Positions 1 through 64,000 of a DNA stretch of 64,000 bases are shown in pieces. Under the pieces are notes generated by a model, which was not told the origin of the DNA, made no database searches, and worked only from the letters and a program-made list of their open reading frames with translations. A program made the position numbers and the translations under genes. Positions within the stretch are counted from its first letter, which is position 1. Every line of letters starts with the position of its first letter. Source of the DNA: Peribacillus simplex (GTDB lineage: Bacteria; Bacillota; Bacilli; Bacillales; DSM-1321); contig NZ_CP011008.1 in NCBI RefSeq assembly GCF_001578185.1, positions 4,368,001 to 4,432,000 on the forward strand, written 5' to 3'.

Positions 1-2
1 CT

Positions 3-131
3 GGCTTTAACCTTATAATAGCTGACAAAGATAAGGATGCAATTGCTCATTTTATTGATTTAAATGGTTTTAATACCTTTGATCCTGATACTTCAAATTC
101 TACTCATATAGATGATACAACTAAAAACTAA
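3..131 (+). CDS. C-terminal end of an unrecognised protein (partial)
   Basis: An open frame enters from the left window edge and runs 42 codons to a TAA. The tail reads GFNLIIADKDKD... and ends HIDDTTKN; it is acidic and rich in Asp, Asn and Thr. I do not recognise the family. A good intrinsic terminator follows about 120 bases downstream, which supports this being the real end of a transcription unit. Confidence 0.5.
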   Translation, partial: GFNLIIADKDKDAIAHFIDLNGFNTFDPDTSNSTHIDDTTKN

Positions 132-249
132 TACTCTAACATAGACCCTAATGAATTACATAAGCTAATAATTTGAAGTATTACATGCAGAGATCACCAG
201 AATTCAGTTGTTAATCCCCATCTGTTAATTACTACGTTGACATCCCCTT

Positions 250-277
250 GCTCCAGTTATTCTGGAGCCTTTTTTTT
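250..277 (+). terminator. Intrinsic terminator after the partial first gene
   Basis: A perfect 7-bp stem GCTCCAG/CTGGAGC with a 5-base loop is followed by eight T residues on the + strand. It ends the unit carrying the partial gene at the left edge. Confidence 0.8.
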
Positions 278-312
278 ACCTATTTATGATAAATAGGCTG
301 TCATGGGTAGGC

Positions 313-681
313 TTAAAGAGGCCCTTTCGTTTTCGTTCCTTGATGAAAAAACATTTGCCATCTGCCATTCGCATATTTCCAGATTGAACTTCTTAAGGTA
401 TGCTCCCCTCTACCTTCATCAAAAATCCGGTACGTCGTTAATACGGTATCTTCTGACAATTGGTGCATGTCAAAATTGCTTAAGATCATGGTCACCTCAC
501 CTATTCCTTCTTCTCCGATACAATCACTTTTAGACCATATTCGACCCGAACTGCCGAACTCAAAGAAATCATCTTTCAATAATGATGAAAGTTCCTCTGG
601 CGATGTACGGATTTCAGATTTTAATAATTTCTCCTCCAGCTGCTGCACGTGCGCTTTTAACGAAGACCATTCGTTTTCCAT
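313..681 (-). CDS. SnoaL/NTF2-fold DUF4440-type protein
   Basis: This 122-residue protein has the size and layout of a DUF4440/SnoaL-like single-domain NTF2-fold protein: an N-terminal helix (residues about 1-25), then the typical stretch LLKDDFFEFGSSGRIW, a central LTTYRIF strand, and a C-terminal strand pair ending with SSIWKYANGRWQMFFHQGT. Members are small cytoplasmic proteins with a cone-shaped pocket and mostly unknown ligands; no catalytic assignment is possible here. It is monocistronic on the minus strand and convergent with the partial gene at the left edge. Confidence 0.7.
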   Translation of the reverse strand: MENEWSSLKAHVQQLEEKLLKSEIRTSPEELSSLLKDDFFEFGSSGRIWSKSDCIGEEGIGEVTMILSNFDMHQLSEDTVLTTYRIFDEGRGEHTLRSSIWKYANGRWQMFFHQGTKTKGPL

Positions 682-796
682 TCATTCTATCCCCTTTTAC
701 ACTTATATGTGCACGAACTATGAACTACTTCCCAAGCTAATTGTAAAATCATATATAATACATACTAACAATATATCCCAGATGGTGGTGAAATTA

Positions 797-997
797 ATGA
801 TCGATGCTATCAAAGATTTTTTATCCAGTTCATTGTTAATTATCAGCTGGCTTATATTTGCGGTCAGCAGTATTTTTTTCATTTTTTCTTTTTTAACCAT
901 CTTTGCCATACCTATATTTCTCCTGTTATTTTTAACAGGCTTAATTTGCTTCTCTATTTCCAAGAAACTTGACTCACCACGGATCTCTAAGTGTTAA
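797..997 (+). CDS. Small two-helix membrane protein, unknown
   Basis: A 66-residue frame begins at ATG 797 behind the ribosome site GGTGGTG. It encodes a short amphipathic start (MIDAIKDFLSSS), then two hydrophobic helices (about residues 12-32 and 33-52), then a basic tail with SISKK. A longer frame exists upstream but lacks a ribosome site and runs antisense to the DUF4440 gene, so the short form is preferred. Family not recognised; small membrane proteins of this kind are common in Bacillaceae. Confidence 0.5.
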   Translation: MIDAIKDFLSSSLLIISWLIFAVSSIFFIFSFLTIFAIPIFLLLFLTGLICFSISKKLDSPRISKC

Positions 998-1028
998 GAA
1001 CTATTTATTCCACAGAGTCTATAAAAAA

Positions 1029-1168
1029 GGAGCTGCACATGGCAGCTCCCAGAGTGTAGACAAACCCCTTTTCCCAAAGAATTGTTGGAGAAAAAGGAGT
1101 TTTTTTATCTTTATAAAAAACAGCTGTCGACTTTGTCGACAGCCTGGGAGCTGCAAATGGCGAGCTCC
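1029..1168 (-). mobile_element. Short relic of an IS1182-family element with duplicated flanking hairpins
   Basis: Two ends matching the IS1182 copy at 10039-11780 face each other: CAGAGTGTAGACAAA at 1050-1064, and the reverse complement of CAGGCTGTCGACAAA at 1132-1146. Only 97 bases lie between the outer edges, so this is a deletion relic or a MITE-like derivative. Related stem-loops starting GGAGCTGC and ending AGCTCC flank it on both sides (1029-1049 and 1147-1168), as expected if insertion duplicated a terminator hairpin. The right-hand end also carries the typical inner stem-loop (GCTGTCGAC/GTCGACAGC, 1123-1143) with a T-run on the minus strand, which probably still terminates the deaminase gene to its right. 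Confidence 0.6.
1113..1143 (-). terminator. Terminator downstream of the MtaD-like gene, carried by an IS end
   Basis: A 9-bp stem GCTGTCGAC/GTCGACAGC with a 3-base loop is followed on the minus strand by TGTTTTTTAT. It lies about 60 bases past the stop of the deaminase gene. The same arrangement of terminal repeat plus inner hairpin plus T-run occurs at the left end of the intact IS1182 copy. Confidence 0.7.
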
Positions 1169-1202
1169 TTCTTTCGTGCATACGTTTGTTCATTCATCAT
1201 GG

Positions 1203-2513
1203 TTATCGTGATAGTGTGCCCTGCAGACGATTCGTTTCGGCAATTACTTTTTCTTCATCGATCGTTAAGCATTCGCCATTTTTCACAATCATCTTGCCGT
1301 CAATGTATACATCAGATACATCATTTCCGCGGGCTGCATAAAGCAAATGCGAATACGCTTCACTCAGCGGCTGCAGATGCTCTTTGTTATAAGGGTAAAT
1401 GGTGATGAAATCTGCTTTTTTACCTGCTTCAAGTGATCCCGTATGACCCATGCCGATTGCTTCGGCACCCATTCTCGTGGCCATGGCCAGTGCCGTTTGA
1501 GCAGGGAATTTAGTGGCATCCTTATAGATGCCTTTTTGCAATAATGCCGCCGTCCTCATTTCCTCGAACATATCGAAGTTGTTGTTGGAAGCAACACCAT
1601 CTGTTGCAACCCCAACTTTAATGCCTGCATCAAGAAGGCTGACGATATCAGCAATTCCCGATCCCAGCTTCAAATTACTGATTGGATTATGAGCAACCCG
1701 AACATCATGCTGTTTTAGTATCGCCCGCTCTTCATCATTGAGTACGACACCATGGGCCATCACTGTAGGCTGATCAAAAAGACCTAAACGGCGAAGGTGC
1801 TCGACAGGACGGAATCCAAAACGCTTTTCGATGTCAAGGATTTCAAAGTCCGTTTCCGAAACGTGAATGTGCACCATCAAATCATTCTCTTTTGCAATCC
1901 GTGCACTTTCCATAATCGCTTCAGGTGTACAAGCATAAGGGCTGTGTGGCGCTACCATGGTAGTCAGGCGGCCATCGGCAAACGTCTTATAGTTTTTTGA
2001 AAACTGCTCAGCTCCCATGAGGTTCGCTTTTTGTTCTTTTTCCGTACCTAAGCTGAAAATCGTGTAGGAAAAGGCTCCGCGCATTCCTGTTTCGCCTATC
2101 GTTTCCATGACAGCACCTGCATCTATTCCATTAGGATTAAACATATCCGAAAATGTCGTTGTTCCTGATTTTAGCATTTCCATAATGCCAAGCTGAGAAC
2201 TTATAGAGGCGATTTCCGTTGTAAACTGGCTTTCAATCGGCCATATTTTCGTTTCAAGCCATGGCTTCAGCAGCATATCGTCCCCGATTCCGCGTAAAAG
2301 GGTCATCACAATATGCGAATGGGCATTCACTAGACCTGGCATAATCCATTTCCCGCCAAGGTCGACCACTTGATCGGCATCTGCCAATTGTTCTTCAGAA
2401 TGCTGGCCGATGTAGGATATGGTTTGATCTTGTACAATCATCATGCCCTTTTCAAAGATTTGATTTTCCTTGTCCATAGTAAAAAAGGTACCATTTATAT
2501 ATATCGTTTTCAT
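1203..2513 (-). CDS. mtaD: 5-methylthioadenosine/S-adenosylhomocysteine deaminase-type amidohydrolase
   Basis: A 436-residue cytosolic member of the ATZ/TRZ branch of metal-dependent amidohydrolases. The first metal motif is NAHSH near residue 65, followed by HIHVSETD near residue 217, a MAHGVVL histidine, and the metal Asp in GVATDGVASNNNFDMFEE near residue 304. This set, with the LLRGIGDDMLLKPWL loop, is typical of MtaD enzymes that deaminate MTA or SAH, although adenosine-type and guanine-type relatives look alike. I start at the ATG giving MKTIYING, which has GGAGG nine bases upstream; an in-frame start 21 codons earlier has no ribosome site. Monocistronic; its terminator zone was hit by an IS relic. 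Confidence 0.8.
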   Translation of the reverse strand: MKTIYINGTFFTMDKENQIFEKGMMIVQDQTISYIGQHSEEQLADADQVVDLGGKWIMPGLVNAHSHIVMTLLRGIGDDMLLKPWLETKIWPIESQFTTEIASISSQLGIMEMLKSGTTTFSDMFNPNGIDAGAVMETIGETGMRGAFSYTIFSLGTEKEQKANLMGAEQFSKNYKTFADGRLTTMVAPHSPYACTPEAIMESARIAKENDLMVHIHVSETDFEILDIEKRFGFRPVEHLRRLGLFDQPTVMAHGVVLNDEERAILKQHDVRVAHNPISNLKLGSGIADIVSLLDAGIKVGVATDGVASNNNFDMFEEMRTAALLQKGIYKDATKFPAQTALAMATRMGAEAIGMGHTGSLEAGKKADFITIYPYNKEHLQPLSEAYSHLLYAARGNDVSDVYIDGKMIVKNGECLTIDEEKVIAETNRLQGTLSR

Positions 2514-2586
2514 GTAATTATTTCCTCCAAAGTCATTTCGTATCATTGAACAACATGTCATGTTACTATTCCGCATTCTAAACTAG

Positions 2587-2733
2587 CCTCTTACAGATAA
2601 TCAAGTAATTCCATATTATCAGGGAGCATTTCCATTTACCTTAGGAACCTATTGGAAGAGTGAACGGAATAATCTTGTTTCATTTAATCAGCAAACCACA
2701 TCGATGATGCCCATTGCAAATTTAACGGATTGA
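2587..2733 (+). pseudogene. Possible gene fragment, unrecognised
   Basis: A 48-codon open stretch follows a TAG stop and ends in TGA, with protein-like composition (VIPYYQGAFPFTLGTYWKSE and then TTSMMPIANLTD). It has no start codon or ribosome site and sits between two minus-strand genes. It may be the tail of a decayed gene, or chance. Confidence 0.2.
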
Positions 2734-2747
2734 TGAAGAACTCAAAA

Positions 2748-3737
2748 TCAGTTGCTTAAAAAAATCTTCCCCCTATTGCTCATAGGAGTTTCCATGACAC
2801 GAATGGCTTCTTGTACATCCCCAAGGCCGTAGTAAGAATCCGGCATCATGAAACTCAATCTTTTATCGTTAATGAATCCCATCAAAAGGTTAAACGTTTC
2901 TTGCCAAGTCTGAATGGACGCCTGTTGATTCCAATGCCGTAGATGAAACATTTTAACATTTACTTTTGTCCTTTGTGAAATTTCCGCCCAATTTACAGAC
3001 TTTCCTGATAAAAGACCAATCGTTAATAAGATGCCATTAGGCCGAACACAAAAGGCTAACTCGGAACCATCTGTACCTCCCACCGAATCTATGGCCGCGT
3101 TCGCTCCGCGTCCATTCGTCCACTCCATCACGGTATCATGCAATGATGATTCAGATGTATCGATTACATATGCAGCACCAAGTTTAAGCAGCTCTTCCGT
3201 ATAGGTATTGTTTCTGGTTACAGCAATCAGCTTAAATCCAAGAATCTTGGATAACTGGGTGAAGATGCGGCCAATGGAAGATCCGCAAGCATTCACGAGT
3301 AATATATCATCCGGTTTCAATGCCAATACTTCTGTGATTGTTAACCAAGCGGTTATCGGATTTATATATAATTGCGCTGCTATATGGTCCTCAATGGAAT
3401 CAGGAATGACGATTGCCAAATCCGCAGATGTTTTAACATAATCCTGCCAGGTACCTTCACCGCGCAAAGGCAGAACACGCTTACCAATCAGCTCTTGCGA
3501 AACCGAAGGACCCACCGCTTCCACTATGCCGACGCCTTCATAACCAGGAATGGAAGGCAAGGGAATTCGGTGGGAATATGCGCCCCGAATGGGCAGCAAG
3601 TCAGATGGATTGATAGGACGTGCAGTCATCCGTACAAGGACTTCCCCGTCCACAGGCATTTGAATGAATTTATTTTCCACTTTTATAACTTTTTGTGGAT
3701 GCCCAAACTCATAAAATTTAGCACATTTAGCTTCCAA
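2748..3737 (-). CDS. Zinc-independent MDR-family NAD(P)H oxidoreductase (quinone or enoyl reductase type)
   Basis: This 329-residue protein has the GroES-like N-terminal half (residues about 1-125, with PINPSDLLPIRGAY and GYEGVGIVEAVG) and a Rossmann half with the nucleotide loop NACGSSIGRIFTQLSK near residue 150. The cysteines and histidines of zinc-dependent alcohol dehydrogenases are missing, which places it with quinone oxidoreductases or mitochondrial-type trans-2-enoyl reductases. The start is TTG: an AAAGGAG site lies 10 bases upstream and no better ATG is in frame. Substrate unknown; it is monocistronic. Confidence 0.75.
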   Translation of the reverse strand: MEAKCAKFYEFGHPQKVIKVENKFIQMPVDGEVLVRMTARPINPSDLLPIRGAYSHRIPLPSIPGYEGVGIVEAVGPSVSQELIGKRVLPLRGEGTWQDYVKTSADLAIVIPDSIEDHIAAQLYINPITAWLTITEVLALKPDDILLVNACGSSIGRIFTQLSKILGFKLIAVTRNNTYTEELLKLGAAYVIDTSESSLHDTVMEWTNGRGANAAIDSVGGTDGSELAFCVRPNGILLTIGLLSGKSVNWAEISQRTKVNVKMFHLRHWNQQASIQTWQETFNLLMGFINDKRLSFMMPDSYYGLGDVQEAIRVMETPMSNRGKIFLSN

Positions 3738-4065
3738 AATAGTAAGTCTCCTTTAATATAGTTCTAACTATTTTATCATTTATACAGAACCAGCCTATCC
3801 TGTATTTTTCCAAGAGTTGTTACTCACCTTTTAAACAGCAAATCTTAAAAACGTAAAGAGCTTTTCACTTTTCTTCTGTTTTTTCATCTTCAATTGATCT
3901 GCCCCTTTCGTTCCATAAAAAAAAGGCTGCCGCAGCACCCCATGGTTTTAGTAAAATTTTAAAATAAGAATTTAATAAAACATACTTAAAACCTTTTTAT
4001 AACCCCCTCAATTTAATCCAGTAGAATTTACCGCTAACGCCTTGTTTATACGAACAAATATCAAT
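3738..4065. other. Intergenic, possible weak terminator only
   Basis: No open frame with a ribosome site is visible. At 3917-3937 a GGCTGC/GCAGC-rich hairpin next to eight A residues could be a weak minus-strand terminator for the DUF1259 gene. The rest is AT-rich and featureless to me. Confidence 0.3.
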
Positions 4066-4470
4066 TTATCGAACTGGATAGCTGCTTAAAGTTGAAAAAG
4101 AATGCGCCAATTTTTTCGCGAAATTTAATGGGGGTTCGACTGATTGAATATGCATATACAAAATCGAAGGTTTCATATATAACCAATGATTATGCAAGGC
4201 ACTTACAATAATCCCCTGTTGGACAACTGATTGCATAAATCCTGGAATTTCTTCTTGTAAAATTGCTATTTCACCCAAATTTAATGCAATACCGTTTTGA
4301 TCCAATGATTCAAATAAAACCCCTACTGGTACAACTGAGTTACTCGGACGCCCTTGGACAAACACTTCAATATTACGATGCAAGGATACAGAACAAACAC
4401 CTTTATTTATGTCGCTTTTCCCATTTAGAATTTTGGCAAATTGTTCACAAAGAGAGTTATAGTCATTCAT
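4066..4470 (-). CDS. DUF1259 (LppY/LpqO-type) protein
   Basis: A 134-residue protein matching DUF1259 over most of its length: the core GVLFESLDQNGIALNLGEIA is followed by FMQSVVQQGIIVSALHNHW, the diagnostic His-Asn-His segment, and a C-terminal amphipathic helix. A good ribosome site (AAAGGAGG) lies eight bases before the ATG. No signal peptide is seen, unlike the LppY lipoprotein variants, so it is probably cytoplasmic. Function in this family is unknown. Confidence 0.7.
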   Translation of the reverse strand: MNDYNSLCEQFAKILNGKSDINKGVCSVSLHRNIEVFVQGRPSNSVVPVGVLFESLDQNGIALNLGEIAILQEEIPGFMQSVVQQGIIVSALHNHWLYMKPSILYMHIQSVEPPLNFAKKLAHSFSTLSSYPVR

Positions 4471-4544
4471 AATTAAGCCTCCTTTTAATTGGGATATTAT
4501 GATGTTTAATCCTAATTAATGATGAATCATAAAATAAAGGAAGG

Positions 4545-4577
4545 AAAAAATACCCTCCAGATCATTTAACTGGAGGG
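4545..4577 (-). terminator. Terminator of the M20/DUF3311/symporter operon
   Basis: A perfect 8-bp stem CCCTCCAG/CTGGAGGG with a 9-base loop is followed on the minus strand by TATTTTTT. It lies about 60 bases past the symporter stop. Confidence 0.8.
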
Positions 4578-4639
4578 CATTCGCATTAATATAATCTTAT
4601 CGGAATGAATTACTTGGAGCAGCAAATATTCATGTTGTG

Positions 4640-6169
4640 TTAGCTATTTGATTCTTTTTGTATTAGAAGCTTGTTCTCTACTGTTGTTGTCTCCAAAACA
4701 TCATTATCTTTATGAGTATTAGTAATGTTAATGTTTTTTGTCATCACACTGACAACCATTAAAACTACGATATTAACAAATAGAGCGATAATTCCTACAT
4801 TCAAGTCTTTAATTGCTTGAGGAAGATAAGGAAATAGATGACCAATTTTTATGTTCCCTAGTTCCATAATTGAGACTAGCACGCCTCCTGTTATAATCCC
4901 GGCAAATGCTCCATGTTTGGTTATAAAATTCTTTCTCATCAAGCTTGCGAAAAAGGCAGGAGCTAGTTGTGTGATAAAATTATAGGCGATTAAAGCAAGA
5001 CTAAAGAGGGAATTTCCACCTTTAAAGGTCAAGTAAATCCCTACGAGAGAAATAAGGGGAACCAAGTATTTTACCAATTTTGCAATCTGATTTTCAGTTG
5101 CCGATGGAGTGAATACCTTATATACATTTTTTGCAAGCAATGTTGATATCGACATCAACAGCATGGAACTTGGTACTAAAGCGGCTAACACGCCAGTGCC
5201 ACCTATTAAGCCCACAAACCATGGATCAAAATCCTGTTTAGAAAGCTGCAGCAAGATAAGATCGGCTTCGCTGCCTTTTAATCCAGGCGTCTGCAAGATA
5301 GCTGCAAATCCGACAAAAAAGGCAAACAACAAAATCAATTGGTACATTGGCATTAGGATTGCATTTTTTCGTAAAGCTTTTTCGCTAGAGGCAGCATAAA
5401 TAGGAGAAAACCCGTGCGGCCACATATAAAATCCAATGGAGCTTAGTATAACGGTCGATATATACCACGAAACGCCCATTCCTTGATCCGGAAGTATGGT
5501 ATAGTTCGGCTTTGCATTTTCAATGGCCTCAAACATGGGTTGAAGACCGTCATAATAATGAAGAGGGAAATAAACCCCTAAAAATACGACAATGCCAAGA
5601 ATCAGAATATCCTTCAAAATAGCTGTCCTGGCAGAACCGTGAATACCGGAAACCATTACGAAAATGGTTACACCAATTGCTCCAACCCAAATGGCAGCTG
5701 TAGAAGAAATGGCCCCATAGGATGTTGCAGAAACGATATATCCTAACCCCTTCAATTGCAGAACTAAGTAGCAAGTACAAGCTATAACACCAATTACAGC
5801 AACAAGCACACCAAGATAAGGACTTTGATATTTTTTCACAAAAAAATCTGATTGGGAAACTAATTGGTGTTTCTTTGCATACCTCCAGATAGCAGGAAAT
5901 GTCCAGTAGGAGATGACTGTTGCCAGACAGCCGTATGAAACGATACTAAAGATGGAACCTCCTTCCCCATAAGCCGATCCACTTGCACCTAAAAAGGTGA
6001 AGGTCGTATACATTTCACCTGCGGACAAGAGGAAAATCAAAAGGGCTCCCATTCCGCGTCCCCCGACTGACCATTGTTCTAAGTTCATTTCCTTCCCTTT
6101 TTTAGCCTGGATACCAATCAAAACGGAAATGATGAAAAAAAACATGATGAATAACACGGCAATATTCAT
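4640..6169 (-). CDS. Sodium:solute symporter (SSS family)
   Basis: A 509-residue polytopic protein with about 13 hydrophobic helices. The N-terminal region has the SSS signature LEQWSVGGRGMGALLIFLLS and then TTFTFLGASGSAYGEGG, near the first Na+ site of the LeuT fold. The C-terminal tail is short and charged. It overlaps the DUF3311 gene by four bases (ATGA), a common pairing in which the small protein accompanies the symporter. Co-transcription with an M20 amidohydrolase suggests it imports an N-acylated or peptide-like compound that the hydrolase then cleaves; that substrate is inferred from context only. Confidence 0.85.
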   Translation of the reverse strand: MNIAVLFIMFFFIISVLIGIQAKKGKEMNLEQWSVGGRGMGALLIFLLSAGEMYTTFTFLGASGSAYGEGGSIFSIVSYGCLATVISYWTFPAIWRYAKKHQLVSQSDFFVKKYQSPYLGVLVAVIGVIACTCYLVLQLKGLGYIVSATSYGAISSTAAIWVGAIGVTIFVMVSGIHGSARTAILKDILILGIVVFLGVYFPLHYYDGLQPMFEAIENAKPNYTILPDQGMGVSWYISTVILSSIGFYMWPHGFSPIYAASSEKALRKNAILMPMYQLILLFAFFVGFAAILQTPGLKGSEADLILLQLSKQDFDPWFVGLIGGTGVLAALVPSSMLLMSISTLLAKNVYKVFTPSATENQIAKLVKYLVPLISLVGIYLTFKGGNSLFSLALIAYNFITQLAPAFFASLMRKNFITKHGAFAGIITGGVLVSIMELGNIKIGHLFPYLPQAIKDLNVGIIALFVNIVVLMVVSVMTKNINITNTHKDNDVLETTTVENKLLIQKESNS

Positions 6170-6366
6170 CTTGAATCTCCCTTCTGATTAGCTGGATCCA
6201 GTAGATAGATAATCCCCATAATACATGTGGTTAGCACAGACCAGAGTACAATCCAAAAGTGAAAAAATGGCATTCCCAGAACATAGGGAGTCACTTTATT
6301 TGTAAACAAAGCACCTACAATAATGCCAAGAAACGGGATTATTCCGAGCCAATATATTTTTTTCAT
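6166..6366 (-). CDS. DUF3311 small membrane partner of the symporter
   Basis: A 66-residue protein with two hydrophobic helices (about residues 4-22 and 31-56) and a polar KGDSR tail, matching DUF3311 in size and in the FFHFWIVLWSVLTTCIM stretch. The ribosome site AGGGGG precedes the ATG. The stop overlaps the start of the symporter gene, so the two are translationally coupled and probably form one complex. The exact role of DUF3311 proteins is unknown. Confidence 0.75.
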   Translation of the reverse strand: MKKIYWLGIIPFLGIIVGALFTNKVTPYVLGMPFFHFWIVLWSVLTTCIMGIIYLLDPANQKGDSR

Positions 6367-6378
6367 ACTCTTAGCCCC

Positions 6379-7566
6379 CTAGTAAGTTAGATTTAACATT
6401 TTAAAAGTCGCGTGAACAAATAACTTCACCCCATTTTGTAAAGCCTGTTCATCGATCGTGAATTTCGGATGATGATGAGGATATATAATCCCTTTCTCTT
6501 CATTACGGGCCCCTATTACAATATAAGATCCCGGAACTACTTTTTGAAAAGCAGAGAAGTCCTCACTTCCCATAATTGGCTTTAAAATCTCTCGGCTTTC
6601 TTCACCAAATACTTCACAGACGGTTTCGTCCATCAATCGGGTAACTTCTTCATCATTAATGGTCGGAGCATAACCGAACTGATAATCGAATTCGTATGTA
6701 GCTCCATGCGCTTCAGTAATTCCTTTTATAATTCGTTCGATAAAATTCGGTATTTTTTCCCTTAACTCCGGATTAAAACTTCGAACGGAACCGCTAATGC
6801 TTACCTTACTTGGAATAACATTAATCGCACTTCCCGCATTGAACTGAGTCACTGAAATCACCAGAGCTTCCTGGGCATCTCGATATCTCGAAACAATGTG
6901 CTGGAGATTTGATACAACCTGAGTTCCAATTGCAATGGGATCGACGGTAAGTTCAGGCTGTGAGGCGTGCCCCCCTTTACCGACCACCGTAATGTTAAAA
7001 GTATCAGCTCCAGCCATCACCGGACCGTAACCCAAACCAATTTTTCCTAAAGGAAGAGTCGACAAGAGATGGGTGCCAATGATCATATCCACTCCATCAA
7101 GCACACCGGCTTTCACCATCTCTTGGGCTCCACCGGGCGGCAGTTCCTCGGCGTGTTGAAATAAAAAGCGCACCTCCCCTTTAATATGATCCTTTAACTG
7201 TGTAAGAATCTTCGCGGCACCAAGCAGCATCGCCGTATGCCCGTCATGTCCGCATGCATGCATCGCGCCTGAATTCTGTGACACAAATTCAAAATCATTC
7301 TCTTCTTCAATTGGAAGCGCATCCATATCTGCCCGCAGTGCAATAACCTTCCCAGGCTGCGGGCCAATCAAACGAGCCATTATACTCGTTTTTGTCGGAC
7401 GTGAAATTTCCAGATCACCAAAAGTTTGTAGCGTTTCATAAACAAATTGTGCTGTTTTTACTTCTTCAAATGACAGCTCGGGATACATATGTAAATATCT
7501 TCGCCAACCAATCACTTCATCTTTTACAGCCTCGATTAAATCATGGATCATTATCGTTTGAGACAC
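6379..7566 (-). CDS. M20 family amidohydrolase (N-acyl amino acid / IAA-amino acid hydrolase type)
   Basis: A roughly 395-residue cytosolic metallopeptidase-fold amidohydrolase. The metal-binding motifs ALRADMDALPIEE, MHACGHDGHTAMLLGAA, QHAEELPPGGA, and near the C-terminus MGSEDFSAF and HHHPKF are all present, so the dinuclear site is intact. The dimerisation insert runs from about residue 180 to 290 (GKGGHASQPE to GSVRSF). I prefer GTG 7566, which has AAGGGG nine bases upstream; the frame stays open to an ATG at 7587 without a ribosome site. It leads an operon with DUF3311 and a symporter. Likely substrates are N-acyl amino acids, and hippurate-like or auxin conjugates are possible. Confidence 0.85.
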   Translation of the reverse strand: MSQTIMIHDLIEAVKDEVIGWRRYLHMYPELSFEEVKTAQFVYETLQTFGDLEISRPTKTSIMARLIGPQPGKVIALRADMDALPIEEENDFEFVSQNSGAMHACGHDGHTAMLLGAAKILTQLKDHIKGEVRFLFQHAEELPPGGAQEMVKAGVLDGVDMIIGTHLLSTLPLGKIGLGYGPVMAGADTFNITVVGKGGHASQPELTVDPIAIGTQVVSNLQHIVSRYRDAQEALVISVTQFNAGSAINVIPSKVSISGSVRSFNPELREKIPNFIERIIKGITEAHGATYEFDYQFGYAPTINDEEVTRLMDETVCEVFGEESREILKPIMGSEDFSAFQKVVPGSYIVIGARNEEKGIIYPHHHPKFTIDEQALQNGVKLFVHATFKMLNLTY

Positions 7567-7620
7567 CCAATACATCCCCTTTTCCATTCAATTTACATGG
7601 TAATCTTTATTTTCGGTTAG

Positions 7621-7674
7621 TTTAAGGAATAATTTCCTTAAATAGAGTATAATATCCCGTGTTCTTTATTTCAA
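7621..7674 (-). promoter_or_regulatory. Sigma-A promoter with a palindromic operator at the start site
   Basis: On the minus strand TTGAAA (7669-7674) and TATACT (7646-7651) are separated by exactly 17 bases, a strong vegetative promoter. Just downstream lies a perfect inverted repeat TTTAAGGAA/TTCCTTAAA with a 4-base centre (7621-7642), placed to block initiation. The promoter drives the M20/DUF3311/symporter operon. The regulator encoded at 8428-9726 is the obvious candidate to bind, by proximity only. Confidence 0.65.
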
Positions 7675-7762
7675 TGTTTTTTGAAAATTCTAAACCATTT
7701 TATTTGATTACTAGATTTAATGGTGGAAGTTCTCCTTTTAGTGCTTTTACATCAAAATAAAA

Positions 7763-8429
7763 AAGCACCCAATTTTTGGGTGCTTCAGACTGTAGACAAT
7801 TTGGGAACGTTGATTGGAACGTAGGGCACTCGCTTTCCGAGGGCGGTCCGGGAGCCTCCTCGGCTTGTGCCTGCGGGGTCTTCCCCTAGACGCGCTTTTC
7901 CCGCAGGAGTCTCGCACCTTCCGCTCCAATCAACTTGGTTATAAAATTTAGATAGAACCTCTTTTTTGCCTACAGTTTTTTACCAAAGCACATCTATGTG
8001 ACATGTCCATTTTTATCAAAGTGTACCGAAAAATAAAGACCATCAAAAAGTAGCGACACGTCATATTTGGCAAGATTATATGGAAGAAGCAGATCATCTG
8101 CGTCATTATCAAGATGTAAAATCTATCTATGCTAAACGTAAAGAAACGATTGAGCGTGTTTTCGCAGATACAAAAGAAAAGCATGGCATGGTTGGATTAC
8201 TTTAAGGGGAACTTAAAAAATTGTCGCTGCTCACTTTCGCTGCCATGAATGTAAAGAAGATGGCCAATTGGACATAGAAAGGTTAAAAAATGGCCTAACA
8301 TAGTGGGCTCGTAGAGACCCAATCCTTAATATGGAGCAAAATTCAAAGGGAATTTCAAAAAGGGGTTCGAAATGTTTTAACTCCGAACCCCTTTTGTCTT
8401 CAAATTGAAGCACCCAATTTTGGGTGCTT
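7763..8429 (+). mobile_element. Deletion derivative of an IS1182-family element inside a duplicated terminator
   Basis: The left end CAGACTGTAGACAA begins at 7786 and the right end TTTTGTCTTCAAATTG closes at about 8407. Between them lie a GC-rich repeat (7810-7933) and a piece matching only the C-terminal fifth of the transposase at 11350-11669 (about 7980-8290), with frameshifts. The same stem-loop AAGCACCC...GGGTGCTT flanks both sides (7763-7785 and 8408-8429). The right-hand copy overlaps the stop codon of the regulator gene, so the element landed in that gene's terminator. Confidence 0.8.
7810..7933. repeat. GC-rich interspersed repeat, copy 1
   Basis: A block of about 124 bp, much richer in GC than its surroundings, begins TTGATTGGAACG and ends CCAATCAA, so its ends are inverted. 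Internal landmarks shared by all copies are CACTCGCTTTCCG, GAGCCTCCTCGGC, TGCGGGGTCT and CCGCAGGAGTCTCG. It lies inside the left end of an IS1182 derivative. The open frame across it is a composition artefact. Confidence 0.75.
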
Positions 8430-9726
8430 ATAATAATCGATAAATTTTACTCGGCCTTCCACGAGTGGCGTGAGCCTCTTCACCAACGCATTGTGCCAAA
8501 TCAACTTCGCACATATCCGCAATAATACGCCGTACATTACGTTCTGTCATCTCCAGATGTTTCGCTAATTCCTTTGTTGTAAAATTACCCCAGCCCATTC
8601 TTTGTACAAGGGCTGATATCTTCTTATATGTTTTTACACTGATATTCCCCTTTTTTAACTTTTCGATAAGGAGTTCATTGTGGGACCGGGTAGCATATTG
8701 TAATTCTTTCTTTTTGCCTGGTGATTCAATAATCTTTCCATCATCTTGAATAATTACAATTTCACGCTTCTTCATCTCTTTTGAATGTTGAATAGCCCGA
8801 AAAGCATTGATTTCCGCCGAATAGGCAGTTTCGCCGAAGCCAATTCCAACGGCAACGGTTGTATCTGCTTCAAAAGCCAATTTTTGAATGGTATCTTCAA
8901 GCGTAATAATTTCCCGTTCAATTGCGCCGCGAGAACTAAAAATCATGTATCTTCCATTCCCTTTCTCTGAAAAGGAACCATTTATTTTTTCACCAAGTTG
9001 AATTAACATTTCTTTTAGCCGAAGCTCCAAGTACTGTAAATGATAAGGAGTTTTCATTTCCTCTGCCACTCTGTTAAAATATTCAACTTCAATGATTTCA
9101 ACACCAATTTGTGTATCTTTAAAGTAGGAAGTCTTTACTTTTTCAGAAAGAATCCGAAGCGTTTGCCGGATTTCCATCTTACTCATCGACATCCGGTAAG
9201 CTGGAATTCCATACTCCCTTAAAGCTTCACACACGGACGGAAAACAAGATAAAGCGCCTTCTGTCCTTCCCTTATTCCATAAATCCAAGTGAAAATGAAA
9301 CAATTCATTAGTATCGACATCTGACTGAAACACTTTCGTATAGATCTTTGGGGTTTTAATATTCAACTGTGACAAAGCTTCTTCACTAATATTGTTTGAA
9401 GACATAGTATCGATACTAAGCCTCTCAATAATTTTCCCTTGTTCGTAAATCAACTCTAAAAAAGATTTATAAAAACCTGATTCCGTAGCAGGAACATGGA
9501 CCATTATTTTATCTGTGCCTAGTGTTTTTTTCGCAATTTCATAGGGAAGTGGACCGGAAAAAAGCCATGCATGTACGTGAGAATGATGTTCTTTTACAAT
9601 ATTCTCTACCTCTTCAGTCTTTACATAGGGCAAAGAGATGAATTCCAATTCATGTTTATATTCTTCTGCCAAGTCTAAAATCTGTTCTACAGAAGTTTTT
9701 AGTCCGACTAGTCCGATTTTATACAT
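8428..9726 (-). CDS. Transcriptional regulator with nucleotide-cyclase-like middle and C-terminal HTH
   Basis: A 432-residue protein. Residues about 1-170 look like a ligand-sensing alpha/beta region, starting MYKIGLVGLKTSVEQILDLA. Residues about 210-345 resemble a degenerate GGDEF/nucleotidyl-cyclase fold (LQYLELRLKEMLIQLGE, then AVGIGFGETAYSAEINAFRA), but no GGDEF motif is present. Residues about 375-432 form a winged HTH (TTKELAKHLEMTERNVRRII) ending RGRPSKIYRLL. The ATG at 9726 has AAAGGAAG 11 bases upstream. It is adjacent to, and transcribed toward, the M20/symporter operon, and is the likely controller of the palindrome in that promoter. The mechanism is inferred. Confidence 0.65.
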   Translation of the reverse strand: MYKIGLVGLKTSVEQILDLAEEYKHELEFISLPYVKTEEVENIVKEHHSHVHAWLFSGPLPYEIAKKTLGTDKIMVHVPATESGFYKSFLELIYEQGKIIERLSIDTMSSNNISEEALSQLNIKTPKIYTKVFQSDVDTNELFHFHLDLWNKGRTEGALSCFPSVCEALREYGIPAYRMSMSKMEIRQTLRILSEKVKTSYFKDTQIGVEIIEVEYFNRVAEEMKTPYHLQYLELRLKEMLIQLGEKINGSFSEKGNGRYMIFSSRGAIEREIITLEDTIQKLAFEADTTVAVGIGFGETAYSAEINAFRAIQHSKEMKKREIVIIQDDGKIIESPGKKKELQYATRSHNELLIEKLKKGNISVKTYKKISALVQRMGWGNFTTKELAKHLEMTERNVRRIIADMCEVDLAQCVGEEAHATRGRPSKIYRLL

Positions 9727-10016
9727 CCTGTATTCTACTTCCTTTATCATCAGTAATATAATCAATGTTCTTTGTAAATATCCTAGTTTAACGTAAGTCA
9801 TGCTATCGTAAATTTAAATTTTCTGCTCAGTTCTTTTTACCTTTTGTCCTATTTTATCATGCGACATGAAGGAAAAATACGTTGTATACGTTATTCATAT
9901 TAGGTTTTCATGTCAGCTTTGTTATACTTCTTAGATAATCATCCATTATCTTTGTGTTTTCCAAGAGTTCTTTTTGCTTTTTGACATGACATAACCAATT
10001 TTCCAGTTAAGCTAAA
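9727..10016. other. Leader of the regulator gene with an inverted repeat
   Basis: No gene is visible. Inverted copies GACATGAA (9863-9870) and TTCATGTC (9907-9914) lie upstream of the regulator, with a further TTGACATGACAT at about 9980. They could be autoregulatory sites; support is weak. Confidence 0.3.
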
Positions 10017-10103
10017 AAACCACCTCTTTAGGTGGTTTCAGACTGTAGACAAACTCGAGGAAAACGAGTTTGTCTATTTTTTATGAGTTGTACAATTTGG
10101 CCG

Positions 10104-10226
10104 TTGATTTCCACTCCAGGCACTCGCTTTCCGCGGGCGGTCGGGGAGCCTCCTCGGCTTTCGCCTGCGGGGTCTCCCCTAGACGCGCTTTTCCCGCAGG
10201 AGTCTCGTACCTTCCGTTCCAATCAA
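10104..10226. repeat. GC-rich interspersed repeat, copy 2
   Basis: This copy begins TTGATTTCCACTCCAGGC and ends CCGTTCCAATCAA. It lies between the left end of the intact IS1182 element and its transposase gene, as in copy 1. It shares the internal landmarks CACTCGCTTTCCG and CCGCAGGAGTCTCG with the other copies. Confidence 0.8.
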
Positions 10227-10310
10227 CTTTGTCTTATCTTTTAGATAAACACTTTTGCCCTGAGTCGCTTTTGTTTTAAAATAGAAGTATTAAAACTTGA
10301 GGTGATGAGG

Positions 10311-11669
10311 ATGCTTTCGAAACATGACTCTATTCAGCGAGATCAACTTGAAATGATTACGTTAGATCAACTGGTGCCACCGAACCATTTGGTTCGTAAA
10401 CTAGAGGCTGCCATTAACTTCACTTTCATTTATGACTTGGTGAAAGATATGTATTCAGAGGTAGGACGCCCAAGTATTGATCCAGTTATTTTAGTTAAAC
10501 TGACATTCATTCAATATACCTTCGGTATTCGTTCCATGCGTAAAACGATTGAAGAAGTTGAAACTAATATGGCTTACCGTTGGTTCTTAGGCTATGGTTT
10601 CCATGATAAAGTACCTCATTTCTCTACGTTTGGGAAAAATTATGAGCGACGCTTTAAAGATACAGACCTGTTTGAACAGATTTTCTATCGCATTTTAATG
10701 ACAGCTGCTAATAAAAAGTTAATAAGTGCTGAACACGTTTTCGTGGATTCCACACATGTGAAAGCCAGTGCGAATAAACGGAAATTTGAAAAGAAAATCG
10801 TTCGTAAAGAAACACGAGCGTATCAAGGGCGTCTTCAAGAAGAAATCAATCGAGATCGTGAAAACCATGGAAAGAAGCCTTTTCCATCAGATAAATTTGA
10901 TAAAGAAGAGACCAAAGAGATTAAAGAAAGTACAACGGATTCTGAGAGTGGCTACTATGTGAAAGATGAACGAACAAAACAGTTTGCCTATTCATTCCAC
11001 GCGGCCGCAGACCGCAACGGTTTTGTATTGGGAACGATTGTAACACCTGGAAATATACATGACAGTCAGATCTTAGAGCCACTAGTTGAACAAGTGATTG
11101 AGAAAATTGGAAAACCGGAAGCCGTTGCCGCAGATGCAGCTTATAAAACACCAGCGATTACAAGCTACCTATTTAACAAAGAAATCATACCGGCTTTACC
11201 TTATACACGTCCTCGCACCAAAGAAGGATTTTTCCGCAAACAGGACTATGTATACGATGAACATTTTGATTGTTACCTTTGTCCTTCGGGAGAGCTATTA
11301 AAGTACTCAACAACCAATAAAGAGGGCTATCGCGAGTATAAATCACCCAAACACACTTGTGCGACATGCTCATTTTTATCTCAGTGTACAGAAAGCAAAG
11401 ACCATCAAAAAGTGGTGACACGGCATATTTGGCAAACACATGTGGAAGAAGCAGATCATCTGCGTCATCATCAAGATGTAAAAACTATATATGCGAAACG
11501 TAAAGAAACGATTGAGCGTGTATTCGCAGATGCAAAAGAAAAGCATGGTATGCGTTGGACAACTTTAAGGGGACTTAAAAAATTGTCGATGCAGGCGATG
11601 CTTACTTTCGCTGCCATTAATTTAAAGAAAATGGCCAATTGGACATGGGGAGGTCCAAAAATGGCCTAA
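10311..11669 (+). CDS. IS1182-family transposase
   Basis: A 452-residue DDE transposase. The N-terminal DUF772-like region (residues about 1-130) includes LVPPNHLVRKLEAAI and GRPSIDPVILVKLTFIQYT. Catalytic candidates are the Asp in HVFVDSTHVKASANK, the Asp in AVAADAAYKTPA and the Glu in KETIERVFADAKEKHGM. A four-cysteine cluster (YLCPSG, CATCSFLSQC) lies before the last acidic residue, as usual in this family. I start at the ATG giving MLSKHDS, with GAGGTGA five bases upstream. No frameshift is present, so the copy may still be active. Confidence 0.92.
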   Translation: MLSKHDSIQRDQLEMITLDQLVPPNHLVRKLEAAINFTFIYDLVKDMYSEVGRPSIDPVILVKLTFIQYTFGIRSMRKTIEEVETNMAYRWFLGYGFHDKVPHFSTFGKNYERRFKDTDLFEQIFYRILMTAANKKLISAEHVFVDSTHVKASANKRKFEKKIVRKETRAYQGRLQEEINRDRENHGKKPFPSDKFDKEETKEIKESTTDSESGYYVKDERTKQFAYSFHAAADRNGFVLGTIVTPGNIHDSQILEPLVEQVIEKIGKPEAVAADAAYKTPAITSYLFNKEIIPALPYTRPRTKEGFFRKQDYVYDEHFDCYLCPSGELLKYSTTNKEGYREYKSPKHTCATCSFLSQCTESKDHQKVVTRHIWQTHVEEADHLRHHQDVKTIYAKRKETIERVFADAKEKHGMRWTTLRGLKKLSMQAMLTFAAINLKKMANWTWGGPKMA

Positions 11670-11897
11670 CATAGTGGGCTCGTAGAGCCCCAATCTCCTA
11701 ACTTCAGGCAAAAATTCAAAGGGAATCTCAAAAAGGGGTTCGGAATTTTTTAATTCCGAACCCCTTTTGTCTACAAACTGAAACCACCTCTTTAGGTGGT
11801 TTTTTCATATTTTCAATAGGTTCTTCTAAACTAGAATTAGCCTGAACTTGCACCTCTGATTTCTAAAGAAAGTTATAAATTTTCCTTTTTTTATTGG

Positions 11898-12743
11898 TCA
11901 TTGAAACATACCCTTCAAAAAGCGATAAAGTCCATCTTCTCTATATGAATGCTCCGTCACTTCATCGGCTTGTTCTTTGACCAGGTCTGTGGCGTTTTTC
12001 ATGGCAACGGAATGTCCAGCGAGTTTAAATAGCGGGAGGTCATTTTCGCCATCGCCCACTGCCAGGATATTTTCCGGTCCTAGCTGGAAATGCTTCAGTA
12101 ATAGTTGAACGCCTGTTGCTTTTGAGACGCCTTCCACGGTCACTTCTACATTGTGATGAGTGGAGGAAGCTGTTGTGAAGGCATTGTACTGCTTGATTTC
12201 TCCCAAATCCGCTTTCCATTTTCGGATGGTATCCATTTCATTGCTGAAAAAGTAGATTTTGGCTACGCTGCTTATATCCAGCTGTTCTGACCATCTTATT
12301 TTGTCTTCCACTGCATCCTGCCTTGATAGCCATTCATTTTCATCGACTGTCTCAGGCTTTGGCACCAAACCTTGTTTAACCATATAGCCTTTATCTTTAA
12401 GTAATGCCATCCGTGTTCCTTCATTCGGATGTACTTCGTAAAAAATCTCGCCCACTCCTGCTTTGGCGACCAATTCTTCCACAAGTTCCGGCGGCAGGGC
12501 ATTTTCGACGATCTGTTTCTTTCCGATGAAGACGGACATTCCATTGGCAGTCACCATTCCATCGACTTCCATGCCGGACGGCAATACGTCCCTCGCTTCT
12601 TCCAGCGTTCTTCCTGTTGCAATGAAAATCAGCTTTCCACTTTCCCTAAGTTCCCCTATGTACTGTTCCAGCGTTTCACTCACAGTATTTCTTTCGTTCA
12701 ATGTCGTGCCATCCAAATCGAGCACAATTGCTTTATTGGTCAT
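11898..12743 (-). CDS. Cof-type HAD-IIB phosphatase
   Basis: A 281-residue haloacid dehalogenase-fold hydrolase. Motif I is VLDLDGTTLN near the N-terminus, motif II is FIATGRTLEEA, the C2B cap occupies about residues 80-190, and motif IV is AVGDGENDLPLFKLAG with the following VAMKNA. Such enzymes dephosphorylate sugar phosphates and related metabolites with broad specificity. The ATG at 12743 has GAGGTG six bases upstream; a GTG nine bases earlier overlaps that site and is rejected. It follows the ascorbate-type PTS operon by about 120 bases and may act on its products. Confidence 0.88.
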   Translation of the reverse strand: MTNKAIVLDLDGTTLNERNTVSETLEQYIGELRESGKLIFIATGRTLEEARDVLPSGMEVDGMVTANGMSVFIGKKQIVENALPPELVEELVAKAGVGEIFYEVHPNEGTRMALLKDKGYMVKQGLVPKPETVDENEWLSRQDAVEDKIRWSEQLDISSVAKIYFFSNEMDTIRKWKADLGEIKQYNAFTTASSTHHNVEVTVEGVSKATGVQLLLKHFQLGPENILAVGDGENDLPLFKLAGHSVAMKNATDLVKEQADEVTEHSYREDGLYRFLKGMFQ

Positions 12744-12863
12744 GCAAATCACCTCAAAAATCCGAATGATAATGTAAATGCCAACAGCCCATTATCTATA
12801 AAGATCTTAGGCTGTTGTTTTCATTCATTTATTTTTGTTACTTTACCTTATCAGTATAACAGT

Positions 12864-14132
12864 TTAGGATAATCCTAAAAGTTTCATGACGCTTAGAATT
12901 AGGAGACCTACCACACCGAAGTCAGAATCACCAAATGTGGTACCTTCAAACCCTACATCCCCCAAGAAAACAAGGAGTATCGCCGGCAGGAAACTAATGA
13001 TGAGTCCGTTGGCAAAGGACCCGAGCATCGCTCCGCGTCTGCCGCCTGTGGCATTTCCAAATACACCTGCTGCAGCTCCGGTGAAGAAATGCGGTACAAG
13101 CCCCGGAACGATGACTTTCAATCCAAGTACCGGAAGGAGGAACATGGATAATAGTCCAGCCAAGAAACTGAATAGGAACCCGATGATCACTGCATTTGGA
13201 GCGAATGGAAAGATGGTCGGACAATCTAGCGCAGGCTTCGTGTCAGGAGCGACTTTATCGGCAATCCCTTTGAAGGCAGGGACGATTTCAGCAATTAACA
13301 TCCGTACCCCTGCAAGGATGATGTAGACTCCTGCAGCGAATGTTATCGCCTGGATGAAAGAGAATACGATGAAGTTCGAACCGCCGGATAATTCCCTTTC
13401 AATATAGTTCTGTCCGGCAAACAATGCGACGATCACGAAGAACATCGTCATCGTAAGCGATACAGCGACTGATGTATCCCTCAGGAATCCTAAAGACTTG
13501 GGAACCTTGATTTGCTCTGTCGTTTTTTCCTTATTTCCAAACCATTTTCCAACAGTCGCGGATACAAAATATCCGATTGTCCCGAAATGGCCGATGGCAA
13601 AATCATCGCTTCCGGTAATCTTCCGTACATATGGCTGAAGGAGGGCAGGGAACATCACCATGCATACCCCTAATAGAATGGAACCGACCAAGATGAGCGG
13701 AAAACCGTCAAGTCCGCCGACCGATAGGGTGACTGCAAGTAAACAAGCCATGAATAAGGTATGGTGTCCCGTTAAGAATATATATTTAAATGGCGTGAAA
13801 CGAGCCAGTAAAACATTGACAACCATACCAAAAACCATGATAAGTGCAGTCGAAGTCCCAAAATCACTTTGGGCAGCTGCGACAATGGCTTCGTTATTCG
13901 GTATGACCCCTTGTACATTGAATGCATGATCGAACATTTTACTGAATATATCAAGGGCGCCAATGAGCACTGCCGCTCCCGCTCCAATAATAATGAAGCC
14001 CATGACGGTTTTTAGCGTTCCAGATACAACATCCGCACTGGATTTCCGCTGTAACAGCAGTCCAATGAGGGCAAACAGCCCCACAAGTATGGAAGGTGTA
14101 CCCAAGATGTCATTCATGATAAGTTCCAGCAT
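12864..14132 (-). CDS. ulaA: PTS ascorbate-type transporter subunit IIC
   Basis: A 422-residue membrane protein with about 11 hydrophobic segments that matches UlaA/SgaT-type IIC proteins: GVIPNNEAIVAAAQSDFG early on, LTGHHTLFMACLLAVTLS, and DCPTIFPFAPNAVIIGFLFS in the second half. It moves L-ascorbate or a similar acidic sugar across the membrane while IIB phosphorylates it. It is the last gene of the operon regulator, IIB, IIB, IIC. The specificity call rests on family and operon content; no ascorbate catabolic genes are in the window. Confidence 0.85.
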   Translation of the reverse strand: MLELIMNDILGTPSILVGLFALIGLLLQRKSSADVVSGTLKTVMGFIIIGAGAAVLIGALDIFSKMFDHAFNVQGVIPNNEAIVAAAQSDFGTSTALIMVFGMVVNVLLARFTPFKYIFLTGHHTLFMACLLAVTLSVGGLDGFPLILVGSILLGVCMVMFPALLQPYVRKITGSDDFAIGHFGTIGYFVSATVGKWFGNKEKTTEQIKVPKSLGFLRDTSVAVSLTMTMFFVIVALFAGQNYIERELSGGSNFIVFSFIQAITFAAGVYIILAGVRMLIAEIVPAFKGIADKVAPDTKPALDCPTIFPFAPNAVIIGFLFSFLAGLLSMFLLPVLGLKVIVPGLVPHFFTGAAAGVFGNATGGRRGAMLGSFANGLIISFLPAILLVFLGDVGFEGTTFGDSDFGVVGLLILSVMKLLGLS

Positions 14133-14164
14133 TGCCTCTCTCCCCCTCTTCTATTTGTTTCTTG

Positions 14165-14431
14165 TTATAGATGTGAAGCTAATTTCGATGTGATTTCGGG
14201 AATGCTCATCATGTTTTCCAGCGTGACGATCGTCCGGGTTCCATCATCCAGCTGACCGACAATATCCGCCGCTCCCAGGAAAATATCCGCCTGAACCGTT
14301 TTTGCAGATGCAAGATCCGTATGATCCACCTCGGCCGTCTTACCCATTTCCGTCAACGCTTTCTTCACATTCATCTCCATGATGAAGCTGCTTCCCAATC
14401 CGTTTCCGCATACTACCATGATTTTCTTCAT
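14165..14431 (-). CDS. ulaB: PTS ascorbate-type IIB, second tandem copy
   Basis: An 88-residue phosphocarrier with the P-loop-like active site VVCGNGLGSSFIMEMN, in which Cys is the phosphoryl acceptor. It differs from the upstream copy (14448-14714) only by one Lys inserted after the initiator and by the last few residues (ITSKLASHL instead of IKSKLEMHVG). Both copies have their own ribosome sites. The DNA is essentially identical over about 240 bases, indicating recent tandem duplication. Confidence 0.88.
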   Translation of the reverse strand: MKKIMVVCGNGLGSSFIMEMNVKKALTEMGKTAEVDHTDLASAKTVQADIFLGAADIVGQLDDGTRTIVTLENMMSIPEITSKLASHL

Positions 14432-14447
14432 ATCAATCTCTCCTTTT

Positions 14448-14714
14448 TTATCCTACATGCATTTCCAATTTAGATTTGATTTCAGGGATGCTCATCATGT
14501 TCTCCAGTGTGACGATCGTCCGGGTTCCATCATCCAGCTGACCGACAATATCCGCCGCTCCCAGGAAAATATCCGCCTGAACCGTTTTTGCAGATGCAAG
14601 ATCCGTATGATCCACCTCGGCCGTCTTACCCATTTCCGTCAACGCTTTCTTCACATTCATCTCCATGATGAAGCTGCTTCCCAATCCGTTTCCGCATACT
14701 ACCATGATTTTCAT
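14448..14714 (-). CDS. ulaB: PTS ascorbate-type IIB, first tandem copy
   Basis: An 88-residue IIB protein carrying the same VVCGNGLGSS active-site loop. Its ATG overlaps the TGA of the PRD regulator gene (ATGA), so it is translationally coupled to it, and GGAGG lies before the start. It transfers phosphate from a IIA domain to the incoming sugar. The only IIA in this operon is the C-terminal domain of the regulator itself or a protein encoded elsewhere. Confidence 0.88.
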   Translation of the reverse strand: MKIMVVCGNGLGSSFIMEMNVKKALTEMGKTAEVDHTDLASAKTVQADIFLGAADIVGQLDDGTRTIVTLENMMSIPEIKSKLEMHVG

Positions 14715-16774
14715 TCCGCTTCCTCCTTCGAATATTTATGAACATACTCCATAAGGACAGATTTATCTGAAGTGCGTAGGATTTCTTCTATATTGGACGG
14801 TTCATTCAATAATTGAGTGAGCTGGATCAATGCCCGCAGATGCGAATCGTTATCTACGGCCGCCAAAATGATAATCAGGCGAACTGGTTTATCTGGCGCA
14901 AAGTCCACGGCTTCATCCAATTTCAGCAAACTCATGGATAAAGACCTGACCCCCTGCTCTGGACGTGCATGGGGAATCGCGACTCCAGGCGTTATCACTA
15001 CATATGGTCCATTCGTTTCTATCGCTTCGATCATGGCATCCACATATCGTTCTTCGACTGTTCCTAAGTCCACGAGAGGTTTGGCCGCGACTTGAATGCC
15101 TTCTTTCCAATCGGAAACATGCTGCTGTAATTGAATCGTTTGCAAATTGAGCAGTTCTTCTAACACAGGCTTCTCTGCCTCCTTTAAAGAAAATTGGGTT
15201 ATTTTTTGATGGGTATATACATTCGACTTCAAAGCCTTTTCAAGCTGATCCTGTTCATGGATGGTTGCATACTTGGAAATGACTTTTACTAATGCTGAAA
15301 CATCTACACTTTCCGTCGTATATCCATACAATTCCTGCATGACTTGCTGGCGCAATTTATGTTTGTCCTGCATTTCCAAAATGGGCGGTACAACGAATAA
15401 TGCCGCTTTTGTTCTCATATGCACCGTTGAAAAAACTAGATCGTACGAAAGTGGGGATTCAGCCGCATTTCTAACGGAAAGAACATCCAGGAACAAAATA
15501 TCCGGAAATAATTCCCTCAATGTATAAATGAGGATATTGCTGATGCCAATACCATTCGGGCATACTACAATCGCCCGTTTTCGATCATCCAATGTCGTCC
15601 CTTGCCTGCGCAGCCATCCGCCAAAATAGATCGTGAAGTATGCGACTTCCTCTTCGGATACCGGACAGCCAATCTCTTTCTCCAACACCCACAGAGATTT
15701 TTTTGTCAAATGATGCAATTCAGGATAGACCTTCTGCACCCGTCCCGTCATCGGGTTAAGTTGCGGGAGACCATACCGCAGGCGATGATATGCCGGTTTA
15801 AAATGAACGTATAATTGTTGGCATAGCTGTTCTTTGTCTTTCAGGTGAACAAATGCCAGCCTCTCGAACTCTTCCACGATTTCCTGCAAAAGATGTTGAA
15901 TGACTTCATCATCCTTAAGCGGGGAAATATCCTTCGTCCGGTTCATGCTCAATAAATGTAAGGTTGCGTATAAGTTTTCCGTTTCGCTCCATACTGATTG
16001 AAAGGCATTCGATCTCGTCATTTCCTCAACCATTTTATATTCTTCTGTCGCAACAAACGGAGCCCAGCTCTGGTCGGCCTGTAACTCTTCCCCTTTTTCT
16101 ATGAGCTGATCTGTACATAAAAATAAATAGCTCAGTTCATGAAGCCGTTCATCCGTAAAGGTGATGCCTAAATTACGTTCGATCCTTTCAAGCTGTAACC
16201 GGATCGAGCTGATTTGCTTTTCATGATTTCCCCATATGCACTCCATGATTAATTCACTATTGGGACTATTCAGTACACGATGCACGAGACGTTCAATGAT
16301 ATATCTCTTTACTCGGCTTTCCCCAATCACCACGTAGCCATCTTGTTTGGAATACTGGATTTTGAGCGATATGTCCTTGTTTTTCTCTTTAAGTCTTTTC
16401 AAATCCTTCAACACCGTATTTCTTGAAAGCCCGGTGACCGTCTGGAAAAGATAGACGGACAATTCTTCTTGGCTTAACAAGATCATGAGGTAAAAGACTT
16501 TTTCCCTATCTGTCTCTGAAAATATATAATTGCGTTTTGTCAGTTTTACATTCAATTCTTCATCCCTGATTGTTTCAGAAAAGGAGTAGCCCATTTCACG
16601 ATTATATTGAATCGGTTGATATCCATGAAAATGGAGCCAGTCATTCGCTTTGCTCAGACCATATTGTATTTGTCTTCTCGTCAGACCTGTTTGGGCTTCA
16701 AGTTCTTTCATTTTTGAAATGGGCGAATGCTGTAATAGTTTTAGTAAATTGGCGCTTCTTTCATCTAAAAACAT
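14711..16774 (-). CDS. PRD-containing PTS-controlled transcriptional regulator (BglG/LicR-like, IIB and IIA domains)
   Basis: A 687-residue multidomain activator. The N-terminal HTHs (residues about 1-160, with LTRRQIQYGLSKANDWL and TGLSRNTVLKDLKRLKEK) are followed by two PRDs (about 180-395), a IIB-like domain with the Cys loop VVCPNGIGISNILIY near 406, and a mannitol/fructose-type IIA domain with active His in GVAIPHARPEQGV near residue 600. Phosphorylation of these sites by PTS proteins would couple activity to substrate flux. The ATG at 16774 has GGGAGAGGG seven bases upstream; the TTG six bases earlier is too close to it. It heads the operon and probably activates it. Confidence 0.87.
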   Translation of the reverse strand: MFLDERSANLLKLLQHSPISKMKELEAQTGLTRRQIQYGLSKANDWLHFHGYQPIQYNREMGYSFSETIRDEELNVKLTKRNYIFSETDREKVFYLMILLSQEELSVYLFQTVTGLSRNTVLKDLKRLKEKNKDISLKIQYSKQDGYVVIGESRVKRYIIERLVHRVLNSPNSELIMECIWGNHEKQISSIRLQLERIERNLGITFTDERLHELSYLFLCTDQLIEKGEELQADQSWAPFVATEEYKMVEEMTRSNAFQSVWSETENLYATLHLLSMNRTKDISPLKDDEVIQHLLQEIVEEFERLAFVHLKDKEQLCQQLYVHFKPAYHRLRYGLPQLNPMTGRVQKVYPELHHLTKKSLWVLEKEIGCPVSEEEVAYFTIYFGGWLRRQGTTLDDRKRAIVVCPNGIGISNILIYTLRELFPDILFLDVLSVRNAAESPLSYDLVFSTVHMRTKAALFVVPPILEMQDKHKLRQQVMQELYGYTTESVDVSALVKVISKYATIHEQDQLEKALKSNVYTHQKITQFSLKEAEKPVLEELLNLQTIQLQQHVSDWKEGIQVAAKPLVDLGTVEERYVDAMIEAIETNGPYVVITPGVAIPHARPEQGVRSLSMSLLKLDEAVDFAPDKPVRLIIILAAVDNDSHLRALIQLTQLLNEPSNIEEILRTSDKSVLMEYVHKYSKEEAE

Positions 16775-17105
16775 TCTCAATCCCTCTCCCTGCTTCTACG
16801 ATATCTCACTTCTTATTAAAAATGTAGCGTTTCTAAGTCCGAATGTTGTCATAGGTACTGCACAATAATATACTCTTTAAACATTTGTGCACAATACTGC
16901 ATCCTTGCTTAATGCAATATTCGTTCAGTAATCCATTTTCAATGCAGTCTATATGTAGAAAAAGATACTATGTAGGCTTTTTCATACATATTAGAATGCA
17001 TGATAAAGAACTAATGTTTTTTAGTGTGGAGGCCAGTGAGGTCATGAGACCGAGCAATAAAAGGAGTTCGGGGTGAAGCTAGGGTGAAAACAATGCAGAT
17101 GTTCA
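16775..17105. other. Intergenic upstream of the PTS operon, nothing assignable
   Basis: AT-rich sequence containing the promoter region of the PTS regulator operon. I see no gene with a ribosome site, no cre match and no convincing palindrome. Confidence 0.3.
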
Positions 17106-17135
17106 TAAAAAATAAGAGGGGACAAATGTCCCCTC
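17106..17135 (-). terminator. Intrinsic terminator after the broken isochorismatase gene
   Basis: A perfect 9-bp stem GAGGGGACA/TGTCCCCTC with a 2-base loop is followed on the minus strand by TTATTTTTT. Confidence 0.8.
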
Positions 17136-17149
17136 CCAGTGTTAAATCT

Positions 17150-17720
17150 GCTTGCTGATCGCGCTGTGCTCCCCTATAGCTTCCGATTATATTTTGATAA
17201 CCAGGAATGCACCAAAACCTTCGACATCGTTGCGTCAATCACGCTGTAATTCACATGCTGCGCTAAACCAATTCATAAGCTGCACACCGCTATGGGCCAT
17301 ACGCGCTATAGCAGTATCAGCTACCTGTTTGCTGACTGTTCCAGAAGCATCAGTGACAGCGAATACTTCATAACCTGCGTTCAAAGCGGAAAGTGCTGGG
17401 AAAGCAACGCAGACATCAGTAACCACGCCCGCAATGATAAGTTATTTTTTTCCAGTTTCTTCGATTGCTTTAACAAAATCTTCATTATCCCATGCGTTAA
17501 TTTGTCCTGGCCGAGCTATTTTTGGCGCGTTAGGAAAGAGTTCTTCCACTTCTTGCATGAACGAAGAAAGTTCGTATGTAGGGAAATTCCCCCAACCCCT
17601 TCGTTGGTTTTTAATCAGTTTATAGTTTGGTAAAAAGAACTTCCCATAATTGATCATGAATTCTAAATTCCACACTCCAAGATAATGTAAATGGTTTTGG
17701 TTATATTGAACCCCTTCCAT
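17150..17720 (-). pseudogene. Decayed isochorismatase-family hydrolase (YcaC type)
   Basis: The second half of a YcaC-like cysteine hydrolase is recognisable: ELFPNAPKIARPGQINAWDN, then LIIAGVVTDVCVAFPALSAL, TDASGT, GVQLMNWFSAACELQRD, RNDVEGFGAF and finally YQNIIGSYRGAQ. It is broken by an in-frame TAA after EETGKK (17442-17444), by a TGA where the family has Trp (17235-17237), and by a frameshift about 40 bases later. The N-terminal part with the catalytic Asp has been lost and replaced by unrelated sequence. A terminator still follows it. Confidence 0.85.
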
Positions 17721-17776
17721 TTTCTGAATGTTTACAACATACTATAACCTATAAGGGAATTGGGAGGAGTGCAGAA

Positions 17777-18868
17777 ATGGATGAAAAGAAAGTTACATGG
17801 TTAGAGCTCTTTTATGATTTGTTATTTGTGGCGGCCGTTGCGGGCGCAACTCATGTTTTACTGCATGTTGAAGATGGATATATCCATCTAGAGTATTTAT
17901 TAAAGTTCGTGTTGATTTTTATTCCTATCTGGTGGGCTTGGGTAGGGCAAACCATATTTATTAACAGGTTTGGAAAGGATTTATTTCATCAACGGCTATT
18001 TTTGATATTGCAAATGTTTTTTGTCCTAATTATGACCTCAAGCTTATCAGTTGATTTTGATCCTTATTATCTTTCTTTTTTAACTGGTTATATTGGCTTA
18101 AGAGCCGTGACGGCTATCCAATATCTTGTTGTACAGCGGATAGAAGAAGGATTTCGAAAAAAAGCAGCACTCTTTTTGGGAAGGTATTTTTGGATTGGAA
18201 TCGTCATTTCATTATTTTCCGTCCTTTTTGATTCCTGGCTTCGATATGCTGTGCTATATTTGGGCATCCTGATCGATATCATTATCCCGATCCTTGGAAG
18301 GAAGTGTTTAGAAAAGGTTCCTACAAATACGGCCCACTTGTTAGAGCGATTCGGTCTATTTACCATCATTCTCTTTGGGGAAGCTCTTGTGAGCACTCTT
18401 GCGGTAATCCAACCTAAACAAGGAAATTGGGATTCGATAGCCTTTTCTATCATTTCATTTGTCCTGATAATATCTATGTGGTGGCAATATTTCGATAACA
18501 TGGAGAAGAAAGTCGACAAGTCTGTACAATCTTCCGGCCAGCTCATCATTTACGGTCATCTGTTTATTTTAATGTCTATAAGCATGATTGCAGCGGCAAT
18601 CAGATTATTGTTTTTACAGGAAGTCCATTATTCATTTATCCTATATTTTGTTTTTGGTTCCGTATTGCTCTATTTCATATCAACCACTTTTGTTTTCCAC
18701 CAATATCGACATAAGCACCAGCGCTTGCAAATATATCATTTAGGGATATTTTTAGGGATTTTAGCAGTCTTTTTTATTTTTAATTTGATTGTCCCGGCAC
18801 CAAATATTGTGATAATAGCCGAATTAACACTGTTTTTTATCATCTTTGCCAAACTAACGATTACATAA
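17777..18868 (+). CDS. Low-temperature-requirement A (LtrA) family membrane protein
   Basis: A 363-residue protein with about ten hydrophobic helices and the LtrA hallmarks: VTWLELFYDLLFVAAVAG at the N-terminus, IWWAWVGQTIFINRF in helix 2-3, and LLERFGLFTIILFGEALV in the middle. LtrA proteins were named from a cold-sensitive Listeria mutant; their biochemical role is unknown. A strong ribosome site GGGAGGAG precedes the ATG. Translated in the same direction as the MarR gene about 80 bases downstream, perhaps one unit. Confidence 0.85.
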   Translation: MDEKKVTWLELFYDLLFVAAVAGATHVLLHVEDGYIHLEYLLKFVLIFIPIWWAWVGQTIFINRFGKDLFHQRLFLILQMFFVLIMTSSLSVDFDPYYLSFLTGYIGLRAVTAIQYLVVQRIEEGFRKKAALFLGRYFWIGIVISLFSVLFDSWLRYAVLYLGILIDIIIPILGRKCLEKVPTNTAHLLERFGLFTIILFGEALVSTLAVIQPKQGNWDSIAFSIISFVLIISMWWQYFDNMEKKVDKSVQSSGQLIIYGHLFILMSISMIAAAIRLLFLQEVHYSFILYFVFGSVLLYFISTTFVFHQYRHKHQRLQIYHLGIFLGILAVFFIFNLIVPAPNIVIIAELTLFFIIFAKLTIT

Positions 18869-18947
18869 GGATGGAAGTTTTTGCATTTGACACCATATTG
18901 GTTTATTCATAAGCTGAATGTGACGAAGAAAGAATGAGGTGACATTC

Positions 18948-19391
18948 ATGAAAGAAAACACAACGAATCCCTCCACATCTAACAATGAGGAACGACTGGG
19001 TTTAATGTTATGGTTCAGAATAACACGAATATATAACCAAAGTATTCGGGAGTCCAATCAACATTTAAAGAAATGGAATCTATCGGCAGCCCAATTCGAT
19101 ATCTTGGTTCAAGTGGGTTCCCATGAACGATTGTCTCAGCAAGAACTTGCAAACAAGCTTTTTGTGACGAAAGGCAATATCACTCAGCTATTAAGGAAAA
19201 TGGAAGAATTGGGATTGATTAAACGGGAACAGGAATGGAAAACAAAATACCTTTCATTGACTGAGGAAGGAAAAGAGTTTTTTCATGAAGTTGTTCCAAA
19301 ACAAGAGCATTTTCAGACATCACAGTTTGCCAACTTGAGTGAGACGGAAAAACAACAGCTTTTAGATCTACTTAGTAAAGTTCAAAAATAA
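18948..19391 (+). CDS. MarR-family transcriptional regulator
   Basis: A 147-residue winged-helix repressor: AAQFDILVQVGSHERLSQQELA (helices 2-3), KLFVTKGNITQLLRKMEELGLIKRE (recognition helix and wing base), then a wing and a C-terminal dimer helix. The ATG at 18948 is preceded by GAGGTGA at five bases; an upstream in-frame GTG overlaps that site. The insert EWKTKYLSLTEEG is the wing. Its target may be the LtrA gene or the convergent MFS gene; neither is shown by sequence. Confidence 0.87.
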   Translation: MKENTTNPSTSNNEERLGLMLWFRITRIYNQSIRESNQHLKKWNLSAAQFDILVQVGSHERLSQQELANKLFVTKGNITQLLRKMEELGLIKREQEWKTKYLSLTEEGKEFFHEVVPKQEHFQTSQFANLSETEKQQLLDLLSKVQK

Positions 19392-19394
19392 AAA

Positions 19395-19428
19395 CAGATC
19401 ACCTGCAAGAATGGTGATCTGTTTTTTT
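19395..19428. terminator. Bidirectional terminator between MarR and MFS genes
   Basis: A 9-bp perfect stem CAGATCACC/GGTGATCTG is flanked by an A-run on the left and seven Ts on the right, so it can end both converging transcripts. Confidence 0.85.
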
Positions 19429-19433
19429 CTTTG

Positions 19434-20822
19434 TTACTTCGGTTTTTTCATGAACAATGAAAGCACCACATTCACGCTCGCGAAAACCAAACCAACTTTA
19501 AATACAAGTGATGAACCTGAGGCAGCAGCTGCCGGTAAATCATTTGCCACATTAGTCAAGTAGCCATTTTGCTTCGCAGAGAATAGCGAAACCATGACCG
19601 CTATGCCAATCGCTCCTGATACTTGCTGTGATGTTTGCGTGATCGCAATGCCATCCGGATAGAATTGTTTTGGCAATGCATTCAATGTATTCGTTTGTAC
19701 TGAAGCGAGCACCATGCCAATGCCAAGCATCATCACGATATGCGTAACAACCATGATCCATAGTGCTGTGTCTGTTCCATACATTGCATATAGCCCGTAG
19801 CCAATGACAACCAGAATCGTTCCTGGTGTAATTACGGCACGAGGTCCATATTTATCGAACACCCGACCGATGATCGGGGCAAATACGCAGTTTAATAGAC
19901 TTCCTGGCAGCATGATCAGCCCAGTGGCGAACGCAGACACCAATAACGCCATTTGCATATACATTGGCAACACAACCAGCATCGATAACATGTTAAGAAA
20001 TGTAATCACGTTCATCGCAAGACCCAGTACAAATAGTGGGTATTTGAAAGCTTTTAAATTCAACATCGGGTTTTCCATCTTCGTTTGACGGATTGCAAAC
20101 AGGATTAGGGCGATCACTCCAACGATGATCGTTCCAATTACCGTCATACTCGTCCAACCATGATCCCCGCCTACACTTACACCGTATACAACTCCACCAA
20201 AGCCAATCGTCGATAACACAACTGACACGATATCGATTGATACTTGCCGAGTTTCATTGACATTCGGAATATAGATATAGCCGAAGATAAGGGAGAATAA
20301 CAAGAACGGAATCGTAAACCAAAATATCCAAGGCCATGATAACGTATCTATAATCATTCCTGCCAATGTAGGACCGAATGCTGGACCCGCCAAGATGACT
20401 AAGCCCATCACACCCATTGCCCCGCCGCGTTTATTCGGTGGGAAAATCGTGAAAATGACATTTTGCGTCAATGGCAAAATGATCGCCAGTCCAGCTGCCT
20501 GAATGACACGGGCCGTCAATAACACGCTAAAAGCCGGTGCTGCTGCAGCGATGACCGTTCCGATGATTGAAAAAAATAAAGACGCCATGAACATTTGGCG
20601 TGTTGTGAATTTTTGCATTAAAATTCCTGTTACCGGCACTAAAATACCAAGCGTTAAAAAGTACCCAGTTGCAAGCCATTGTATTGTCGTCGCATCCACG
20701 CCAAAAATGTGGCTCAATTCACCTAAGGCGATGTTCAAGGCGGTTTCACTAAATAGCCCGACAAAGCCTGCTACCAAGAGAGCAGCCATTACCGGTCCTG
20801 TTTTAATATTTTTATTATCCAC
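19434..20822 (-). CDS. DHA2-type MFS multidrug efflux transporter
   Basis: A 462-residue transporter with 14 predicted helices, typical of the EmrB/QacA group. Visible signatures are LATGYFLTLGILVPVTGILMQKF (helix 2 and motif A region) and LAGPAFGPTLAGMIIDTLSWPWIFWF (antiporter motif C and following helix). Drug:H+ antiport is the expected activity; the drugs are not predictable. It lies three bases after the stop of a TetR gene, so both form one operon, and the TetR product very likely represses it. Confidence 0.87.
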   Translation of the reverse strand: MDNKNIKTGPVMAALLVAGFVGLFSETALNIALGELSHIFGVDATTIQWLATGYFLTLGILVPVTGILMQKFTTRQMFMASLFFSIIGTVIAAAAPAFSVLLTARVIQAAGLAIILPLTQNVIFTIFPPNKRGGAMGVMGLVILAGPAFGPTLAGMIIDTLSWPWIFWFTIPFLLFSLIFGYIYIPNVNETRQVSIDIVSVVLSTIGFGGVVYGVSVGGDHGWTSMTVIGTIIVGVIALILFAIRQTKMENPMLNLKAFKYPLFVLGLAMNVITFLNMLSMLVVLPMYMQMALLVSAFATGLIMLPGSLLNCVFAPIIGRVFDKYGPRAVITPGTILVVIGYGLYAMYGTDTALWIMVVTHIVMMLGIGMVLASVQTNTLNALPKQFYPDGIAITQTSQQVSGAIGIAVMVSLFSAKQNGYLTNVANDLPAAAASGSSLVFKVGLVFASVNVVLSLFMKKPK

Positions 20823-20825
20823 TTG

Positions 20826-21386
20826 TTAAAACTCCTTCAATATATTGGGTAACAATTGCGAAATTACTTTTAGCGGCTTTGCTGATGTTTCGGCCAAACA
20901 AAGCATCATTGCCCCTTCGATGGAGGCTGTCATCATCAATGCGATATTGGAAGCTAACTCTTTTGAATATCCATCTTCCAGTAGCTTTTTAAAATAAATC
21001 CCTTGAATTTTCGTATAAAGTTCGGCGCAAGCCTTTCGAACAGGCTCACTTAATGTGGCCATTTCACTTACCATGCTGCTAAATGTGTAACCCGTAATCG
21101 TCCCTTCTCTTTCTAAATTGACGATTAGCTTTTCAATCATTGAATTTGTCGCTTCTAATGTTGTCGGATATCGTTCAAAAATCTCCACGATATCCATTGT
21201 AATTACTTCATTCAAGGAATGAAGGCAAGCGATTAATAATTCCTCTTTTCCATTAGGAAAATGGTGATAAAGCGAACCTTTCGTAACATGACATACTTTT
21301 ATGATTTCGCTCAGTCCAACACCTTTATATCCTTTTTGTTGGAAAAGAATCGTTGCATGGTCGATTATCAACGATTTAGTATCCAT
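20826..21386 (-). CDS. TetR-family repressor (LmrA/YxaF-like)
   Basis: A 186-residue repressor: N-terminal HTH with GYKGVGLSEIIKVCHVTKGS and the typical LYHHFPNGKEELL, then an all-helical ligand domain whose C-terminal stretch (SNIALMMTASIEGAMMLCLAE) resembles LmrA and YxaF of Bacillus subtilis. I start at ATG 21386, ten bases after GGAGGTG. It is the first gene of a repressor/efflux operon, and an LmrA-like operator sits upstream of its ribosome site. Confidence 0.87.
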   Translation of the reverse strand: MDTKSLIIDHATILFQQKGYKGVGLSEIIKVCHVTKGSLYHHFPNGKEELLIACLHSLNEVITMDIVEIFERYPTTLEATNSMIEKLIVNLEREGTITGYTFSSMVSEMATLSEPVRKACAELYTKIQGIYFKKLLEDGYSKELASNIALMMTASIEGAMMLCLAETSAKPLKVISQLLPNILKEF

Positions 21387-21403
21387 TTCCGTAGCACACC
21401 TCC

Positions 21404-21424
21404 ACCATACCAACCGGTCTATTT
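21404..21424 (-). promoter_or_regulatory. Probable TetR operator
   Basis: On the minus strand ATAGACCGGTTGGTAT closely resembles the LmrA/YxaF box of B. subtilis (ATAGACC then a GGTCT-like half). It lies just upstream of the ribosome site of the TetR gene, as expected for autorepression. The match is from memory of the family box. Confidence 0.5.
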
Positions 21425-21591
21425 GTTACTATAACAAAAAAAATTCTTTGGATGTAAGTACTTTTTTGCTCTCTAAATAACGAATTCACAATTTAGACAA
21501 ACTTTTTGAAATTGCATTTTAATTAATTTATCGAAAAAAATTGGGGATTTTTTACAGTTGACAATTTGTATACAAAGGAGGGGTTTTCGAA

Positions 21592-21898
21592 ATGAAAAAT
21601 TCAGGGATTTTAAGAAAGATGGACATCACCATGGTGAGCATTACAGTGGAAATGGCCATGGCCCGAAAACCTTTCGCCGAGGGCGGCAATTGCTTTCTTT
21701 AGAAATGATGGATCTTTGACGTTCAACCATTAAGGAACAGTTAGATAACCAGAATTTCAATCCATTAATCAAATCTTAGTCGGTGAATTAAAAGCCATTG
21801 ATGTGTTAATCAACGAATTCATTCAATTATTTGAAATACAAGAAAGTGAAGCAAAGGCAACCTTCAATACAGGGGATTCTGCAGGGAAGGAAAATTGA
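21592..21898 (+). pseudogene. Decayed His-rich small protein gene
   Basis: A ribosome site (AAAGGAGG) precedes an ATG at 21591. Reading across frames gives FKKDGHHHGEHYSGNGHGPK, then TFRRGR, then EMMDL, RSTIKEQLDN and finally LVGELKAIDVLINEFIQLFE. This resembles a small Bacillus protein with a His/Gly-rich head followed by a helical region, often misnamed in databases. In-frame stops (after MMDL and after LIKS) and at least two frameshifts kill it. Confidence 0.6.
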
Positions 21899-21944
21899 CC
21901 TCCCTTGAATTAAAAACGCCGACAAAGGAATTTATGGAAATTAC

Positions 21945-22130
21945 CTACTAAACTGGCGGGACGGGGGGTACTTTAGTCGTTATGGATAACGTACTTGCGG
22001 GAGGCAGTGTGGCAGACAAAGATGCTCAACCTAATCATTATCCTGCATTTATGAAGGCGTTCAATGGAAACGTGGCCAATCAACCTCAATTGGAATCCCT
22101 GCTTATTCCAATCGGTGATGGGCTAAAACA
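21945..22130 (+). pseudogene. C-terminal remnant of an O-methyltransferase (YrrM-like)
   Basis: The stretch TGGTGGTLVVMDNVLAGGSV followed by ADKDAQPNHYPAFMKAFN and QLESLLIPIGDGL is the C-terminal fifth of a class I SAM-dependent O-methyltransferase. An in-frame TAA lies just before it and the rest of the gene is absent. Its reading frame runs directly into the tandem repeat array, so the array or a deletion has replaced its last residues. Confidence 0.7.
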
Positions 22131-22820
22131 GCTAAATTCACGTGTATATCGCTCAAACTCTCGTGTAAAGCGCAAATTCACGAGTAAAACTGCTAAATTC
22201 ACGAGTAAAACGGCAAAACTCACGAGTAAATTGCTAAAATTCACGAGTAAACTGCTCAAACTCACGAGTAAAGCGCAAATTCACGCATATATCGCTCAAT
22301 CTCTCGAGTTTATCGCTCAATCTCTCGAGTTTATCGCCCAAACTCTCGTGTAAAGCGCTAATTCACGAGTAAAACTGCTAAATTCACGAGTAAAACGGCA
22401 AAACTCACGAGTAAACTGCGCAAACTCACGAGTAAATTGCTAAAATTCACGAGTAAATTGCAAATTCAAGCATATATCGCTCAATCTCTCGGGTATATCG
22501 CCCAAACTTTCGTGTAAAGCGCTAAATCACGAGTAAAGCGCTAATTCACGAGTAAATTGCGCAAACTCACGAGTAAAACAGCCAAACTCACGAGTATACT
22601 GCTCAAACTCACGAGTAAGCTGCTCAAACTCACGAGTAAGCTGCTCAAACTCTCGAGTAAATTGCTAAAATGTCCGAATTTATCGATAAAGCTCTCGATT
22701 ATATCGATCAACCTCGAGTTTATAGCTCTAACTCTCGAGTAAAGTGCTCAAACCCTCAATTATATCGCTCAAACTTTCGATATCATCAATCAAACTCACG
22801 AGTTTATCGCCCAAATATCC
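22131..22820. repeat. Array of about 33 degenerate 19-22 bp tandem repeats
   Basis: Units follow the pattern CTCAAACTCACGAGTAAACTG, with the most conserved core CTCACGAGT or CTCTCGAG, an inverted repeat of ACTC and GAGT around two bases. Units vary in length between 19 and 22 bases, so it is not a stable coding repeat, although local stretches encode Leu-Thr-Ser-Lys heptads. There is a higher-order period of about 190-200 bases: the unit order beginning CTCGTGTAAAGCG and ending in CATATATCG units recurs at about 22157, 22340 and 22506. Spacers are absent, so this is not CRISPR. Confidence 0.9.
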
Positions 22821-22898
22821 TTTTCATGAAGAAAAAATAACGGAATTTCTATAATCTTGAATGAAAATGATTTTTATTATCAATAATAAAATGGAAGA

Positions 22899-22923
22899 GG
22901 GTAACCAAGTTTGATGGTTACCC
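22899..22923 (-). terminator. Hairpin terminator after the DUF1540 gene
   Basis: A perfect 9-bp stem GGGTAACCA/TGGTTACCC with a 7-base loop starts right after the stop of the DUF1540 gene. The following minus-strand run TCTTCCATTTT is only moderately T-rich. Confidence 0.55.
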
Positions 22924-22931
22924 CCGATGAT

Positions 22932-23087
22932 TTAAATTTCTGGATCAAATGTTTTGCAATCCGTTTCTTTGCTATTTGATGCTTGATTCCCTTTATGGCT
23001 GACAACATAAATAGCATCTGCACTGCATTTGTTTCCAGAATCCCAGTATTTACAATTATTCACTTCACATAGAACATCCTTTGCCAT
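22932..23087 (-). CDS. DUF1540 Cys-rich small protein
   Basis: A 51-residue protein: MAKDVLCEVNNCKYWDSGNK, then CSADAIYVVSHKG and ETDCKTFDPEI. The four cysteines spaced as CEVNNC, NKC and TDC form the DUF1540 pattern, a probable metal-binding knuckle found singly or doubled in spore-forming Firmicutes. The ribosome site GAGGAGGTG lies before the ATG. Function unknown. Confidence 0.85.
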   Translation of the reverse strand: MAKDVLCEVNNCKYWDSGNKCSADAIYVVSHKGNQASNSKETDCKTFDPEI

Positions 23088-23279
23088 CGTATCACACCTC
23101 CTCATTTGCTATCATTAACAAAGTTGGGGTTCTTGATACTTTCCTTTTTCAGGTTCGGGTGCCTTGTTTTTAATGAAAACGGAATCTAAGGACCGGCAGA
23201 AAAAGGACGCCAGTTTGTCAAAGCATGTTCGGGATAGGCACAAGTTTCAGCGTTCTTCTATGTAATGATTCATATTGGC

Positions 23280-24170
23280 TCAGGAATGGTTCGGGCTTGA
23301 TATCGGATTGACCATACATTCATGATTGGCTTCGATTGTTTGTAAGAAGCTTTGCATGGAGTTTGTCATGTAAGCATCTTTACGGTGAATGAAGACAGTC
23401 GAAATATTGCCGTACTCTTCTGGTATTGCATGAACATGCACATTTTCATTGGCTGCAAGGTGATTTACCGCTGATTGTGGTACGAGGGTAATGCCAAGGC
23501 CGAGTGTTACGCTGGTTAAGATGGTTTCCAATACATTGAACTCCATAATCCTTTTAGGCATCACTTCTTCCTCTTTCAACCATTGCTCCAGTTTAGATCG
23601 ATATCCACACCCCTGACTGAATACTAAAATTGGTTCTGTTAAAAATTCTTCAAGGTTTAATGTTTCATTCCTTGTAACTAAAACAAGTTTTTCTGTACAC
23701 ACATCGTATTGCTGAATGAGTGGATGTTTAATCGGTCCTGTAACAAAAGCGCCATCCAGCCTATGTTCAATAACATCTTTAATTAAATCCTCCGTTAACC
23801 CAGCCTTTATGGATAAATCGACATTTGGATACTGTTTATGATAAGAGGCGAGAATCTTAGGAAGGCCGCTGACCGTTTCAACAGTACCGATGTTCAATAT
23901 CCCCGTAGGTGTTTCACTATCCAGGAATACTTGTTTGAGTTCTTCCATATCAAGCAAAATTTTGTTTACATACACCAGCATCTTTCGTGCCTCTGCAGTT
24001 AAAGACATACCACGTTTATGCCTATTGAATAAAGGCGTCCGTAACTCATGCTCCAAATGCTTAATCCTCGCCGTTACATTGGATTGGACATAATTCAACT
24101 CAACAGCAGCCTTACTTATGCTTCCATATTTAGCGACGCACTGGAATATTTGCAAATCCCGAATTTCCAT
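23280..24170 (-). CDS. LysR-family transcriptional regulator
   Basis: A 296-residue regulator: N-terminal HTH with [20 protein letters not shown] and [22 protein letters not shown], then a periplasmic-binding-fold effector domain (residues about 90-290) with [14 protein letters not shown]-like start and [13 protein letters not shown] near residue 225. It is divergent from an EamA exporter gene, the classic LysR layout, with two palindromes in the shared gap. Confidence 0.88.
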
Positions 24171-24193
24171 AAAAGTGACCCCCTTTCCTAAAT

Positions 24194-24254
24194 ATCATTA
24201 ATAATGATGGTTACATTCACTTTAAGTCATTTTACATGATAATGACTTTATCAT
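24194..24254. promoter_or_regulatory. Two palindromic sites between LysR and the EamA exporter
   Basis: ATCATTA-A-TAATGAT (24194-24208) is a perfect palindrome, and ATGATAA-TGACT-TTATCAT (24236-24254) is a second with a 5-base centre. Both share the half-site ATGATAA or ATCATTA, fit the T-N11-A style of LysR boxes, and lie in the divergent promoter region. Confidence 0.55.
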
Positions 24255-24308
24255 AAGGTGTGTATAGGAATTTAATCAATCATTATTTTTTTTGAGGGGA
24301 AGCTTTAA

Positions 24309-25274
24309 ATGAAAAAGAATCAAGTTTTAATCGGTGCACTTTTATGTTTGACAGCCAGCATTTCTTGGGGAGCCATGTTTCCGGTTGCAGAAAGGGCACT
24401 CATGTATATAGATCCTTTTTATTTCTCTTTTCTGCGATATTTAGCTGTTAGCATAATTTTAGGGATATTGCTTTTAATTAAAGAGGGAACGAAGTCTTTT
24501 CGCTTGGAAGGGAAAGGAAAGTACTTATTGTTTTTTGGAACGATGGCGTTTACAGTATACAACTTTCTCATTTTCGCAGGTCAAGACTTACTGGGCCATA
24601 ACGGGGTAATCGTTGCTTCCATCATGGAATCATTAATGCCTATGATTTCAATTATGATAATGTGGGTTTTCAAAAATGCCAGACCTAGGAAATATACCAT
24701 CGCAAGTATGTCCCTTGCCTTAATAGGGGCTATTCTTGTGATTACCAATGGCAATTTATCATTCCTATTTTTATTGAAGGATAGCATCATTCCTATACTT
24801 TTCATTCTTTTTGGGGTTATAGGATGGGTTATATATACGATGGGCGGCGACCAATTTAATGGGTGGTCAACACTCCGCTATTCGACTTTAACGTGTATTT
24901 TGGGAACAACAGTATCTGCAATCATAACATTCCTTGCAACTTTAATTGGCCTGCCTGTCCCCACAGCAGAGGTTATTGAATCCATTTATGGCGAGATGAT
25001 TTTCATGATTATTTTCCCGGGTGCCATTGCACTTTTAAGCTGGAATTTAGGTATTAAACTTTTAACGCCCATTAATGGCATTCTATTTATCAATTTAGTT
25101 CCAATAACCACGTTAGCCATTGTTTTTATCCAAGGGGGATCACTTACATCATTCGAATTACTGGGAACTTTTTTAGTGATATATGCTTTAATTCAAAACA
25201 ATTATTATCAAAGAAAAAACTTGCCTTCCCATGTTGAAGAATTGAATCCAATGAAAGAAAAAAGAGTCAGTTAA
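24309..25274 (+). CDS. EamA/DMT-family exporter
   Basis: A 321-residue protein made of two five-helix EamA repeats (about residues 7-145 and 155-295), with SWGAMFPVAERALMYIDPFY at the start of the first and GWVIYTMGGDQFNGWSTLRY at the second. Such carriers export amino acids or other metabolites. The neighbouring divergent LysR gene probably induces it when the cargo accumulates. Cargo is not predictable. Confidence 0.85.
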   Translation: MKKNQVLIGALLCLTASISWGAMFPVAERALMYIDPFYFSFLRYLAVSIILGILLLIKEGTKSFRLEGKGKYLLFFGTMAFTVYNFLIFAGQDLLGHNGVIVASIMESLMPMISIMIMWVFKNARPRKYTIASMSLALIGAILVITNGNLSFLFLLKDSIIPILFILFGVIGWVIYTMGGDQFNGWSTLRYSTLTCILGTTVSAIITFLATLIGLPVPTAEVIESIYGEMIFMIIFPGAIALLSWNLGIKLLTPINGILFINLVPITTLAIVFIQGGSLTSFELLGTFLVIYALIQNNYYQRKNLPSHVEELNPMKEKRVS

Positions 25275-25307
25275 TTTATGGTACAAAACATCAATGGGAG
25301 GACAATA

Positions 25308-25451
25308 ATGGATTACTTAACAATTATAATAATTTTTGGATTGGCTATACTATGGGAATTGGCAACGATTAATAAGAATGTAAAAAAAATGAATGAGCAA
25401 AATGCAGAATTAATTAATCTATATAATGATAGAAGTAAAAGAAATCAGTAA
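25308..25451 (+). CDS. Small single-helix membrane protein
   Basis: A 47-residue frame with a strong ribosome site (GGGAGG seven bases before ATG): MDYLTIIIIFGLAILWELAT forms one transmembrane helix, followed by a polar coiled-coil-like tail with NKNVKKMNEQNAELI. It follows the EamA gene by about 30 bases and precedes a terminator, so it is probably the last gene of that unit. Family not recognised. Confidence 0.6.
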   Translation: MDYLTIIIIFGLAILWELATINKNVKKMNEQNAELINLYNDRSKRNQ

Positions 25452-25496
25452 AATGGACATTTGGCACAACAGTGCCTGTAAGCAAAACTATGTGCA

Positions 25497-25525
25497 AAAA
25501 AGCCTCTTTATTTGAGGCTTTTTTT
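25497..25525. terminator. Bidirectional terminator between the EamA unit and the MutS2-like gene
   Basis: A ten-bp stem AAAAAGCCTC/GAGGCTTTTT with a 7-base loop, with A-run and T-run at the sides, serves both converging transcripts. Confidence 0.85.
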
Positions 25526-25562
25526 GCACTTTGCTTCGATATTTTACTGCCACATGACCGTA

Positions 25563-27467
25563 CTATTCACCAAGTTTCTTCCGGATATCCGCCGCTACAT
25601 TCTTTAAAGCCTTTTTTGATCCCCTTTCAAGGTCCCTGTTCAATTTCCTTTCTTTATAACTGACAAATAAAGAACTCAGATCATAGCCTTCCGGATATAA
25701 ATCGACGGCTTTTATTTCAAGCTCGAGCCTATTGGCATGAACCTCCATGAAGGTATCTTCGAAAAGTACGACGACATTATTATATGAGTCCTTTTTCTTA
25801 TAAACGATCGCATAATCATCCAGTTCGCTTACCTTCACCTTGTCGCCGACTTCAAATTCATACAATGCTTCCTTTGGAACCGCCGATACCTTCGCTTTTT
25901 TAATTTTACCTTCCTGGACACGCTCCAAATCGTAGTCTTTATTTTCGATATAGTGCTTTGCCTTTTGAAGAACCTTTTCACGGACATTCATTTTTTTTGC
26001 AATCCAGAGGGCATTGCTTTCCCCGGATTGACCAATCAACAGCTTGTATTTTGGCTCAAGTGTTTCACTGTTGAATTGCATGGCCGCATTCATGAAATCA
26101 CTGTGTATTTCCGAATAGCGCTTGATTTCACCATAATGGGTCGTCGCAACGGTTATGCAGCCCCTCTGATAAAATTCCTCAAGGATGGCAATCGCTAAAG
26201 CGGCGCCTTCATTCGGTTCCGTTCCGCTCCCGATTTCATCGAACAGCAGCAATGAGTTATTGGTTAATGCCCCCATGATTTCCGAGATGTTTTTCATATG
26301 CGATGAAAACGTGCTCAGTGCATTTTCAATGCTTTGGTTATCACCGATGTCGACAAATACTTGATCGAAGACGGCAAGTTCCGTCCCTTCTTTCCCGGCA
26401 ACATGCAGTCCTGACATGACAGCCAACGTTAGGATGCCGATCGTTTTCAGGACGACAGTCTTTCCACCGGCATTAGGGCCTGTAATGATCAAGCTGCGAT
26501 AATCATTACCGATTTCAAAATCCAAAGGTACACTGTTTTGTGGCAAAAGGGGATGTTTACAGCCTTCTAACTTAATATAACCATGATCATTGATTTTCGG
26601 TTCGATCGCATCCATGCTTTTACTGAACTTTGCTTTTGCGAAGATCATGTCATATTGACTGATTAACTCGATGTTTATCTTGATCGGTTTCAATTGCTCG
26701 AAAACCGTTCCGGATAATGTGGCCAAAAGTTGATACTCTTCCATCGACTCCTCCGCTTTTAAACTTGCCAATTCTACATTCAATTTCGTCACAGAGGCAG
26801 GTTCAATGAACACGGTAGCCCCTTTTGCAGATACTTCCACGATCGTTCCGTCCACCTGATTTTTATAGGAGGCTTTGATCGGGATGGTGTAGCGATCATC
26901 CTTTTTACTTATGAAGGATTCCTGAATGAACTCCTTATTGGCTCCGCTCTTCAAGAACTTATTCAGCCGTTCCTCTATTTTACTTTCTGTCTTGATGATT
27001 TGGTTCCTGATCCGTTTCAGATCCCTGCTTGCTTCGGAAACAACAGCATTTCCTTTGATGGTGAATTGGATTTCTTCTTCAATGCTCCTGAATTCAGTCA
27101 TCGAGCGGGCGTAGGAATGAAGTGTTGGTGCAAAGAACTCTTTATCGGTCATGAATTTCTTGATATTCCTGCAGCCTCTTAAGAAGTCTGCTATCGCCAC
27201 TAACTCTGATGGCTCCAATATCATTCCCTTTTCCAATTTGTCGATATGGTAACCAACATGTGAAATGCCTTTTAAGGGAATATGACTTTCCGCATTCAGT
27301 AAATTCCTTGCCTCAGTGGTCTCATTTAAACGATTTTTAACGACATTCAAATGCCTGCTCGGCTTAAGCTGATCCAATAACGCTTTTCCCAATCCGCTTA
27401 CGCAATGGTTTTTCACCATTTCCTTGAGTTGGATATATTGTAATTTTTCATAAGTCATTTTATTCAT
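25563..27467 (-). CDS. MutS2-like ATPase lacking the Smr domain
   Basis: A 634-residue protein of the MutS2 branch of MutS ATPases. The core helical (lever/clamp) region covers residues about 1-290. The ATPase has Walker A ITGPNAGGKTVVLKT near 330, a Q-loop/DIGDNQSIENALSTFSSH signature, and Walker B LLLFDEIGSGTEPNEG near 411. A KOW-like stretch (FEVGDKVKVSELDDYAIVY) is at about 545. Standard MutS2 is about 780 residues and ends in a nuclease Smr domain; here the protein stops after a basic helix (AADIRKKLGE), so it lacks that nuclease. It is likely a paralogue of a housekeeping MutS2 that acts on branched DNA or stalled ribosomes. Good ribosome site AGGGGG before ATG. Confidence 0.85.
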   Translation of the reverse strand: MNKMTYEKLQYIQLKEMVKNHCVSGLGKALLDQLKPSRHLNVVKNRLNETTEARNLLNAESHIPLKGISHVGYHIDKLEKGMILEPSELVAIADFLRGCRNIKKFMTDKEFFAPTLHSYARSMTEFRSIEEEIQFTIKGNAVVSEASRDLKRIRNQIIKTESKIEERLNKFLKSGANKEFIQESFISKKDDRYTIPIKASYKNQVDGTIVEVSAKGATVFIEPASVTKLNVELASLKAEESMEEYQLLATLSGTVFEQLKPIKINIELISQYDMIFAKAKFSKSMDAIEPKINDHGYIKLEGCKHPLLPQNSVPLDFEIGNDYRSLIITGPNAGGKTVVLKTIGILTLAVMSGLHVAGKEGTELAVFDQVFVDIGDNQSIENALSTFSSHMKNISEIMGALTNNSLLLFDEIGSGTEPNEGAALAIAILEEFYQRGCITVATTHYGEIKRYSEIHSDFMNAAMQFNSETLEPKYKLLIGQSGESNALWIAKKMNVREKVLQKAKHYIENKDYDLERVQEGKIKKAKVSAVPKEALYEFEVGDKVKVSELDDYAIVYKKKDSYNNVVVLFEDTFMEVHANRLELEIKAVDLYPEGYDLSSLFVSYKERKLNRDLERGSKKALKNVAADIRKKLGE

Positions 27468-27519
27468 CTAATGATCCCCCTTGAATGAGTGAGTGATTAA
27501 AATTCCCAGAATCCAAAAA

Positions 27520-27720
27520 ATGCCCGCAAAAGTCCCCCTACCTTTACAAATGAACAAGCCATTTGAGTAGAAAGCTCCTGCGGGCATCGGCCTTATCTAT
27601 AGATAAGGACCTACAATCGATAACAAATTGGGCAGCTCGAATAGAACCGCGTACACAAAAAAGCATGATAGGACAAATCCCACCATGCTTTTCGTCGTAA
27701 CACCTACATGTTACACGATT
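27520..27720 (-). promoter_or_regulatory. Highly structured leader upstream of the MutS2-like gene
   Basis: Read on the minus strand toward the MutS2-like gene there are four hairpins in a row: GTAACA/TGTTAC, then AAAAGCATG/CATGCTTTTTT (terminator-like), then the perfect palindrome CCTTATCTA/TAGATAAGG, and last a long stem made of ATGCCCGCA/TGCGGGCAT, CTTTCTAC/GTAGGGGG and CAAATG/CATTTG, ending in a T6 run. Two terminator-like structures within the 5' region of one gene suggest an attenuator or a structured RNA. No known riboswitch class fits. Confidence 0.5.
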
Positions 27721-28199
27721 TATGGAAAAGGAGGCAGTCTTAAGGTAGGTATCCAACAATGCAGAATTGCACTGTGGAAAAAGGCATACTTAATCCACTG
27801 ACCAATCAGTGATTAAATACCTTATTCAACTAAATTAGTTGATACCTACTCCCGACATAAAACACCACACCTTTTCTTAGATTGGAATTAACATACCATA
27901 TCAGTAAAAAATAGTCAATTATTTTTAACTTAATTAATCGTCAGAAGAAGAACCATTGCCATCTTGGGAGGATGAGTGGTTCTTTTTCCGTTTCTAGGAG
28001 AACACAGACAGGATCAGACTGGTTGCTATAGCAACAAATATCTCTTTACCCCTATCTGTAATTAAGTTCAATAAGAAATGTCTAAAATTAGATAGAAAAG
28101 CAAAACTGTGACCTGCCACTCTATCCTCAGTTGCCCCTCTATTCTATTATATATTTTCAATAATGGTAATTATATGCAAATAAAACACTAATAAAAAAA
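27721..28199. other. Gene-free stretch
   Basis: No supported gene. A possible + strand hairpin (AGAACCA/TGGTTCT followed by TTTTCC) lies at about 27947-27990. The remainder is AT-rich with many stops in all frames. Confidence 0.3.
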
Positions 28200-28322
28200 G
28201 GCCGTATTCTCCCCTTCTACCCTAGTTACAAGTGCAGCTGACATTTGACGAAAAGGCTTCCTGCAATAGACCATTTTAATTAGCTCAAATTTCTATTGAA
28301 TAGCATTCGTAAGAATACGGGA
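28200..28322. repeat. Hairpin-bounded element of about 125 bp
   Basis: The block begins GGCCGTATTC and ends GAATACGGG, so its ends are inverted, and it holds no gene. The size and inverted ends suggest a small interspersed repeat, but only one copy is in the window. Confidence 0.35.
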
Positions 28323-28434
28323 TTAGGCTTCATCACTCATTATGAGAGGGACCATTTTCCTTTCATTCACGTTGATCAGTCCATGACTGAAGAAGTGATC
28401 GAATACTTGAACATTCGCATCCCCCCCTCCTAAG

Positions 28435-29499
28435 CTAGTCAACAAGGACCATCTGGTTTCTTGGAATTTCTAGGATGATTTCCTGACCCGTCCGGTAGGA
28501 TTCCGTCATTTCCTTGTTCACAGTGAAATCCCCTATCACGGTTTCAACGACATATTGATAGCTTTTTCCCAGATACGTACTCACCTTGACTCGGCCAGAT
28601 AAACTATTTCCCTGAACAGCTCCAGCATTATCTTTTTCCCTGATCATCAGATCGTCCGGCCTGATAGCACCTATTTTTCCAGATGAATTGGTCATCTGTG
28701 CATCCTTGTGCAGCACAAATGAGTAGCCTTGCTTGTTCAGTTCGATTTTATCTATATGATCCGTACGCTTATCGAATTCAATGAAGTTCTTGAAGCCGAT
28801 GAAGTCTGCTACAAATTTGGTTTCAGGATATTTGTAAATGGTCGCAGGATCACTAAGCTGCTCGATGATCCCTTTATTCATGATCGCTACCTGGTCGGAT
28901 ATCGAAAAGCATTCTTCCTGGTCATGGGAAACATATACCGTTGTAATCCCCAGCTCTTGTTGGATGCGGCGAATCTCGACTCTCATATTCACCCTTAAGT
29001 TCGCATCCAGATTACTCAATGGCTCGTCAAATAATAGGATGTCCGGTTCAATCACCAGTGCCCTGGCAATCGCAACCCGCTGCTTTTGCCCTCCTGAAAG
29101 CTCTTTGGGATATCTCTTTTCAAATCCTTTTAAATTGACGATTTCGAGCACATTCATTACTTTATTTTCAATTTCACTTTTGGAATTCTTTCTCAGACGG
29201 AGTCCGAATGCAATATTTTCGAATATCGACAAATGCGGAAATAATGCATAGTTTTGGAACACAAAGCCAAAATTCCGCTTGTTAACAGGCACTTTCGTAT
29301 AGTCCTTTTCCTTAAATAAAAACTTCCCTTCGTTCGCTTTTAACAGCCCGGCAATTAAACGCAGGGTCGTCGTTTTCCCACAGCCGCTCGGGCCAAGAAG
29401 GGATACTAATTTCCCTTTTTCAATCTCAAGATTGAAATCCTTTAATATATTCTGTTTGTTATAAGCTACAGATATATCTTGTAAAGTGAACAAAGCCAT
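28435..29499 (-). CDS. ABC transporter ATP-binding protein (PotA/FbpC/PhnT type)
   Basis: A 354-residue ATPase with Walker A LLGPSGCGKTTTLRLIAG near residue 35, Q-loop VFQNYALFPHLSIFENIAFG, signature LSGGQKQRVAIARAL, Walker B ILLFDEPLSNLDANLR and H-loop VYVSHDQEE, plus a C-terminal TOBE-like regulatory domain (about residues 240-354). This layout belongs to importers for iron, polyamines or 2-aminoethylphosphonate. The neighbouring permease gene is dead, and no binding protein is in sight, so the ATPase is probably orphaned. Ribosome site AAAGGAGG nine bases before ATG. Confidence 0.87.
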   Translation of the reverse strand: MALFTLQDISVAYNKQNILKDFNLEIEKGKLVSLLGPSGCGKTTTLRLIAGLLKANEGKFLFKEKDYTKVPVNKRNFGFVFQNYALFPHLSIFENIAFGLRLRKNSKSEIENKVMNVLEIVNLKGFEKRYPKELSGGQKQRVAIARALVIEPDILLFDEPLSNLDANLRVNMRVEIRRIQQELGITTVYVSHDQEECFSISDQVAIMNKGIIEQLSDPATIYKYPETKFVADFIGFKNFIEFDKRTDHIDKIELNKQGYSFVLHKDAQMTNSSGKIGAIRPDDLMIREKDNAGAVQGNSLSGRVKVSTYLGKSYQYVVETVIGDFTVNKEMTESYRTGQEIILEIPRNQMVLVD

Positions 29500-30030
29500 C
29501 CATCATTACCTCCTTTATCGTTTTGTGAAATAAGACAAGCCCATGAGCCGTTCTGGTAGGATCAAAGTAGTTTTCTACATACATCAGCATCTGAATCAGA
29601 AACTCCCTTACCCCAGCCCCTGTCATATAAACGAAAATGCCAACATTATTGAAGGATTCTAAGAAGGCGGTCATTACTGCCCAGAATTCCTGATTTTATA
29701 TTCGGTAAGACGACTTTAAAGAAAGTGCGCTCCAAAGCTCTCAGCTGCTTCTTCAATGAAAAAGTCAAAATTTGATCCGCTTGAATCACACGGATGATGA
29801 ACGGCGGCATGATAATAGTATGTCCTACAAACAGAGCCCATAAATCGGAAGCTGATAAACCCCCACAATATAACGTAAAAACGCAAAGCCCAGCACAATT
29901 CCCGGTATTAATATGGGAGAAACGAAAAATGCTGAATCACGCTTTTTCCTTTGAAATCGAACCGGCTTAATGCATAGGCAGCCGGCACTCCCAGTAACAG
30001 TGCAACAGATTCCGAAGCGATTTCCTGTTT
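29500..30030 (-). pseudogene. Broken ABC permease gene (PotC/PhnV type)
   Basis: Fragments in changing frames read in order ALLLGVPAAYALSRFDFKGK, IVLGFAFLRYIVGVYQLPIY, VGHTIIMPPFIIRVIQADQ, LTFSLKKQLRALERTFFKVV and finally MTAFLESFNNVGIFVYMTG with MLMYVENYFDPT. Together they cover most of a binding-protein-dependent permease, including the EAA-like loop (ALERTFFKVVLPNI). At least three frameshifts and a missing N-terminus make it non-functional. It precedes the intact ATPase gene. Confidence 0.8.
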
Positions 30031-30093
30031 TGAAAACTTTTTCAGAGAAATAAGTGCAAGATTGAAAACAGTTGATATAACCTTACACCGCAT

Positions 30094-30107
30094 TGAAAAC
30101 GCTCTCA
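30094..30107 (+). promoter_or_regulatory. CcpA cre site upstream of the PTS/nanE operon
   Basis: TGAAAACGCTCTCA matches the consensus TGWAANCGNTNWCA at every position. It lies 79 bases before the PTS start codon, around the likely promoter, so carbon catabolite repression is expected. Confidence 0.75.
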
Positions 30108-30185
30108 TAGGGATTTAATATAGCTAGTATAGAGCGATTAAAAATAGAGAGTATCAATGGCTCGTTAAATGAGGGAGGAATTATT

Positions 30186-31721
30186 ATGAAGAAAGCTTTT
30201 GAGAAAGCGCAGCAGTTCGGTAAATCTTTTATGCTCCCGATTGCCGTTTTGCCAGCGGCCGGTTTATTGCTGGGAATTGGCGGCGCTCTTTCTAATCCAA
30301 ATACAGTTGAGGCCTATCCTTTTTTAGACTTTGCTTGGCTGCAGGCCATTTTCACAATCATGAGTTCTGCAGGCAGCATCGTATTCGGCAACTTGCCGGT
30401 CATTTTTGCCGTAGGTGTCGCAGTAGGATTGGCACGTTCGGATAAAGGGACCGCTGCACTGGCAGCCATGATCGGCTATTTCGTCATGAACAGTTCAATA
30501 AATGCACTTCTTCAAATAAATGGGGAACTTGCCAAAGACAATTTGGCAGGTTCCGGACAGGGAATGGCGGTCGGGATCCAAACACTGGAGACCGGTGTGT
30601 TTGGCGGTATCGTAGTAGGTATCGTTGCCGCACTTTTGCACAATAAATATAATAAAATTCAGCTTCCGCAAGTGTTAGGATTTTTCGGTGGTTCCCGTTT
30701 CATTCCCATCATCGTTTCCTTCGCGTCCATCTTGGTTGGAGCCGTGCTGTTTATCGTATGGCCTTATTTCCAACTTTTCATAAACCAATTAGGTGCGCTG
30801 GTAACGAGCACAGGTACGATCGGGACTTTCTTTTACGGATTCATATTACGGATGCTCGGGCCGTTAGGGCTGCACCATATTTTCTACCTTCCCTTCTGGC
30901 AAACAGCTTTAGGCGGAACGATGGAGATTAAAGGGCAGATTGTCAGCGGGACCCAGAATATCTTCTTTGCGCAATTGGCCGACCCAACTACCGTCAAGTA
31001 CTATGAGGGTGTTTCCCGTTTCATGTCCGGACGGTTCATCACGATGATGTTTGGTCTGCCTGGCGCGGCATTGGCCATTTATCACTGCGCTAAACCTAAA
31101 AATAAGAAAGTCGTGGCCGGCTTGCTTCTTTCAGCTGCCTTAACATCTTTCTTAACAGGCATCACCGAACCGCTTGAATTCAGTTTCTTATTTGTCGCCC
31201 CGATCCTTTATGTTTTTCATGCCTTCTTTGACGGACTTGCCTTCATGATGGCAGATATATTCAATATAACGATCGGTCAAACCTTTTCTGGAGGATTTAT
31301 TGATTTTACTTTATTCGGGATACTCCAGGGCATCAGTAAAACAAACTGGGTTTATGTACTTCTCGTCGGCATTCCGTGGTTTTTCCTATACTACTTCACT
31401 TTTAAATTATTGATCAAGAAGAAGAATTTAAAAGTGATTGGCCGTGAAGATGATGAACAGGCCGCTGTTACCCAAGTAACGGCATCAGAGAGAACCCAGA
31501 CCATCGTTGATGGATTGGGCGGACAGGAAAATATCGATATAGTCGATTGCTGTGCGACTCGTCTCCGTGTCACGGTAAAGGATGAATCATTGGTGAAAGA
31601 AGACGTCATTAAACAGACCGGTTCAAAAGGCGTCGTAAAAAAAGGGAATGGCATTCAAATAGTTTACGGTCCCCAAGTAACGATAATCAAAAATGAAGTG
31701 GAAGAATACTTGGGTCATTGA
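30186..31721 (+). CDS. PTS glucose/N-acetylhexosamine-type EIICB transporter
   Basis: A 511-residue fusion of EIIC (residues about 1-420, ten or so helices, starting [20 protein letters not shown] and including the [18 protein letters not shown] motif) and EIIB (about 435-511, phosphocysteine in [15 protein letters not shown]). No IIA domain is attached. Its product is a sugar phosphate inside the cell. The next gene is NanE, so N-acetylmannosamine is the most reasonable substrate, though related amino sugars cannot be excluded. A ribosome site GGGAGG precedes the ATG, and a cre site lies upstream. Confidence 0.87.
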
Positions 31722-31752
31722 GAACATAGATAACGATAAGGACGTGTTAAAC

Positions 31753-32445
31753 ATGCAACAGGTGCTGGATAAAATTCACAAAAGCTTAATTGTATCATGT
31801 CAAGCATTGGAGAATGAGCCGCTGCACAGCTCTTTTATTATGGGACGCATGGCCATTGCCGCCAAAGAAGGCGGTGCGACGTGCATTCGCGCAAACTCTG
31901 TAGCTGACATAATGGAAATCAAGAAAAATGTGGACCTTCCAGTCATAGGGATCATTAAACAGGTGTATGGACAAAACGATGTCTATATTACTCCTACCAT
32001 GGCCGAAATTGATGCATTGATGGAAACTAAAGCGGAAATCATTGCGACGGATGCTACAGCCCGGGTAAGACCGGACGGTAAAACGTTAAAGCAGTTTTAT
32101 GGTGAAATAAGAGGAAAATATCCGGATGTTTTACTAATGGCGGATGTATCCACCATTGAGGAAGCCATATTCGCTGACGATTTAGGATTTGATATTGTAG
32201 CGCCCACTTTATACGGCTATACGGACGAAACGATCGGCGAGAAAATATATCAGGATGACTATGCTCTGCTCAAAGAGATCGTAAAAGCAGTGAAAAAAGC
32301 AAAAGTGATTGCTGAAGGAAACGTCATAACACCAGAAATCGCCCGCTCTGTTTTGGATATGAATGTCCATGCAGTAGTAGTGGGCGGGGCCATTACCAGA
32401 CCGCAGCAAATCACTAAAAGGTTCGTGGATGCTATCCAAAAATAG
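31753..32445 (+). CDS. nanE: N-acetylmannosamine-6-phosphate 2-epimerase
   Basis: A 230-residue TIM-barrel enzyme that turns ManNAc-6-P into GlcNAc-6-P. Family motifs are [14 protein letters not shown] at the N-terminus, [10 protein letters not shown], the lysine in [29 protein letters not shown], the glutamate in [11 protein letters not shown], and [17 protein letters not shown] start at ATG 31753 because the frame upstream overlaps the PTS gene and the family begins at this point. Its last codons (RFVDAIQK) lie inside a duplicated segment. Confidence 0.9.
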
Positions 32446-32463
32446 AACATTGCACATAGTAAT

Positions 32464-32504
32464 GAAAAGACCCAGACTGGCAACGGTTTGGGTCTTTTTT
32501 TTTG
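32464..32504 (+). terminator. Terminator after nanE (also duplicated at 32861-32901)
   Basis: The stem AAGACCCA/TTGGGTCTT with a loop of about 13 bases is followed by a run of Ts. The second copy 397 bases downstream is the same. Confidence 0.75.
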
Positions 32505-32551
32505 ATCATACTTCCTCAGGTTATTGACGTCCCCATTGGATACATTAAACT

Positions 32552-32842
32552 ATGAATACATATAAGAAATTTGAAATGGGTGATCAAATGGAATATCTAG
32601 CAGAAAACCTCATATATGGCATTGAGTGCAGCATGGACAAATTCACCAAAACAGAAGAAGAATTGGCCAATTATATTCTGCAGCGCCCTGAAGAAGTAAG
32701 TCAGTTTACCATTAGTCAAATAGCTAAAAAGCTTCATATTTCACCTGCAACCATTACGCGTTTTTTCCAGAAATTAGCCTTTTCTGGGTTCAATGAGTTC
32801 AGGCATGAGTTAAAAAGGTTCGTGGATGCTATCCAAAAATAG
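32552..32842 (+). pseudogene. Truncated RpiR regulator copy made by the duplication
   Basis: This frame has the HTH half of the RpiR regulator (FTISQIAKKLHISPATITRF) and then, at the duplication junction, switches into the last residues of NanE (KRFVDAIQK). The product would be a 96-residue stand-alone DNA-binding domain without the SIS domain. It keeps the start region of the full gene, so it could be expressed and might interfere with the intact regulator. It differs from the intact copy by Phe instead of Cys after ITRF. Confidence 0.8.
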
Positions 32843-32948
32843 AACATTGCACATAGTAATGAAAAGACCCAGACTGGCAACGGTTTGGGTCTTTTTTTTT
32901 GATCATACTTCCTCAGGTTATTGACGTCCCCATTGGATACATTAAACT

Positions 32949-33827
32949 ATGAATACATATAAGAAATTTGAAATGGGTGATCAAATGGAATATCTAGCAG
33001 AAAACCTCATATATGGCATTGAGTGCAGCATGGACAAATTCACCAAAACAGAAGAAGAATTGGCCAATTATATTCTGCAGCGCCCTGAAGAAGTAAGTCA
33101 GTTTACCATTAGTCAAATAGCTAAAAAGCTTCATATTTCACCTGCAACCATTACGCGTTTTTGCCAGAAATTAGCCTTTTCTGGGTTCAATGAGTTCAGG
33201 CATGAGTTAAAAAGGTTCGTAGATCTCCGAAATGCACCGAAAAATATGAAGAACATCAAGCAGGTGGATTATTTCGCTAAACTGTATCGAGATCACTTAG
33301 GTATCATTGATAATACCTTTCACATAACCACATATGACAATATCCAAAAAGCCGTATCTTTCCTTACACAGGCAAATAGGATCCATGTATATGGAATAGG
33401 GAGTTCAGGTATAGCGGCCCAGGAGTTCAAGTCAAAGTTTTTCCGAATCGGCTTAACTGTTGAAGCTATTTCAGATCCCCATCAGTCAATGATGGATGCA
33501 GCTTTAAGTAACGAGAATAGTGTTGTCATCGGCATTTCCATTTCCGGAACAACGAAAGAAGTGATTTCTGCAGTTAAAATCGCAAAGAAGCAAGGTTCAC
33601 GCATCTTGGTCTTTACTGGGGATAAGAATTCCGAGCTCTCACAGCTTGGCGATATATCGCTATTGGTCACAAGCAAGAACAGCATGCATATGGGACAAAA
33701 CATCTCTCCATTGCTTCCGCTGCTATTACTTTTTGATTTAATATACACAGAGTTGGTTGCTAAAGATTATAAAAACAGGATAAGCATCAGGGAAAAGACT
33801 TTAAAGGTATTAACCAAGAAGGACTGA
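32949..33827 (+). CDS. RpiR-family regulator with SIS domain
   Basis: A 292-residue regulator: HTH_6 N-terminal domain (about residues 10-85, EEVSQFTISQIAKKLHISPA) and a C-terminal SIS sugar-phosphate-binding domain (about 115-265, IHVYGIGSSGIAAQEFKSKF and VVIGISISGTTKEV). It should sense an amino-sugar phosphate and control the PTS/nanE operon just upstream. A start a few codons later (MGDQMEYLAEN) is possible; I keep the first ATG. Shares its first 88 codons with the truncated copy. Confidence 0.87.
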   Translation: MNTYKKFEMGDQMEYLAENLIYGIECSMDKFTKTEEELANYILQRPEEVSQFTISQIAKKLHISPATITRFCQKLAFSGFNEFRHELKRFVDLRNAPKNMKNIKQVDYFAKLYRDHLGIIDNTFHITTYDNIQKAVSFLTQANRIHVYGIGSSGIAAQEFKSKFFRIGLTVEAISDPHQSMMDAALSNENSVVIGISISGTTKEVISAVKIAKKQGSRILVFTGDKNSELSQLGDISLLVTSKNSMHMGQNISPLLPLLLLFDLIYTELVAKDYKNRISIREKTLKVLTKKD

Positions 33828-33936
33828 CTGTTAAAAAAGTGCATTACTTACCAATGCACGAATCATATAAAAAACTGCATCGCCAATGCTTGGATATTAC
33901 TAACAATTGGGATGCAGTCCACTTTATATATTCCTT

Positions 33937-34386
33937 TTAAACTAAATTCCTTATGACTGGCATGGAACGTTCTTGGAGCCTCTCGGAAAGAAGACTATAC
34001 GCAACTACTTTATTCTTGTACTGTTTGACTACATCCACATGGTCGTTGTAAATGTACACAAATAATCGAACATCGTTTTTTCCTCTTTTAGTATCAATCG
34101 TTATTGGAATCCCACTGTTGTCTGGATGTAAAAACAATTGCTCGTTCCCTGGGAATATATGATTCTTTTTCAAAAACTTAGCTTCGTTAAAATAATTAAT
34201 GACTTGAACTTTGTCTTCACCTTCCAAACGATTTCCATCATAGGTTACGATTGCATTCGCGCCACTAATTTCCGAATGTATTTTAAATTTACTCAGAATC
34301 CAATTCACTGCATCGGTTGGTAGGCAGGTAACTAATAATTTAAGCAAACCTAAGATAATAGTCAAAACCAATACAGGCACTGTCAT
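33937..34386 (-). CDS. YfmQ-family membrane-anchored protein
   Basis: A 149-residue protein with one N-terminal helix (about residues 3-22, VPVLVLTIILGLLKLLVTCL) and a soluble rest including NYFNEAKFLKKNHIFPGNEQ and RGKNDVRLFVYIYNDHVDVV. The size and these conserved stretches fit the YfmQ family of Bacillus. Function unknown. The ribosome site GGAGATG precedes ATG. Monocistronic. Confidence 0.7.
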   Translation of the reverse strand: MTVPVLVLTIILGLLKLLVTCLPTDAVNWILSKFKIHSEISGANAIVTYDGNRLEGEDKVQVINYFNEAKFLKKNHIFPGNEQLFLHPDNSGIPITIDTKRGKNDVRLFVYIYNDHVDVVKQYKNKVVAYSLLSERLQERSMPVIRNLV

Positions 34387-34465
34387 ATTTCATCATCTCC
34401 GCTACGTTATAATTTAAGGCTGTTTTCGCATACTTTGCTGCTATTTACCAAGTAATGTGGTGTGG

Positions 34466-34589
34466 TTGATTTCCCCTTCAGATGCTCGCTTTCCGCGGGG
34501 CGGGCGGTGAGCCTCCTCGGCGTAAACGCCTGTGGGGTCTCACCTGTCCCGCTGCTCCCGCAGGAGTCTCGCACTTCCACTCCAATCAA
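34466..34589. repeat. GC-rich interspersed repeat, copy 3 (free-standing)
   Basis: This copy begins TTGATTTCCCCTTCAGATG and ends CACTCCAATCAA, with the shared landmarks GCTCGCTTTCCGCGGG, GAGCCTCCTCGGCG and CCCGCAGGAGTCTCGCA. Unlike copies 1, 2 and 4 it is not beside recognisable IS1182 sequence. It sits upstream of the YfmQ gene. Confidence 0.8.
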
Positions 34590-34912
34590 CCTTAAATAGT
34601 CTCGGTTTAAAAACAACAATCTTAACGAAAAGAGCCTAATTTAAAGTTTAATTGAAAGAGGCGGTCAGTTTTTCTTTGAAGTGACCGTTCTATTACCGTG
34701 TTTCTTGTTCACCCAGCTTGCAAAGGTGATTTTTTCACGTATTAATCAGATTCTTTCGTTCACATTTCCGCCACATATGTGAACAAATTCACAATTCCCC
34801 ACAAATGGAGTATGTCTTGTATATCATTCGTACAAAACATGATCTTTTTACAATTAAGCCTTTATTTCTATCCATTTTGATATGCTATCATAATAATCAT
34901 TCACGTGGTATC
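34590..34912. other. Gene-free stretch downstream of the small membrane protein
   Basis: No frame with a ribosome site and no clear terminator. The sequence is AT-rich throughout. Confidence 0.3.
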
Positions 34913-35107
34913 TTAGGCTAATTTTATTACGAAGTAGATGATGCCTACAGTTAATACTAGGGCAAGACCAATATATATATAACTAAGGTTCAACAAATTC
35001 CCTCTCGTTGCTGCAGAATAATCACTATCACTCTTCCCCGTTAACGAAAGGGTACCAACCAGAGCAACTAAACTAATGGCTACTACTAATATTACACTTA
35101 TCGTCAT
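34913..35107 (-). CDS. Small two-helix membrane protein
   Basis: A 64-residue protein with two transmembrane helices (about 3-22 and 41-62) joined by a polar loop (GKSDSDYSAATRGNLLNLSY). GGGAGG lies nine bases before the ATG, which supports translation. Family not recognised; the layout is like small integral proteins common in Bacillus. Confidence 0.65.
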   Translation of the reverse strand: MTISVILVVAISLVALVGTLSLTGKSDSDYSAATRGNLLNLSYIYIGLALVLTVGIIYFVIKLA

Positions 35108-35484
35108 GATTCAACGCCTCCCAATATTATTATCTATTTCCTTGAACCATTTCAAATTATTCCGATTCTTATCGTATATCGTAGTGTAACTGCATAAAAA
35201 ACCGTTCCTAATTTAAACATATCAAAAATAAATGGTCAGGTAGATCGCTCTTCTTGTTTACTGAGTAAATATATTAGAAAAAGCCTACTTCTCTATAATA
35301 AAAGAACAACCAATTTTAGGACCATCCAATCAAGGGAAATTTCCACCATCCACTTGCTGAATTCTTCCGTTCATATACATAGAAAGGTGCAAAGACTATT
35401 GTTTTAGAGATGAGGATGCTTTCTAAACATGATTCTATTCCAAGACTTTAGGCAAAAGGGTTCGATCTAAAAGGTAAAACAAAG

Positions 35485-35609
35485 TGGATTGGAACGAAAG
35501 GCGCGAGACTCCTGCGGGAAAGCGTGGCCAGGGGAGACCCCGCAGGCGCGAAGCGTCGAGGAGGCTCCCGGACCGCCCGCGGAAAGCGAGTGCCTGGAGC
35601 GGAAATCAA
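35485..35609. repeat. GC-rich interspersed repeat, copy 4
   Basis: An inverted-orientation copy (GGATTGGAACGAAAGGCGCG to GGAAATCAAC) embedded in IS1182 left-end debris, as in copies 1 and 2. The terminal TTGATT is mutated to TGGATT. Confidence 0.8.
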
Positions 35610-35634
35610 CATCTAAGTTGTACAAGCCATAAAA

Positions 35635-35677
35635 AGACTGTAGACAAACTCATTGAAATCGAGTTTGTCTACAGTCC
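35635..35677 (-). terminator. Terminator of the MocR gene, formed by an IS end
   Basis: A perfect 16-bp stem GACTGTAGACAAACTC/GAGTTTGTCTACAGTC with a 9-base loop ends in TTTTT on the minus strand, starting about ten bases after the stop of the MocR-type regulator. Confidence 0.85.
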
Positions 35678-35687
35678 GAGAAGATCC

Positions 35688-37118
35688 TTATAAACTTTTT
35701 ACAGCCTCTGCAAACCTTTTGATGCCTTCGTGAATGGACTCCTCATTTTCCCTTGCAAAAGTAAAGCGTACATATTCCTTATTAGTACCTAATGTTGAAC
35801 CAGGAACGTATATGACTCCTCTTTTGATAGATTCCTCTAATAACTTTATTTCGTTCAATGGCACCTTCAGCTTACACCACAAATGAATACCACCATTTGG
35901 CGAATAATACTCAACTTTGTTATTCAGAAATTGTTGAAGACTTGATACAATTGCATCCCTTCTTTTTTCTAGCTCCCCTCTTAAGTAGGTAATATGGGTA
36001 GGGAAATGCTCTGATTCAAGAAAATCGTTTGCTATCCATTGAGTGAATGAGCCATGACCGAAGTCAACCTGTTGCTTAGCATCAGACAGTCGCTCTATAA
36101 CTGGTTTCGGTCCTATTATCCAGCCAATTCTTAAGCCAGAAGCAACAATTTTTGACAAAGAGCTTATATATAACACATTTCCGTTGTTGTCCATCGATTT
36201 AAGAGTAGAGATTTTTTCCCCAGAAAAGGAAGTTAAACTATAAGGATCGTCTTCTACAATCGGTATTCCATATTCGGATGAAAGCTCTAGAATCCTTTTA
36301 CGACGGTTGATATGAAGTACAGTTCCTGTTGGGTTTTGAAAAACAGGGTTCAAAAATATCATCCTGATTCGATGTTTTTTATGTAGTGCTAGTAACTCCT
36401 CTGGGTTGATGCCATCCTTATCGACCGGTAAAAGAAAAGTTCTTAGTCCTGCTGATTGAAAAATGGGAAGGTTGTAACTGTATGATGGATCTTCCAATAC
36501 AACGGCATCGCCCGGCTTTAACAAGCATTGGACAACGAGATGTATGGCTTGTTGTGCACCAGAGGTAATTAGTATGGAAGATGGATGGGTATCAATTTTT
36601 CTATATTGTTTAACATGATTAGTAATTGTGCCCCTTAAAACTGCATTGCCCTGGGGGTGATCATAACCTAAACTACCAATAAAGGACCTATTCGAAGTGA
36701 TTTCACGTAAGGATTGGACCGGAAATAAGTCTTCTGATAACTCCCCGCTAGCTAAGTTTATAAGTTTATTCCCTTCCGTTTCTTTACGTATTCTTTGGGT
36801 TACCGGCAAATTGGGTAAAAATGAACCAGCTTCGATATATCTATTCCAACTAGGCATACGTTTTCTGTTGATTCCCCATATATCCTTGCTGATCATCGTT
36901 CCGCTTCCTTTTTTTCGTTCAACTAACCCATTTGCTTCCAATTCATCATAAGCTGCTACAACTGTACTTCTGTTAACCCCCAGTTCATGTGCCAGGAAGC
37001 GCTCAGAAGGTAACGGCTTATCTAGTAAAAATGTTCCATCAGCAATACCACTCTCAATATAACCAGCTATTTGTTTATATAAAGGCTCCTTGGATTTTCT
37101 ATCCGTTCTCCATTCCAT
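35688..37118 (-). CDS. MocR-family regulator (GntR HTH fused to PLP aminotransferase fold)
   Basis: A 476-residue protein: GntR-type winged helix at about residues 10-75 (PLYKQIAGYIESGIADGTF, then LGVNRSTVVAAYDELEANGL) and a fold-type I aminotransferase domain from about 110 to 476, with the PLP lysine in ISSLSKIVASGLRIGW and the Asp in IPIVEDDPYSL. MocR proteins such as PdxR and GabR bind PLP and control vitamin B6 or GABA genes. No such target is adjacent, so the regulon is unknown. The bacteriocin operon follows upstream on the same strand, 246 bases away. Confidence 0.88.
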   Translation of the reverse strand: MEWRTDRKSKEPLYKQIAGYIESGIADGTFLLDKPLPSERFLAHELGVNRSTVVAAYDELEANGLVERKKGSGTMISKDIWGINRKRMPSWNRYIEAGSFLPNLPVTQRIRKETEGNKLINLASGELSEDLFPVQSLREITSNRSFIGSLGYDHPQGNAVLRGTITNHVKQYRKIDTHPSSILITSGAQQAIHLVVQCLLKPGDAVVLEDPSYSYNLPIFQSAGLRTFLLPVDKDGINPEELLALHKKHRIRMIFLNPVFQNPTGTVLHINRRKRILELSSEYGIPIVEDDPYSLTSFSGEKISTLKSMDNNGNVLYISSLSKIVASGLRIGWIIGPKPVIERLSDAKQQVDFGHGSFTQWIANDFLESEHFPTHITYLRGELEKRRDAIVSSLQQFLNNKVEYYSPNGGIHLWCKLKVPLNEIKLLEESIKRGVIYVPGSTLGTNKEYVRFTFARENEESIHEGIKRFAEAVKSL

Positions 37119-37307
37119 AAGCTACATCCTTTAAATTGGTTTTGTTAAAAGCGTTCCAAATTATTAACTTTATTATCTATTTATTCATTCCCTTAAATGG
37201 TAAAACCTTTTATATCAGTATAATCCTCGGCCGGGATTATTGCACACTTAGGATGGAAGCTATAACGTTTTTAAAGTTCCAGTTTTTTGTTAATAATTAG
37301 TTTTTCC

Positions 37308-37352
37308 TCAATAAATAGAAACGGCCTCCATTCTTTAAAAGGAATGAAGGCT
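37308..37352 (-). terminator. Probable terminator of the bacteriocin enzyme operon
   Basis: The stem AGCCTTCATTC/GAATGGAGGC with an 8-base loop lies just past the SagB-type stop on the minus strand. The following GTTTCTATTTATT is only partly T-rich. Confidence 0.45.
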
Positions 37353-37364
37353 ATCGTTACATTT

Positions 37365-38936
37365 TTAACTATGCAAACTTCCCTTCAGCCAGGGACGATT
37401 CCGATAATGGCCGATCGGGATTTGGATCAGGCTCGTTTTTCCTTGAGGACCACCACCGAAATTGTAAAGATCATCACACATTTTCACATCAAAGCCGAGC
37501 AGCGGGTGCCCGTTCATTCCGAGGGCTGACGAAGCTAGCAGTAATTTCTGAACGAGCATCCCCGCCTCCATTTGCTGGATGCGGTATCCTCTATATCCAA
37601 GTTGCGTTTTGGAATGGTCCCGCTCGCCAACTACATGTATGCAGATTGGCACTTGCTGAAAATTCATGATATCGAGGGACATTCCGTATTGCAATCGGAG
37701 CCGCTGATCTCCCGATTGTATCTGTTGCAATGTATGTGTCGTGCTGTCGTAATGGTATGCACCATCTTGTATGTCTTCCACATTATACAAACAAGCATAT
37801 AATGAAACGCGATGTTCATCGTTCCCGTTTTTTCCATCCAAGTCATTTCGATAGGAGAACGAGGCGGTTGCCTCCTGCAGGAGAGAAGCCAGCTGCCATT
37901 GACTGACTTTCCCGAGTGCGAAGTCCATTTCAGGTGAAAACCGCTTCCGGCAAACTGATGCCAAGTCATAGGACAGCCGCTTCACGATAGGAAGGGCTAC
38001 AATATGTCCTTCGGATTTAGTCCCATTCTTCGGACTGATCCGCCGGAATGATTGGGTGGATTCGATCAGGGATGCTGCATTCAGTTTAGTCAGCATCGGA
38101 AATTCCCTGATTCTTTGCGACCGAACATAGTGTTCAGGCTGAATGCCCGTCAATTCCGGCAATAATTCTGTCGAAGTGACAGGTCCGTTACCATTACTTT
38201 CATCAGCACACCAAAATTTGGTGTCTGCCGATAAGGGGATCACCGCATATGTGCTCTCTTCCTCATCCGAAAGCCCAAGAAGGTGATTGATAGCCCGATC
38301 AAGGAATTGGAAGCACACCCCAGCGGCGATTCCAAACCGTTTCGCCACTTCGAGCAACTGTCCAAGAAGCACGCCCGCATCCAGCCCTTGCAGACGGTAT
38401 GAAAAATTATTATATTTGTAGAAGTTTTTCCAAAACATCGTCGATACAAAAACCGTTCCAAAACTTGCAGACATATCAAATTTTTCACCAAGAGCCTTTG
38501 TTAAATATGAATCAAAATCCCCTTCCCGCAACAATACCAACCGGTGGTGTGCCACATCATAATGGTATATGCCAGCAGGTAATCCCTCCATCTTCAAGTA
38601 CACGTACAATTCGCTTGGATACAAAGCTCCCCCTGATGGCGGAAAACGCCGGAATGACTGCATGAGGTCCTCAGATTCCGAGGAGCTCGATACCTGACTA
38701 ACTTGGGTCAGGCCATATGCATACCAGAGGAAATGACCGATTCCTTTAAGGTCCTGTTTTGAAGGCCCGCTGCAACCCTCCAGCGTCAGCGGCACCTCCA
38801 GTGATAGCGGAAAAACAGGCAAGTCACGGTAAAGCTTATACGTCAGCGGTGCATCATCCCAATCCACTTCCCAATCCGGCGGACTTGCCTTTTCGATATC
38901 AAAATGCAAATTGTGCAAAAATGCTTCTAGACTCAT
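37365..38936 (-). CDS. SagB-type azoline dehydrogenase of the bacteriocin operon
   Basis: A 523-residue protein made of two nitroreductase-fold halves (about residues 60-260 and 310-515), a known arrangement of long SagB-type enzymes. First half: FRRFPPSGGALYPSELYVYL and LQGLDAGVLLGQLLEVAKRFG; second half: YRGYRIQQMEAGMLVQKLLLA. With FMN such enzymes oxidise thiazolines to thiazoles in TOMM peptides. The ribosome site GGAGGTTGGAGG is strong. It is the last gene of the operon, 23 bases after the YcaO gene. Cys/Ser/Thr-poor precursor chemistry implies thiazoles only. Confidence 0.87.
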   Translation of the reverse strand: MSLEAFLHNLHFDIEKASPPDWEVDWDDAPLTYKLYRDLPVFPLSLEVPLTLEGCSGPSKQDLKGIGHFLWYAYGLTQVSQVSSSSESEDLMQSFRRFPPSGGALYPSELYVYLKMEGLPAGIYHYDVAHHRLVLLREGDFDSYLTKALGEKFDMSASFGTVFVSTMFWKNFYKYNNFSYRLQGLDAGVLLGQLLEVAKRFGIAAGVCFQFLDRAINHLLGLSDEEESTYAVIPLSADTKFWCADESNGNGPVTSTELLPELTGIQPEHYVRSQRIREFPMLTKLNAASLIESTQSFRRISPKNGTKSEGHIVALPIVKRLSYDLASVCRKRFSPEMDFALGKVSQWQLASLLQEATASFSYRNDLDGKNGNDEHRVSLYACLYNVEDIQDGAYHYDSTTHTLQQIQSGDQRLRLQYGMSLDIMNFQQVPICIHVVGERDHSKTQLGYRGYRIQQMEAGMLVQKLLLASSALGMNGHPLLGFDVKMCDDLYNFGGGPQGKTSLIQIPIGHYRNRPWLKGSLHS

Positions 38937-38959
38937 CCTCCAACCTCCTAAATCACCGC

Positions 38960-40903
38960 TTATGGAAAAGGATGCGGATGCGGATTGAGCTGTTCGAATT
39001 CAAGCCGCCGTTCAGCATATCCAAGTTCCATCGGAACCCTCAGTATTCTCTCAAGCCCCGTTATGCGGGTAAGATGATGGCCGAATGTCATCGGCAGCAT
39101 CCCCGGTATCAGCACTTTCACGCAATGTAATCCATTTCGTGCAATTTCCGGTGTCGTCTGATCCACCACAATCACCTCGAGTTGCAATCGGCGAAACTCC
39201 TGAAGAATGTCCTGCAGATCATCGGTCAAGTCCGCATGCTTTGGCATTTGCTTGAATTCTTCATCAAACGTCCGCATTGGACGGTCATCATCCAGCAGAA
39301 ACTGCAGTCGCTCTTCCGCTTCCGGCAAACCGTACAGCATGCCATGATCATCCATTTTCCGTACCAGTGAAGAATCATGCAGCATTTTCTCAACCTCATC
39401 CAGATTCTCTTCCAAATTAACGTCAAGTGTCAGCATCATGCCAGCCAACTCGAAGACCGCGCTTTTCACGGCCCGGATCGGGTCCAGATGGGCCCCTGCC
39501 GCACATATGATATTCAATCCTTTTTGTTTCCTGTTTTTAGCCAACGCCCATACGCTCGGGATACCATGTTCCATGGTCGAATTAAACAAATGGATATCAT
39601 ACCCTGCTGCCGCCCTCGCCCTGTCAATCATCAATTCCAGTTCTTTATCATTTGCAGAATAAGGGTCAAGACGTGTTAGAGGCAGCTGCGCATACCAGGT
39701 CAGAAGAAACGAATCACGTTCGACCACTTCCATGATGCCGTAGAAAATGGCCTCCTCCAAACTCCCCCCTAAAGCACAGCCATTGGAAGTTTCATAGACA
39801 AACCCATGACCGCAGCCCAAGCTGTAATAGGAAAGCAATTCCGGGACCAAGATCGGCCGCTCTTGCAAAAATGAGTGGCCCCATACCCAATCTATCGAGC
39901 GGTCAGGATTAAACGGTTGAAACGGGAAATCCCGCTGTGCATAATTTTCCTTAGAGTGTACCCCTATCCTGATCGGATCGAGCGCAAATTCCTTAAGGTT
40001 GTTGTAACTGTCATGTATGACTGTCCGTTTGCCGCGGGGCTCCATACCGCAATACCTTTCCAATCCCTCCAATATGGCCGTCATCTCACTGGCCGCATAT
40101 GAGAGAGTACGGCCTGCCGCCCCCTCATCTCCTATGAATAAAGGCAAATTAACACTTACATCGGCAAATGGCGGCACAAGGTCGATCATTTTATTATTCA
40201 AGAAACCTGTGCGATGGTCCAAGTAATCCTTGGCCAGAACTTCATTCAGTTCTTCCATTGAACGGGTACGGTAACTGTCGGGACTGATTTTCGGGCTTGG
40301 CTGTAACGTAATCCTGGCACGCTCCTTCGAGTCATCAGGTAATGTTGAGCAAACCAGACACAATGGGTCTGGTAAAAATGAGTGCCACGAGCCATTCAGC
40401 GTTTTCAAGTTGATGATTGATACACGCCCTTCCGAACAGGCGCGTTCTCCTTTCATCGCCTTCCTTACCTCTGCCCCAATCAGGTGTGCCATCTGCAAAA
40501 GGCCTGTGCGTGATGCAGCCGCATCACGATCCATCCCCCCATTTTCCTCCAGCTGTTTGCGGATTTCCCACATTTCTTTTCGATCACGCCCAGCCATGAG
40601 ATGCCTTTGGTCCGCACATTGTGAGCAGCCAGGAACATCCGGGTGCACCAACGGACCTATCACTCCCTCTCCAAATGAAATGAACCCCCGCAGCCATGGA
40701 ATGCCCGCTTGCCTTATCACCTCTTCCGCCTTTAAATGGACAGCTGGATTCCAGGCATCTTGCAGCAGAAGGACCATAGCCGTCGTTTGCGGTATTCCTG
40801 CCTCGAAATCGGTTTGGCGATTCACCTGATATTGGCCGGACAGGTCCCCATGAACATGGTCGGCCAGCACTCCTTCCCCGACAACCAATACGTCAGTTTT
40901 CAC
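38960..40903 (-). CDS. TOMM cyclodehydratase, YcaO domain with N-terminal partner-like domain
   Basis: A 647-residue protein. Residues about 1-200 resemble the ThiF/E1-like partner end, with zinc-type Cys pairs GCSQCADQ and LCLVCSTL. The YcaO domain (about 220-647) contains the ATP-site stretch YAASEMTAILEGLERYCGM and SNGCALGGSLEEAIFYGIMEVVERD, and the protein ends in the Pro-rich HPHPFP tail typical of azoline-forming YcaO enzymes. It would use ATP to cyclise precursor cysteines to thiazolines. It starts at GTG, overlapping the maturation gene's stop by four bases. TIGR03604-type family call from memory. Confidence 0.88.
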   Translation of the reverse strand: MKTDVLVVGEGVLADHVHGDLSGQYQVNRQTDFEAGIPQTTAMVLLLQDAWNPAVHLKAEEVIRQAGIPWLRGFISFGEGVIGPLVHPDVPGCSQCADQRHLMAGRDRKEMWEIRKQLEENGGMDRDAAASRTGLLQMAHLIGAEVRKAMKGERACSEGRVSIINLKTLNGSWHSFLPDPLCLVCSTLPDDSKERARITLQPSPKISPDSYRTRSMEELNEVLAKDYLDHRTGFLNNKMIDLVPPFADVSVNLPLFIGDEGAAGRTLSYAASEMTAILEGLERYCGMEPRGKRTVIHDSYNNLKEFALDPIRIGVHSKENYAQRDFPFQPFNPDRSIDWVWGHSFLQERPILVPELLSYYSLGCGHGFVYETSNGCALGGSLEEAIFYGIMEVVERDSFLLTWYAQLPLTRLDPYSANDKELELMIDRARAAAGYDIHLFNSTMEHGIPSVWALAKNRKQKGLNIICAAGAHLDPIRAVKSAVFELAGMMLTLDVNLEENLDEVEKMLHDSSLVRKMDDHGMLYGLPEAEERLQFLLDDDRPMRTFDEEFKQMPKHADLTDDLQDILQEFRRLQLEVIVVDQTTPEIARNGLHCVKVLIPGMLPMTFGHHLTRITGLERILRVPMELGYAERRLEFEQLNPHPHPFP

Positions 40904-42846
40904 CCTGATTCCTCCTCTCGCAAAAGCACCCCAAACACTCCTGCCATTTCTTCCTTCAAGAAAGTTTCCAGTTCTAATTCGAAAACGAAGATTCGCTTCT
41001 TATTCTTCTTCAAGACTTGAATGGCGGACTTTAATATCTCGGAATCCCCCGTCACCCCGCACGAAGGAATCACAAGATTCAAGGGCTTTTCTTCCTTAAG
41101 AACAGGCGATGCCACTAAATCTGGAGCTGTGAGGCAAATGGTCTGGTTTTGGACTTTCATGACGGCCTTTTGCAACGCGTTCCGTAATGCGATCGTTACA
41201 TTCAAACCGACAGCTCCGGACCAGCCGTCGCTCGTTCCTGCCCAAACTACCGGGAAACCAGACACTTCCTCACCCAACGCGATGATCGGATCTCCTTGCA
41301 GCCGGGTCAACGCTTGTAAATAATACCGGCAGCGTTCATCATCCACCTCTGCCAACTGCACTGCCACAAGATTCTCCTGGTTGAGCTCCTTATTTCCAAA
41401 CTCTGTATCCAAACTGCTTTGCAACCCACGGCAAGCACATTCAGCAAATGTTTCCCCTGCTCCGACACCGATGGATTCCTTTATTTCGCCTGCTCCTTTA
41501 AGCGGAGATAGAGTCGGTACGAGCTGGCTGAGTGTTCGGGATACATATGCTTCAACCCCCGCCAGGCCGGTTTCCCTCCTCGCTTCCTCATGCGTCAGAT
41601 CTGAACGGATAATATCAGGCAGAAGTTCGGCCGGGCCGGACGACAACGGATCAACAACCTGAACGCGGCATTGAGCCAACGGCAGCTGTTTTAAATCTCC
41701 CTCCTCCCAACTATGAAAGATCCCGGATTCCGCCGATGTCAACCGGCTGAAATACATAAACACTTTCCCAGGCTCACCCCTGCCCGATTTCTGTTCGAGC
41801 ATCTGATCAAAATCTTCAATCCATTTAGCGGCCCCTTTTCCCGTCACCTCCGGATGTGGAATGAATGGATGCCATTTTCCCTCCAATGTTTCCATATCCA
41901 ACAGATAGAATTGATTGGCTTGTTCTGCTGTAGTAACACCTGTAGCCTCTTTAAACCACTCGAATACCATTATATTGGCTAACATCGCTCCGGCTGTGGA
42001 GGAAAAAGAAGCAGACGCCTGATTCTTTTCCAGCACAGTTTGATGTAAACGATGCCACGCTGACTCCCAACACCCCTTGGAATCAGGATGGACAAGCGGA
42101 CCAGCCATGCCTACTTGATTGATGATCAATGCAGGAAACAGGATCTTTTTCTCTTGCCTGCAAACCGAATGAAGTCCTCTTAACTCCTCTATATCACCCT
42201 CTTGTGACACATATAAAATCGTGTCAAAAGGCTGCACGATTTCCTGCCATTCAATCTCTTCTCCCTTTTCAAGCACGACCTCCCCTATGGAAACCTCGTC
42301 GTCCGTCTTACGCGCATGCGCCACGATTTCATTCAATCTTTTTCTATTGGTCGGTACCGTGTCCGTAATGAAGATTTGGAATGCGGGCAATCCGGATTCC
42401 AACAGCGAGGACACCAATGAAAGGAACAATGGGCCAGAGCCTATGGCCAACGCCTTTTTCTTTCGATAAGTTTCAAAACGGTAAGCCCCGGAATCGCCGC
42501 AGCTTTCCAGGAACTCGATTTGTGAAGCATACCTTTCAAGTACTTGATTCCTCAATTGATGGGGACTGTCCTGACTTACATCCCGTACAAACCCATTGCC
42601 GTACAAAACCTCGGCAATTTCCATCACCCTGTTCCGGTATGGGCCAGGCAATCCATCCGTCAACTCGCTCAATGTATGGTTTCCGTTGAACATCGGTAAT
42701 AGCTTTTCAATCCACTGGACGATCGAGCCGCCCTCCATACGGAACGAACTTATGTTATTCCTGAAATACACACCTCTATTCGGTTCCGGAAGAAAAAACG
42801 TATCTCTCTTCACTTTCAAACGCATAGAAGGGGTCAAATTCACCAT
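40900..42846 (-). CDS. Thiazole-containing bacteriocin maturation protein (ThiF-like, leader-binding)
   Basis: A 648-residue protein fitting the family described for heterocycloanthracin loci. Residues about 1-90 (MVNLTPSMRLKVKRDTFFLP to LYGNGFVRDVSQ) look like a winged-helix RiPP recognition element that would hold the leader peptide. A Rossmann/ThiF-like region follows (KKALAIGSGPLFLSLVSSLL). The zinc Cys pairs of true E1-like partners are absent here (GCWESAW). I start at ATG 42846, which has AGGAGG six bases upstream; the frame is open 15 codons further without a site. Operon partner of YcaO and SagB. Confidence 0.85.
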   Translation of the reverse strand: MVNLTPSMRLKVKRDTFFLPEPNRGVYFRNNISSFRMEGGSIVQWIEKLLPMFNGNHTLSELTDGLPGPYRNRVMEIAEVLYGNGFVRDVSQDSPHQLRNQVLERYASQIEFLESCGDSGAYRFETYRKKKALAIGSGPLFLSLVSSLLESGLPAFQIFITDTVPTNRKRLNEIVAHARKTDDEVSIGEVVLEKGEEIEWQEIVQPFDTILYVSQEGDIEELRGLHSVCRQEKKILFPALIINQVGMAGPLVHPDSKGCWESAWHRLHQTVLEKNQASASFSSTAGAMLANIMVFEWFKEATGVTTAEQANQFYLLDMETLEGKWHPFIPHPEVTGKGAAKWIEDFDQMLEQKSGRGEPGKVFMYFSRLTSAESGIFHSWEEGDLKQLPLAQCRVQVVDPLSSGPAELLPDIIRSDLTHEEARRETGLAGVEAYVSRTLSQLVPTLSPLKGAGEIKESIGVGAGETFAECACRGLQSSLDTEFGNKELNQENLVAVQLAEVDDERCRYYLQALTRLQGDPIIALGEEVSGFPVVWAGTSDGWSGAVGLNVTIALRNALQKAVMKVQNQTICLTAPDLVASPVLKEEKPLNLVIPSCGVTGDSEILKSAIQVLKKNKKRIFVFELELETFLKEEMAGVFGVLLREEESG

Positions 42847-42944
42847 TCCGCTCCTCCTAACCCGATGCATTTTAAGTACTGCTATTAGCACAGCACTTCA
42901 CTTTAATCCTATGTACAACAATTTGTCCCTTATGTCTAATGCTA

Positions 42945-42975
42945 TAAAGAAAAGTCCCTGCACATGCAGGGACTT
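42945..42975 (-). terminator. Terminator between precursor and maturation genes
   Basis: A perfect 11-bp stem AAGTCCCTGCA/TGCAGGGACTT with a 2-base loop is followed by TTCTTT on the minus strand. Lying right after the precursor stop, it should let precursor mRNA exceed enzyme mRNA, with some read-through. Confidence 0.75.
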
Positions 42976-42995
42976 CCTTTAGAAAACCTGGATAC

Positions 42996-43265
42996 TTAAC
43001 CGCCGCAACGTCCGCAACGACCGCCGCAACCGCCGCAGCGACCACAACCTCCGCAACGGAACCCACAACCTCCACAACCCCCGCAACGACCGAACCCACA
43101 GCCCCCAATAAAGCAACCAAGGCAACCAAAACAACCAAAACCGAAACCTAAACCAAACTGACGAGAATCTTCCATTGGTTGCTGATATTGATCCCAAAGA
43201 ACTGGCTGGCTTACCTGAAAATCGTCTACATTCAACATTTGAAGTTGATTTTGAAACTCATACAT
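42996..43265 (-). CDS. Heterocycloanthracin/sonorensin-type bacteriocin precursor
   Basis: An 89-residue peptide. The leader (about residues 1-38, MYEFQNQLQMLNVDDFQVSQ, then VLWDQYQQ) has the family form with a DDF/WDQ pattern. The core is Gly/Cys/Arg-rich with 13 cysteines, many in Cys-x-x repeats (CGGCGGCGFRCGG), and no Ser or Thr, so only thiazole rings can form. Several core Arg residues would give a cationic product. GGAGG lies eight bases before the ATG. It is the first gene of the operon; no transporter, protease or immunity gene is evident alongside. Confidence 0.92.
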   Translation of the reverse strand: MYEFQNQLQMLNVDDFQVSQPVLWDQYQQPMEDSRQFGLGFGFGCFGCLGCFIGGCGFGRCGGCGGCGFRCGGCGRCGGCGGRCGRCGG

Positions 43266-43291
43266 TTATATAACCTCCATATATTCATTGA

Positions 43292-43525
43292 GTGAATACT
43301 TATTACAGAAAAGGAAATAGGCTCAAGATAATCTGGGAACCCACACCACATCAAGTACTCCCTTCAACAAAATATGTAAGGGGAGTGGGTATTGCTACTG
43401 AAGAAAAAGCCTATTTTCACCAAATACCCATTCACGACGAATGCCTGATTACCATTAAAATACAAATAAAAAAAACAGAAAACCAGAAGGTTACATCCTT
43501 CCGGCTTTCATGCACACCTCTTTAA
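43292..43525 (+). CDS. Possible small protein divergent from the bacteriocin precursor
   Basis: A 77-codon frame with protein-like composition (RLKIIWEPTPHQVLPSTKYV and HDECLITIKIQIKKTENQK) begins at GTG 43292, only 26 bases from the precursor start. No ribosome site is visible, which weighs against it. If real it could be a bacteriocin accessory or immunity factor, but that is only position-based guessing. Confidence 0.3.
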   Translation: MNTYYRKGNRLKIIWEPTPHQVLPSTKYVRGVGIATEEKAYFHQIPIHDECLITIKIQIKKTENQKVTSFRLSCTPL

Positions 43526-43637
43526 ATTAAGGTTCTTACAAGTCACTTGCCTTTTCCTCTTCCTTATTTCAATGGAGGATCATTTATGTATAGCCATATC
43601 GATCGGTCGTCAGGATATGCTTAAATGGAAAGTCACC

Positions 43638-44942
43638 TTAATTCTGCAGTTGTTCATAACGCTTCCAGTTTACTGATTTCTCCAGCACGATAGATATCAA
43701 TACACCCATTATGAGCCCATTGGTCAAAAAGGGCTGTAAAAGCGTGGGAACGCCCGAAAATGCATTAGGCAAGATATTCATCAAACTCACTCCGACCAAT
43801 ACTGGTACGGCAAGCCTGAATATCGTGTCTGAAGTAAAATGCTGACCCTTGACGCTGTTGAAAGCCGTGCCAAACAGTTGAAGGTAAGCGACGAACAATA
43901 CAGCATTCCCGACTGTTATGGGCATGGTGGCCAGGAAAGAGATAAAAGGAGGAATGAGTCCGATTATGGTCAACAGCATGCCTCCAAATAAGAACGGCCT
44001 CCGCTCATAGATTTGAGTACTTTGCAAAAATCCAATGGATGAAGTAAAAGGTGTATACGGAACAAGGCCAAGCACAGGAGCGAAAATGGTAAAACCGCCA
44101 GTCATTAATAAAGAATTTCGATACTGCTTGTGGTCAGCTTCATCCCCCATTAACTCGGATGCAGCTTGAATGGAAGCGAACGTATTACACAAATTCAGTA
44201 ATCCTGCAAAAAAAGAAATCGCTATTATCCCGAATTCCAGGTTTGGAACACCTAATGGGAAAAATGAAAAAGAGGCACTCGCCGACCCCATTTCTCCCCC
44301 AGCCTCAGGAAATAGCAGCGAGTAAAAAATCCACCCCACTATTATCCCGATCAAAATGGAGAAATTGCTAATGGTCCTTGGTCCTTTTATCTTTAATATA
44401 CTTACTAAAAAGACAATCCCCAATGACAGAATACTGACCGGGATGTTAATTTCCCCATCCTCCGTGATCCCGAGCATCCCCTTAAAAAAGACAAAAATGA
44501 GCTGGAACGTCAGAAGGAATAAGTAAACGGTCATGACCATGGGAGTGAAAATCTTCTGGACATAAGAAATCAGGTTGAAGGCAGAAATAATGATGGTCAC
44601 TACACCAGCTGCAATGAGGCCAGTCGCTATTCCCCCTCCTATTTCAGCATAACCGAGCCCTATGGATGGTGCAGATAACCCTAAATTCAACATCACTCCC
44701 CACAGTAGTCCGGAGTGCCCTTCCATAATAGGATACTTATGTCCCTTCCACCCCTGAATCACGCAAGCGATCCCGGTGAAAATGAGCGAGCTTCTCATGG
44801 TCATTTCCGTAACATTTGGAGGAAGATCAAAAGCTGCGCCAATCGATATTGGCACTACTACCGTATTTGCAAAAATAAAAAACAACCATTGAAAAGAAGA
44901 AAATAGAGTCACAGAAGATCTCCAACTTTTCATAGATTCCAT
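43638..44942 (-). CDS. NCS2-family nucleobase permease (uracil/xanthine type)
   Basis: A 434-residue transporter with about 12-14 helices. NCS2 landmarks are FQWLFFIFANTVVVPISIGA, IMEGHSGLLWGVMLNLG in the TM3 region, and NLCNTFASIQAASELMGDE near the TM8 substrate site; YTPFTSSIGFLQSTQIYERR follows. Members carry uracil, xanthine, uric acid or related heterocycles with H+ or Na+. It lies downstream of three deaminase-like genes on the same strand with a 412-base gap, supporting a role in heterocycle uptake. Confidence 0.85.
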   Translation of the reverse strand: MESMKSWRSSVTLFSSFQWLFFIFANTVVVPISIGAAFDLPPNVTEMTMRSSLIFTGIACVIQGWKGHKYPIMEGHSGLLWGVMLNLGLSAPSIGLGYAEIGGGIATGLIAAGVVTIIISAFNLISYVQKIFTPMVMTVYLFLLTFQLIFVFFKGMLGITEDGEINIPVSILSLGIVFLVSILKIKGPRTISNFSILIGIIVGWIFYSLLFPEAGGEMGSASASFSFFPLGVPNLEFGIIAISFFAGLLNLCNTFASIQAASELMGDEADHKQYRNSLLMTGGFTIFAPVLGLVPYTPFTSSIGFLQSTQIYERRPFLFGGMLLTIIGLIPPFISFLATMPITVGNAVLFVAYLQLFGTAFNSVKGQHFTSDTIFRLAVPVLVGVSLMNILPNAFSGVPTLLQPFLTNGLIMGVLISIVLEKSVNWKRYEQLQN

Positions 44943-45355
44943 CTCCTTTGAACATGATACTTTTCAAACTCATGGTGAATTTCACTTGTCCTTCCCTTGA
45001 AAATGGCGAAAGGACAGCACCATGCTAATAGACGCGGTCCCGGATGGTCCGCTGCTGCATTGCTGGTCACATGATTTATGTCATATGACCTTTGCAGATG
45101 CATGAGAAATGATAACGTTCCCAATAATAGTAACAAAGACTGCGGCTCCCTGCTAATTTGTTTGCTTGGATAAAGGATGCAAGGCAGGCAAACAGAGCGT
45201 TTTAAAATATAATATTGATAAAGACTGGGAGGGCTAATTCATATAGCCAAAAAAAATCACGTCCACAGCATATAACATATGTAAATAAAAGTACACGGAA
45301 GCCGCCAAAAACGAAAAAGGAAATCCGGAAGTATCCAGAGATCCTTAGGTTAGCC
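44943..45355. other. Gene-free gap between the permease and the first deaminase-like gene
   Basis: The permease ribosome site AAAGGAG is at the left edge. I find no purine riboswitch-like core, no terminator with a clear T-run and no supported frame. Confidence 0.35.
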
Positions 45356-46603
45356 TTACAACTCTATTGACTGCTTTTGTTTATACAGTGAACCGGAAAC
45401 TAAATTCCCCTTGTAAATGACCGCTTTACGTTCAGAACGCCTCGCAACCGCTTCTGCAGAACAGCTCGCGTCAATCAATACTAAGCTTGCAGCATCCCCA
45501 GCTTTCGGCCATATTCGGTTACCATTTTCATCTAATGGAGTTTTTCCGCCCGTTATATACCCAAGTGTTCGAGATAGGGAGACTTCATCAATCCATTTGA
45601 AGCGTTCCGCCAGCCTGCCGGCTCTCTCTAAGATGTCGCCATTCCCTAGAGGTGACCATACATCAAAGATATTATCATTACCTACTGATACTTCAACCCC
45701 TCTTTCATGTAATAAATCGACAGGGGGCATCTGTCTGTTAATGGGGACGCTGGTGACGATGGAAATCCCCGCATCCCTAAGAATGTCAGCCAGCTCATAG
45801 GCTTCTTCCTTGGATACGTCCCCTATACCGAACGCATGGCTTAATGCTACCCTGCCTTCCCAGCCTGCTTGCTTGGTCAGAGCTGCCAAACGTTTCATGG
45901 TGAACGTGCCCAGGTGGCCGGGATCATGTAAATGCAAGTCCACATCAGCGTCCGCTTCCACTGCTAGATCCATCAATTGCACAAGCGAAGCTTCAATATT
46001 GTTATCGACTGATGCTGGATCGACTGCCCCGACGATTCCTGCCCCGTTTCGCAATGCCTCCCTGACAAGCTTGGCAGAACCCGACCGCAACAATCCGTGC
46101 TGGGCAAATGCGACGATTTCTGAACTGAGTCTACTAGAATAGCCGGCAAGCGCCTGTTGTACTTGCTCTAAGTTTTGCAATCTCACTTCCGGGTAGATAT
46201 CAACATGAGTCCGTACATGTGTGGAGCCAGAAGCTAAAAGTATTTCCAGTAAAGACTCTGCACGTTTACATGTGCTAGTTGCAATGGAAGGCAAAACCTT
46301 TTTCTCATTTTCAAAGCGTTCAATGACACTCGAGGAAGGAGTGCATGCTCTCCAAGCATCCCCCATCAGTGTTTTATCAAGATGGACATGCTTTTCAATG
46401 AAGGAGGGTAATGCCAGCAATCCTTTTGCATCTTCCACTGGTGAATCATTAGGTATGGCTTCCCCATCATTGATAATCTTCGTGATTTTTCCATCCTTCA
46501 CCAACAGATGAAATAGCCCAGTTATCGTTCCTGTAACTCTTTCATTCTCTTTCCGGTAACCACATTCCAAACGAACATTCTTTAACAAATAGATTGTATT
46601 CAT
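45356..46603 (-). CDS. Cytosine deaminase-like amidohydrolase, tandem copy 1
   Basis: A roughly 415-residue cytosolic amidohydrolase of the CodA/AtzC branch. Metal ligands are in IEKHVHLDKTLMG (HxH), DVDLHLHDPGHLG, LSHAFGIGD, and the Asp of SVGNDNIFDVWSPLG. The position of the catalytic Glu of E. coli CodA (HCDE) is Asp here (HLHD), so cytosine itself may not be the substrate. I start at the ATG for MNTIYLLKN, nine bases after AGAAGGG. It ends a run of three related genes. Confidence 0.8.
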   Translation of the reverse strand: MNTIYLLKNVRLECGYRKENERVTGTITGLFHLLVKDGKITKIINDGEAIPNDSPVEDAKGLLALPSFIEKHVHLDKTLMGDAWRACTPSSSVIERFENEKKVLPSIATSTCKRAESLLEILLASGSTHVRTHVDIYPEVRLQNLEQVQQALAGYSSRLSSEIVAFAQHGLLRSGSAKLVREALRNGAGIVGAVDPASVDNNIEASLVQLMDLAVEADADVDLHLHDPGHLGTFTMKRLAALTKQAGWEGRVALSHAFGIGDVSKEEAYELADILRDAGISIVTSVPINRQMPPVDLLHERGVEVSVGNDNIFDVWSPLGNGDILERAGRLAERFKWIDEVSLSRTLGYITGGKTPLDENGNRIWPKAGDAASLVLIDASCSAEAVARRSERKAVIYKGNLVSGSLYKQKQSIEL

Positions 46604-46631
46604 GCCCTTCATCCCTTCTTGAAATAGACAT

Positions 46632-47882
46632 TCAATTCGCCTTCAAGGCAGATTCGCAGTCGAGTCCACCGTAAACAAGATTTCCATTGATCATGACTGC
46701 AGCGCGCGTCGATCTCCTGGCAACTGCCTCGGCAGCACTTGATGCATCCACAAATACCATACTTGCGTCATTTCCCACATTCGGCCATAAACGATTTCCT
46801 TCAGGGTCCAGTGTCTTGACCCCGCCCGTAATGAATTGGAGCGATTGAGACAATCCATACTCGTCCTTCCAGTTGTACCTCTCAGCCAATCTTCCTGCCT
46901 TTTCCAGCATATCTCCTGTACCGAATGGAGACCAGGAGTCATAAAAACCATCACATCCGAGAGCAACATGGACACCCTTTTCATGAAGTAAATCAATGGG
47001 GGGAATTACCCGGTTTATCGGAACAGTAGACATGATGGCTATTCCTAGGTTTGATAAAATACTGGCCAGTTCATGTGATTCTTCAATAGGGACATCCCCA
47101 AGTGCAAAGGCATGACTGACAGCCGCTCTATTTTTCCATCCAGCTTCCTCGATTAAAGAAGCCAGTTTTTTGATCGTATAAAATCCAAGATGACCTGGAT
47201 CATGTATATGGATATCAATATCCGCATCAAACTCAACGGCTAGATCCACCATTTCATATAGGGAAGCTTCAATATTATTATCCACTCCACCAGGATCCAA
47301 GCCTCCCACCAAAGCCGCCCCTTCTTTCATCGCTTGTCTCATTAACCCTTTTGAATTCGTCCTTAGCAGTCCATGCTGGGGGAAAGCCACGATCTCATAT
47401 GTCATTTTTCCTTTGAAACTACTTAGCGCCTTTTGAATTTCTTCCAAGTTTTTCATACCGATGTATGGGTCAATGTTAACATGCGTCCTTATATGCGTCG
47501 CACCGCCTCTTAACAATAGTTCAAGCATCCGTTCAGCCCGGAGTCGCCCAGTTTCAGCAAGTTCAGCAAGCTCTTCCGCTTCTAGTTTTAAGCGTTCCAT
47601 TAAATTCGGAACCGGAGTGCATGATTTCCAGGGCAGTCCTAAATAGGTCTTGTCCAGATGGTTATGCATCTCTTTAAAAGGAGGAAGTGCAAGCAGCTTT
47701 TTCGCGTCTTGAACGGGCATATCCGTTTTCAAAGGCATACTTGAGGCCAATTGCAATTCCTCTATGATCCCATCTTTTATATACATGTTGTATGGAGCTG
47801 TCTTTGTTCGAACAATTCTTTCATTCTCAAAAACAAATCCACTATCAAGTGTAACGTTTGTAAGCCAGTATGCTTTATTCAT
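46632..47882 (-). CDS. Cytosine deaminase-like amidohydrolase, tandem copy 2
   Basis: A 416-residue paralogue of its two neighbours. It keeps FKEMHNHLDKTYLGLPWKSC (here His-Asn-His in the first metal motif), DIDIHIHDPGHLG, VSHAFALGDVPIEE and LGCDGFYDSWSPFG. The gap to copy 1 is 28 bases and to copy 3 is 26 bases, so all are one transcript. Close but clearly diverged sequences suggest subfunctionalised enzymes acting on related heterocycles, not fresh duplicates. Start is the ATG behind AGAGAGTG. Confidence 0.8.
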   Translation of the reverse strand: MNKAYWLTNVTLDSGFVFENERIVRTKTAPYNMYIKDGIIEELQLASSMPLKTDMPVQDAKKLLALPPFKEMHNHLDKTYLGLPWKSCTPVPNLMERLKLEAEELAELAETGRLRAERMLELLLRGGATHIRTHVNIDPYIGMKNLEEIQKALSSFKGKMTYEIVAFPQHGLLRTNSKGLMRQAMKEGAALVGGLDPGGVDNNIEASLYEMVDLAVEFDADIDIHIHDPGHLGFYTIKKLASLIEEAGWKNRAAVSHAFALGDVPIEESHELASILSNLGIAIMSTVPINRVIPPIDLLHEKGVHVALGCDGFYDSWSPFGTGDMLEKAGRLAERYNWKDEYGLSQSLQFITGGVKTLDPEGNRLWPNVGNDASMVFVDASSAAEAVARRSTRAAVMINGNLVYGGLDCESALKAN

Positions 47883-47908
47883 CAAATTTCACTCTCTTTA
47901 ATAGAAGA

Positions 47909-49156
47909 TTAAACACCTGTCGTCTCGAAAGATGAAATAGATCCGCTAACTACATTGCCCCTGAAGATGACAGCGGCACGCTTTGATCTTCGGGCCACCG
48001 CTTCCGCTGAACAGCTTGCTTCAAGCAAAACGATATTCGCCACATCCCCGACATTAGGCCATGCCTTGATCCCGTCTTGGTTTAATGGGGTAGTCCCTCC
48101 CGTTATGAATTGCAGGCTTTTAGCTAATGAGCGTTCGTCAATCATGCGAAACCTCTCTGCAAGGCGGCCGACCTTTTCCAGATTGTCCCCAATGCCAAAG
48201 GGTGTCCAATGGTCAGTGATGCTGTCATTACCCAGTTCGACTTTCACCCCTTTTTCATGGAGCAGGGGGATGGGGATCGTCCTGAAGATAGGCACTGTGG
48301 ATGTAATGGATATTCCTGTTTCCGAAAACCTTTCGGCTATACTCGTTGCTTCTGGAACTGAAACATCTGCCAAACCGCTGGCGTGGCTAACCGTTACCCT
48401 TCCTTGCCAGCCTGCGTCTTCCGTCATGGAAGCGAGACGTTGCATCGTAAAGAGTCCAAGCTGATCCGGATCATGTAAATGGACATCGATATCGGAATTC
48501 GATTCAACCGCGATATCCATGATCGTTTCAAGGGACCGCTCTATATTTTCATCAATTGTGGCGGGATCCACGCCTCCTACAAGATTCGCCCCATACTTCA
48601 TGGCCTCCCGTAGTAATCCTGCGGAATTTGAGCGTAATAGTCCATGCTGTGGGAATGCGACGATTTCATACGTCAATTTATCCTTATACCCTTCTAACGC
48701 TTGAATGGTGGCCTCTAAATTTTTCAGACCTATCACGGGGTCAATGTTACAATGGGTGCGTATATGGGTAGATCCGAAGTCCAATAATAAATCCAGCATT
48801 TTTTCTGCTCTTACTTTAGCGGTAGGCAATAACTCGGGAAGTAAGACCTGCTCTTCCTCTATCCGGGTTTTCACGCCATTAATGGCAGGCATGCAAGCCT
48901 TCCAAGGTCCGCCATAGTACGTTTTATCAATGTGAATATGCATTTCTTTAAATGAAGGGACCATCAGGAGACCGTGAACATCATGCTGTGGGTCCTGATC
49001 TGTTATCGATTCCTTCGCTAATAAAATGGATGATATTATTCCATTTTCAATCTTAATGTGGTAATTTCCCGTTTCAGTACCGGTAATCGTTTCATTTTCA
49101 TCATAAGTAAAACCATTTTCCAAGCGTACATTCGTCAACCAATACGATTGTGACAT
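47909..49156 (-). CDS. Cytosine deaminase-like amidohydrolase, tandem copy 3 (first in transcript)
   Basis: A 415-residue paralogue with FKEMHIHIDKTYYGGPWKAC, DIDVHLHDPDQLG, VSHASGLADVS and LGNDSITDHWTPFG. All have the PWKAC or AWRAC stretch after the first metal motif. ATG 49156 follows AAGGGTGA at about six bases. Its promoter carries the shared ATTTTTACT direct repeats and a TATAAT box, so it belongs to the predicted regulon. Confidence 0.8.
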   Translation of the reverse strand: MSQSYWLTNVRLENGFTYDENETITGTETGNYHIKIENGIISSILLAKESITDQDPQHDVHGLLMVPSFKEMHIHIDKTYYGGPWKACMPAINGVKTRIEEEQVLLPELLPTAKVRAEKMLDLLLDFGSTHIRTHCNIDPVIGLKNLEATIQALEGYKDKLTYEIVAFPQHGLLRSNSAGLLREAMKYGANLVGGVDPATIDENIERSLETIMDIAVESNSDIDVHLHDPDQLGLFTMQRLASMTEDAGWQGRVTVSHASGLADVSVPEATSIAERFSETGISITSTVPIFRTIPIPLLHEKGVKVELGNDSITDHWTPFGIGDNLEKVGRLAERFRMIDERSLAKSLQFITGGTTPLNQDGIKAWPNVGDVANIVLLEASCSAEAVARRSKRAAVIFRGNVVSGSISSFETTGV

Positions 49157-49198
49157 TAAACTCACCCTTCCATTCCAGATTGAACATGCGTCCCTTTC

Positions 49199-49262
49199 AT
49201 TATAATTCTTAAGATCATCTAATAATTTCAGAATTTTTACTCTTTTTTATGTTATTTTTACT
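49199..49262 (-). promoter_or_regulatory. Regulon promoter of the three-deaminase transcript
   Basis: The -10 box TATAAT (minus strand, + coordinates 49199-49204) has no -35 consensus. Direct repeats ATTTTTACT on the + strand lie at 49233-49241 and 49254-49262, 21 bases apart. The nearest repeat starts 34 bases from the -10 start, as in the two other promoters of the cluster. Confidence 0.75.
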
Positions 49263-49263
49263 T

Positions 49264-49310
49264 ATTGTGCCAAAGAAAAAAGGCTCACCCTAATGGATGA
49301 ACCCTTTCTT
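49264..49310 (-). terminator. Terminator after the second binding-protein gene
   Basis: GGTTCATCC/GGGTGAGCC (with G-T pairs) around ATTA is followed by TTTTTTC on the minus strand, right after the binding-protein stop. Confidence 0.7.
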
Positions 49311-49322
49311 CTTATCTCCCCA

Positions 49323-50888
49323 TCACTTTATCGTTACTTCATTTATTTCCAGATAGCCTGAAGGACTGATTGAAAACCCTTTTACACCTTTCGAGACTGC
49401 GGCAACATTTTCAATGACCCTTACAGGAATATATGGGGTATCACTCATCTCAATCTCTTGTGCTTCTGAGTATAGGTCTTTGCGTTTTTCTTCGTCTTTT
49501 TCTTTACGGGCAGCATCTATTAAATTATCAACCTTTGGATTGCTGTAAAAGAAGGTATTTCCAGCCGCTCCCTGTGATTCCGTATGAAATAGATTATATT
49601 GATTATAATCGGCATCCCCGGTCGCGTTTCTCCAACTGATGATGAACATTTCCGATTCCCCTTTATTTACTTGTTCAACGAACGAACCGTACTCCATGAC
49701 CTGAACCTTCAAATGGATCCCGATACCTTTTAACTGTGATTGAAGTACTTCTGCCAAATTAACTCTTTCTTTACTATCCATTGTTAGAATAGTCGCATCA
49801 AGACCTTTAGAATAACCAGCTTCAGCCATCAATTTCTTTGCTTCTTTAAGATTGTAATCATAGGTTTTCAGATCAGCGTCGTACCCGAATACCTTAGATC
49901 CCATTAAGGAATTTGCCTTTACACCAACATTATTAAAGACACCCTTAATAATGGAATCCATTTCAATGGCATGGGCTATGGCTTTACGAACACGGACATC
50001 ATTAAACGGTTCTTTATTTACATTAAATCCTATATATTCGGTACCATACCCTTCATTGCGGTAAACATCCATAGCCGCTGAGGATTCTACCTGGTCCATG
50101 ACAGCTACAGGAAGAGGTTCTGCAATATGTGCTTCTCCCGTTTCTATCATCGATATCCTCGTGGAATCTTCAGGGACGACCTTGAAGATAACTTTGTCCA
50201 CCTTTGGCTTGTCTCCCCAATAATTTTTGTTTTTCATCAATGTAATTTCTTGGCCTGGTGACCATGAATCAAAAACGAAAGGACCTGTTCCATTCGGCTC
50301 TTGGATAATTTTTTTTCCGTACTTTTCAATCGTTTTTGGACTGATGATTCCGCCTTCGTGATTCGCCAAGATGGAAAGCAGCGGGGAAAAAGGTTCCTTC
50401 AGAATGAATTGCACGGTATATTCATCAACCGGTTTCACTTCTTTTACCATATCGAATACTACCGCTCTAGGAGAAGCGACCAACGGATCCAATAGTCGAT
50501 CAAACGTCTTTTTTACTGCAGCTGCATTAAATGGTGTGCCATCATGAAACGTTACATCATGCCTAAGCTTGAACTCCCAGGTCGTGTCATTTATTTGCTT
50601 CCATTTTTCGGCCAGCATAGGCTGTATCTCACTATTCTCATCACGCTGGACAAGACCTTCATAGATTTTATGGTGAGTGACGCTAGCGGCGTTAATCGTG
50701 GACATGAACTGCTGATCCAAATTCTCGGCGTCGGATAAGCGGGCAATGACCAGTGTACCCCCTTCGTTTGATGCTTTGTTCGGATCACTTGCTGTTGTGC
50801 TTACGTCATTGTTAGAAGAACAGCCAGTAATGATGATAACCATGAACATGATTAGGAAAAGCTTTCCTGCCCCACGCTTCAATCCCAT
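49323..50888 (-). CDS. Family 5 extracellular solute-binding lipoprotein, copy 2
   Basis: A 521-residue lipoprotein. The signal peptide ends at lipobox ITGC (Cys at about residue 23), followed by a polar linker and a SBP_bac_5 domain (LADAENLDQQFMSTINAAS-like start with SDAENLD, then GLVQRDENSEIQPMLAEKWK, DGTPFNAAAVKKTFDRLL and GTGPFVFDSWSPGQEI). Such proteins deliver peptides, nickel, glutathione or other compounds to Opp/Dpp transporters. Closely related to the other binding protein at 54074-55630; one ABC system encoded by four genes on the + strand serves both. Ribosome site GGAGG nine bases before ATG. Confidence 0.87.
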   Translation of the reverse strand: MGLKRGAGKLFLIMFMVIIITGCSSNNDVSTTASDPNKASNEGGTLVIARLSDAENLDQQFMSTINAASVTHHKIYEGLVQRDENSEIQPMLAEKWKQINDTTWEFKLRHDVTFHDGTPFNAAAVKKTFDRLLDPLVASPRAVVFDMVKEVKPVDEYTVQFILKEPFSPLLSILANHEGGIISPKTIEKYGKKIIQEPNGTGPFVFDSWSPGQEITLMKNKNYWGDKPKVDKVIFKVVPEDSTRISMIETGEAHIAEPLPVAVMDQVESSAAMDVYRNEGYGTEYIGFNVNKEPFNDVRVRKAIAHAIEMDSIIKGVFNNVGVKANSLMGSKVFGYDADLKTYDYNLKEAKKLMAEAGYSKGLDATILTMDSKERVNLAEVLQSQLKGIGIHLKVQVMEYGSFVEQVNKGESEMFIISWRNATGDADYNQYNLFHTESQGAAGNTFFYSNPKVDNLIDAARKEKDEEKRKDLYSEAQEIEMSDTPYIPVRVIENVAAVSKGVKGFSISPSGYLEINEVTIK

Positions 50889-50929
50889 GGACTTCGACCT
50901 CCAGATTTCATTTTTTGAACACTTATCTA

Positions 50930-50993
50930 ATTATAGGAAATATTCTGACTATTTATTTTGAAAATCTTTACTATGTTTTTCATTTTCTTTACT
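50930..50993 (-). promoter_or_regulatory. Regulon promoter of the second binding-protein gene
   Basis: TATAAT on the minus strand (50930-50935), no -35 consensus, and + strand repeats ATCTTTACT (50964-50972) and TTCTTTACT (50985-50993) 21 bases apart. The boxes lie inside the 3' coding end of the upstream amidohydrolase gene. The spacing to -10 (34) matches the other two promoters. Confidence 0.75.
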
Positions 50994-52496
50994 TGTTTTC
51001 GTAAATTGTTTTCTCGCTTTTGCATCGCTTATCGATTCCACGATCTTAAATGATGGCTTAAACAATTCTTTCTCGGGAAGCTTCTGATAATCTCTTTCCA
51101 GATATCCTCTTCTCATCTTATCAAAATACTTTTGCCCCTTATATTTGATTTCTTTTAAATCAAGATTGGGGATTTTTTGATCCTTCATGACTACTTTTCC
51201 ATTTATGATGGATAATTTAACGTCCCTCCCAGACCCACTTACGAACATGGTCCGAATGGGATCATCGATTACGCCCATATGATATCTGTCCAAATCAATC
51301 GCAATGATATCAGCTTTTGCCCCTGCTGCAATGCGGCCAAGATCGTTCCTGCCAAGAAAAGCAGCCGCATCAAGTGTGGCTGACCGAAAGAAATCGGCAT
51401 AGACAGAGCCGTCCGTTTCTCCTTCCACCATCCGTGAGAGCATGCTCCCTATCCTTACGTTCTGGAACATATCCGGAGGGAAGGTGTCCGTTCCAAGGGC
51501 TATATTGATCCCAGCCCTTTTATATTTAGCGAATGATTCTAACGCTTCCCCATGCCTCCCGATAATCAGGGGGCAATGAATCACCGTTGTATTCGTTTCT
51601 CTTAGCAGCGCCAAGTCATCACCCTGTCCATATTTCGCTCCACTGTATCCTGAAACAAAGTGGGCATGCGGGATCCCTGTTCTTGGACCGAGAAAACCAA
51701 GGTCGTACAAATATCTGATTGGTGTAACATGATGGGCCTCCCAGATGGTGTTGAATTCAAAACTTCCTTGTGCGGCATGGAGCTTAATCGGGACATCCAA
51801 TTTTTCGCTGTAATATTTGATCTGTTTTAATTGCTCTGCCGTTTGGGACTCTATACGTTCTGGAGCGAGCATCCCTCTGACCATGCCTCCATGGGCTCCA
51901 TCGAATTTTTCTACAAACTCCACCGCTTTTTGCAATCCCGCTTCACCGGCTTTTTCATCCCAATGCAGTTTTATATTTCCGTTAGGCTGGACGACTCTCA
52001 TTCCTGATTGGAAACTCGGGCCCAGGTAAATCCTTAACCCCAATTCAGCTGCATGTTTTGCCGCAGCTGCCAATTCTTCATAGGTTTCGGCCCAGCTTTT
52101 ATAAAAAACGGAAGTGATAGGCATGGCCGTCGTCACACCATGAAGAATGAGTTGTGAATAAGCATATAAAGATTTAAAGGATTCTTCTTCCTCGGTCATT
52201 AATTCGGGATGTCCGCTTTGTATATGATTCTCTGACCAGAGAAGGTTTTTCTGTCTGTCCGCACCGGCTTCAAAATGTAAAATATCATGGTCAATGTCCC
52301 CTAATGCATTTAAATCTATGAACCCAGGACTGATAATGGCGTTACCGGCATCCATTACCTCGTCCACTTCTTCATTGTAATTTTTCCCTACATACAGTAT
52401 CGTGTCTTTTTCATAAACGATCTCTGCGTTTTCCAAAATGACATGATCGCACCCATCATACCCAATTACATATCTTCCTTTAAGCTTGGTTTTCAT
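50949..52496 (-). CDS. AtzB/TrzN-like amidohydrolase with an altered first metal motif
   Basis: A 515-residue amidohydrolase-fold protein. The usual first HxH is replaced by IDLNALGDIDHDILHF, while the later ligands KLHAAQGSFEF, PHAHFVSGYSG, VIHCPLIIGRHG and the Asp in ALGTDTFPPDMFQN are present. I recall a similar LxAL-DIDH motif from hydroxyatrazine hydrolase-like enzymes, so the site may still be active with a different first shell. The ATG overlaps the previous gene's TGA. The C-terminal 60 residues are basic and family-variable. Operon: binding protein 1, amidohydrolase 5, this gene. Confidence 0.75.
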   Translation of the reverse strand: MKTKLKGRYVIGYDGCDHVILENAEIVYEKDTILYVGKNYNEEVDEVMDAGNAIISPGFIDLNALGDIDHDILHFEAGADRQKNLLWSENHIQSGHPELMTEEEESFKSLYAYSQLILHGVTTAMPITSVFYKSWAETYEELAAAAKHAAELGLRIYLGPSFQSGMRVVQPNGNIKLHWDEKAGEAGLQKAVEFVEKFDGAHGGMVRGMLAPERIESQTAEQLKQIKYYSEKLDVPIKLHAAQGSFEFNTIWEAHHVTPIRYLYDLGFLGPRTGIPHAHFVSGYSGAKYGQGDDLALLRETNTTVIHCPLIIGRHGEALESFAKYKRAGINIALGTDTFPPDMFQNVRIGSMLSRMVEGETDGSVYADFFRSATLDAAAFLGRNDLGRIAAGAKADIIAIDLDRYHMGVIDDPIRTMFVSGSGRDVKLSIINGKVVMKDQKIPNLDLKEIKYKGQKYFDKMRRGYLERDYQKLPEKELFKPSFKIVESISDAKARKQFTKTSKENEKHSKDFQNK

Positions 52497-54007
52497 CTTA
52501 TTCCCCTTTCCGCATGGCCGGCAGCGTCTTCGCGTTCGTCATATCGCTTTTCATCTACATATGCCCTGGCGTGTCCCCAGAAATATTTCGTCGGCTGCAT
52601 GTACTTTTCGAGCCCGGCACGCTTTATCGTTGAAAAGGCCTCCTCATTCGCTTCATCAAGCACTGTACTTTCATGAACGGTCCGTACAATCCTCCCCTCC
52701 ATGATCAATTTCCCATCAACGATGACATGCTCCACATCATTCGCCACTGCTTGAAACACAAGCCGATGAACATGCATGAATTCAGGGGTCAGATGTGGCT
52801 GATGCAGATTGACCGTAATGACATCGGCTTTTTTCCCAATCTCCAGGGAGCCTATTTCATCATCCCAGCCAATGCATTTAGCAGCATCTATCGTGATCAT
52901 TTCCAACAGCTTGCCTGGGGGTAAATAATAGTAATCCCTTAGGGCTGCCTGGTGAACAAACTGTGTTTTCCTCATTGCCTGGAACATATCGAAACTTGTG
53001 GAAGGGGAAGTCCCATCCGTGGAGATTGCCACAGTTGCCCCCATCTCCAATAATTCGGTTATGGGGGTACGTGCATGAACCTGGCCAAATCCAGGTGATG
53101 CACTGACGTTTGTACCTGTTTCCGCCAATATTCTTGCCTCATCAAAGGAAATGCCGCGACAGTGCTGTAAATGAACATCTGGACCCAACAAGGCATTTTC
53201 CTTATCCTGTATCGCTAAATGAATCATCCCGCCAAAGGCATCAGAGTGTATCCGTGTGTTATATTTCCTGGCAATCTCCCTTATTTTCTTCGCTTGATAA
53301 AGATCATGATCATTCAGCCCATAAAGCCTGTCAGGAGATGTGGGATTGGAAGGATCAACGGATGTAACGATGACAAATGGTGTAATGAAGGCTCTCGTGC
53401 GGTCTTCATTTGCATGGTTCAGTGCCTCGATTACAGCTTCTGCCCCCTTCAATACTCCTTCATAGGAAACTTCCTTTACCATTCTCTTTCCGTCAATCCA
53501 CCTACTGAACGAATGTGGCCATGGAGGGTTACAGGGCCCGGTGCAAACCACTTCCCTGATTCCCACTTCGGCGTATGCTTTTGTGTGATTGATGGCGAAA
53601 ATCGGTTCATCGGATCGTGGCATGGACCCTAAAACGCTCACACCTGTTGTTACACCCGCCTTTAATCTCTCAAGAGAGGAGAGCTTTCCTTCGTAGTACC
53701 AAAAGTCATCTGTTACAAAATGTTTATACGTATTTGTCATGATGGGCATCCAAAAATCAATATTCTCCATCGCTATCGTTTTGAACATGGAATGCCCCCC
53801 ATGACCATGAACGTCTATTAATCCGGGCAATATACACTGATGGCTGCAATCAATGACCTTTACAGCCTCATACTTCAATTGCAGTTTCTCGGTTGCATCA
53901 ACGGCTAAAATCCTTCCTTGATTTATGGCGATGGCGCCATCCGGCAGAATTCTCCTGTTTTGATCCATGGTTATCACGGTCCCATGGATTAGCAGTAAAT
54001 CAATCAT
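52493..54007 (-). CDS. ATZ/TRZ-type amidohydrolase with complete metal site
   Basis: A 504-residue amidohydrolase. Motifs: LIDVHGHGGHSMF (HxH), TRIHSDAFGGMIHLA, HLQHCRGISFDEA and VAISTDGTSPSTSFDMFQAM. The fold core is residues about 45-430; a C-terminal tail with MQPTKYFWGHARAYVDE follows. It should hydrolyse or deaminate an exocyclic amine or ring amide. It is coupled to the next gene by a four-base overlap. GGAGGGG is four bases before ATG; a strong hairpin lies between it and the binding-protein gene upstream. Confidence 0.82.
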   Translation of the reverse strand: MIDLLLIHGTVITMDQNRRILPDGAIAINQGRILAVDATEKLQLKYEAVKVIDCSHQCILPGLIDVHGHGGHSMFKTIAMENIDFWMPIMTNTYKHFVTDDFWYYEGKLSSLERLKAGVTTGVSVLGSMPRSDEPIFAINHTKAYAEVGIREVVCTGPCNPPWPHSFSRWIDGKRMVKEVSYEGVLKGAEAVIEALNHANEDRTRAFITPFVIVTSVDPSNPTSPDRLYGLNDHDLYQAKKIREIARKYNTRIHSDAFGGMIHLAIQDKENALLGPDVHLQHCRGISFDEARILAETGTNVSASPGFGQVHARTPITELLEMGATVAISTDGTSPSTSFDMFQAMRKTQFVHQAALRDYYYLPPGKLLEMITIDAAKCIGWDDEIGSLEIGKKADVITVNLHQPHLTPEFMHVHRLVFQAVANDVEHVIVDGKLIMEGRIVRTVHESTVLDEANEEAFSTIKRAGLEKYMQPTKYFWGHARAYVDEKRYDEREDAAGHAERGIR

Positions 54008-54025
54008 ATTTCCCCTCCTAATTGA

Positions 54026-54063
54026 GAAGGCAGCATAACATCCTTATGCTGCCTTCCTTTTTT
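54026..54063 (-). promoter_or_regulatory. Stable stem-loop between binding protein and downstream amidohydrolases
   Basis: A 13-bp perfect stem GAAGGCAGCATAA/TTATGCTGCCTTC with a 5-base loop. On the minus strand it lacks a T-run, so it more likely stabilises the binding-protein mRNA and lowers downstream expression than fully terminates. On the + strand it does have Ts. Confidence 0.6.
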
Positions 54064-54073
54064 GCTGAATTCC

Positions 54074-55630
54074 CTACTTCACGGTTACATCATCAAGCAT
54101 TAAATAATTTGCCGGATTCAGCCAAAGCCCTTTAACCGTCCCTCCATATACGGCCAAGTGCTCATAGTTGCGAATAGGAACATATGGTACTTCTTCCCTT
54201 TCAATTTCTTGTGCCTTCGAATATAGTTCCTTACGTTTATCGGCATCCGATTCTTGACGTGCATTTTCAATCAATTTATCCACTTCCTTGTTGCTATAGA
54301 ATGAACTATTTCCCGCAGCACCTTGGGATTTGCTATCAAAAAGATTGAATTGATTATAATCTCCATCGCCGGTAGCATTGCCCCAGCCGCCTATCGATAC
54401 TTGGTGCTCGCCCTTAGCGGTCGCGTCAATGTAGGCCCCATACTCAAGGACCTGAATCTTGACCTTAATTCCAATTCCTTTTAACTGGGATTGAATCACC
54501 TCCGCCATGTTGATCCTTTCCTTACGATCACTCGTTGTCAGTGTAAACTCCAAGCCATCCTTGACCCCTGCTTCAGTCAAGAGCTTCTTCGATTCATTAA
54601 TATCATAGTCATAGCCTTTTATATCCGGATCATAGCCAAACACCTTTGGGCTCATTGTTGAATTTGCCCTCGTACCGACGTCGTTATAAACCCCTTTGAT
54701 AATCGAATCGACCTCGATGGCATGTGCGACCGCTTTACGGACACGTACATCATCGAAAGGTTTTTTCTTAACATTGAAGCTTAGGTATTCAACTGCAAGT
54801 CCCTCCGTGCGATATAAATCCATCGTGTCCGATGCTTCGATCCTCTCAATCTCGGTCACTGGCACTTGATCGGTCACATGTGCTTCACCCGTTTCAATCA
54901 TCGCAATCCTCGTAGCATCTTCAGGTACAACCTTGAATACTACCCCATCAATCTTAGGTTCATCCCCCCAGTAGTCCTCGTTTTTCGAAAGTACGATCTC
55001 TTCACCGGGCTTCCACGATTTAAAAATGAAGGGTCCTGTCCCAACGGGGTTTTGGCCTAGTTTATCACTATGCTCCTTAATGGCTTTAGGGCTGATGATG
55101 CTTCCTTCATTACTAACTAAAATAGATAACAGTGGAGCATAAGGATATTTCAGCTTGAATTGTACGGTAGTATCGTCAACCACTTTAATTTCTTTGATCA
55201 TTTCCAATTTACCGGCCTGCGGAGAAGCTGTTGCCGGATCCAGTATCCTGTCGAAATTGGTTTTCACCGCTTCGGCATTGAATGGAGCTCCATCATGGAA
55301 CTTGACTCCCTCTTGCAATTTAAATTCCCAAGTGACATCATCCAGTTGTTTCCACTCTTTTGCCAGCAGCGGCTTAGGATCCATGTTTTTATCAGGAACG
55401 ACCAATGTTTGATAAACCTTTTCATAAACGACGTTTGCTGATGGAATGTCTGTTATGAAGTGAGGGTCCAGGCTGGTCGCGTCAGATAATCGGGCGACGA
55501 TTAGTGTACCTCCTTCTTTCGCTTTTCCTTCCGATTCCTTGCTGCCGGTTTGATCTGTTGCACACCCAGATAAAATGGATGAGATGCCTAATAACGATGC
55601 GAATAGTACTCCAATCATACCTTTTCTCAT
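54074..55630 (-). CDS. Family 5 extracellular solute-binding lipoprotein, copy 1
   Basis: A 518-residue lipoprotein starting MRKGMIGVLFASLLGISSIL with lipobox LSGC (Cys near residue 23). SBP_bac_5 motifs: VARLSDATSLDPHFITDIPS, DGAPFNAEAVKTNFDRIL and GTGPFIFKSWKPGEEIVLSK. Start choice: ATG 55630 has GGGAGG seven bases upstream, while the open frame runs 13 codons further without a site or signal. Highly similar to copy 2, suggesting related ligands. First gene of the leftward operon with two amidohydrolases; the matching permease and ATPase genes are divergent. Confidence 0.88.
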   Translation of the reverse strand: MRKGMIGVLFASLLGISSILSGCATDQTGSKESEGKAKEGGTLIVARLSDATSLDPHFITDIPSANVVYEKVYQTLVVPDKNMDPKPLLAKEWKQLDDVTWEFKLQEGVKFHDGAPFNAEAVKTNFDRILDPATASPQAGKLEMIKEIKVVDDTTVQFKLKYPYAPLLSILVSNEGSIISPKAIKEHSDKLGQNPVGTGPFIFKSWKPGEEIVLSKNEDYWGDEPKIDGVVFKVVPEDATRIAMIETGEAHVTDQVPVTEIERIEASDTMDLYRTEGLAVEYLSFNVKKKPFDDVRVRKAVAHAIEVDSIIKGVYNDVGTRANSTMSPKVFGYDPDIKGYDYDINESKKLLTEAGVKDGLEFTLTTSDRKERINMAEVIQSQLKGIGIKVKIQVLEYGAYIDATAKGEHQVSIGGWGNATGDGDYNQFNLFDSKSQGAAGNSSFYSNKEVDKLIENARQESDADKRKELYSKAQEIEREEVPYVPIRNYEHLAVYGGTVKGLWLNPANYLMLDDVTVK

Positions 55631-55706
55631 TCTATTTCCTCCCTTTTCAACCTGCCTTTGTTTCTCCAAGTAACTTTCAGCTATGAGTACATCGGGCTTA
55701 CTTCAA

Positions 55707-55792
55707 ATTATAAGAAAAAAAAGAATTTTATATTTTCAGAATCTTTACTCATTTTTTAATTATCTTTACTGCTTTTCCGCATCATATTTACT
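55707..55792 (-). promoter_or_regulatory. Regulon promoter of binding protein 1, between divergent operons
   Basis: TATAAT on the minus strand (55707-55712) with AAATAT at the -35 position. + strand repeats ATCTTTACT at 55741-55749 and 55762-55770, and ATATTTACT at 55784-55792, with 21 and 22 base steps. This is the strongest site, with three boxes, and it could also serve the rightward ABC operon starting at 55841. Confidence 0.78.
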
Positions 55793-55840
55793 TCAATACA
55801 TATTTTGAATAAATTTAATGAAAGAAAAGGAGGAAATCCA

Positions 55841-56743
55841 ATGAAGCCAGAGGTCGTCTTGAATAATACCGAATTGAAGGTAAACGAAAGAAAATCTCCA
55901 AAACTAAGAAACTGGAAAGCTTTTTATAAAAAATTCAAGAGAAATAAATTGGCATTGATAGGCGGGTACATCGTACTTTTTTATATTTTATTGGCCATGT
56001 TTGCACCTTTGATTTCACCACAGGATCCCTATGAAATTGATTTAGTCCACAAACTCCAGCCTCCGTCAGCCGAACATTGGATGGGTACGGATGATAAGGG
56101 AAGGGATATTTTAAGCAGATTATTATATGGAACAAGGCTTTCATTAACGGTTGGGTTTGTCTCTGTATTTTTCGGGGCGTTCATCGGCATACTGCTTGGG
56201 TTAACAGCAGGTTATTACGGAAAATGGATCGATACCATCATTATGAGGATTGTCGATGTTCTGCTGGCTTTCCCGGGAATATTGCTGGCTCTTGCCATCA
56301 TTAGTGCCCTTGGCCCAAGTTTAATTAATGTAATGGTAGCGGTCGGTGTCTTTTCCATACCGATGTTTGCCCGGATTGTACGCGGTTCCACATTGTCAGT
56401 CAGGAAGCTGGAATATATCGATGCCATTCGTGCATTGGGAGCCACTGACTTCACGATCATACGCAAGCACATTTTTCCGAATATTCTATCACCCGTCATC
56501 GTTCAAGCTACATTACGTCTGGCAACGGCCATTCTGTCGGCAGCCGGATTATCATTCCTTGGATTGGGAGCCCAGCCTCCCTCACCGGAATGGGGAGCCA
56601 TGCTGAGCAGCGGTCGGGATTATTTGTTCAGCGCCCCTCACATCGCCTTGTTTCCCGGAATAGCCATATCAACACTGGTGCTGGGTTTCAACGTCTTCGG
56701 GGATGGACTTAGAGATGCTCTGGATCCAAGAATGAAAAAATAA
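55841..56743 (+). CDS. Opp/Dpp-type ABC permease (OppC-like)
   Basis: A 300-residue permease. An N-terminal cytoplasmic stretch (PKLRNWKAFYKKFKRNKLAL) precedes TM1; the OppC N-terminal domain signature MGTDDKGRDILSRLLYGTRL follows, and the EAA loop is in LGATDFTIIRKHIFPNILSP. ATG 55841 has AAGGAGG seven bases upstream, so I reject the frame's earlier start. First gene of the rightward operon C, B, D, F. Confidence 0.88.
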   Translation: MKPEVVLNNTELKVNERKSPKLRNWKAFYKKFKRNKLALIGGYIVLFYILLAMFAPLISPQDPYEIDLVHKLQPPSAEHWMGTDDKGRDILSRLLYGTRLSLTVGFVSVFFGAFIGILLGLTAGYYGKWIDTIIMRIVDVLLAFPGILLALAIISALGPSLINVMVAVGVFSIPMFARIVRGSTLSVRKLEYIDAIRALGATDFTIIRKHIFPNILSPVIVQATLRLATAILSAAGLSFLGLGAQPPSPEWGAMLSSGRDYLFSAPHIALFPGIAISTLVLGFNVFGDGLRDALDPRMKK

Positions 56744-56755
56744 GGAGGAGAGAAA

Positions 56756-57676
56756 ATGTTCGTTTTTATAATCCGACGGGTCTTTCAAACCATACCGGTT
56801 TTACTAGGAGTGAGTCTTGTTGTTTTCCTCATCATGCAAATGGTCCCTGGAGATCCGGCAACACTGCTTGCAGGTGAAGGGGCTACTAAAGAAACGATTG
56901 AATCGCTGCGACATGATCTTGGTCTTGATCGTCCAATCCTCTATCAGTATGCAGACTATATCATTCATGCTGTACAAGGTGACTTTGGAGAATCTCTCCG
57001 CAGCAGCCGCCCTGTTTTGGACGAAATCATGGTCCGCTTGCCAATCACCCTTGAACTGGCACTTGCAAGCATTTTCATAACCGTTGTCCTTGGAATGCTG
57101 GCAGGAATCATCTCGGCAACCAAACAATACTCGGTATCTGACATTTCCATCATGATCGTTGCTTTATTAGGAATCTCATTACCTAGTTTCTGGTTAGGTC
57201 TGATGCTTATCTACTTCTTTTCCGTAAACCTTCATTGGTTTCCGGTTTCAGGTTGGGGAACCATTAGGCACATGATTCTCCCAGCCATAACCCTTGGGGC
57301 CGGCGGAGCGGCCATTGTAGCAAGGATGACCAGGTCGAGCATGCTCGAAGTCGTTCGCCAGGACTACATCCGGACTGCAAGAGCAAAGGGATTAAAAGAA
57401 TATGTCATCATTTATAAACATGGCCTGAAAAATGCGCTTATCCCCGTCATTACGGTCGTGGGCCTCCAGTTCGGTGCACTACTCGGCGGTACCGTATTGA
57501 CAGAGTCCGTATTTGCCATCAATGGTCTTGGGAGATTGATAGTTGATGCAATCAGAACGAGGGATTTACCAATGGTTCAAGGCGGGGTCCTTATTGCTTC
57601 CGTTATCTTCGTATTCATGAATTTGGCAGTGGATGTCCTCTATCGATACTTTAACAAAAGAATAGACTTGAATTAA
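56756..57676 (+). CDS. Opp/Dpp-type ABC permease (OppB-like)
   Basis: A 306-residue permease with six helices. N-terminal [20 protein letters not shown] and [14 protein letters not shown] are typical of OppB/DppB, and the EAA loop is [20 protein letters not shown]. Forms the channel with the OppC-like partner. Thirteen bases after that gene, with GGAGGAG as ribosome site. Confidence 0.9.
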
Positions 57677-57685
57677 GGAGGCAGG

Positions 57686-58714
57686 ATGATGAAACAGGTT
57701 GATGATAAAATACTTGAGGTAAAAAATCTGCAGACCCACTTTTTCACTGACGAAGGAACGAGTAAAGCAGTCAACGGAATCAGTTTCTCCCTCAATAAAG
57801 GGGAAACCCTCGGAATCGTCGGGGAGTCTGGAAGTGGTAAAAGTATAACATCCTTATCATTATTAAGGCTTATTCCATCGCCCCCTGGAAAGATTGCCGG
57901 GGGCAGCATCCTTTTTAAAGGGGAGGATCTGCTTACGAAGACTGAAAAACAGATGCGATCTATACGCGGTAATGAAATTTCGATGATATTCCAAGAGCCG
58001 ATGACATCATTGAATCCCGTATATTCAGCGGGTGAGCAAATTGCAGAAGCCATCCGGCTCCATCAAAATCTGGGAAAAAAAGAAGCATGGAACAAAGCCG
58101 TCGAAATGCTTCGGCTCGTCGGGATCCCCTCACCTGAAAAAAGGGCAAAACAGGAGCCGCATGAGCTAAGCGGCGGAATGAGGCAAAGGGTCATGATTGC
58201 CATGGCACTTGCCTGCCATCCTGAGGTTTTAATAGCGGATGAACCTACAACGGCACTGGATGTGACGATCCAAGCCCAAATCCTCGAACTGATCAAGACG
58301 CTGCAAAAGGATTTCGGGACGGCTGTCATTTTGATTACTCATGATTTGGGGGTCGTATATGAAACCTGCGACCGGGTTGCCGTCATGTACGCAGGAAAAA
58401 TAGTTGAATACACTTTGGCCAAGGAAATATTCACAAACCCAAAGCATCCATACACCATCGGTTTATTAAAATCCCTTCCACGATTGGATATGGACCAGGA
58501 AGAACTGACTACAATTCCCGGGACTGTTCCAAGTCCTTACAACATGCCCAAGGGCTGCAGCTTTGCTCCCCGCTGTGCAAATAAGAAGAGCATTTGTGAA
58601 CAAGCCGTACCGGATCTCCAGGCAACCGGTCCAAGCACCCAGGTCAGCTGCTGGATGTTCACCCCCCAATGGGAGAAGGACTATAACACTCAAGAAGAGG
58701 TGGGGGTTTTATGA
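57686..58714 (+). CDS. Opp/Dpp-type ABC ATPase (OppD-like)
   Basis: A 342-residue ATPase: Walker [21 protein letters not shown]-loop [19 protein letters not shown], signature [15 protein letters not shown], Walker [22 protein letters not shown]-loop [11 protein letters not shown], and the C-terminal oligopeptide extension with [14 protein letters not shown], a cysteine cluster typical of the family. Two adjacent ATGs after TAAGGAGG are possible starts. Last codons overlap the next gene. Confidence 0.9.
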
Positions 58715-59700
58715 TGGGGGTACCAGTTGCAGAGAAAAAGGTTTTGCTTAAAGTAGATCAATTGAAACAATATTTTCCGATCAAGGGTGGATTTTTCGGA
58801 AGAACCGTCAATCATGTAAAAGCCGTTGATGATATTAGCTTCCATATCTATCAGGGTGAAACCTTAAGCATAGTGGGCGAATCAGGCTGCGGAAAATCGA
58901 CCACCGGAAGGGCCATCCTTCGATTGGATGAACCTACAAGCGGGAGCATTCACTTTCAGGACAAGGATTTACTCAGTTTAGGAAAAAAAGAAATGAGGAG
59001 CACCAGGAAGGACTTGCAAGTTATTTTTCAAGATCCATTTGCCTCTCTTAATCCTAGGCAGACTATAGGGCAAATCCTCGGAGAAGCTTTGGCCATCCAA
59101 AATGTAGTGCCTAAAGAAAAACGAAAGAGCAGGATTGAAGAATTATTGGGCCATGTGGGGCTGAGACCGGAGTCCATGGAAAGATACCCGCACGAATTCA
59201 GCGGCGGCCAGAGACAGCGGGTCGGCATTGCACGGGCTCTTGCAGTAGACCCAAAATTGATCATTTGTGACGAAGCTGTATCTGCACTTGATGTCTCCAT
59301 TCAAGCACAAGTACTGAATCTATTAAAATCCTTACAGCGACAGTTCGACCTTACCTTTCTTTTCATCTCACATGATTTGGGAGTGGTCAGGCATATCTCG
59401 GATCGCGTAATGGTCATGTATCTCGGAAAGATAGTCGAAATAGCAGATAAAAAGTCCATTTTCGAACAGCCGCAGCATCCATATACGAGAGCATTGCTAT
59501 CTGCCATCCCAGTACCGAATCCGGTGCATGAAAGAGAACGAATCCTATTAACGGGTGATGTCCCCTCACCCATCGATCCTCCTAGCGGCTGCCGCTTCCA
59601 TACACGGTGCCCTTTTGCGATGGACATCTGTAAAACACAGTTACCCGAGCTAAAGCTCTCAGCACAAAATCATCAAGTGGCCTGTCACATTGTGTCATAA
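58711..59700 (+). CDS. Opp/Dpp-type ABC ATPase (OppF-like)
   Basis: A 329-residue ATPase: [20 protein letters not shown] at the start (OppF hallmark), Walker [19 protein letters not shown], signature [15 protein letters not shown], Walker [21 protein letters not shown], and the C-terminal [14 protein letters not shown] cluster. ATG overlaps the preceding TGA (ATGA). With the OppD-like gene it forms the heterodimeric motor. Note Glu-Ala-Val-Ser in Walker B, a common variant in OppF. Confidence 0.9.
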
Positions 59701-59724
59701 GTTGTAGATTTCCGGAGGGGTCTT

Positions 59725-59737
59725 TAGTATGATACTA
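59725..59737 (+). promoter_or_regulatory. Palindrome upstream of the kinase gene
   Basis: TAGTAT-G-ATACTA is a perfect 13-base palindrome in the 88-base gap before the kinase gene. It could be an operator or contain a -10 (TATGAT). No other support. Confidence 0.3.
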
Positions 59738-59788
59738 ATAAACAGAATAATTCAAGTAATTTAAAAATATAACCAGCAGAGGTTCTCC

Positions 59789-60556
59789 ATGCTTAGTTAC
59801 GAGGGATTCACGTTAATTATCATGCTCTTCATTTTAGCTCCCATCATGGGAGCTATCGCTCTTTTATTTTTATTCATATTCGAGAAAAGGATCGACCTTC
59901 TTGAAAATAGAAACAAAGAGATACGCCTGGAGCAAGCACTGCAAGAAGCACAATATAATAAATTGAACCAGCAAATCCAGCCCCACTTTTTATTTAATAC
60001 ACTAAATGTCATTTTGGGATTGGCCCGCCTGAACAGGACGGCTGAATTGATACGGGCCTTAGAGGCATTTTCGCAATTCTTGAAATTCAAATATAAAGCT
60101 TCAGAACCATTAATCCCCCTTTCCCAGGAAATTCAGTATACCCAGCATTATCTCGACATCCAGACCCTACGTTTTGGTGACCGCCTTAAGATTGATATGG
60201 AGTGCCCAAACCCATTATCAATCGCACTGGTACCCCCTTTCATTCTCCAGACCTTAGTGGAAAATTCGTTTAAACACGGATTGGAAAAAAAAGTGGGGGA
60301 AGCCCTTCTGCATATCCGGTTCTATCGGGATTCGCAGATGGTGTATCTGGAAGTGGCGGATAATGGTTTAATGGGAAATGCATCTTCCGTTACTGACGAA
60401 GGCGGCCATGGCCTGGATAATATCCAAAAACGTTTATATCTGTATTTCAGTGACCGTGCACAATTGAATATATCTTCTAATGAATCGGGAACAAAGGTAG
60501 AGGTATCATGGCCACTTGTTTATGATAAGAAAATGGAGGAGGCGGCCCCGGAATGA
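59789..60556 (+). CDS. LytS/YesM-type sensor histidine kinase without a sensor domain
   Basis: A 255-residue kinase. One strong hydrophobic segment (about residues 8-30), possibly a hairpin, is followed by a short coiled coil (RIDLLENRNKEIRLEQALQE), the His_kinase box NQQIQPHFLFNTLNVILG (His near residue 66), and an HATPase_c domain with QTLVENSFKHGLEKK and GGHGLDNIQKRL. YesM-type kinases normally carry a large extracellular Cache domain; this one has none, so it must sense through its membrane segment or a partner. Overlaps the response regulator gene by four bases. Confidence 0.87.
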   Translation: MLSYEGFTLIIMLFILAPIMGAIALLFLFIFEKRIDLLENRNKEIRLEQALQEAQYNKLNQQIQPHFLFNTLNVILGLARLNRTAELIRALEAFSQFLKFKYKASEPLIPLSQEIQYTQHYLDIQTLRFGDRLKIDMECPNPLSIALVPPFILQTLVENSFKHGLEKKVGEALLHIRFYRDSQMVYLEVADNGLMGNASSVTDEGGHGLDNIQKRLYLYFSDRAQLNISSNESGTKVEVSWPLVYDKKMEEAAPE

Positions 60557-61251
60557 ATGTATTATTAGTTGATGACGAACCATTGGTCCTTGAACAAATG
60601 GAATATATGATTCAGTCCATTTATCCTTTTTGGAAGTTTCATAAAGCTGCTGATGCCTGTCAGGCACTGACCTTCAACCAAAATTATAAAATTAATCTCG
60701 CTTTCCTGGATATTAATCTCCCCGGGCGATCGGGTCTTGAATTTGGTGAAGACCTAAGGGCACTGAACAAAGAAGTGGAAATCATAATGGTGACCGCGCA
60801 TCAAAGTTTCGATTATGCCCAGCAATCCATAAGGATAGGCGTGGTTGATTATTTAACGAAGCCTGTAATAGAAAGCGATTTGCAGAAAGTGCTATCCAGA
60901 TATGATAAAAGGGAGTCTTCCCATAACTATTCAACCCTGATTCACCATTCTCTTTCATTCATACATGAAAATTATGCTGAAAAACTCTCCCTTTCGGATA
61001 TCGCTCGTGAAGTGCATACCAACCCGACTTATTTAAGCAGGAAATTCCATGAAGAAGTCGGTACTTCCTTTTCGGAATATATAATGCAATATAGAATAAA
61101 AGCTGCTAAAAGGGCCTTAACCAATAACACCAGCTGGAGCATATCAGATGTCGCTGAGAACTCAGGTTTCAATAGCCAGCATTATTTCAGCACTTTATTC
61201 CGGAAGATAGAGGGAATCACTCCTAAAGAGTTCCGCGAGAAAGGAAAATGA
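60553..61251 (+). CDS. YesN-type response regulator with AraC HTH
   Basis: A 232-residue regulator: receiver domain (residues about 1-115) with Asp pair VDDEP, phospho-Asp in LAFLDINLPGRSG (Asp 53) and Lys in YLTKPV; then an AraC double HTH (about 130-230) with LSLSDIAREVHTNPTYLSRK and SISDVAENSGFNSQHYFSTL. AraC-type proteins commonly bind two direct repeats about 21 bases apart, exactly the spacing of the ATCTTTACT boxes in this cluster. It is the best candidate activator of the three promoters. Confidence 0.9.
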   Translation: MNVLLVDDEPLVLEQMEYMIQSIYPFWKFHKAADACQALTFNQNYKINLAFLDINLPGRSGLEFGEDLRALNKEVEIIMVTAHQSFDYAQQSIRIGVVDYLTKPVIESDLQKVLSRYDKRESSHNYSTLIHHSLSFIHENYAEKLSLSDIAREVHTNPTYLSRKFHEEVGTSFSEYIMQYRIKAAKRALTNNTSWSISDVAENSGFNSQHYFSTLFRKIEGITPKEFREKGK

Positions 61252-61254
61252 ACT

Positions 61255-62583
61255 TTGCGACAACGTACATTTCAAGAATACGTACAAGGCCCCATTCAAA
61301 TTGGGATGGGCTTAGGGATCATCTCCCTCCTGGCACGCTGGGTCACAGGAACCACGATATTATCCTCCCCTGAATCGATGGTGAAGTATGGAGTTTTCGG
61401 AGGGATCGGCTATGCTCTTATGGGAGCGATCGCCCTGTTCATGTTCAGCTTCATCGGTAAGAGGGTCCGGCAGGATTTTCCAGTGGGATTGACCATCGGG
61501 GACTATTTAAAAACCAGGCTTCATCCTTTGGGATATTGGATATTGATCGTGATCCTGGTCATGACCAGCTTATATACTTTATTCATCCAGGGAATGGCAG
61601 CGTCCACCCTATGCCAGTTTCTTTTCGATACGCCGCTATATGTCGGGTTGTTCTTTTTTTTCGGCTTTTGTGTTCTTTTTGCCGGCTTCGGCGGGTTAAA
61701 GCTCATTCATGGATTCGCAGCTTTTCAAGTCGTCTTCATGTTTGCCGCCGTTATCTTAATTCCTTTATACTTTTTCGTCAAAGAAGGGATTCAGCCTGTT
61801 TATGATGGGATTCGTTTATACCATCCATACATGCTCGTAATCAATAAGTATGATCTATGGAGTTTTCTTTTTGCAGGACTTCTTGTCGGGTTCGGCCAGT
61901 TTTTCTTTGACCTGACATCATGGCAGCGATTATTTATGATAGAGTTGAAAAAAGTCCCCTTAACATTCTCTTTATCTGGCCTTATATGGATTATATTCCC
62001 GCTCTCATTTTCATCCCTGTTCATCATGGTTATCTTTACGGGCGGTTTCACTGACATACACTCGATTTTGGCTGGATTGGCAAACAAGATAACAACACCA
62101 TTCTTTTTCATCCTTTTTGTGCTCTGTGCCTTCAGTGCAATCACCTCAACATTCGGTGCCTGCCTGCATTCATTGATAAGCCTGATCGTAGCCAATATTC
62201 TTGTACCCTTTCAAACGAAAAAAAGCGACCAGCAAAAAATAAGGATGGCCTGCCTTCTTTCAACCTGTATTGGAGGATTGGTTTTCGTAGCTACGCTCTT
62301 CTATTCCCCAAACCTTTTAGAGCTTTTATTTTATTCAGGTAATGTATATTCAGCATTGCTGGCTCCAATCCTTGTTATCGTATTCAGCAAAGGGAAAGTC
62401 GCTGATTTCATACCGATAAGCGCGGTCCTGGCCATCGTTGCCTCATACATCATCAAGCCTTATGTAAGTGAATTCCAAAGCATATGGTTAAGTGGATTAG
62501 CTTCATTGTCGATCATAGTGATTTGTATGATCCTTACCTTCATCAAGAACAAATGGAGGTTAGTGAAAACAAAACGGGAATGA
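61255..62583 (+). CDS. Sodium:solute symporter-type permease
   Basis: A 442-residue polytopic protein with about 12 helices. It has the LeuT-fold SSS feel (VQGPIQIGMGLGIISLLARW near the first unwound helix, then LTIGDYLKTRLHPLGYW; SFLFAGLLVGFGQFFFDLTSWQR in the middle). It begins at TTG, eight bases after GAAAGGA, three bases past the response regulator stop, so kinase, regulator and symporter are co-transcribed. It may import the inducer or act as a co-sensor with the kinase. Confidence 0.8.
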   Translation: MRQRTFQEYVQGPIQIGMGLGIISLLARWVTGTTILSSPESMVKYGVFGGIGYALMGAIALFMFSFIGKRVRQDFPVGLTIGDYLKTRLHPLGYWILIVILVMTSLYTLFIQGMAASTLCQFLFDTPLYVGLFFFFGFCVLFAGFGGLKLIHGFAAFQVVFMFAAVILIPLYFFVKEGIQPVYDGIRLYHPYMLVINKYDLWSFLFAGLLVGFGQFFFDLTSWQRLFMIELKKVPLTFSLSGLIWIIFPLSFSSLFIMVIFTGGFTDIHSILAGLANKITTPFFFILFVLCAFSAITSTFGACLHSLISLIVANILVPFQTKKSDQQKIRMACLLSTCIGGLVFVATLFYSPNLLELLFYSGNVYSALLAPILVIVFSKGKVADFIPISAVLAIVASYIIKPYVSEFQSIWLSGLASLSIIVICMILTFIKNKWRLVKTKRE

Positions 62584-62644
62584 TTACGAAGCTGCACAGC
62601 TAAGTGGTTACATAACAAACTATGTAATCTGTTACATGTAAAGC

Positions 62645-62682
62645 GATAAAAAAAGAAAAGTTGCCGACATATGTCGGCAACC
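62645..62682 (-). terminator. Intrinsic terminator, minus strand
   Basis: A perfect 12-bp stem GTTGCCGACATA/TATGTCGGCAAC is followed on the minus strand by TTTTCTTTTTTT. It could end the oxidoreductase transcript, although a repeat and 350 bases intervene; in the + direction it lacks a T-run. Confidence 0.7.
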
Positions 62683-62782
62683 CAAAGTTTAAAAAACAGA
62701 TGAAGCATTTCGCATAGGAACTACCTTTTCGAGAAACTAACCTTATTCAAACCAGAAATTTCATCTATATTTCAAAGCAAAG

Positions 62783-62904
62783 TTAATTGAACGGAAGGTG
62801 CGAGACTTCTGGTTAGAAAAGCGCGTCAAAGGGAGACCCCGCAGGCACAAGAAGCGCCGAGGGCGGACCGCCCGCGGAAAGCGAGTGCCTGGAGTGGAAA
62901 TCAA
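62783..62904. repeat. GC-rich interspersed repeat, copy 5 (free-standing, decayed)
   Basis: An inverted-orientation copy starting TTAATTGAACGGAAGGTGCG and ending GTGGAAATCAAG. It keeps GGGAGACCCCGCAGGC and GGACCGCCCGCGGAAAGCG but has lost the Gly-rich CTCGG section and terminal bases. No IS1182 sequence adjoins it. Confidence 0.75.
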
Positions 62905-63032
62905 GAAAGCAAAATCAATTATCATCTAGTTTTTATGGAGTTTTAATCTTAATCAATCAAGACTCTTGCCCTTTAAATCAAGGTTCATCGCAAAATATCC
63001 AAATCAAGTGCCTCTATCAATCACGTAATAAC

Positions 63033-63620
63033 TTAGCTTGCCACCTTTCTGAAATACCGATATACCTTTTCTAGCTTTTGGGTTTGTTTCCCCTTTGGGC
63101 TTTCCATATTACCGAATTCGAAAAACTTCACTTTTTTGATTCCGACAAAATTGAATAACGCTCTTTTCATCAATATTTTATGCGCATCATTCAACCAGAG
63201 AAGCGGATACTTTGCAGGTCCCTTCATCGTTGATACACATACGACCGACTTTCCTTTAAGAAGGCCTTCTGGGAACAATCCCTTTTTATCCCTGTAGGCG
63301 AAATTCGAAGAAAATAATTGATCAATGTATCCCATCAGCATTGCGGGAGGCCTCCCCCACCAGATTGGATAAACAAAGACAATCTTATCGGCCCAAGTAA
63401 TTTGATTTCTATATTTTTCAAGCTGAGGATCACGATGCATATCACGCCTTCGTTTATGCTCATTGAACTCCAAGAGCGGATTAAAGCCCTCTTCATATAA
63501 ATCCAAAACCTGCAGCCCCTTTATGTGGGTGTTCTCCTTACTTCCCTTGATGACTTTTTGTAAAAAGGCATAGCTTAAACTTTCATGATTTGGATATGTG
63601 TAAATGACTAGCATGTTCAT
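63033..63620 (-). CDS. Flavodoxin-fold NAD(P)H dehydrogenase (quinone), MdaB/KefF type
   Basis: A 195-residue FMN-binding reductase: MNMLVIYTYPNHESLSYAF at the N-terminus, then VFVYPIWWGRPPAMLMGYID with the typical PIWW and MKGPAKYPLLWLND stretch. Reduces quinones or azo/nitro compounds by two electrons. Divergent from a MarR gene with inverted operator-like sites between them, the usual redox or electrophile-response layout. The ATG has GGGGG about five bases upstream. Confidence 0.87.
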   Translation of the reverse strand: MNMLVIYTYPNHESLSYAFLQKVIKGSKENTHIKGLQVLDLYEEGFNPLLEFNEHKRRRDMHRDPQLEKYRNQITWADKIVFVYPIWWGRPPAMLMGYIDQLFSSNFAYRDKKGLFPEGLLKGKSVVCVSTMKGPAKYPLLWLNDAHKILMKRALFNFVGIKKVKFFEFGNMESPKGKQTQKLEKVYRYFRKVAS

Positions 63621-63638
63621 GACGTCCCCCCTATTTAC

Positions 63639-63693
63639 TTATCATTTGATAACAATAATACAACAACACCTTTTTTGTTGTCAAATGATAATT
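63639..63693. promoter_or_regulatory. Paired inverted MarR-type sites in the divergent promoter
   Basis: TTATCATTTGATAACAA (63640-63656) and TTGTCAAATGATAATTG (63677-63693) are inverted copies of one another apart from one or two bases, and the first is itself nearly palindromic. They sit between the reductase and MarR genes, and a TTGACA -35 (63699-63704) follows for the MarR promoter. Confidence 0.65.
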
Positions 63694-63740
63694 GTATTTT
63701 GACAACACTTTTGATATCTTCTCAGTAAGAGGTGAAAGTT

Positions 63741-64000
63741 ATGGACAAAAAAGTTCTTTTTGAAAAAATGGTCACATTTACAACTTCCGTACATCAAGTG
63801 ACACACGAATTGACCCAAAACGCCAAACCCGATTCCATCACGCCGGTACAATATCACATTCTTGAATATATAACAGTCAGTCAGCCTGTCACTCCAAGTG
63901 AAATCAGTGACTGTCAGCACATCTCCATGCCTAACACGAGCCGTGAACTGAAAAAATTAAGCGAAAAGAATTTAATTGAAAAAATAAGTGATCCGGAAGA
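63741..64000 (+). CDS. MarR-family regulator, cut by the window end
   Basis: The frame starts with ATG five bases after AGAGGTGA and runs open off the window. Residues 1-86 include ITPVQYHILEYITVSQPVTP (helices 1-2) and SEISDCQHISMPNTSRELKK (recognition helix), with the wing start LIEKISDPED. The Cys in helix 3 may be redox-sensitive, as in some MarR/OhrR members, but this is only a possibility. Divergent from the reductase it likely controls. Confidence 0.85.
   Translation, partial: MDKKVLFEKMVTFTTSVHQVTHELTQNAKPDSITPVQYHILEYITVSQPVTPSEISDCQHISMPNTSRELKKLSEKNLIEKISDPE

Follow-up and report, generated by a model that had tools for sequence, protein, structure and literature searches.

Three predicted class II activator promoters and their candidate AraC-type response regulator in an amidohydrolase and transporter gene cluster of Peribacillus simplex

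Three minus-strand promoters (P1, P2 and P3) in an amidohydrolase and transporter gene cluster of Peribacillus simplex are, judging from the DNA sequence, very probably class II activator promoters of one regulon under the AraC-type response regulator encoded beside them. A single regulon under this YesN-type regulator had been proposed in a preliminary description of the region, and the proposal is supported by the computed site geometry and its conservation, the genome-wide specificity of the sites and their co-occurrence with the regulator, whose binding is predicted. The window is the whole stretch of DNA analysed, 64,000 nucleotides in length (positions 4,368,001 to 4,432,000 of contig NZ_CP011008.1); in its coordinates the genes of the cluster are:

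45356..46612, minus: amidohydrolase 1, PRK06846 (550 bits, cut-off 447)
46632..47885, minus: amidohydrolase 2, PRK06846 (571 bits, cut-off 447)
47909..49165, minus: amidohydrolase 3, PRK06846 (601 bits, cut-off 447); best PDB match 6nbo, N-isopropylammelide isopropylaminohydrolase
49323..50888, minus: SBP2, family 5 solute-binding protein (SBP_bac_5, E 9.4e-103)
50949..52496, minus: chlorohydrolase-family amidohydrolase PRK06151 (NF004801, 665 bits, cut-off 416)
52493..54007, minus: 5'-deoxyadenosine-deaminase-like amidohydrolase (Amidohydro_1; best NCBIfam match under cut-off)
54074..55669, minus: SBP1, family 5 solute-binding protein (SBP_bac_5, E 1e-108); start probably ATG 55630
55805..56743, plus: oppC-type permease (BPD_transp_1 and OppC_N); start probably ATG 55841
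56756..57676, plus: oppB-type permease (NF045470, 354 bits, cut-off 350)
57686..58714, plus: oppD-type ATPase (top NCBIfam matches under cut-off)
58711..59700, plus: oppF-type ATPase (NF008453, 443 bits, cut-off 408)
59789..60556, plus: histidine kinase (PF06580, E 5.5e-22)
60553..61251, plus: YesN-type response regulator, proposed activator (Response_reg, E 2.1e-24; HTH_AraC, E 8e-27)
61255..62583, plus: SSS-like membrane protein, possible co-sensor (TIGR00813, E 8.5e-12, 44.8 bits, under the cut-off of 184; no match in a Pfam scan)

Each promoter consists of two AGTAAARAW boxes with a pitch of 21 bp and a TATAAT that starts 37 nt past the start of the proximal box on the coding strand. The TATAAT and paired-box promoters that had been described at 49199, 50930 and 55707 were recovered at exactly these coordinates, and the described spacings, 34 bases from the -10 to the nearest box and 21 from box to box in plus-strand coordinates, are identical in all three. 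The absence of a -35 hexamer was likewise borne out, as the hexamers at spacers of 16 to 18 match TTGACA at only zero to two of six positions. As a refinement, each box together with an AAAA forms a bipartite half-site, the AAAA being at the -35 position. The elements are:

49199..49204, minus: P1 -10 TATAAT, before amidohydrolases 3, 2 and 1 (invariant in 20 sequences)
49233..49241, minus: P1 proximal box AGTAAAAAT (9 of 9 positions invariant in 20 genus sequences)
49254..49262, minus: P1 distal box AGTAAAAAT (8 of 9 positions invariant in 20 unselected genus sequences)
50930..50935, minus: P2 -10 TATAAT, before SBP2
50939..50953, minus: putative P2 CodY-like box AATAGTCAGAATATT (3 mismatches to AATTTTCWGAAAATT, hand count)
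50964..50972, minus: P2 proximal box AGTAAAGAT
50985..50993, minus: P2 distal box AGTAAAGAA, within the 3' end of the chlorohydrolase gene in the P. simplex genome
55707..55712, minus: P3 -10 TATAAT, before SBP1 and probably the pair of amidohydrolases that follows it
55731..55745, minus: putative P3 CodY-like box AAGATTCTGAAAATA (3 mismatches), overlapping a regulator subsite
55741..55749, minus: P3 proximal box AGTAAAGAT
55762..55770, minus: P3 distal box AGTAAAGAT
55784..55792, no strand assigned: third box, ATATTTACT on the plus strand, typical of divergent SBP/oppC promoters
55807..55812, plus: GAATAA at the place of a conserved GATAA-like element, oppC side

The marks of class II AraC-family promoters are present: a poor -35 with a good -10, TATAAT at 37 nt, and direct-repeat half-sites approximately 21 bp apart (47 of 53 box pairs in held-out loci of relatives, with six at all remaining distances from 9 to 45 bp and four in total on the opposite strand). 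Two monomers of the phosphorylated regulator, arranged head to tail, are predicted to occupy two bipartite half-sites of the form AGTAAAGAT-N5-AAAA, which lie on the same side of the helix at a distance of 21 bp, or two helical turns. In the proximal half-site, the second subsite would take the place of the -35, so that the regulator would substitute for the -35 contact and recruit RNA polymerase. With operon extents predicted, P3 would drive SBP1 and probably also the deaminase-like gene and the chlorohydrolase gene behind it, P2 would drive SBP2, and P1 the three PRK06846 amidohydrolases.

Conservation was assessed in loci gathered by regulator homology, which are kin by descent, so that the counts are not independent. 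A matrix built from 23 unique sites of close relatives, with the -10 left out, found sites in 54 of 60 held-out loci above a threshold set at the 99th percentile of the maxima from 300 Markov-shuffled loci, and 115 of 116 held-out matches share one strand. The six loci below threshold (L092, L095, L100, L108, L110 and L122) appear by eye to keep decayed boxes at the same place. After removal of the upstream members of tandem sites (161 reduced to 150), TATAAT with at most one mismatch lies at 36 to 38 nt in 147 of 150 proximal sites, exactly at 37 in 124; among held-out proximal sites the count is 107 of 109, versus 7.6% expected from shuffled downstream DNA. In the regulator-homology set, most loci with approximately 42-54% regulator identity contain looser sites that the matrix detects. 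The preliminary description had made its proposal depend on conservation of the boxes in orthologous loci, and they are kept wherever a close copy of the regulator is present, as well as in most distant loci examined, without change of pitch, orientation or -10 distance.

It is quite possible, if not quite probable, that these promoters are under dual control, with the response regulator activating and CodY repressing through a TCWGAAWATT element in the core promoter, so that expression would require both the inducer and a low level of preferred nitrogen or branched-chain amino acids; such control would supplement activation by the regulator, not replace it. The CodY consensus is AATTTTCWGAAAATT, and the B. 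subtilis braB motif AATTgaCAGAAtATT, with three mismatches, closely resembles the P2 element, according to the passages of that paper on these motifs (PMC4608796). CodY-like boxes with at most three mismatches occur in 65 of 118 unique core promoters (those left after removal of identical ones, sites without a -10 at 36-38 and sites near a locus end), compared to a frequency of 2.0% in control intergenic windows (n = 606) and 5.8% in the AT-rich ones among them (n = 154), but these promoter sequences too are kin by descent. A CodY match above cut-off was found in 10 of 10 genomes tested. In 29 of 42 SBP2-type promoters the box lies at offset 18-20, clear of the regulator boxes, although these elements mostly read GAATATT and the consensus GAAAATT. 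The match in SBP1-type promoters overlaps a subsite of the regulator and may be due to that protein only, while P1 has four mismatches and none of 12 amid1-type promoters has three or fewer.

Activation by the neighbouring response regulator agrees with the restriction of the sites to the cluster. The pair pattern with up to three mismatches has five matches in the window versus 0.53 expected, a number reached in none of 100 shuffles; the two additional matches fall in a 21-bp tandem repeat array. Exact box pairs in the whole 5.5-Mb genome are P1, P2 and P3 only, and these remain alone when one mismatch is allowed with TTT at mid-spacer; three one-mismatch matches elsewhere were set aside as they are without this TTT. 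At up to two mismatches the genome-wide search was uninformative (43 and 25 matches, versus 51 and 62 for a reversed control pattern). Lone one-mismatch matches off the cluster occur in 4 of 20 genus genomes with the regulator and 3 of 16 without, a frequency like that of the reversed control pattern (24 in 36 genomes, hand count). The preliminary description had also called for co-occurrence of sites and regulator, and exact pairs are present in all 20 genus genomes with a regulator at least 89% identical versus none of the 16 others, with the qualification that P2 was not found at one mismatch in three of the 20 (G020, G021 and G037). Across the order, exact sites occur in all 15 genomes whose regulator is 78% identical or more, in 2 of the 34 that have a homologue at 42-54% and in 4 of the 348 without a homologue at E 1e-60. 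The chlorohydrolase (E 1e-120) is found in 18 order genomes, all 18 of which have the regulator, and no case of target genes without regulator was seen among them.

The same data bear on the proposal that the boxes are sites of a different regulator encoded elsewhere, such as a one-component AraC protein, with the neighbouring two-component system controlling other targets. Counting the regulator itself, the genome does encode 14 AraC-type or receiver-domain matches at E 1e-8 or better, but this proposal is improbable given that exact sites are confined to the cluster and missing from the 16 genus genomes without a close regulator copy, and that the presumed recognition helices are kept along with the sites. 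Among 10 window proteins compared with Pfam, a DNA-binding domain was found only in the AraC-type response regulator, which has a receiver domain and a C-terminal AraC HTH (PF00072 and PF00165/PF12833, above cut-off). In all 84 regulators compared (its own and relatives at least 48% identical, more distant homologues being left out), the phospho-acceptor D53 and K103 are kept, as are Y160, S162, R163, F165, S208, Q209, Y211 and F212 in the presumed recognition helices; SQH at 208-210 occurs in none of five AraC-type paralogues of the same genome.

In 20 genus sequences not chosen by box pattern, the P1 boxes are conserved at 0.98 and 1.00 versus 0.66 upstream, and the P2 and P3 upstream flanks are also conserved (0.89-0.90), so the contrast there is small; L179 and L180, where P2 places were guessed, were left out of this count because no P2 site was found in those two genomes. 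Although the cluster is syntenic, so that shared flanking DNA such as that at P2 and P3 is expected, it is hardly credible that the repeats are merely DNA conserved by descent beside conserved genes, or an AT-rich coincidence, with no regulatory role, as the 21-bp pitch and 37-nt -10 distance are kept at approximately 50% regulator identity, the P1 boxes are far more conserved than their flank, and the sites precede unrelated genes (two families of solute-binding protein, several amidohydrolases, allantoinase and M24 peptidase).

The extra box described at the third promoter is at the position given, 22 bp beyond the P3 distal box, but it appears to belong to the divergent oppC-kinase-regulator promoter: it is present in 59 of 65 sites facing oppC versus 9 of 85 other sites. 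A GATAA-like element is distributed in the same way, being found at 58 of 65 divergent sites and at 5 of 85 others, against 2.3% of shuffles. Since the box is mostly restricted to divergent promoters, it is less likely to be a third activator site that serves only P3. It may serve the promoter of oppCBDF, the kinase, the regulator and the SSS-like protein, where it would act in autoregulation or form part of the -35.

One site had been described as embedded in a coding sequence. This holds for the P. simplex genome, whose chlorohydrolase ORF contains the P2 site, and in G023 no stop interrupts the aligned frame at the site; as a general feature it does not stand, the arrangement being lineage-specific. 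In 18 Peribacillus/Gottfriedia loci the P2 site is 4-77 nt past the chlorohydrolase stop (12 loci) or overlaps the ORF end by 1-5 nt (five loci), the last (L045) having a broken ORF that is uninformative.

The regulator is adjoined by the His_kinase-family kinase (PF06580), in which no sensor domain was matched in Pfam; by eye, the kinase has a single hydrophobic N-terminal helix. By automatic calling, 71 of 80 loci have kinase, regulator and SSS-like protein grouped near their centre, and the nine misses are lone second regulators (L064, L101, L113), loci in which the regulator ORF was not called (L072, L076, L079) and loci with the genes beyond the tested range (L071, L102, L104). An SLC5 module fused to a kinase through STAC is not seen here, the kinase and the SSS-like protein being separate ORFs (59789-60556 and 61255-62583). 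A site precedes an allantoinase gene in four related loci (L094, L097, L098 and L121), with genes for allantoate deiminase and ureidoglycine aminohydrolase following in L097. The CodY-like boxes and these allantoinase genes suggest a role in scavenging of nitrogen heterocycles, and the signal would be an imported nitrogen-rich heterocycle or ureide. A wider model is tentative and, taken whole, rather doubtful: a Bacillales-wide split transceptor for nitrogen-heterocycle scavenging, in which the separate SSS-like protein would sense or transport the heterocycle or ureide and signal via the kinase (one membrane helix, no recognised sensor domain), the regulator would activate at the 21-bp tandem sites and regulate itself via the third box, and CodY would veto the same promoters at nitrogen sufficiency.

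The 21-bp direct repeats of the site have counterparts in known AraC-type systems. E. coli AraC at araI1-I2 binds a direct repeat of two bipartite half-sites with a 21-bp pitch, of which the proximal overlaps the -35, but senses arabinose by its own domain, whereas here there are a receiver domain, a kinase and a different half-site sequence. YesM/YesN of B. subtilis have the same kinase and regulator domain types and differ in targets. To our knowledge, a DNA site has been defined for only a few of the YesN-type regulators in Firmicutes. In the SLC5/STAC kinases CbrA and CrbS, as described, a sodium/solute-symporter-like module is coupled to a histidine kinase, like the SSS-like protein and kinase here, but is fused in one protein; here the genes are separate, the kinase is of a different type and coupling is a proposal. 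For the AraC-type hybrid two-component (HTCS) regulons of Bacteroides thetaiotaomicron, the predicted motifs have direct repeats averaging 21 bp apart, which the authors interpret as placing monomers two turns of the helix from each other along one face of the DNA, and the response-regulator output is an AraC-type HTH, as here (PMC3878776). An HTCS is a single fusion protein that includes a periplasmic sensor and is devoted to polysaccharides, in contrast to the separate kinase and regulator, different motif and amidohydrolase and ABC-transport genes of this Bacillales system (PMC3878776). In the Firmicute Clostridium cellulolyticum, the two-component system XydS/XydR activates catabolic genes through an AraC-type response regulator; binding by the XydR effector domain has been shown, with repeats shared by two bound regions and no consensus in the passages concerned, and the targets are hemicellulase-type genes (PMC3572039).

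In a literature search that covered few subscription journals, and so does not establish absence in print, no report of the motif or regulon was recognised by title among the papers listed. With site, pitch, -10 distance and matching regulator residues defined across several families, the regulon lends itself to direct testing, and operons in unstudied Bacillales can be annotated by means of the motif. The regulon also opens a functional approach to a widespread amidohydrolase/peptide-type-transporter cluster.

The 21-bp tandem repeats were considered as related sites and rejected, their conserved core being CTCGTGA (by eye). They lie at 22134-22815 in the window and at G000:C1:4353422-4354149, many copies having TTTACT every 21 bp, and the array in the window comprises about 33 copies.

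At each of three minus-strand promoters in the window (P1, P2 and P3), two AGTAAARAW boxes stand at a pitch of exactly 21 bp and TATAAT begins 37 nt downstream of the start of the proximal box (the box nearer to the -10); the hexamers where a -35 would lie share only 0-2 of 6 bases with TTGACA. The identical spacing of boxes and -10 that had been described for these promoters is therefore exact. The features concerned are the following.

49199, minus strand: TATAAT of P1, upstream of three PRK06846 amidohydrolases
50930, minus strand: TATAAT of P2, upstream of SBP2, a family 5 solute-binding protein
55707, minus strand: TATAAT of P3, upstream of SBP1 (also family 5), which is followed by a deaminase-like amidohydrolase, then a PRK06151 chlorohydrolase
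59789..60556, plus strand: kinase
60553..61251, plus strand: YesN-type response regulator (the regulator)
61255..62583, plus strand: SSS-like protein

With at most three mismatches allowed, the window contains 5 matches to the pair pattern versus 0.53 expected. Exact box pairs are found genome-wide at P1, P2 and P3 only, and the same is true when the mid-spacer TTT is included and one mismatch is allowed. On the coding strand the site is AGTAAAGAT-N5-AAAA-N3-AGTAAAGAT-N5-AAAA, two tandem bipartite half-sites. Tandem arrays of a 21-bp unit (consensus AAACTCACGAGTAAATCGCTC) are present at 22134-22815 of the window (approximately 33 copies) and at G000:C1:4353422-4354149 of the same genome, and short stretches resembling this repeat occur at several further places in the genome.

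Among the best 80 of 124 loci taken around relatives of the regulator, many have evident exact or one-mismatch pairs, and pairs with at most two mismatches usually carry TTT at mid-spacer. A matrix of the boxes and AAAA elements, with the -10 left out, was trained on 23 unique sites from Peribacillus/Gottfriedia-type loci and given a threshold at the 99th percentile of the maxima of 300 shuffled loci. It finds a site in 54 of 60 held-out loci (L064-L123, from Neobacillus, Cytobacillus, Sporosarcina, Psychrobacillus, Paenibacillus, Brevibacillus and others), and the boxes are thus conserved, with their spacing, in most of these loci; by eye, the six loci below threshold have a decayed form of the same architecture at the same place. 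The held-out matches face the binding-protein/amidohydrolase side in 115 of 116 cases, and TATAAT with at most one mismatch lies 36-38 nt from 107 of 109 proximal sites (exactly 37 nt from 84), compared to 7.6% in shuffled downstream DNA. Of the spacings between 9 and 45 bp, 21 bp accounts for 47 box pairs in these loci and all the rest together for 6, with 4 pairs in total on the opposite strand. In footprint alignments made without box-based selection, the boxes of P1 (20 sequences of the genus) are conserved at 0.98 and 1.00 and TATAAT at 1.00, versus 0.66 on the upstream side and 0.82 from box to -10; the boxes of P2 (17 sequences) and P3 (21 sequences, Gottfriedia included) are conserved at 0.99-1.00, but their upstream flanks also reach 0.90 and 0.89 (0.70 downstream of P3), and the contrast is therefore sharp at P1 only.

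The regulator is present with at least 89% identity in 20 of 36 genomes of the genus, and at least one exact site is found in all 20 of these and in none of the other 16. Away from the cluster, 4 of the 20 genomes and 3 of the 16 carry one-mismatch matches; a reversed control pattern gives 24 matches in a tally over the 36 genomes. In an order-wide survey of 397 genomes, with absence of the regulator judged at E 1e-60, 15 of 15 genomes with a regulator at least 78% identical have exact sites, as do 2 of 34 with a homologue of 42-54% identity (near the homologue in G233 and far from it in G235) and 4 of 348 without a homologue; a similar tally gives 17 matches for the reversed pattern. Part of this co-occurrence reflects loss of the whole cluster, in which sites and regulator lie together; beyond that, it shows that the site is rarely present elsewhere. 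A lone one-mismatch site resembling the Paenibacillus version of the motif is located at G041:C4:86616-86645, on a different contig from the cluster.

The regulator consists of a receiver and an AraC HTH domain, and its closest named relatives are from Peribacillus frigoritolerans and P. simplex (97% identity). In an alignment of 84 sequences (its own and relatives at least 48% identical), the presumed recognition helices, placed by hand from the motif, have mean conservation of 0.87 and 0.89 versus 0.71 across the DNA-binding domain and 0.74 across the receiver. Invariant residues are Y160, S162, R163, F165, S208, Q209, Y211 and F212, together with D53 and K103, and H210 is found in 82 of 84; SQH at 208-210 occurs in none of five AraC-type paralogues of the same genome, some of which have Y211 and F212 in common with it. 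The kinase carries a single hydrophobic helix at its N-terminus and lacks a recognised sensor domain, and the SSS-like protein, encoded directly after the regulator, matches TIGR00813 at E 8.5e-12, under the family cut-off. Kinase, regulator and SSS genes are called together in 71 of the best 80 of 124 loci. An EamA-family transporter gene is immediately 3' of the SSS gene in one Paenibacillus and one Brevibacillus locus (L066 12032-12919, L074 12053-12946). Three loci with a kinase-linked regulator also contain a second regulator (L064 9983, L101 9932, L113 9944), 67-69% identical to that of the window, without an adjoining kinase call and divergent from a chlorohydrolase; these orphans may have the same sites in common with the kinase-linked regulator.

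Site conservation, co-occurrence and the conserved regulator helices lend computational support to the preliminary proposal of one regulon under this regulator, and the reading in which it is the predicted activator is well supported computationally. The geometry of AraC at araI1-I2 is a parallel to the tandem box sites. PMC3878776 predicts direct repeats averaging 21 bp, like the 21-bp tandem boxes here, for the AraC-type hybrid two-component regulators found in Bacteroides. The proposed mechanism belongs to a known kind; no description of the motif or regulon was found in the literature searched.

The P2 boxes lie within the chlorohydrolase ORF in the window's genome, as previously described, and in G023 the aligned frame is also without a stop ahead of the site; the embedding does not extend to 12 of 18 Peribacillus/Gottfriedia loci that have both a P2-type site and a called chlorohydrolase. 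In these 18, the site is 4-31 nt past the stop in 11 and 77 nt past it in L055, overlaps the ORF end by 5 nt in four and by 1 nt in one, and accompanies a broken ORF in L045. The end of the reading frame thus shifts, with the DNA site conserved. The window's ORF (515 aa) is up to approximately 20 codons longer than most relatives, across the P2 boxes (50949-50993).

The extra box reported at the third promoter is present, but its assignment to P3 alone is less likely, since ATTTAC 22 bp past the distal box accompanies 59 of 65 sites that face oppC, the first gene of the divergent plus-strand oppCBDF, versus 9 of 85 others. A GATAA-like element follows ATTTAC within 10-24 nt at 58 of 65 oppC-facing sites, 5 of 85 others and 2.3% of shuffles. 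The third box therefore most likely has a role in the divergent oppCBDF-kinase-regulator-SSS promoter, as a regulator site or as a -35.

SBP2-type promoters have a common TC.GAATATTT element immediately upstream of TATAATTAGA. Scored against the CodY consensus given in PMC4608796, 65 of 118 unique core promoters match with at most three mismatches, compared to 2.0% of 606 control windows and 5.8% of the 154 AT-rich ones among them; 10 of 10 tested genomes encode CodY. CodY control of these promoters is offered only as a hypothesis, because matches in SBP1-type promoters overlap the subsite of the regulator itself, P1 has four mismatches and none of 12 amid1-type promoters has three or fewer.

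The target genes point to nitrogen-rich heterocycles or ureides as putative inducers. The nearest PDB entry to the first amidohydrolase after P1 is N-isopropylammelide isopropylaminohydrolase. Other genera have different genes behind such sites: an allantoinase gene in L094, L097, L098 and L121 (TIGR03178 over cut-off in 4 of 4 scanned), followed in L097 (12831-16451) by allantoate deiminase and ureidoglycine aminohydrolase genes, and the gene after the SSS gene in L099 scores just under the allantoin-permease cut-off. Behind Brevibacillus sites is a carbohydrate-type binding protein gene (L071 scanned), and behind those of L081 and L083 (the latter weak, 10.3) an M24 peptidase gene. A uracil/xanthine-type permease (43638-44942; PRK11412, over cut-off) adjoins the amidohydrolases of the window and itself has no regulator site over the matrix threshold. 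Between SBP1 and the deaminase-like gene is a 13-bp stem-loop (54026-54056) that, because its T-run is on the plus strand, may limit or protect the minus-strand transcript rather than terminate it.
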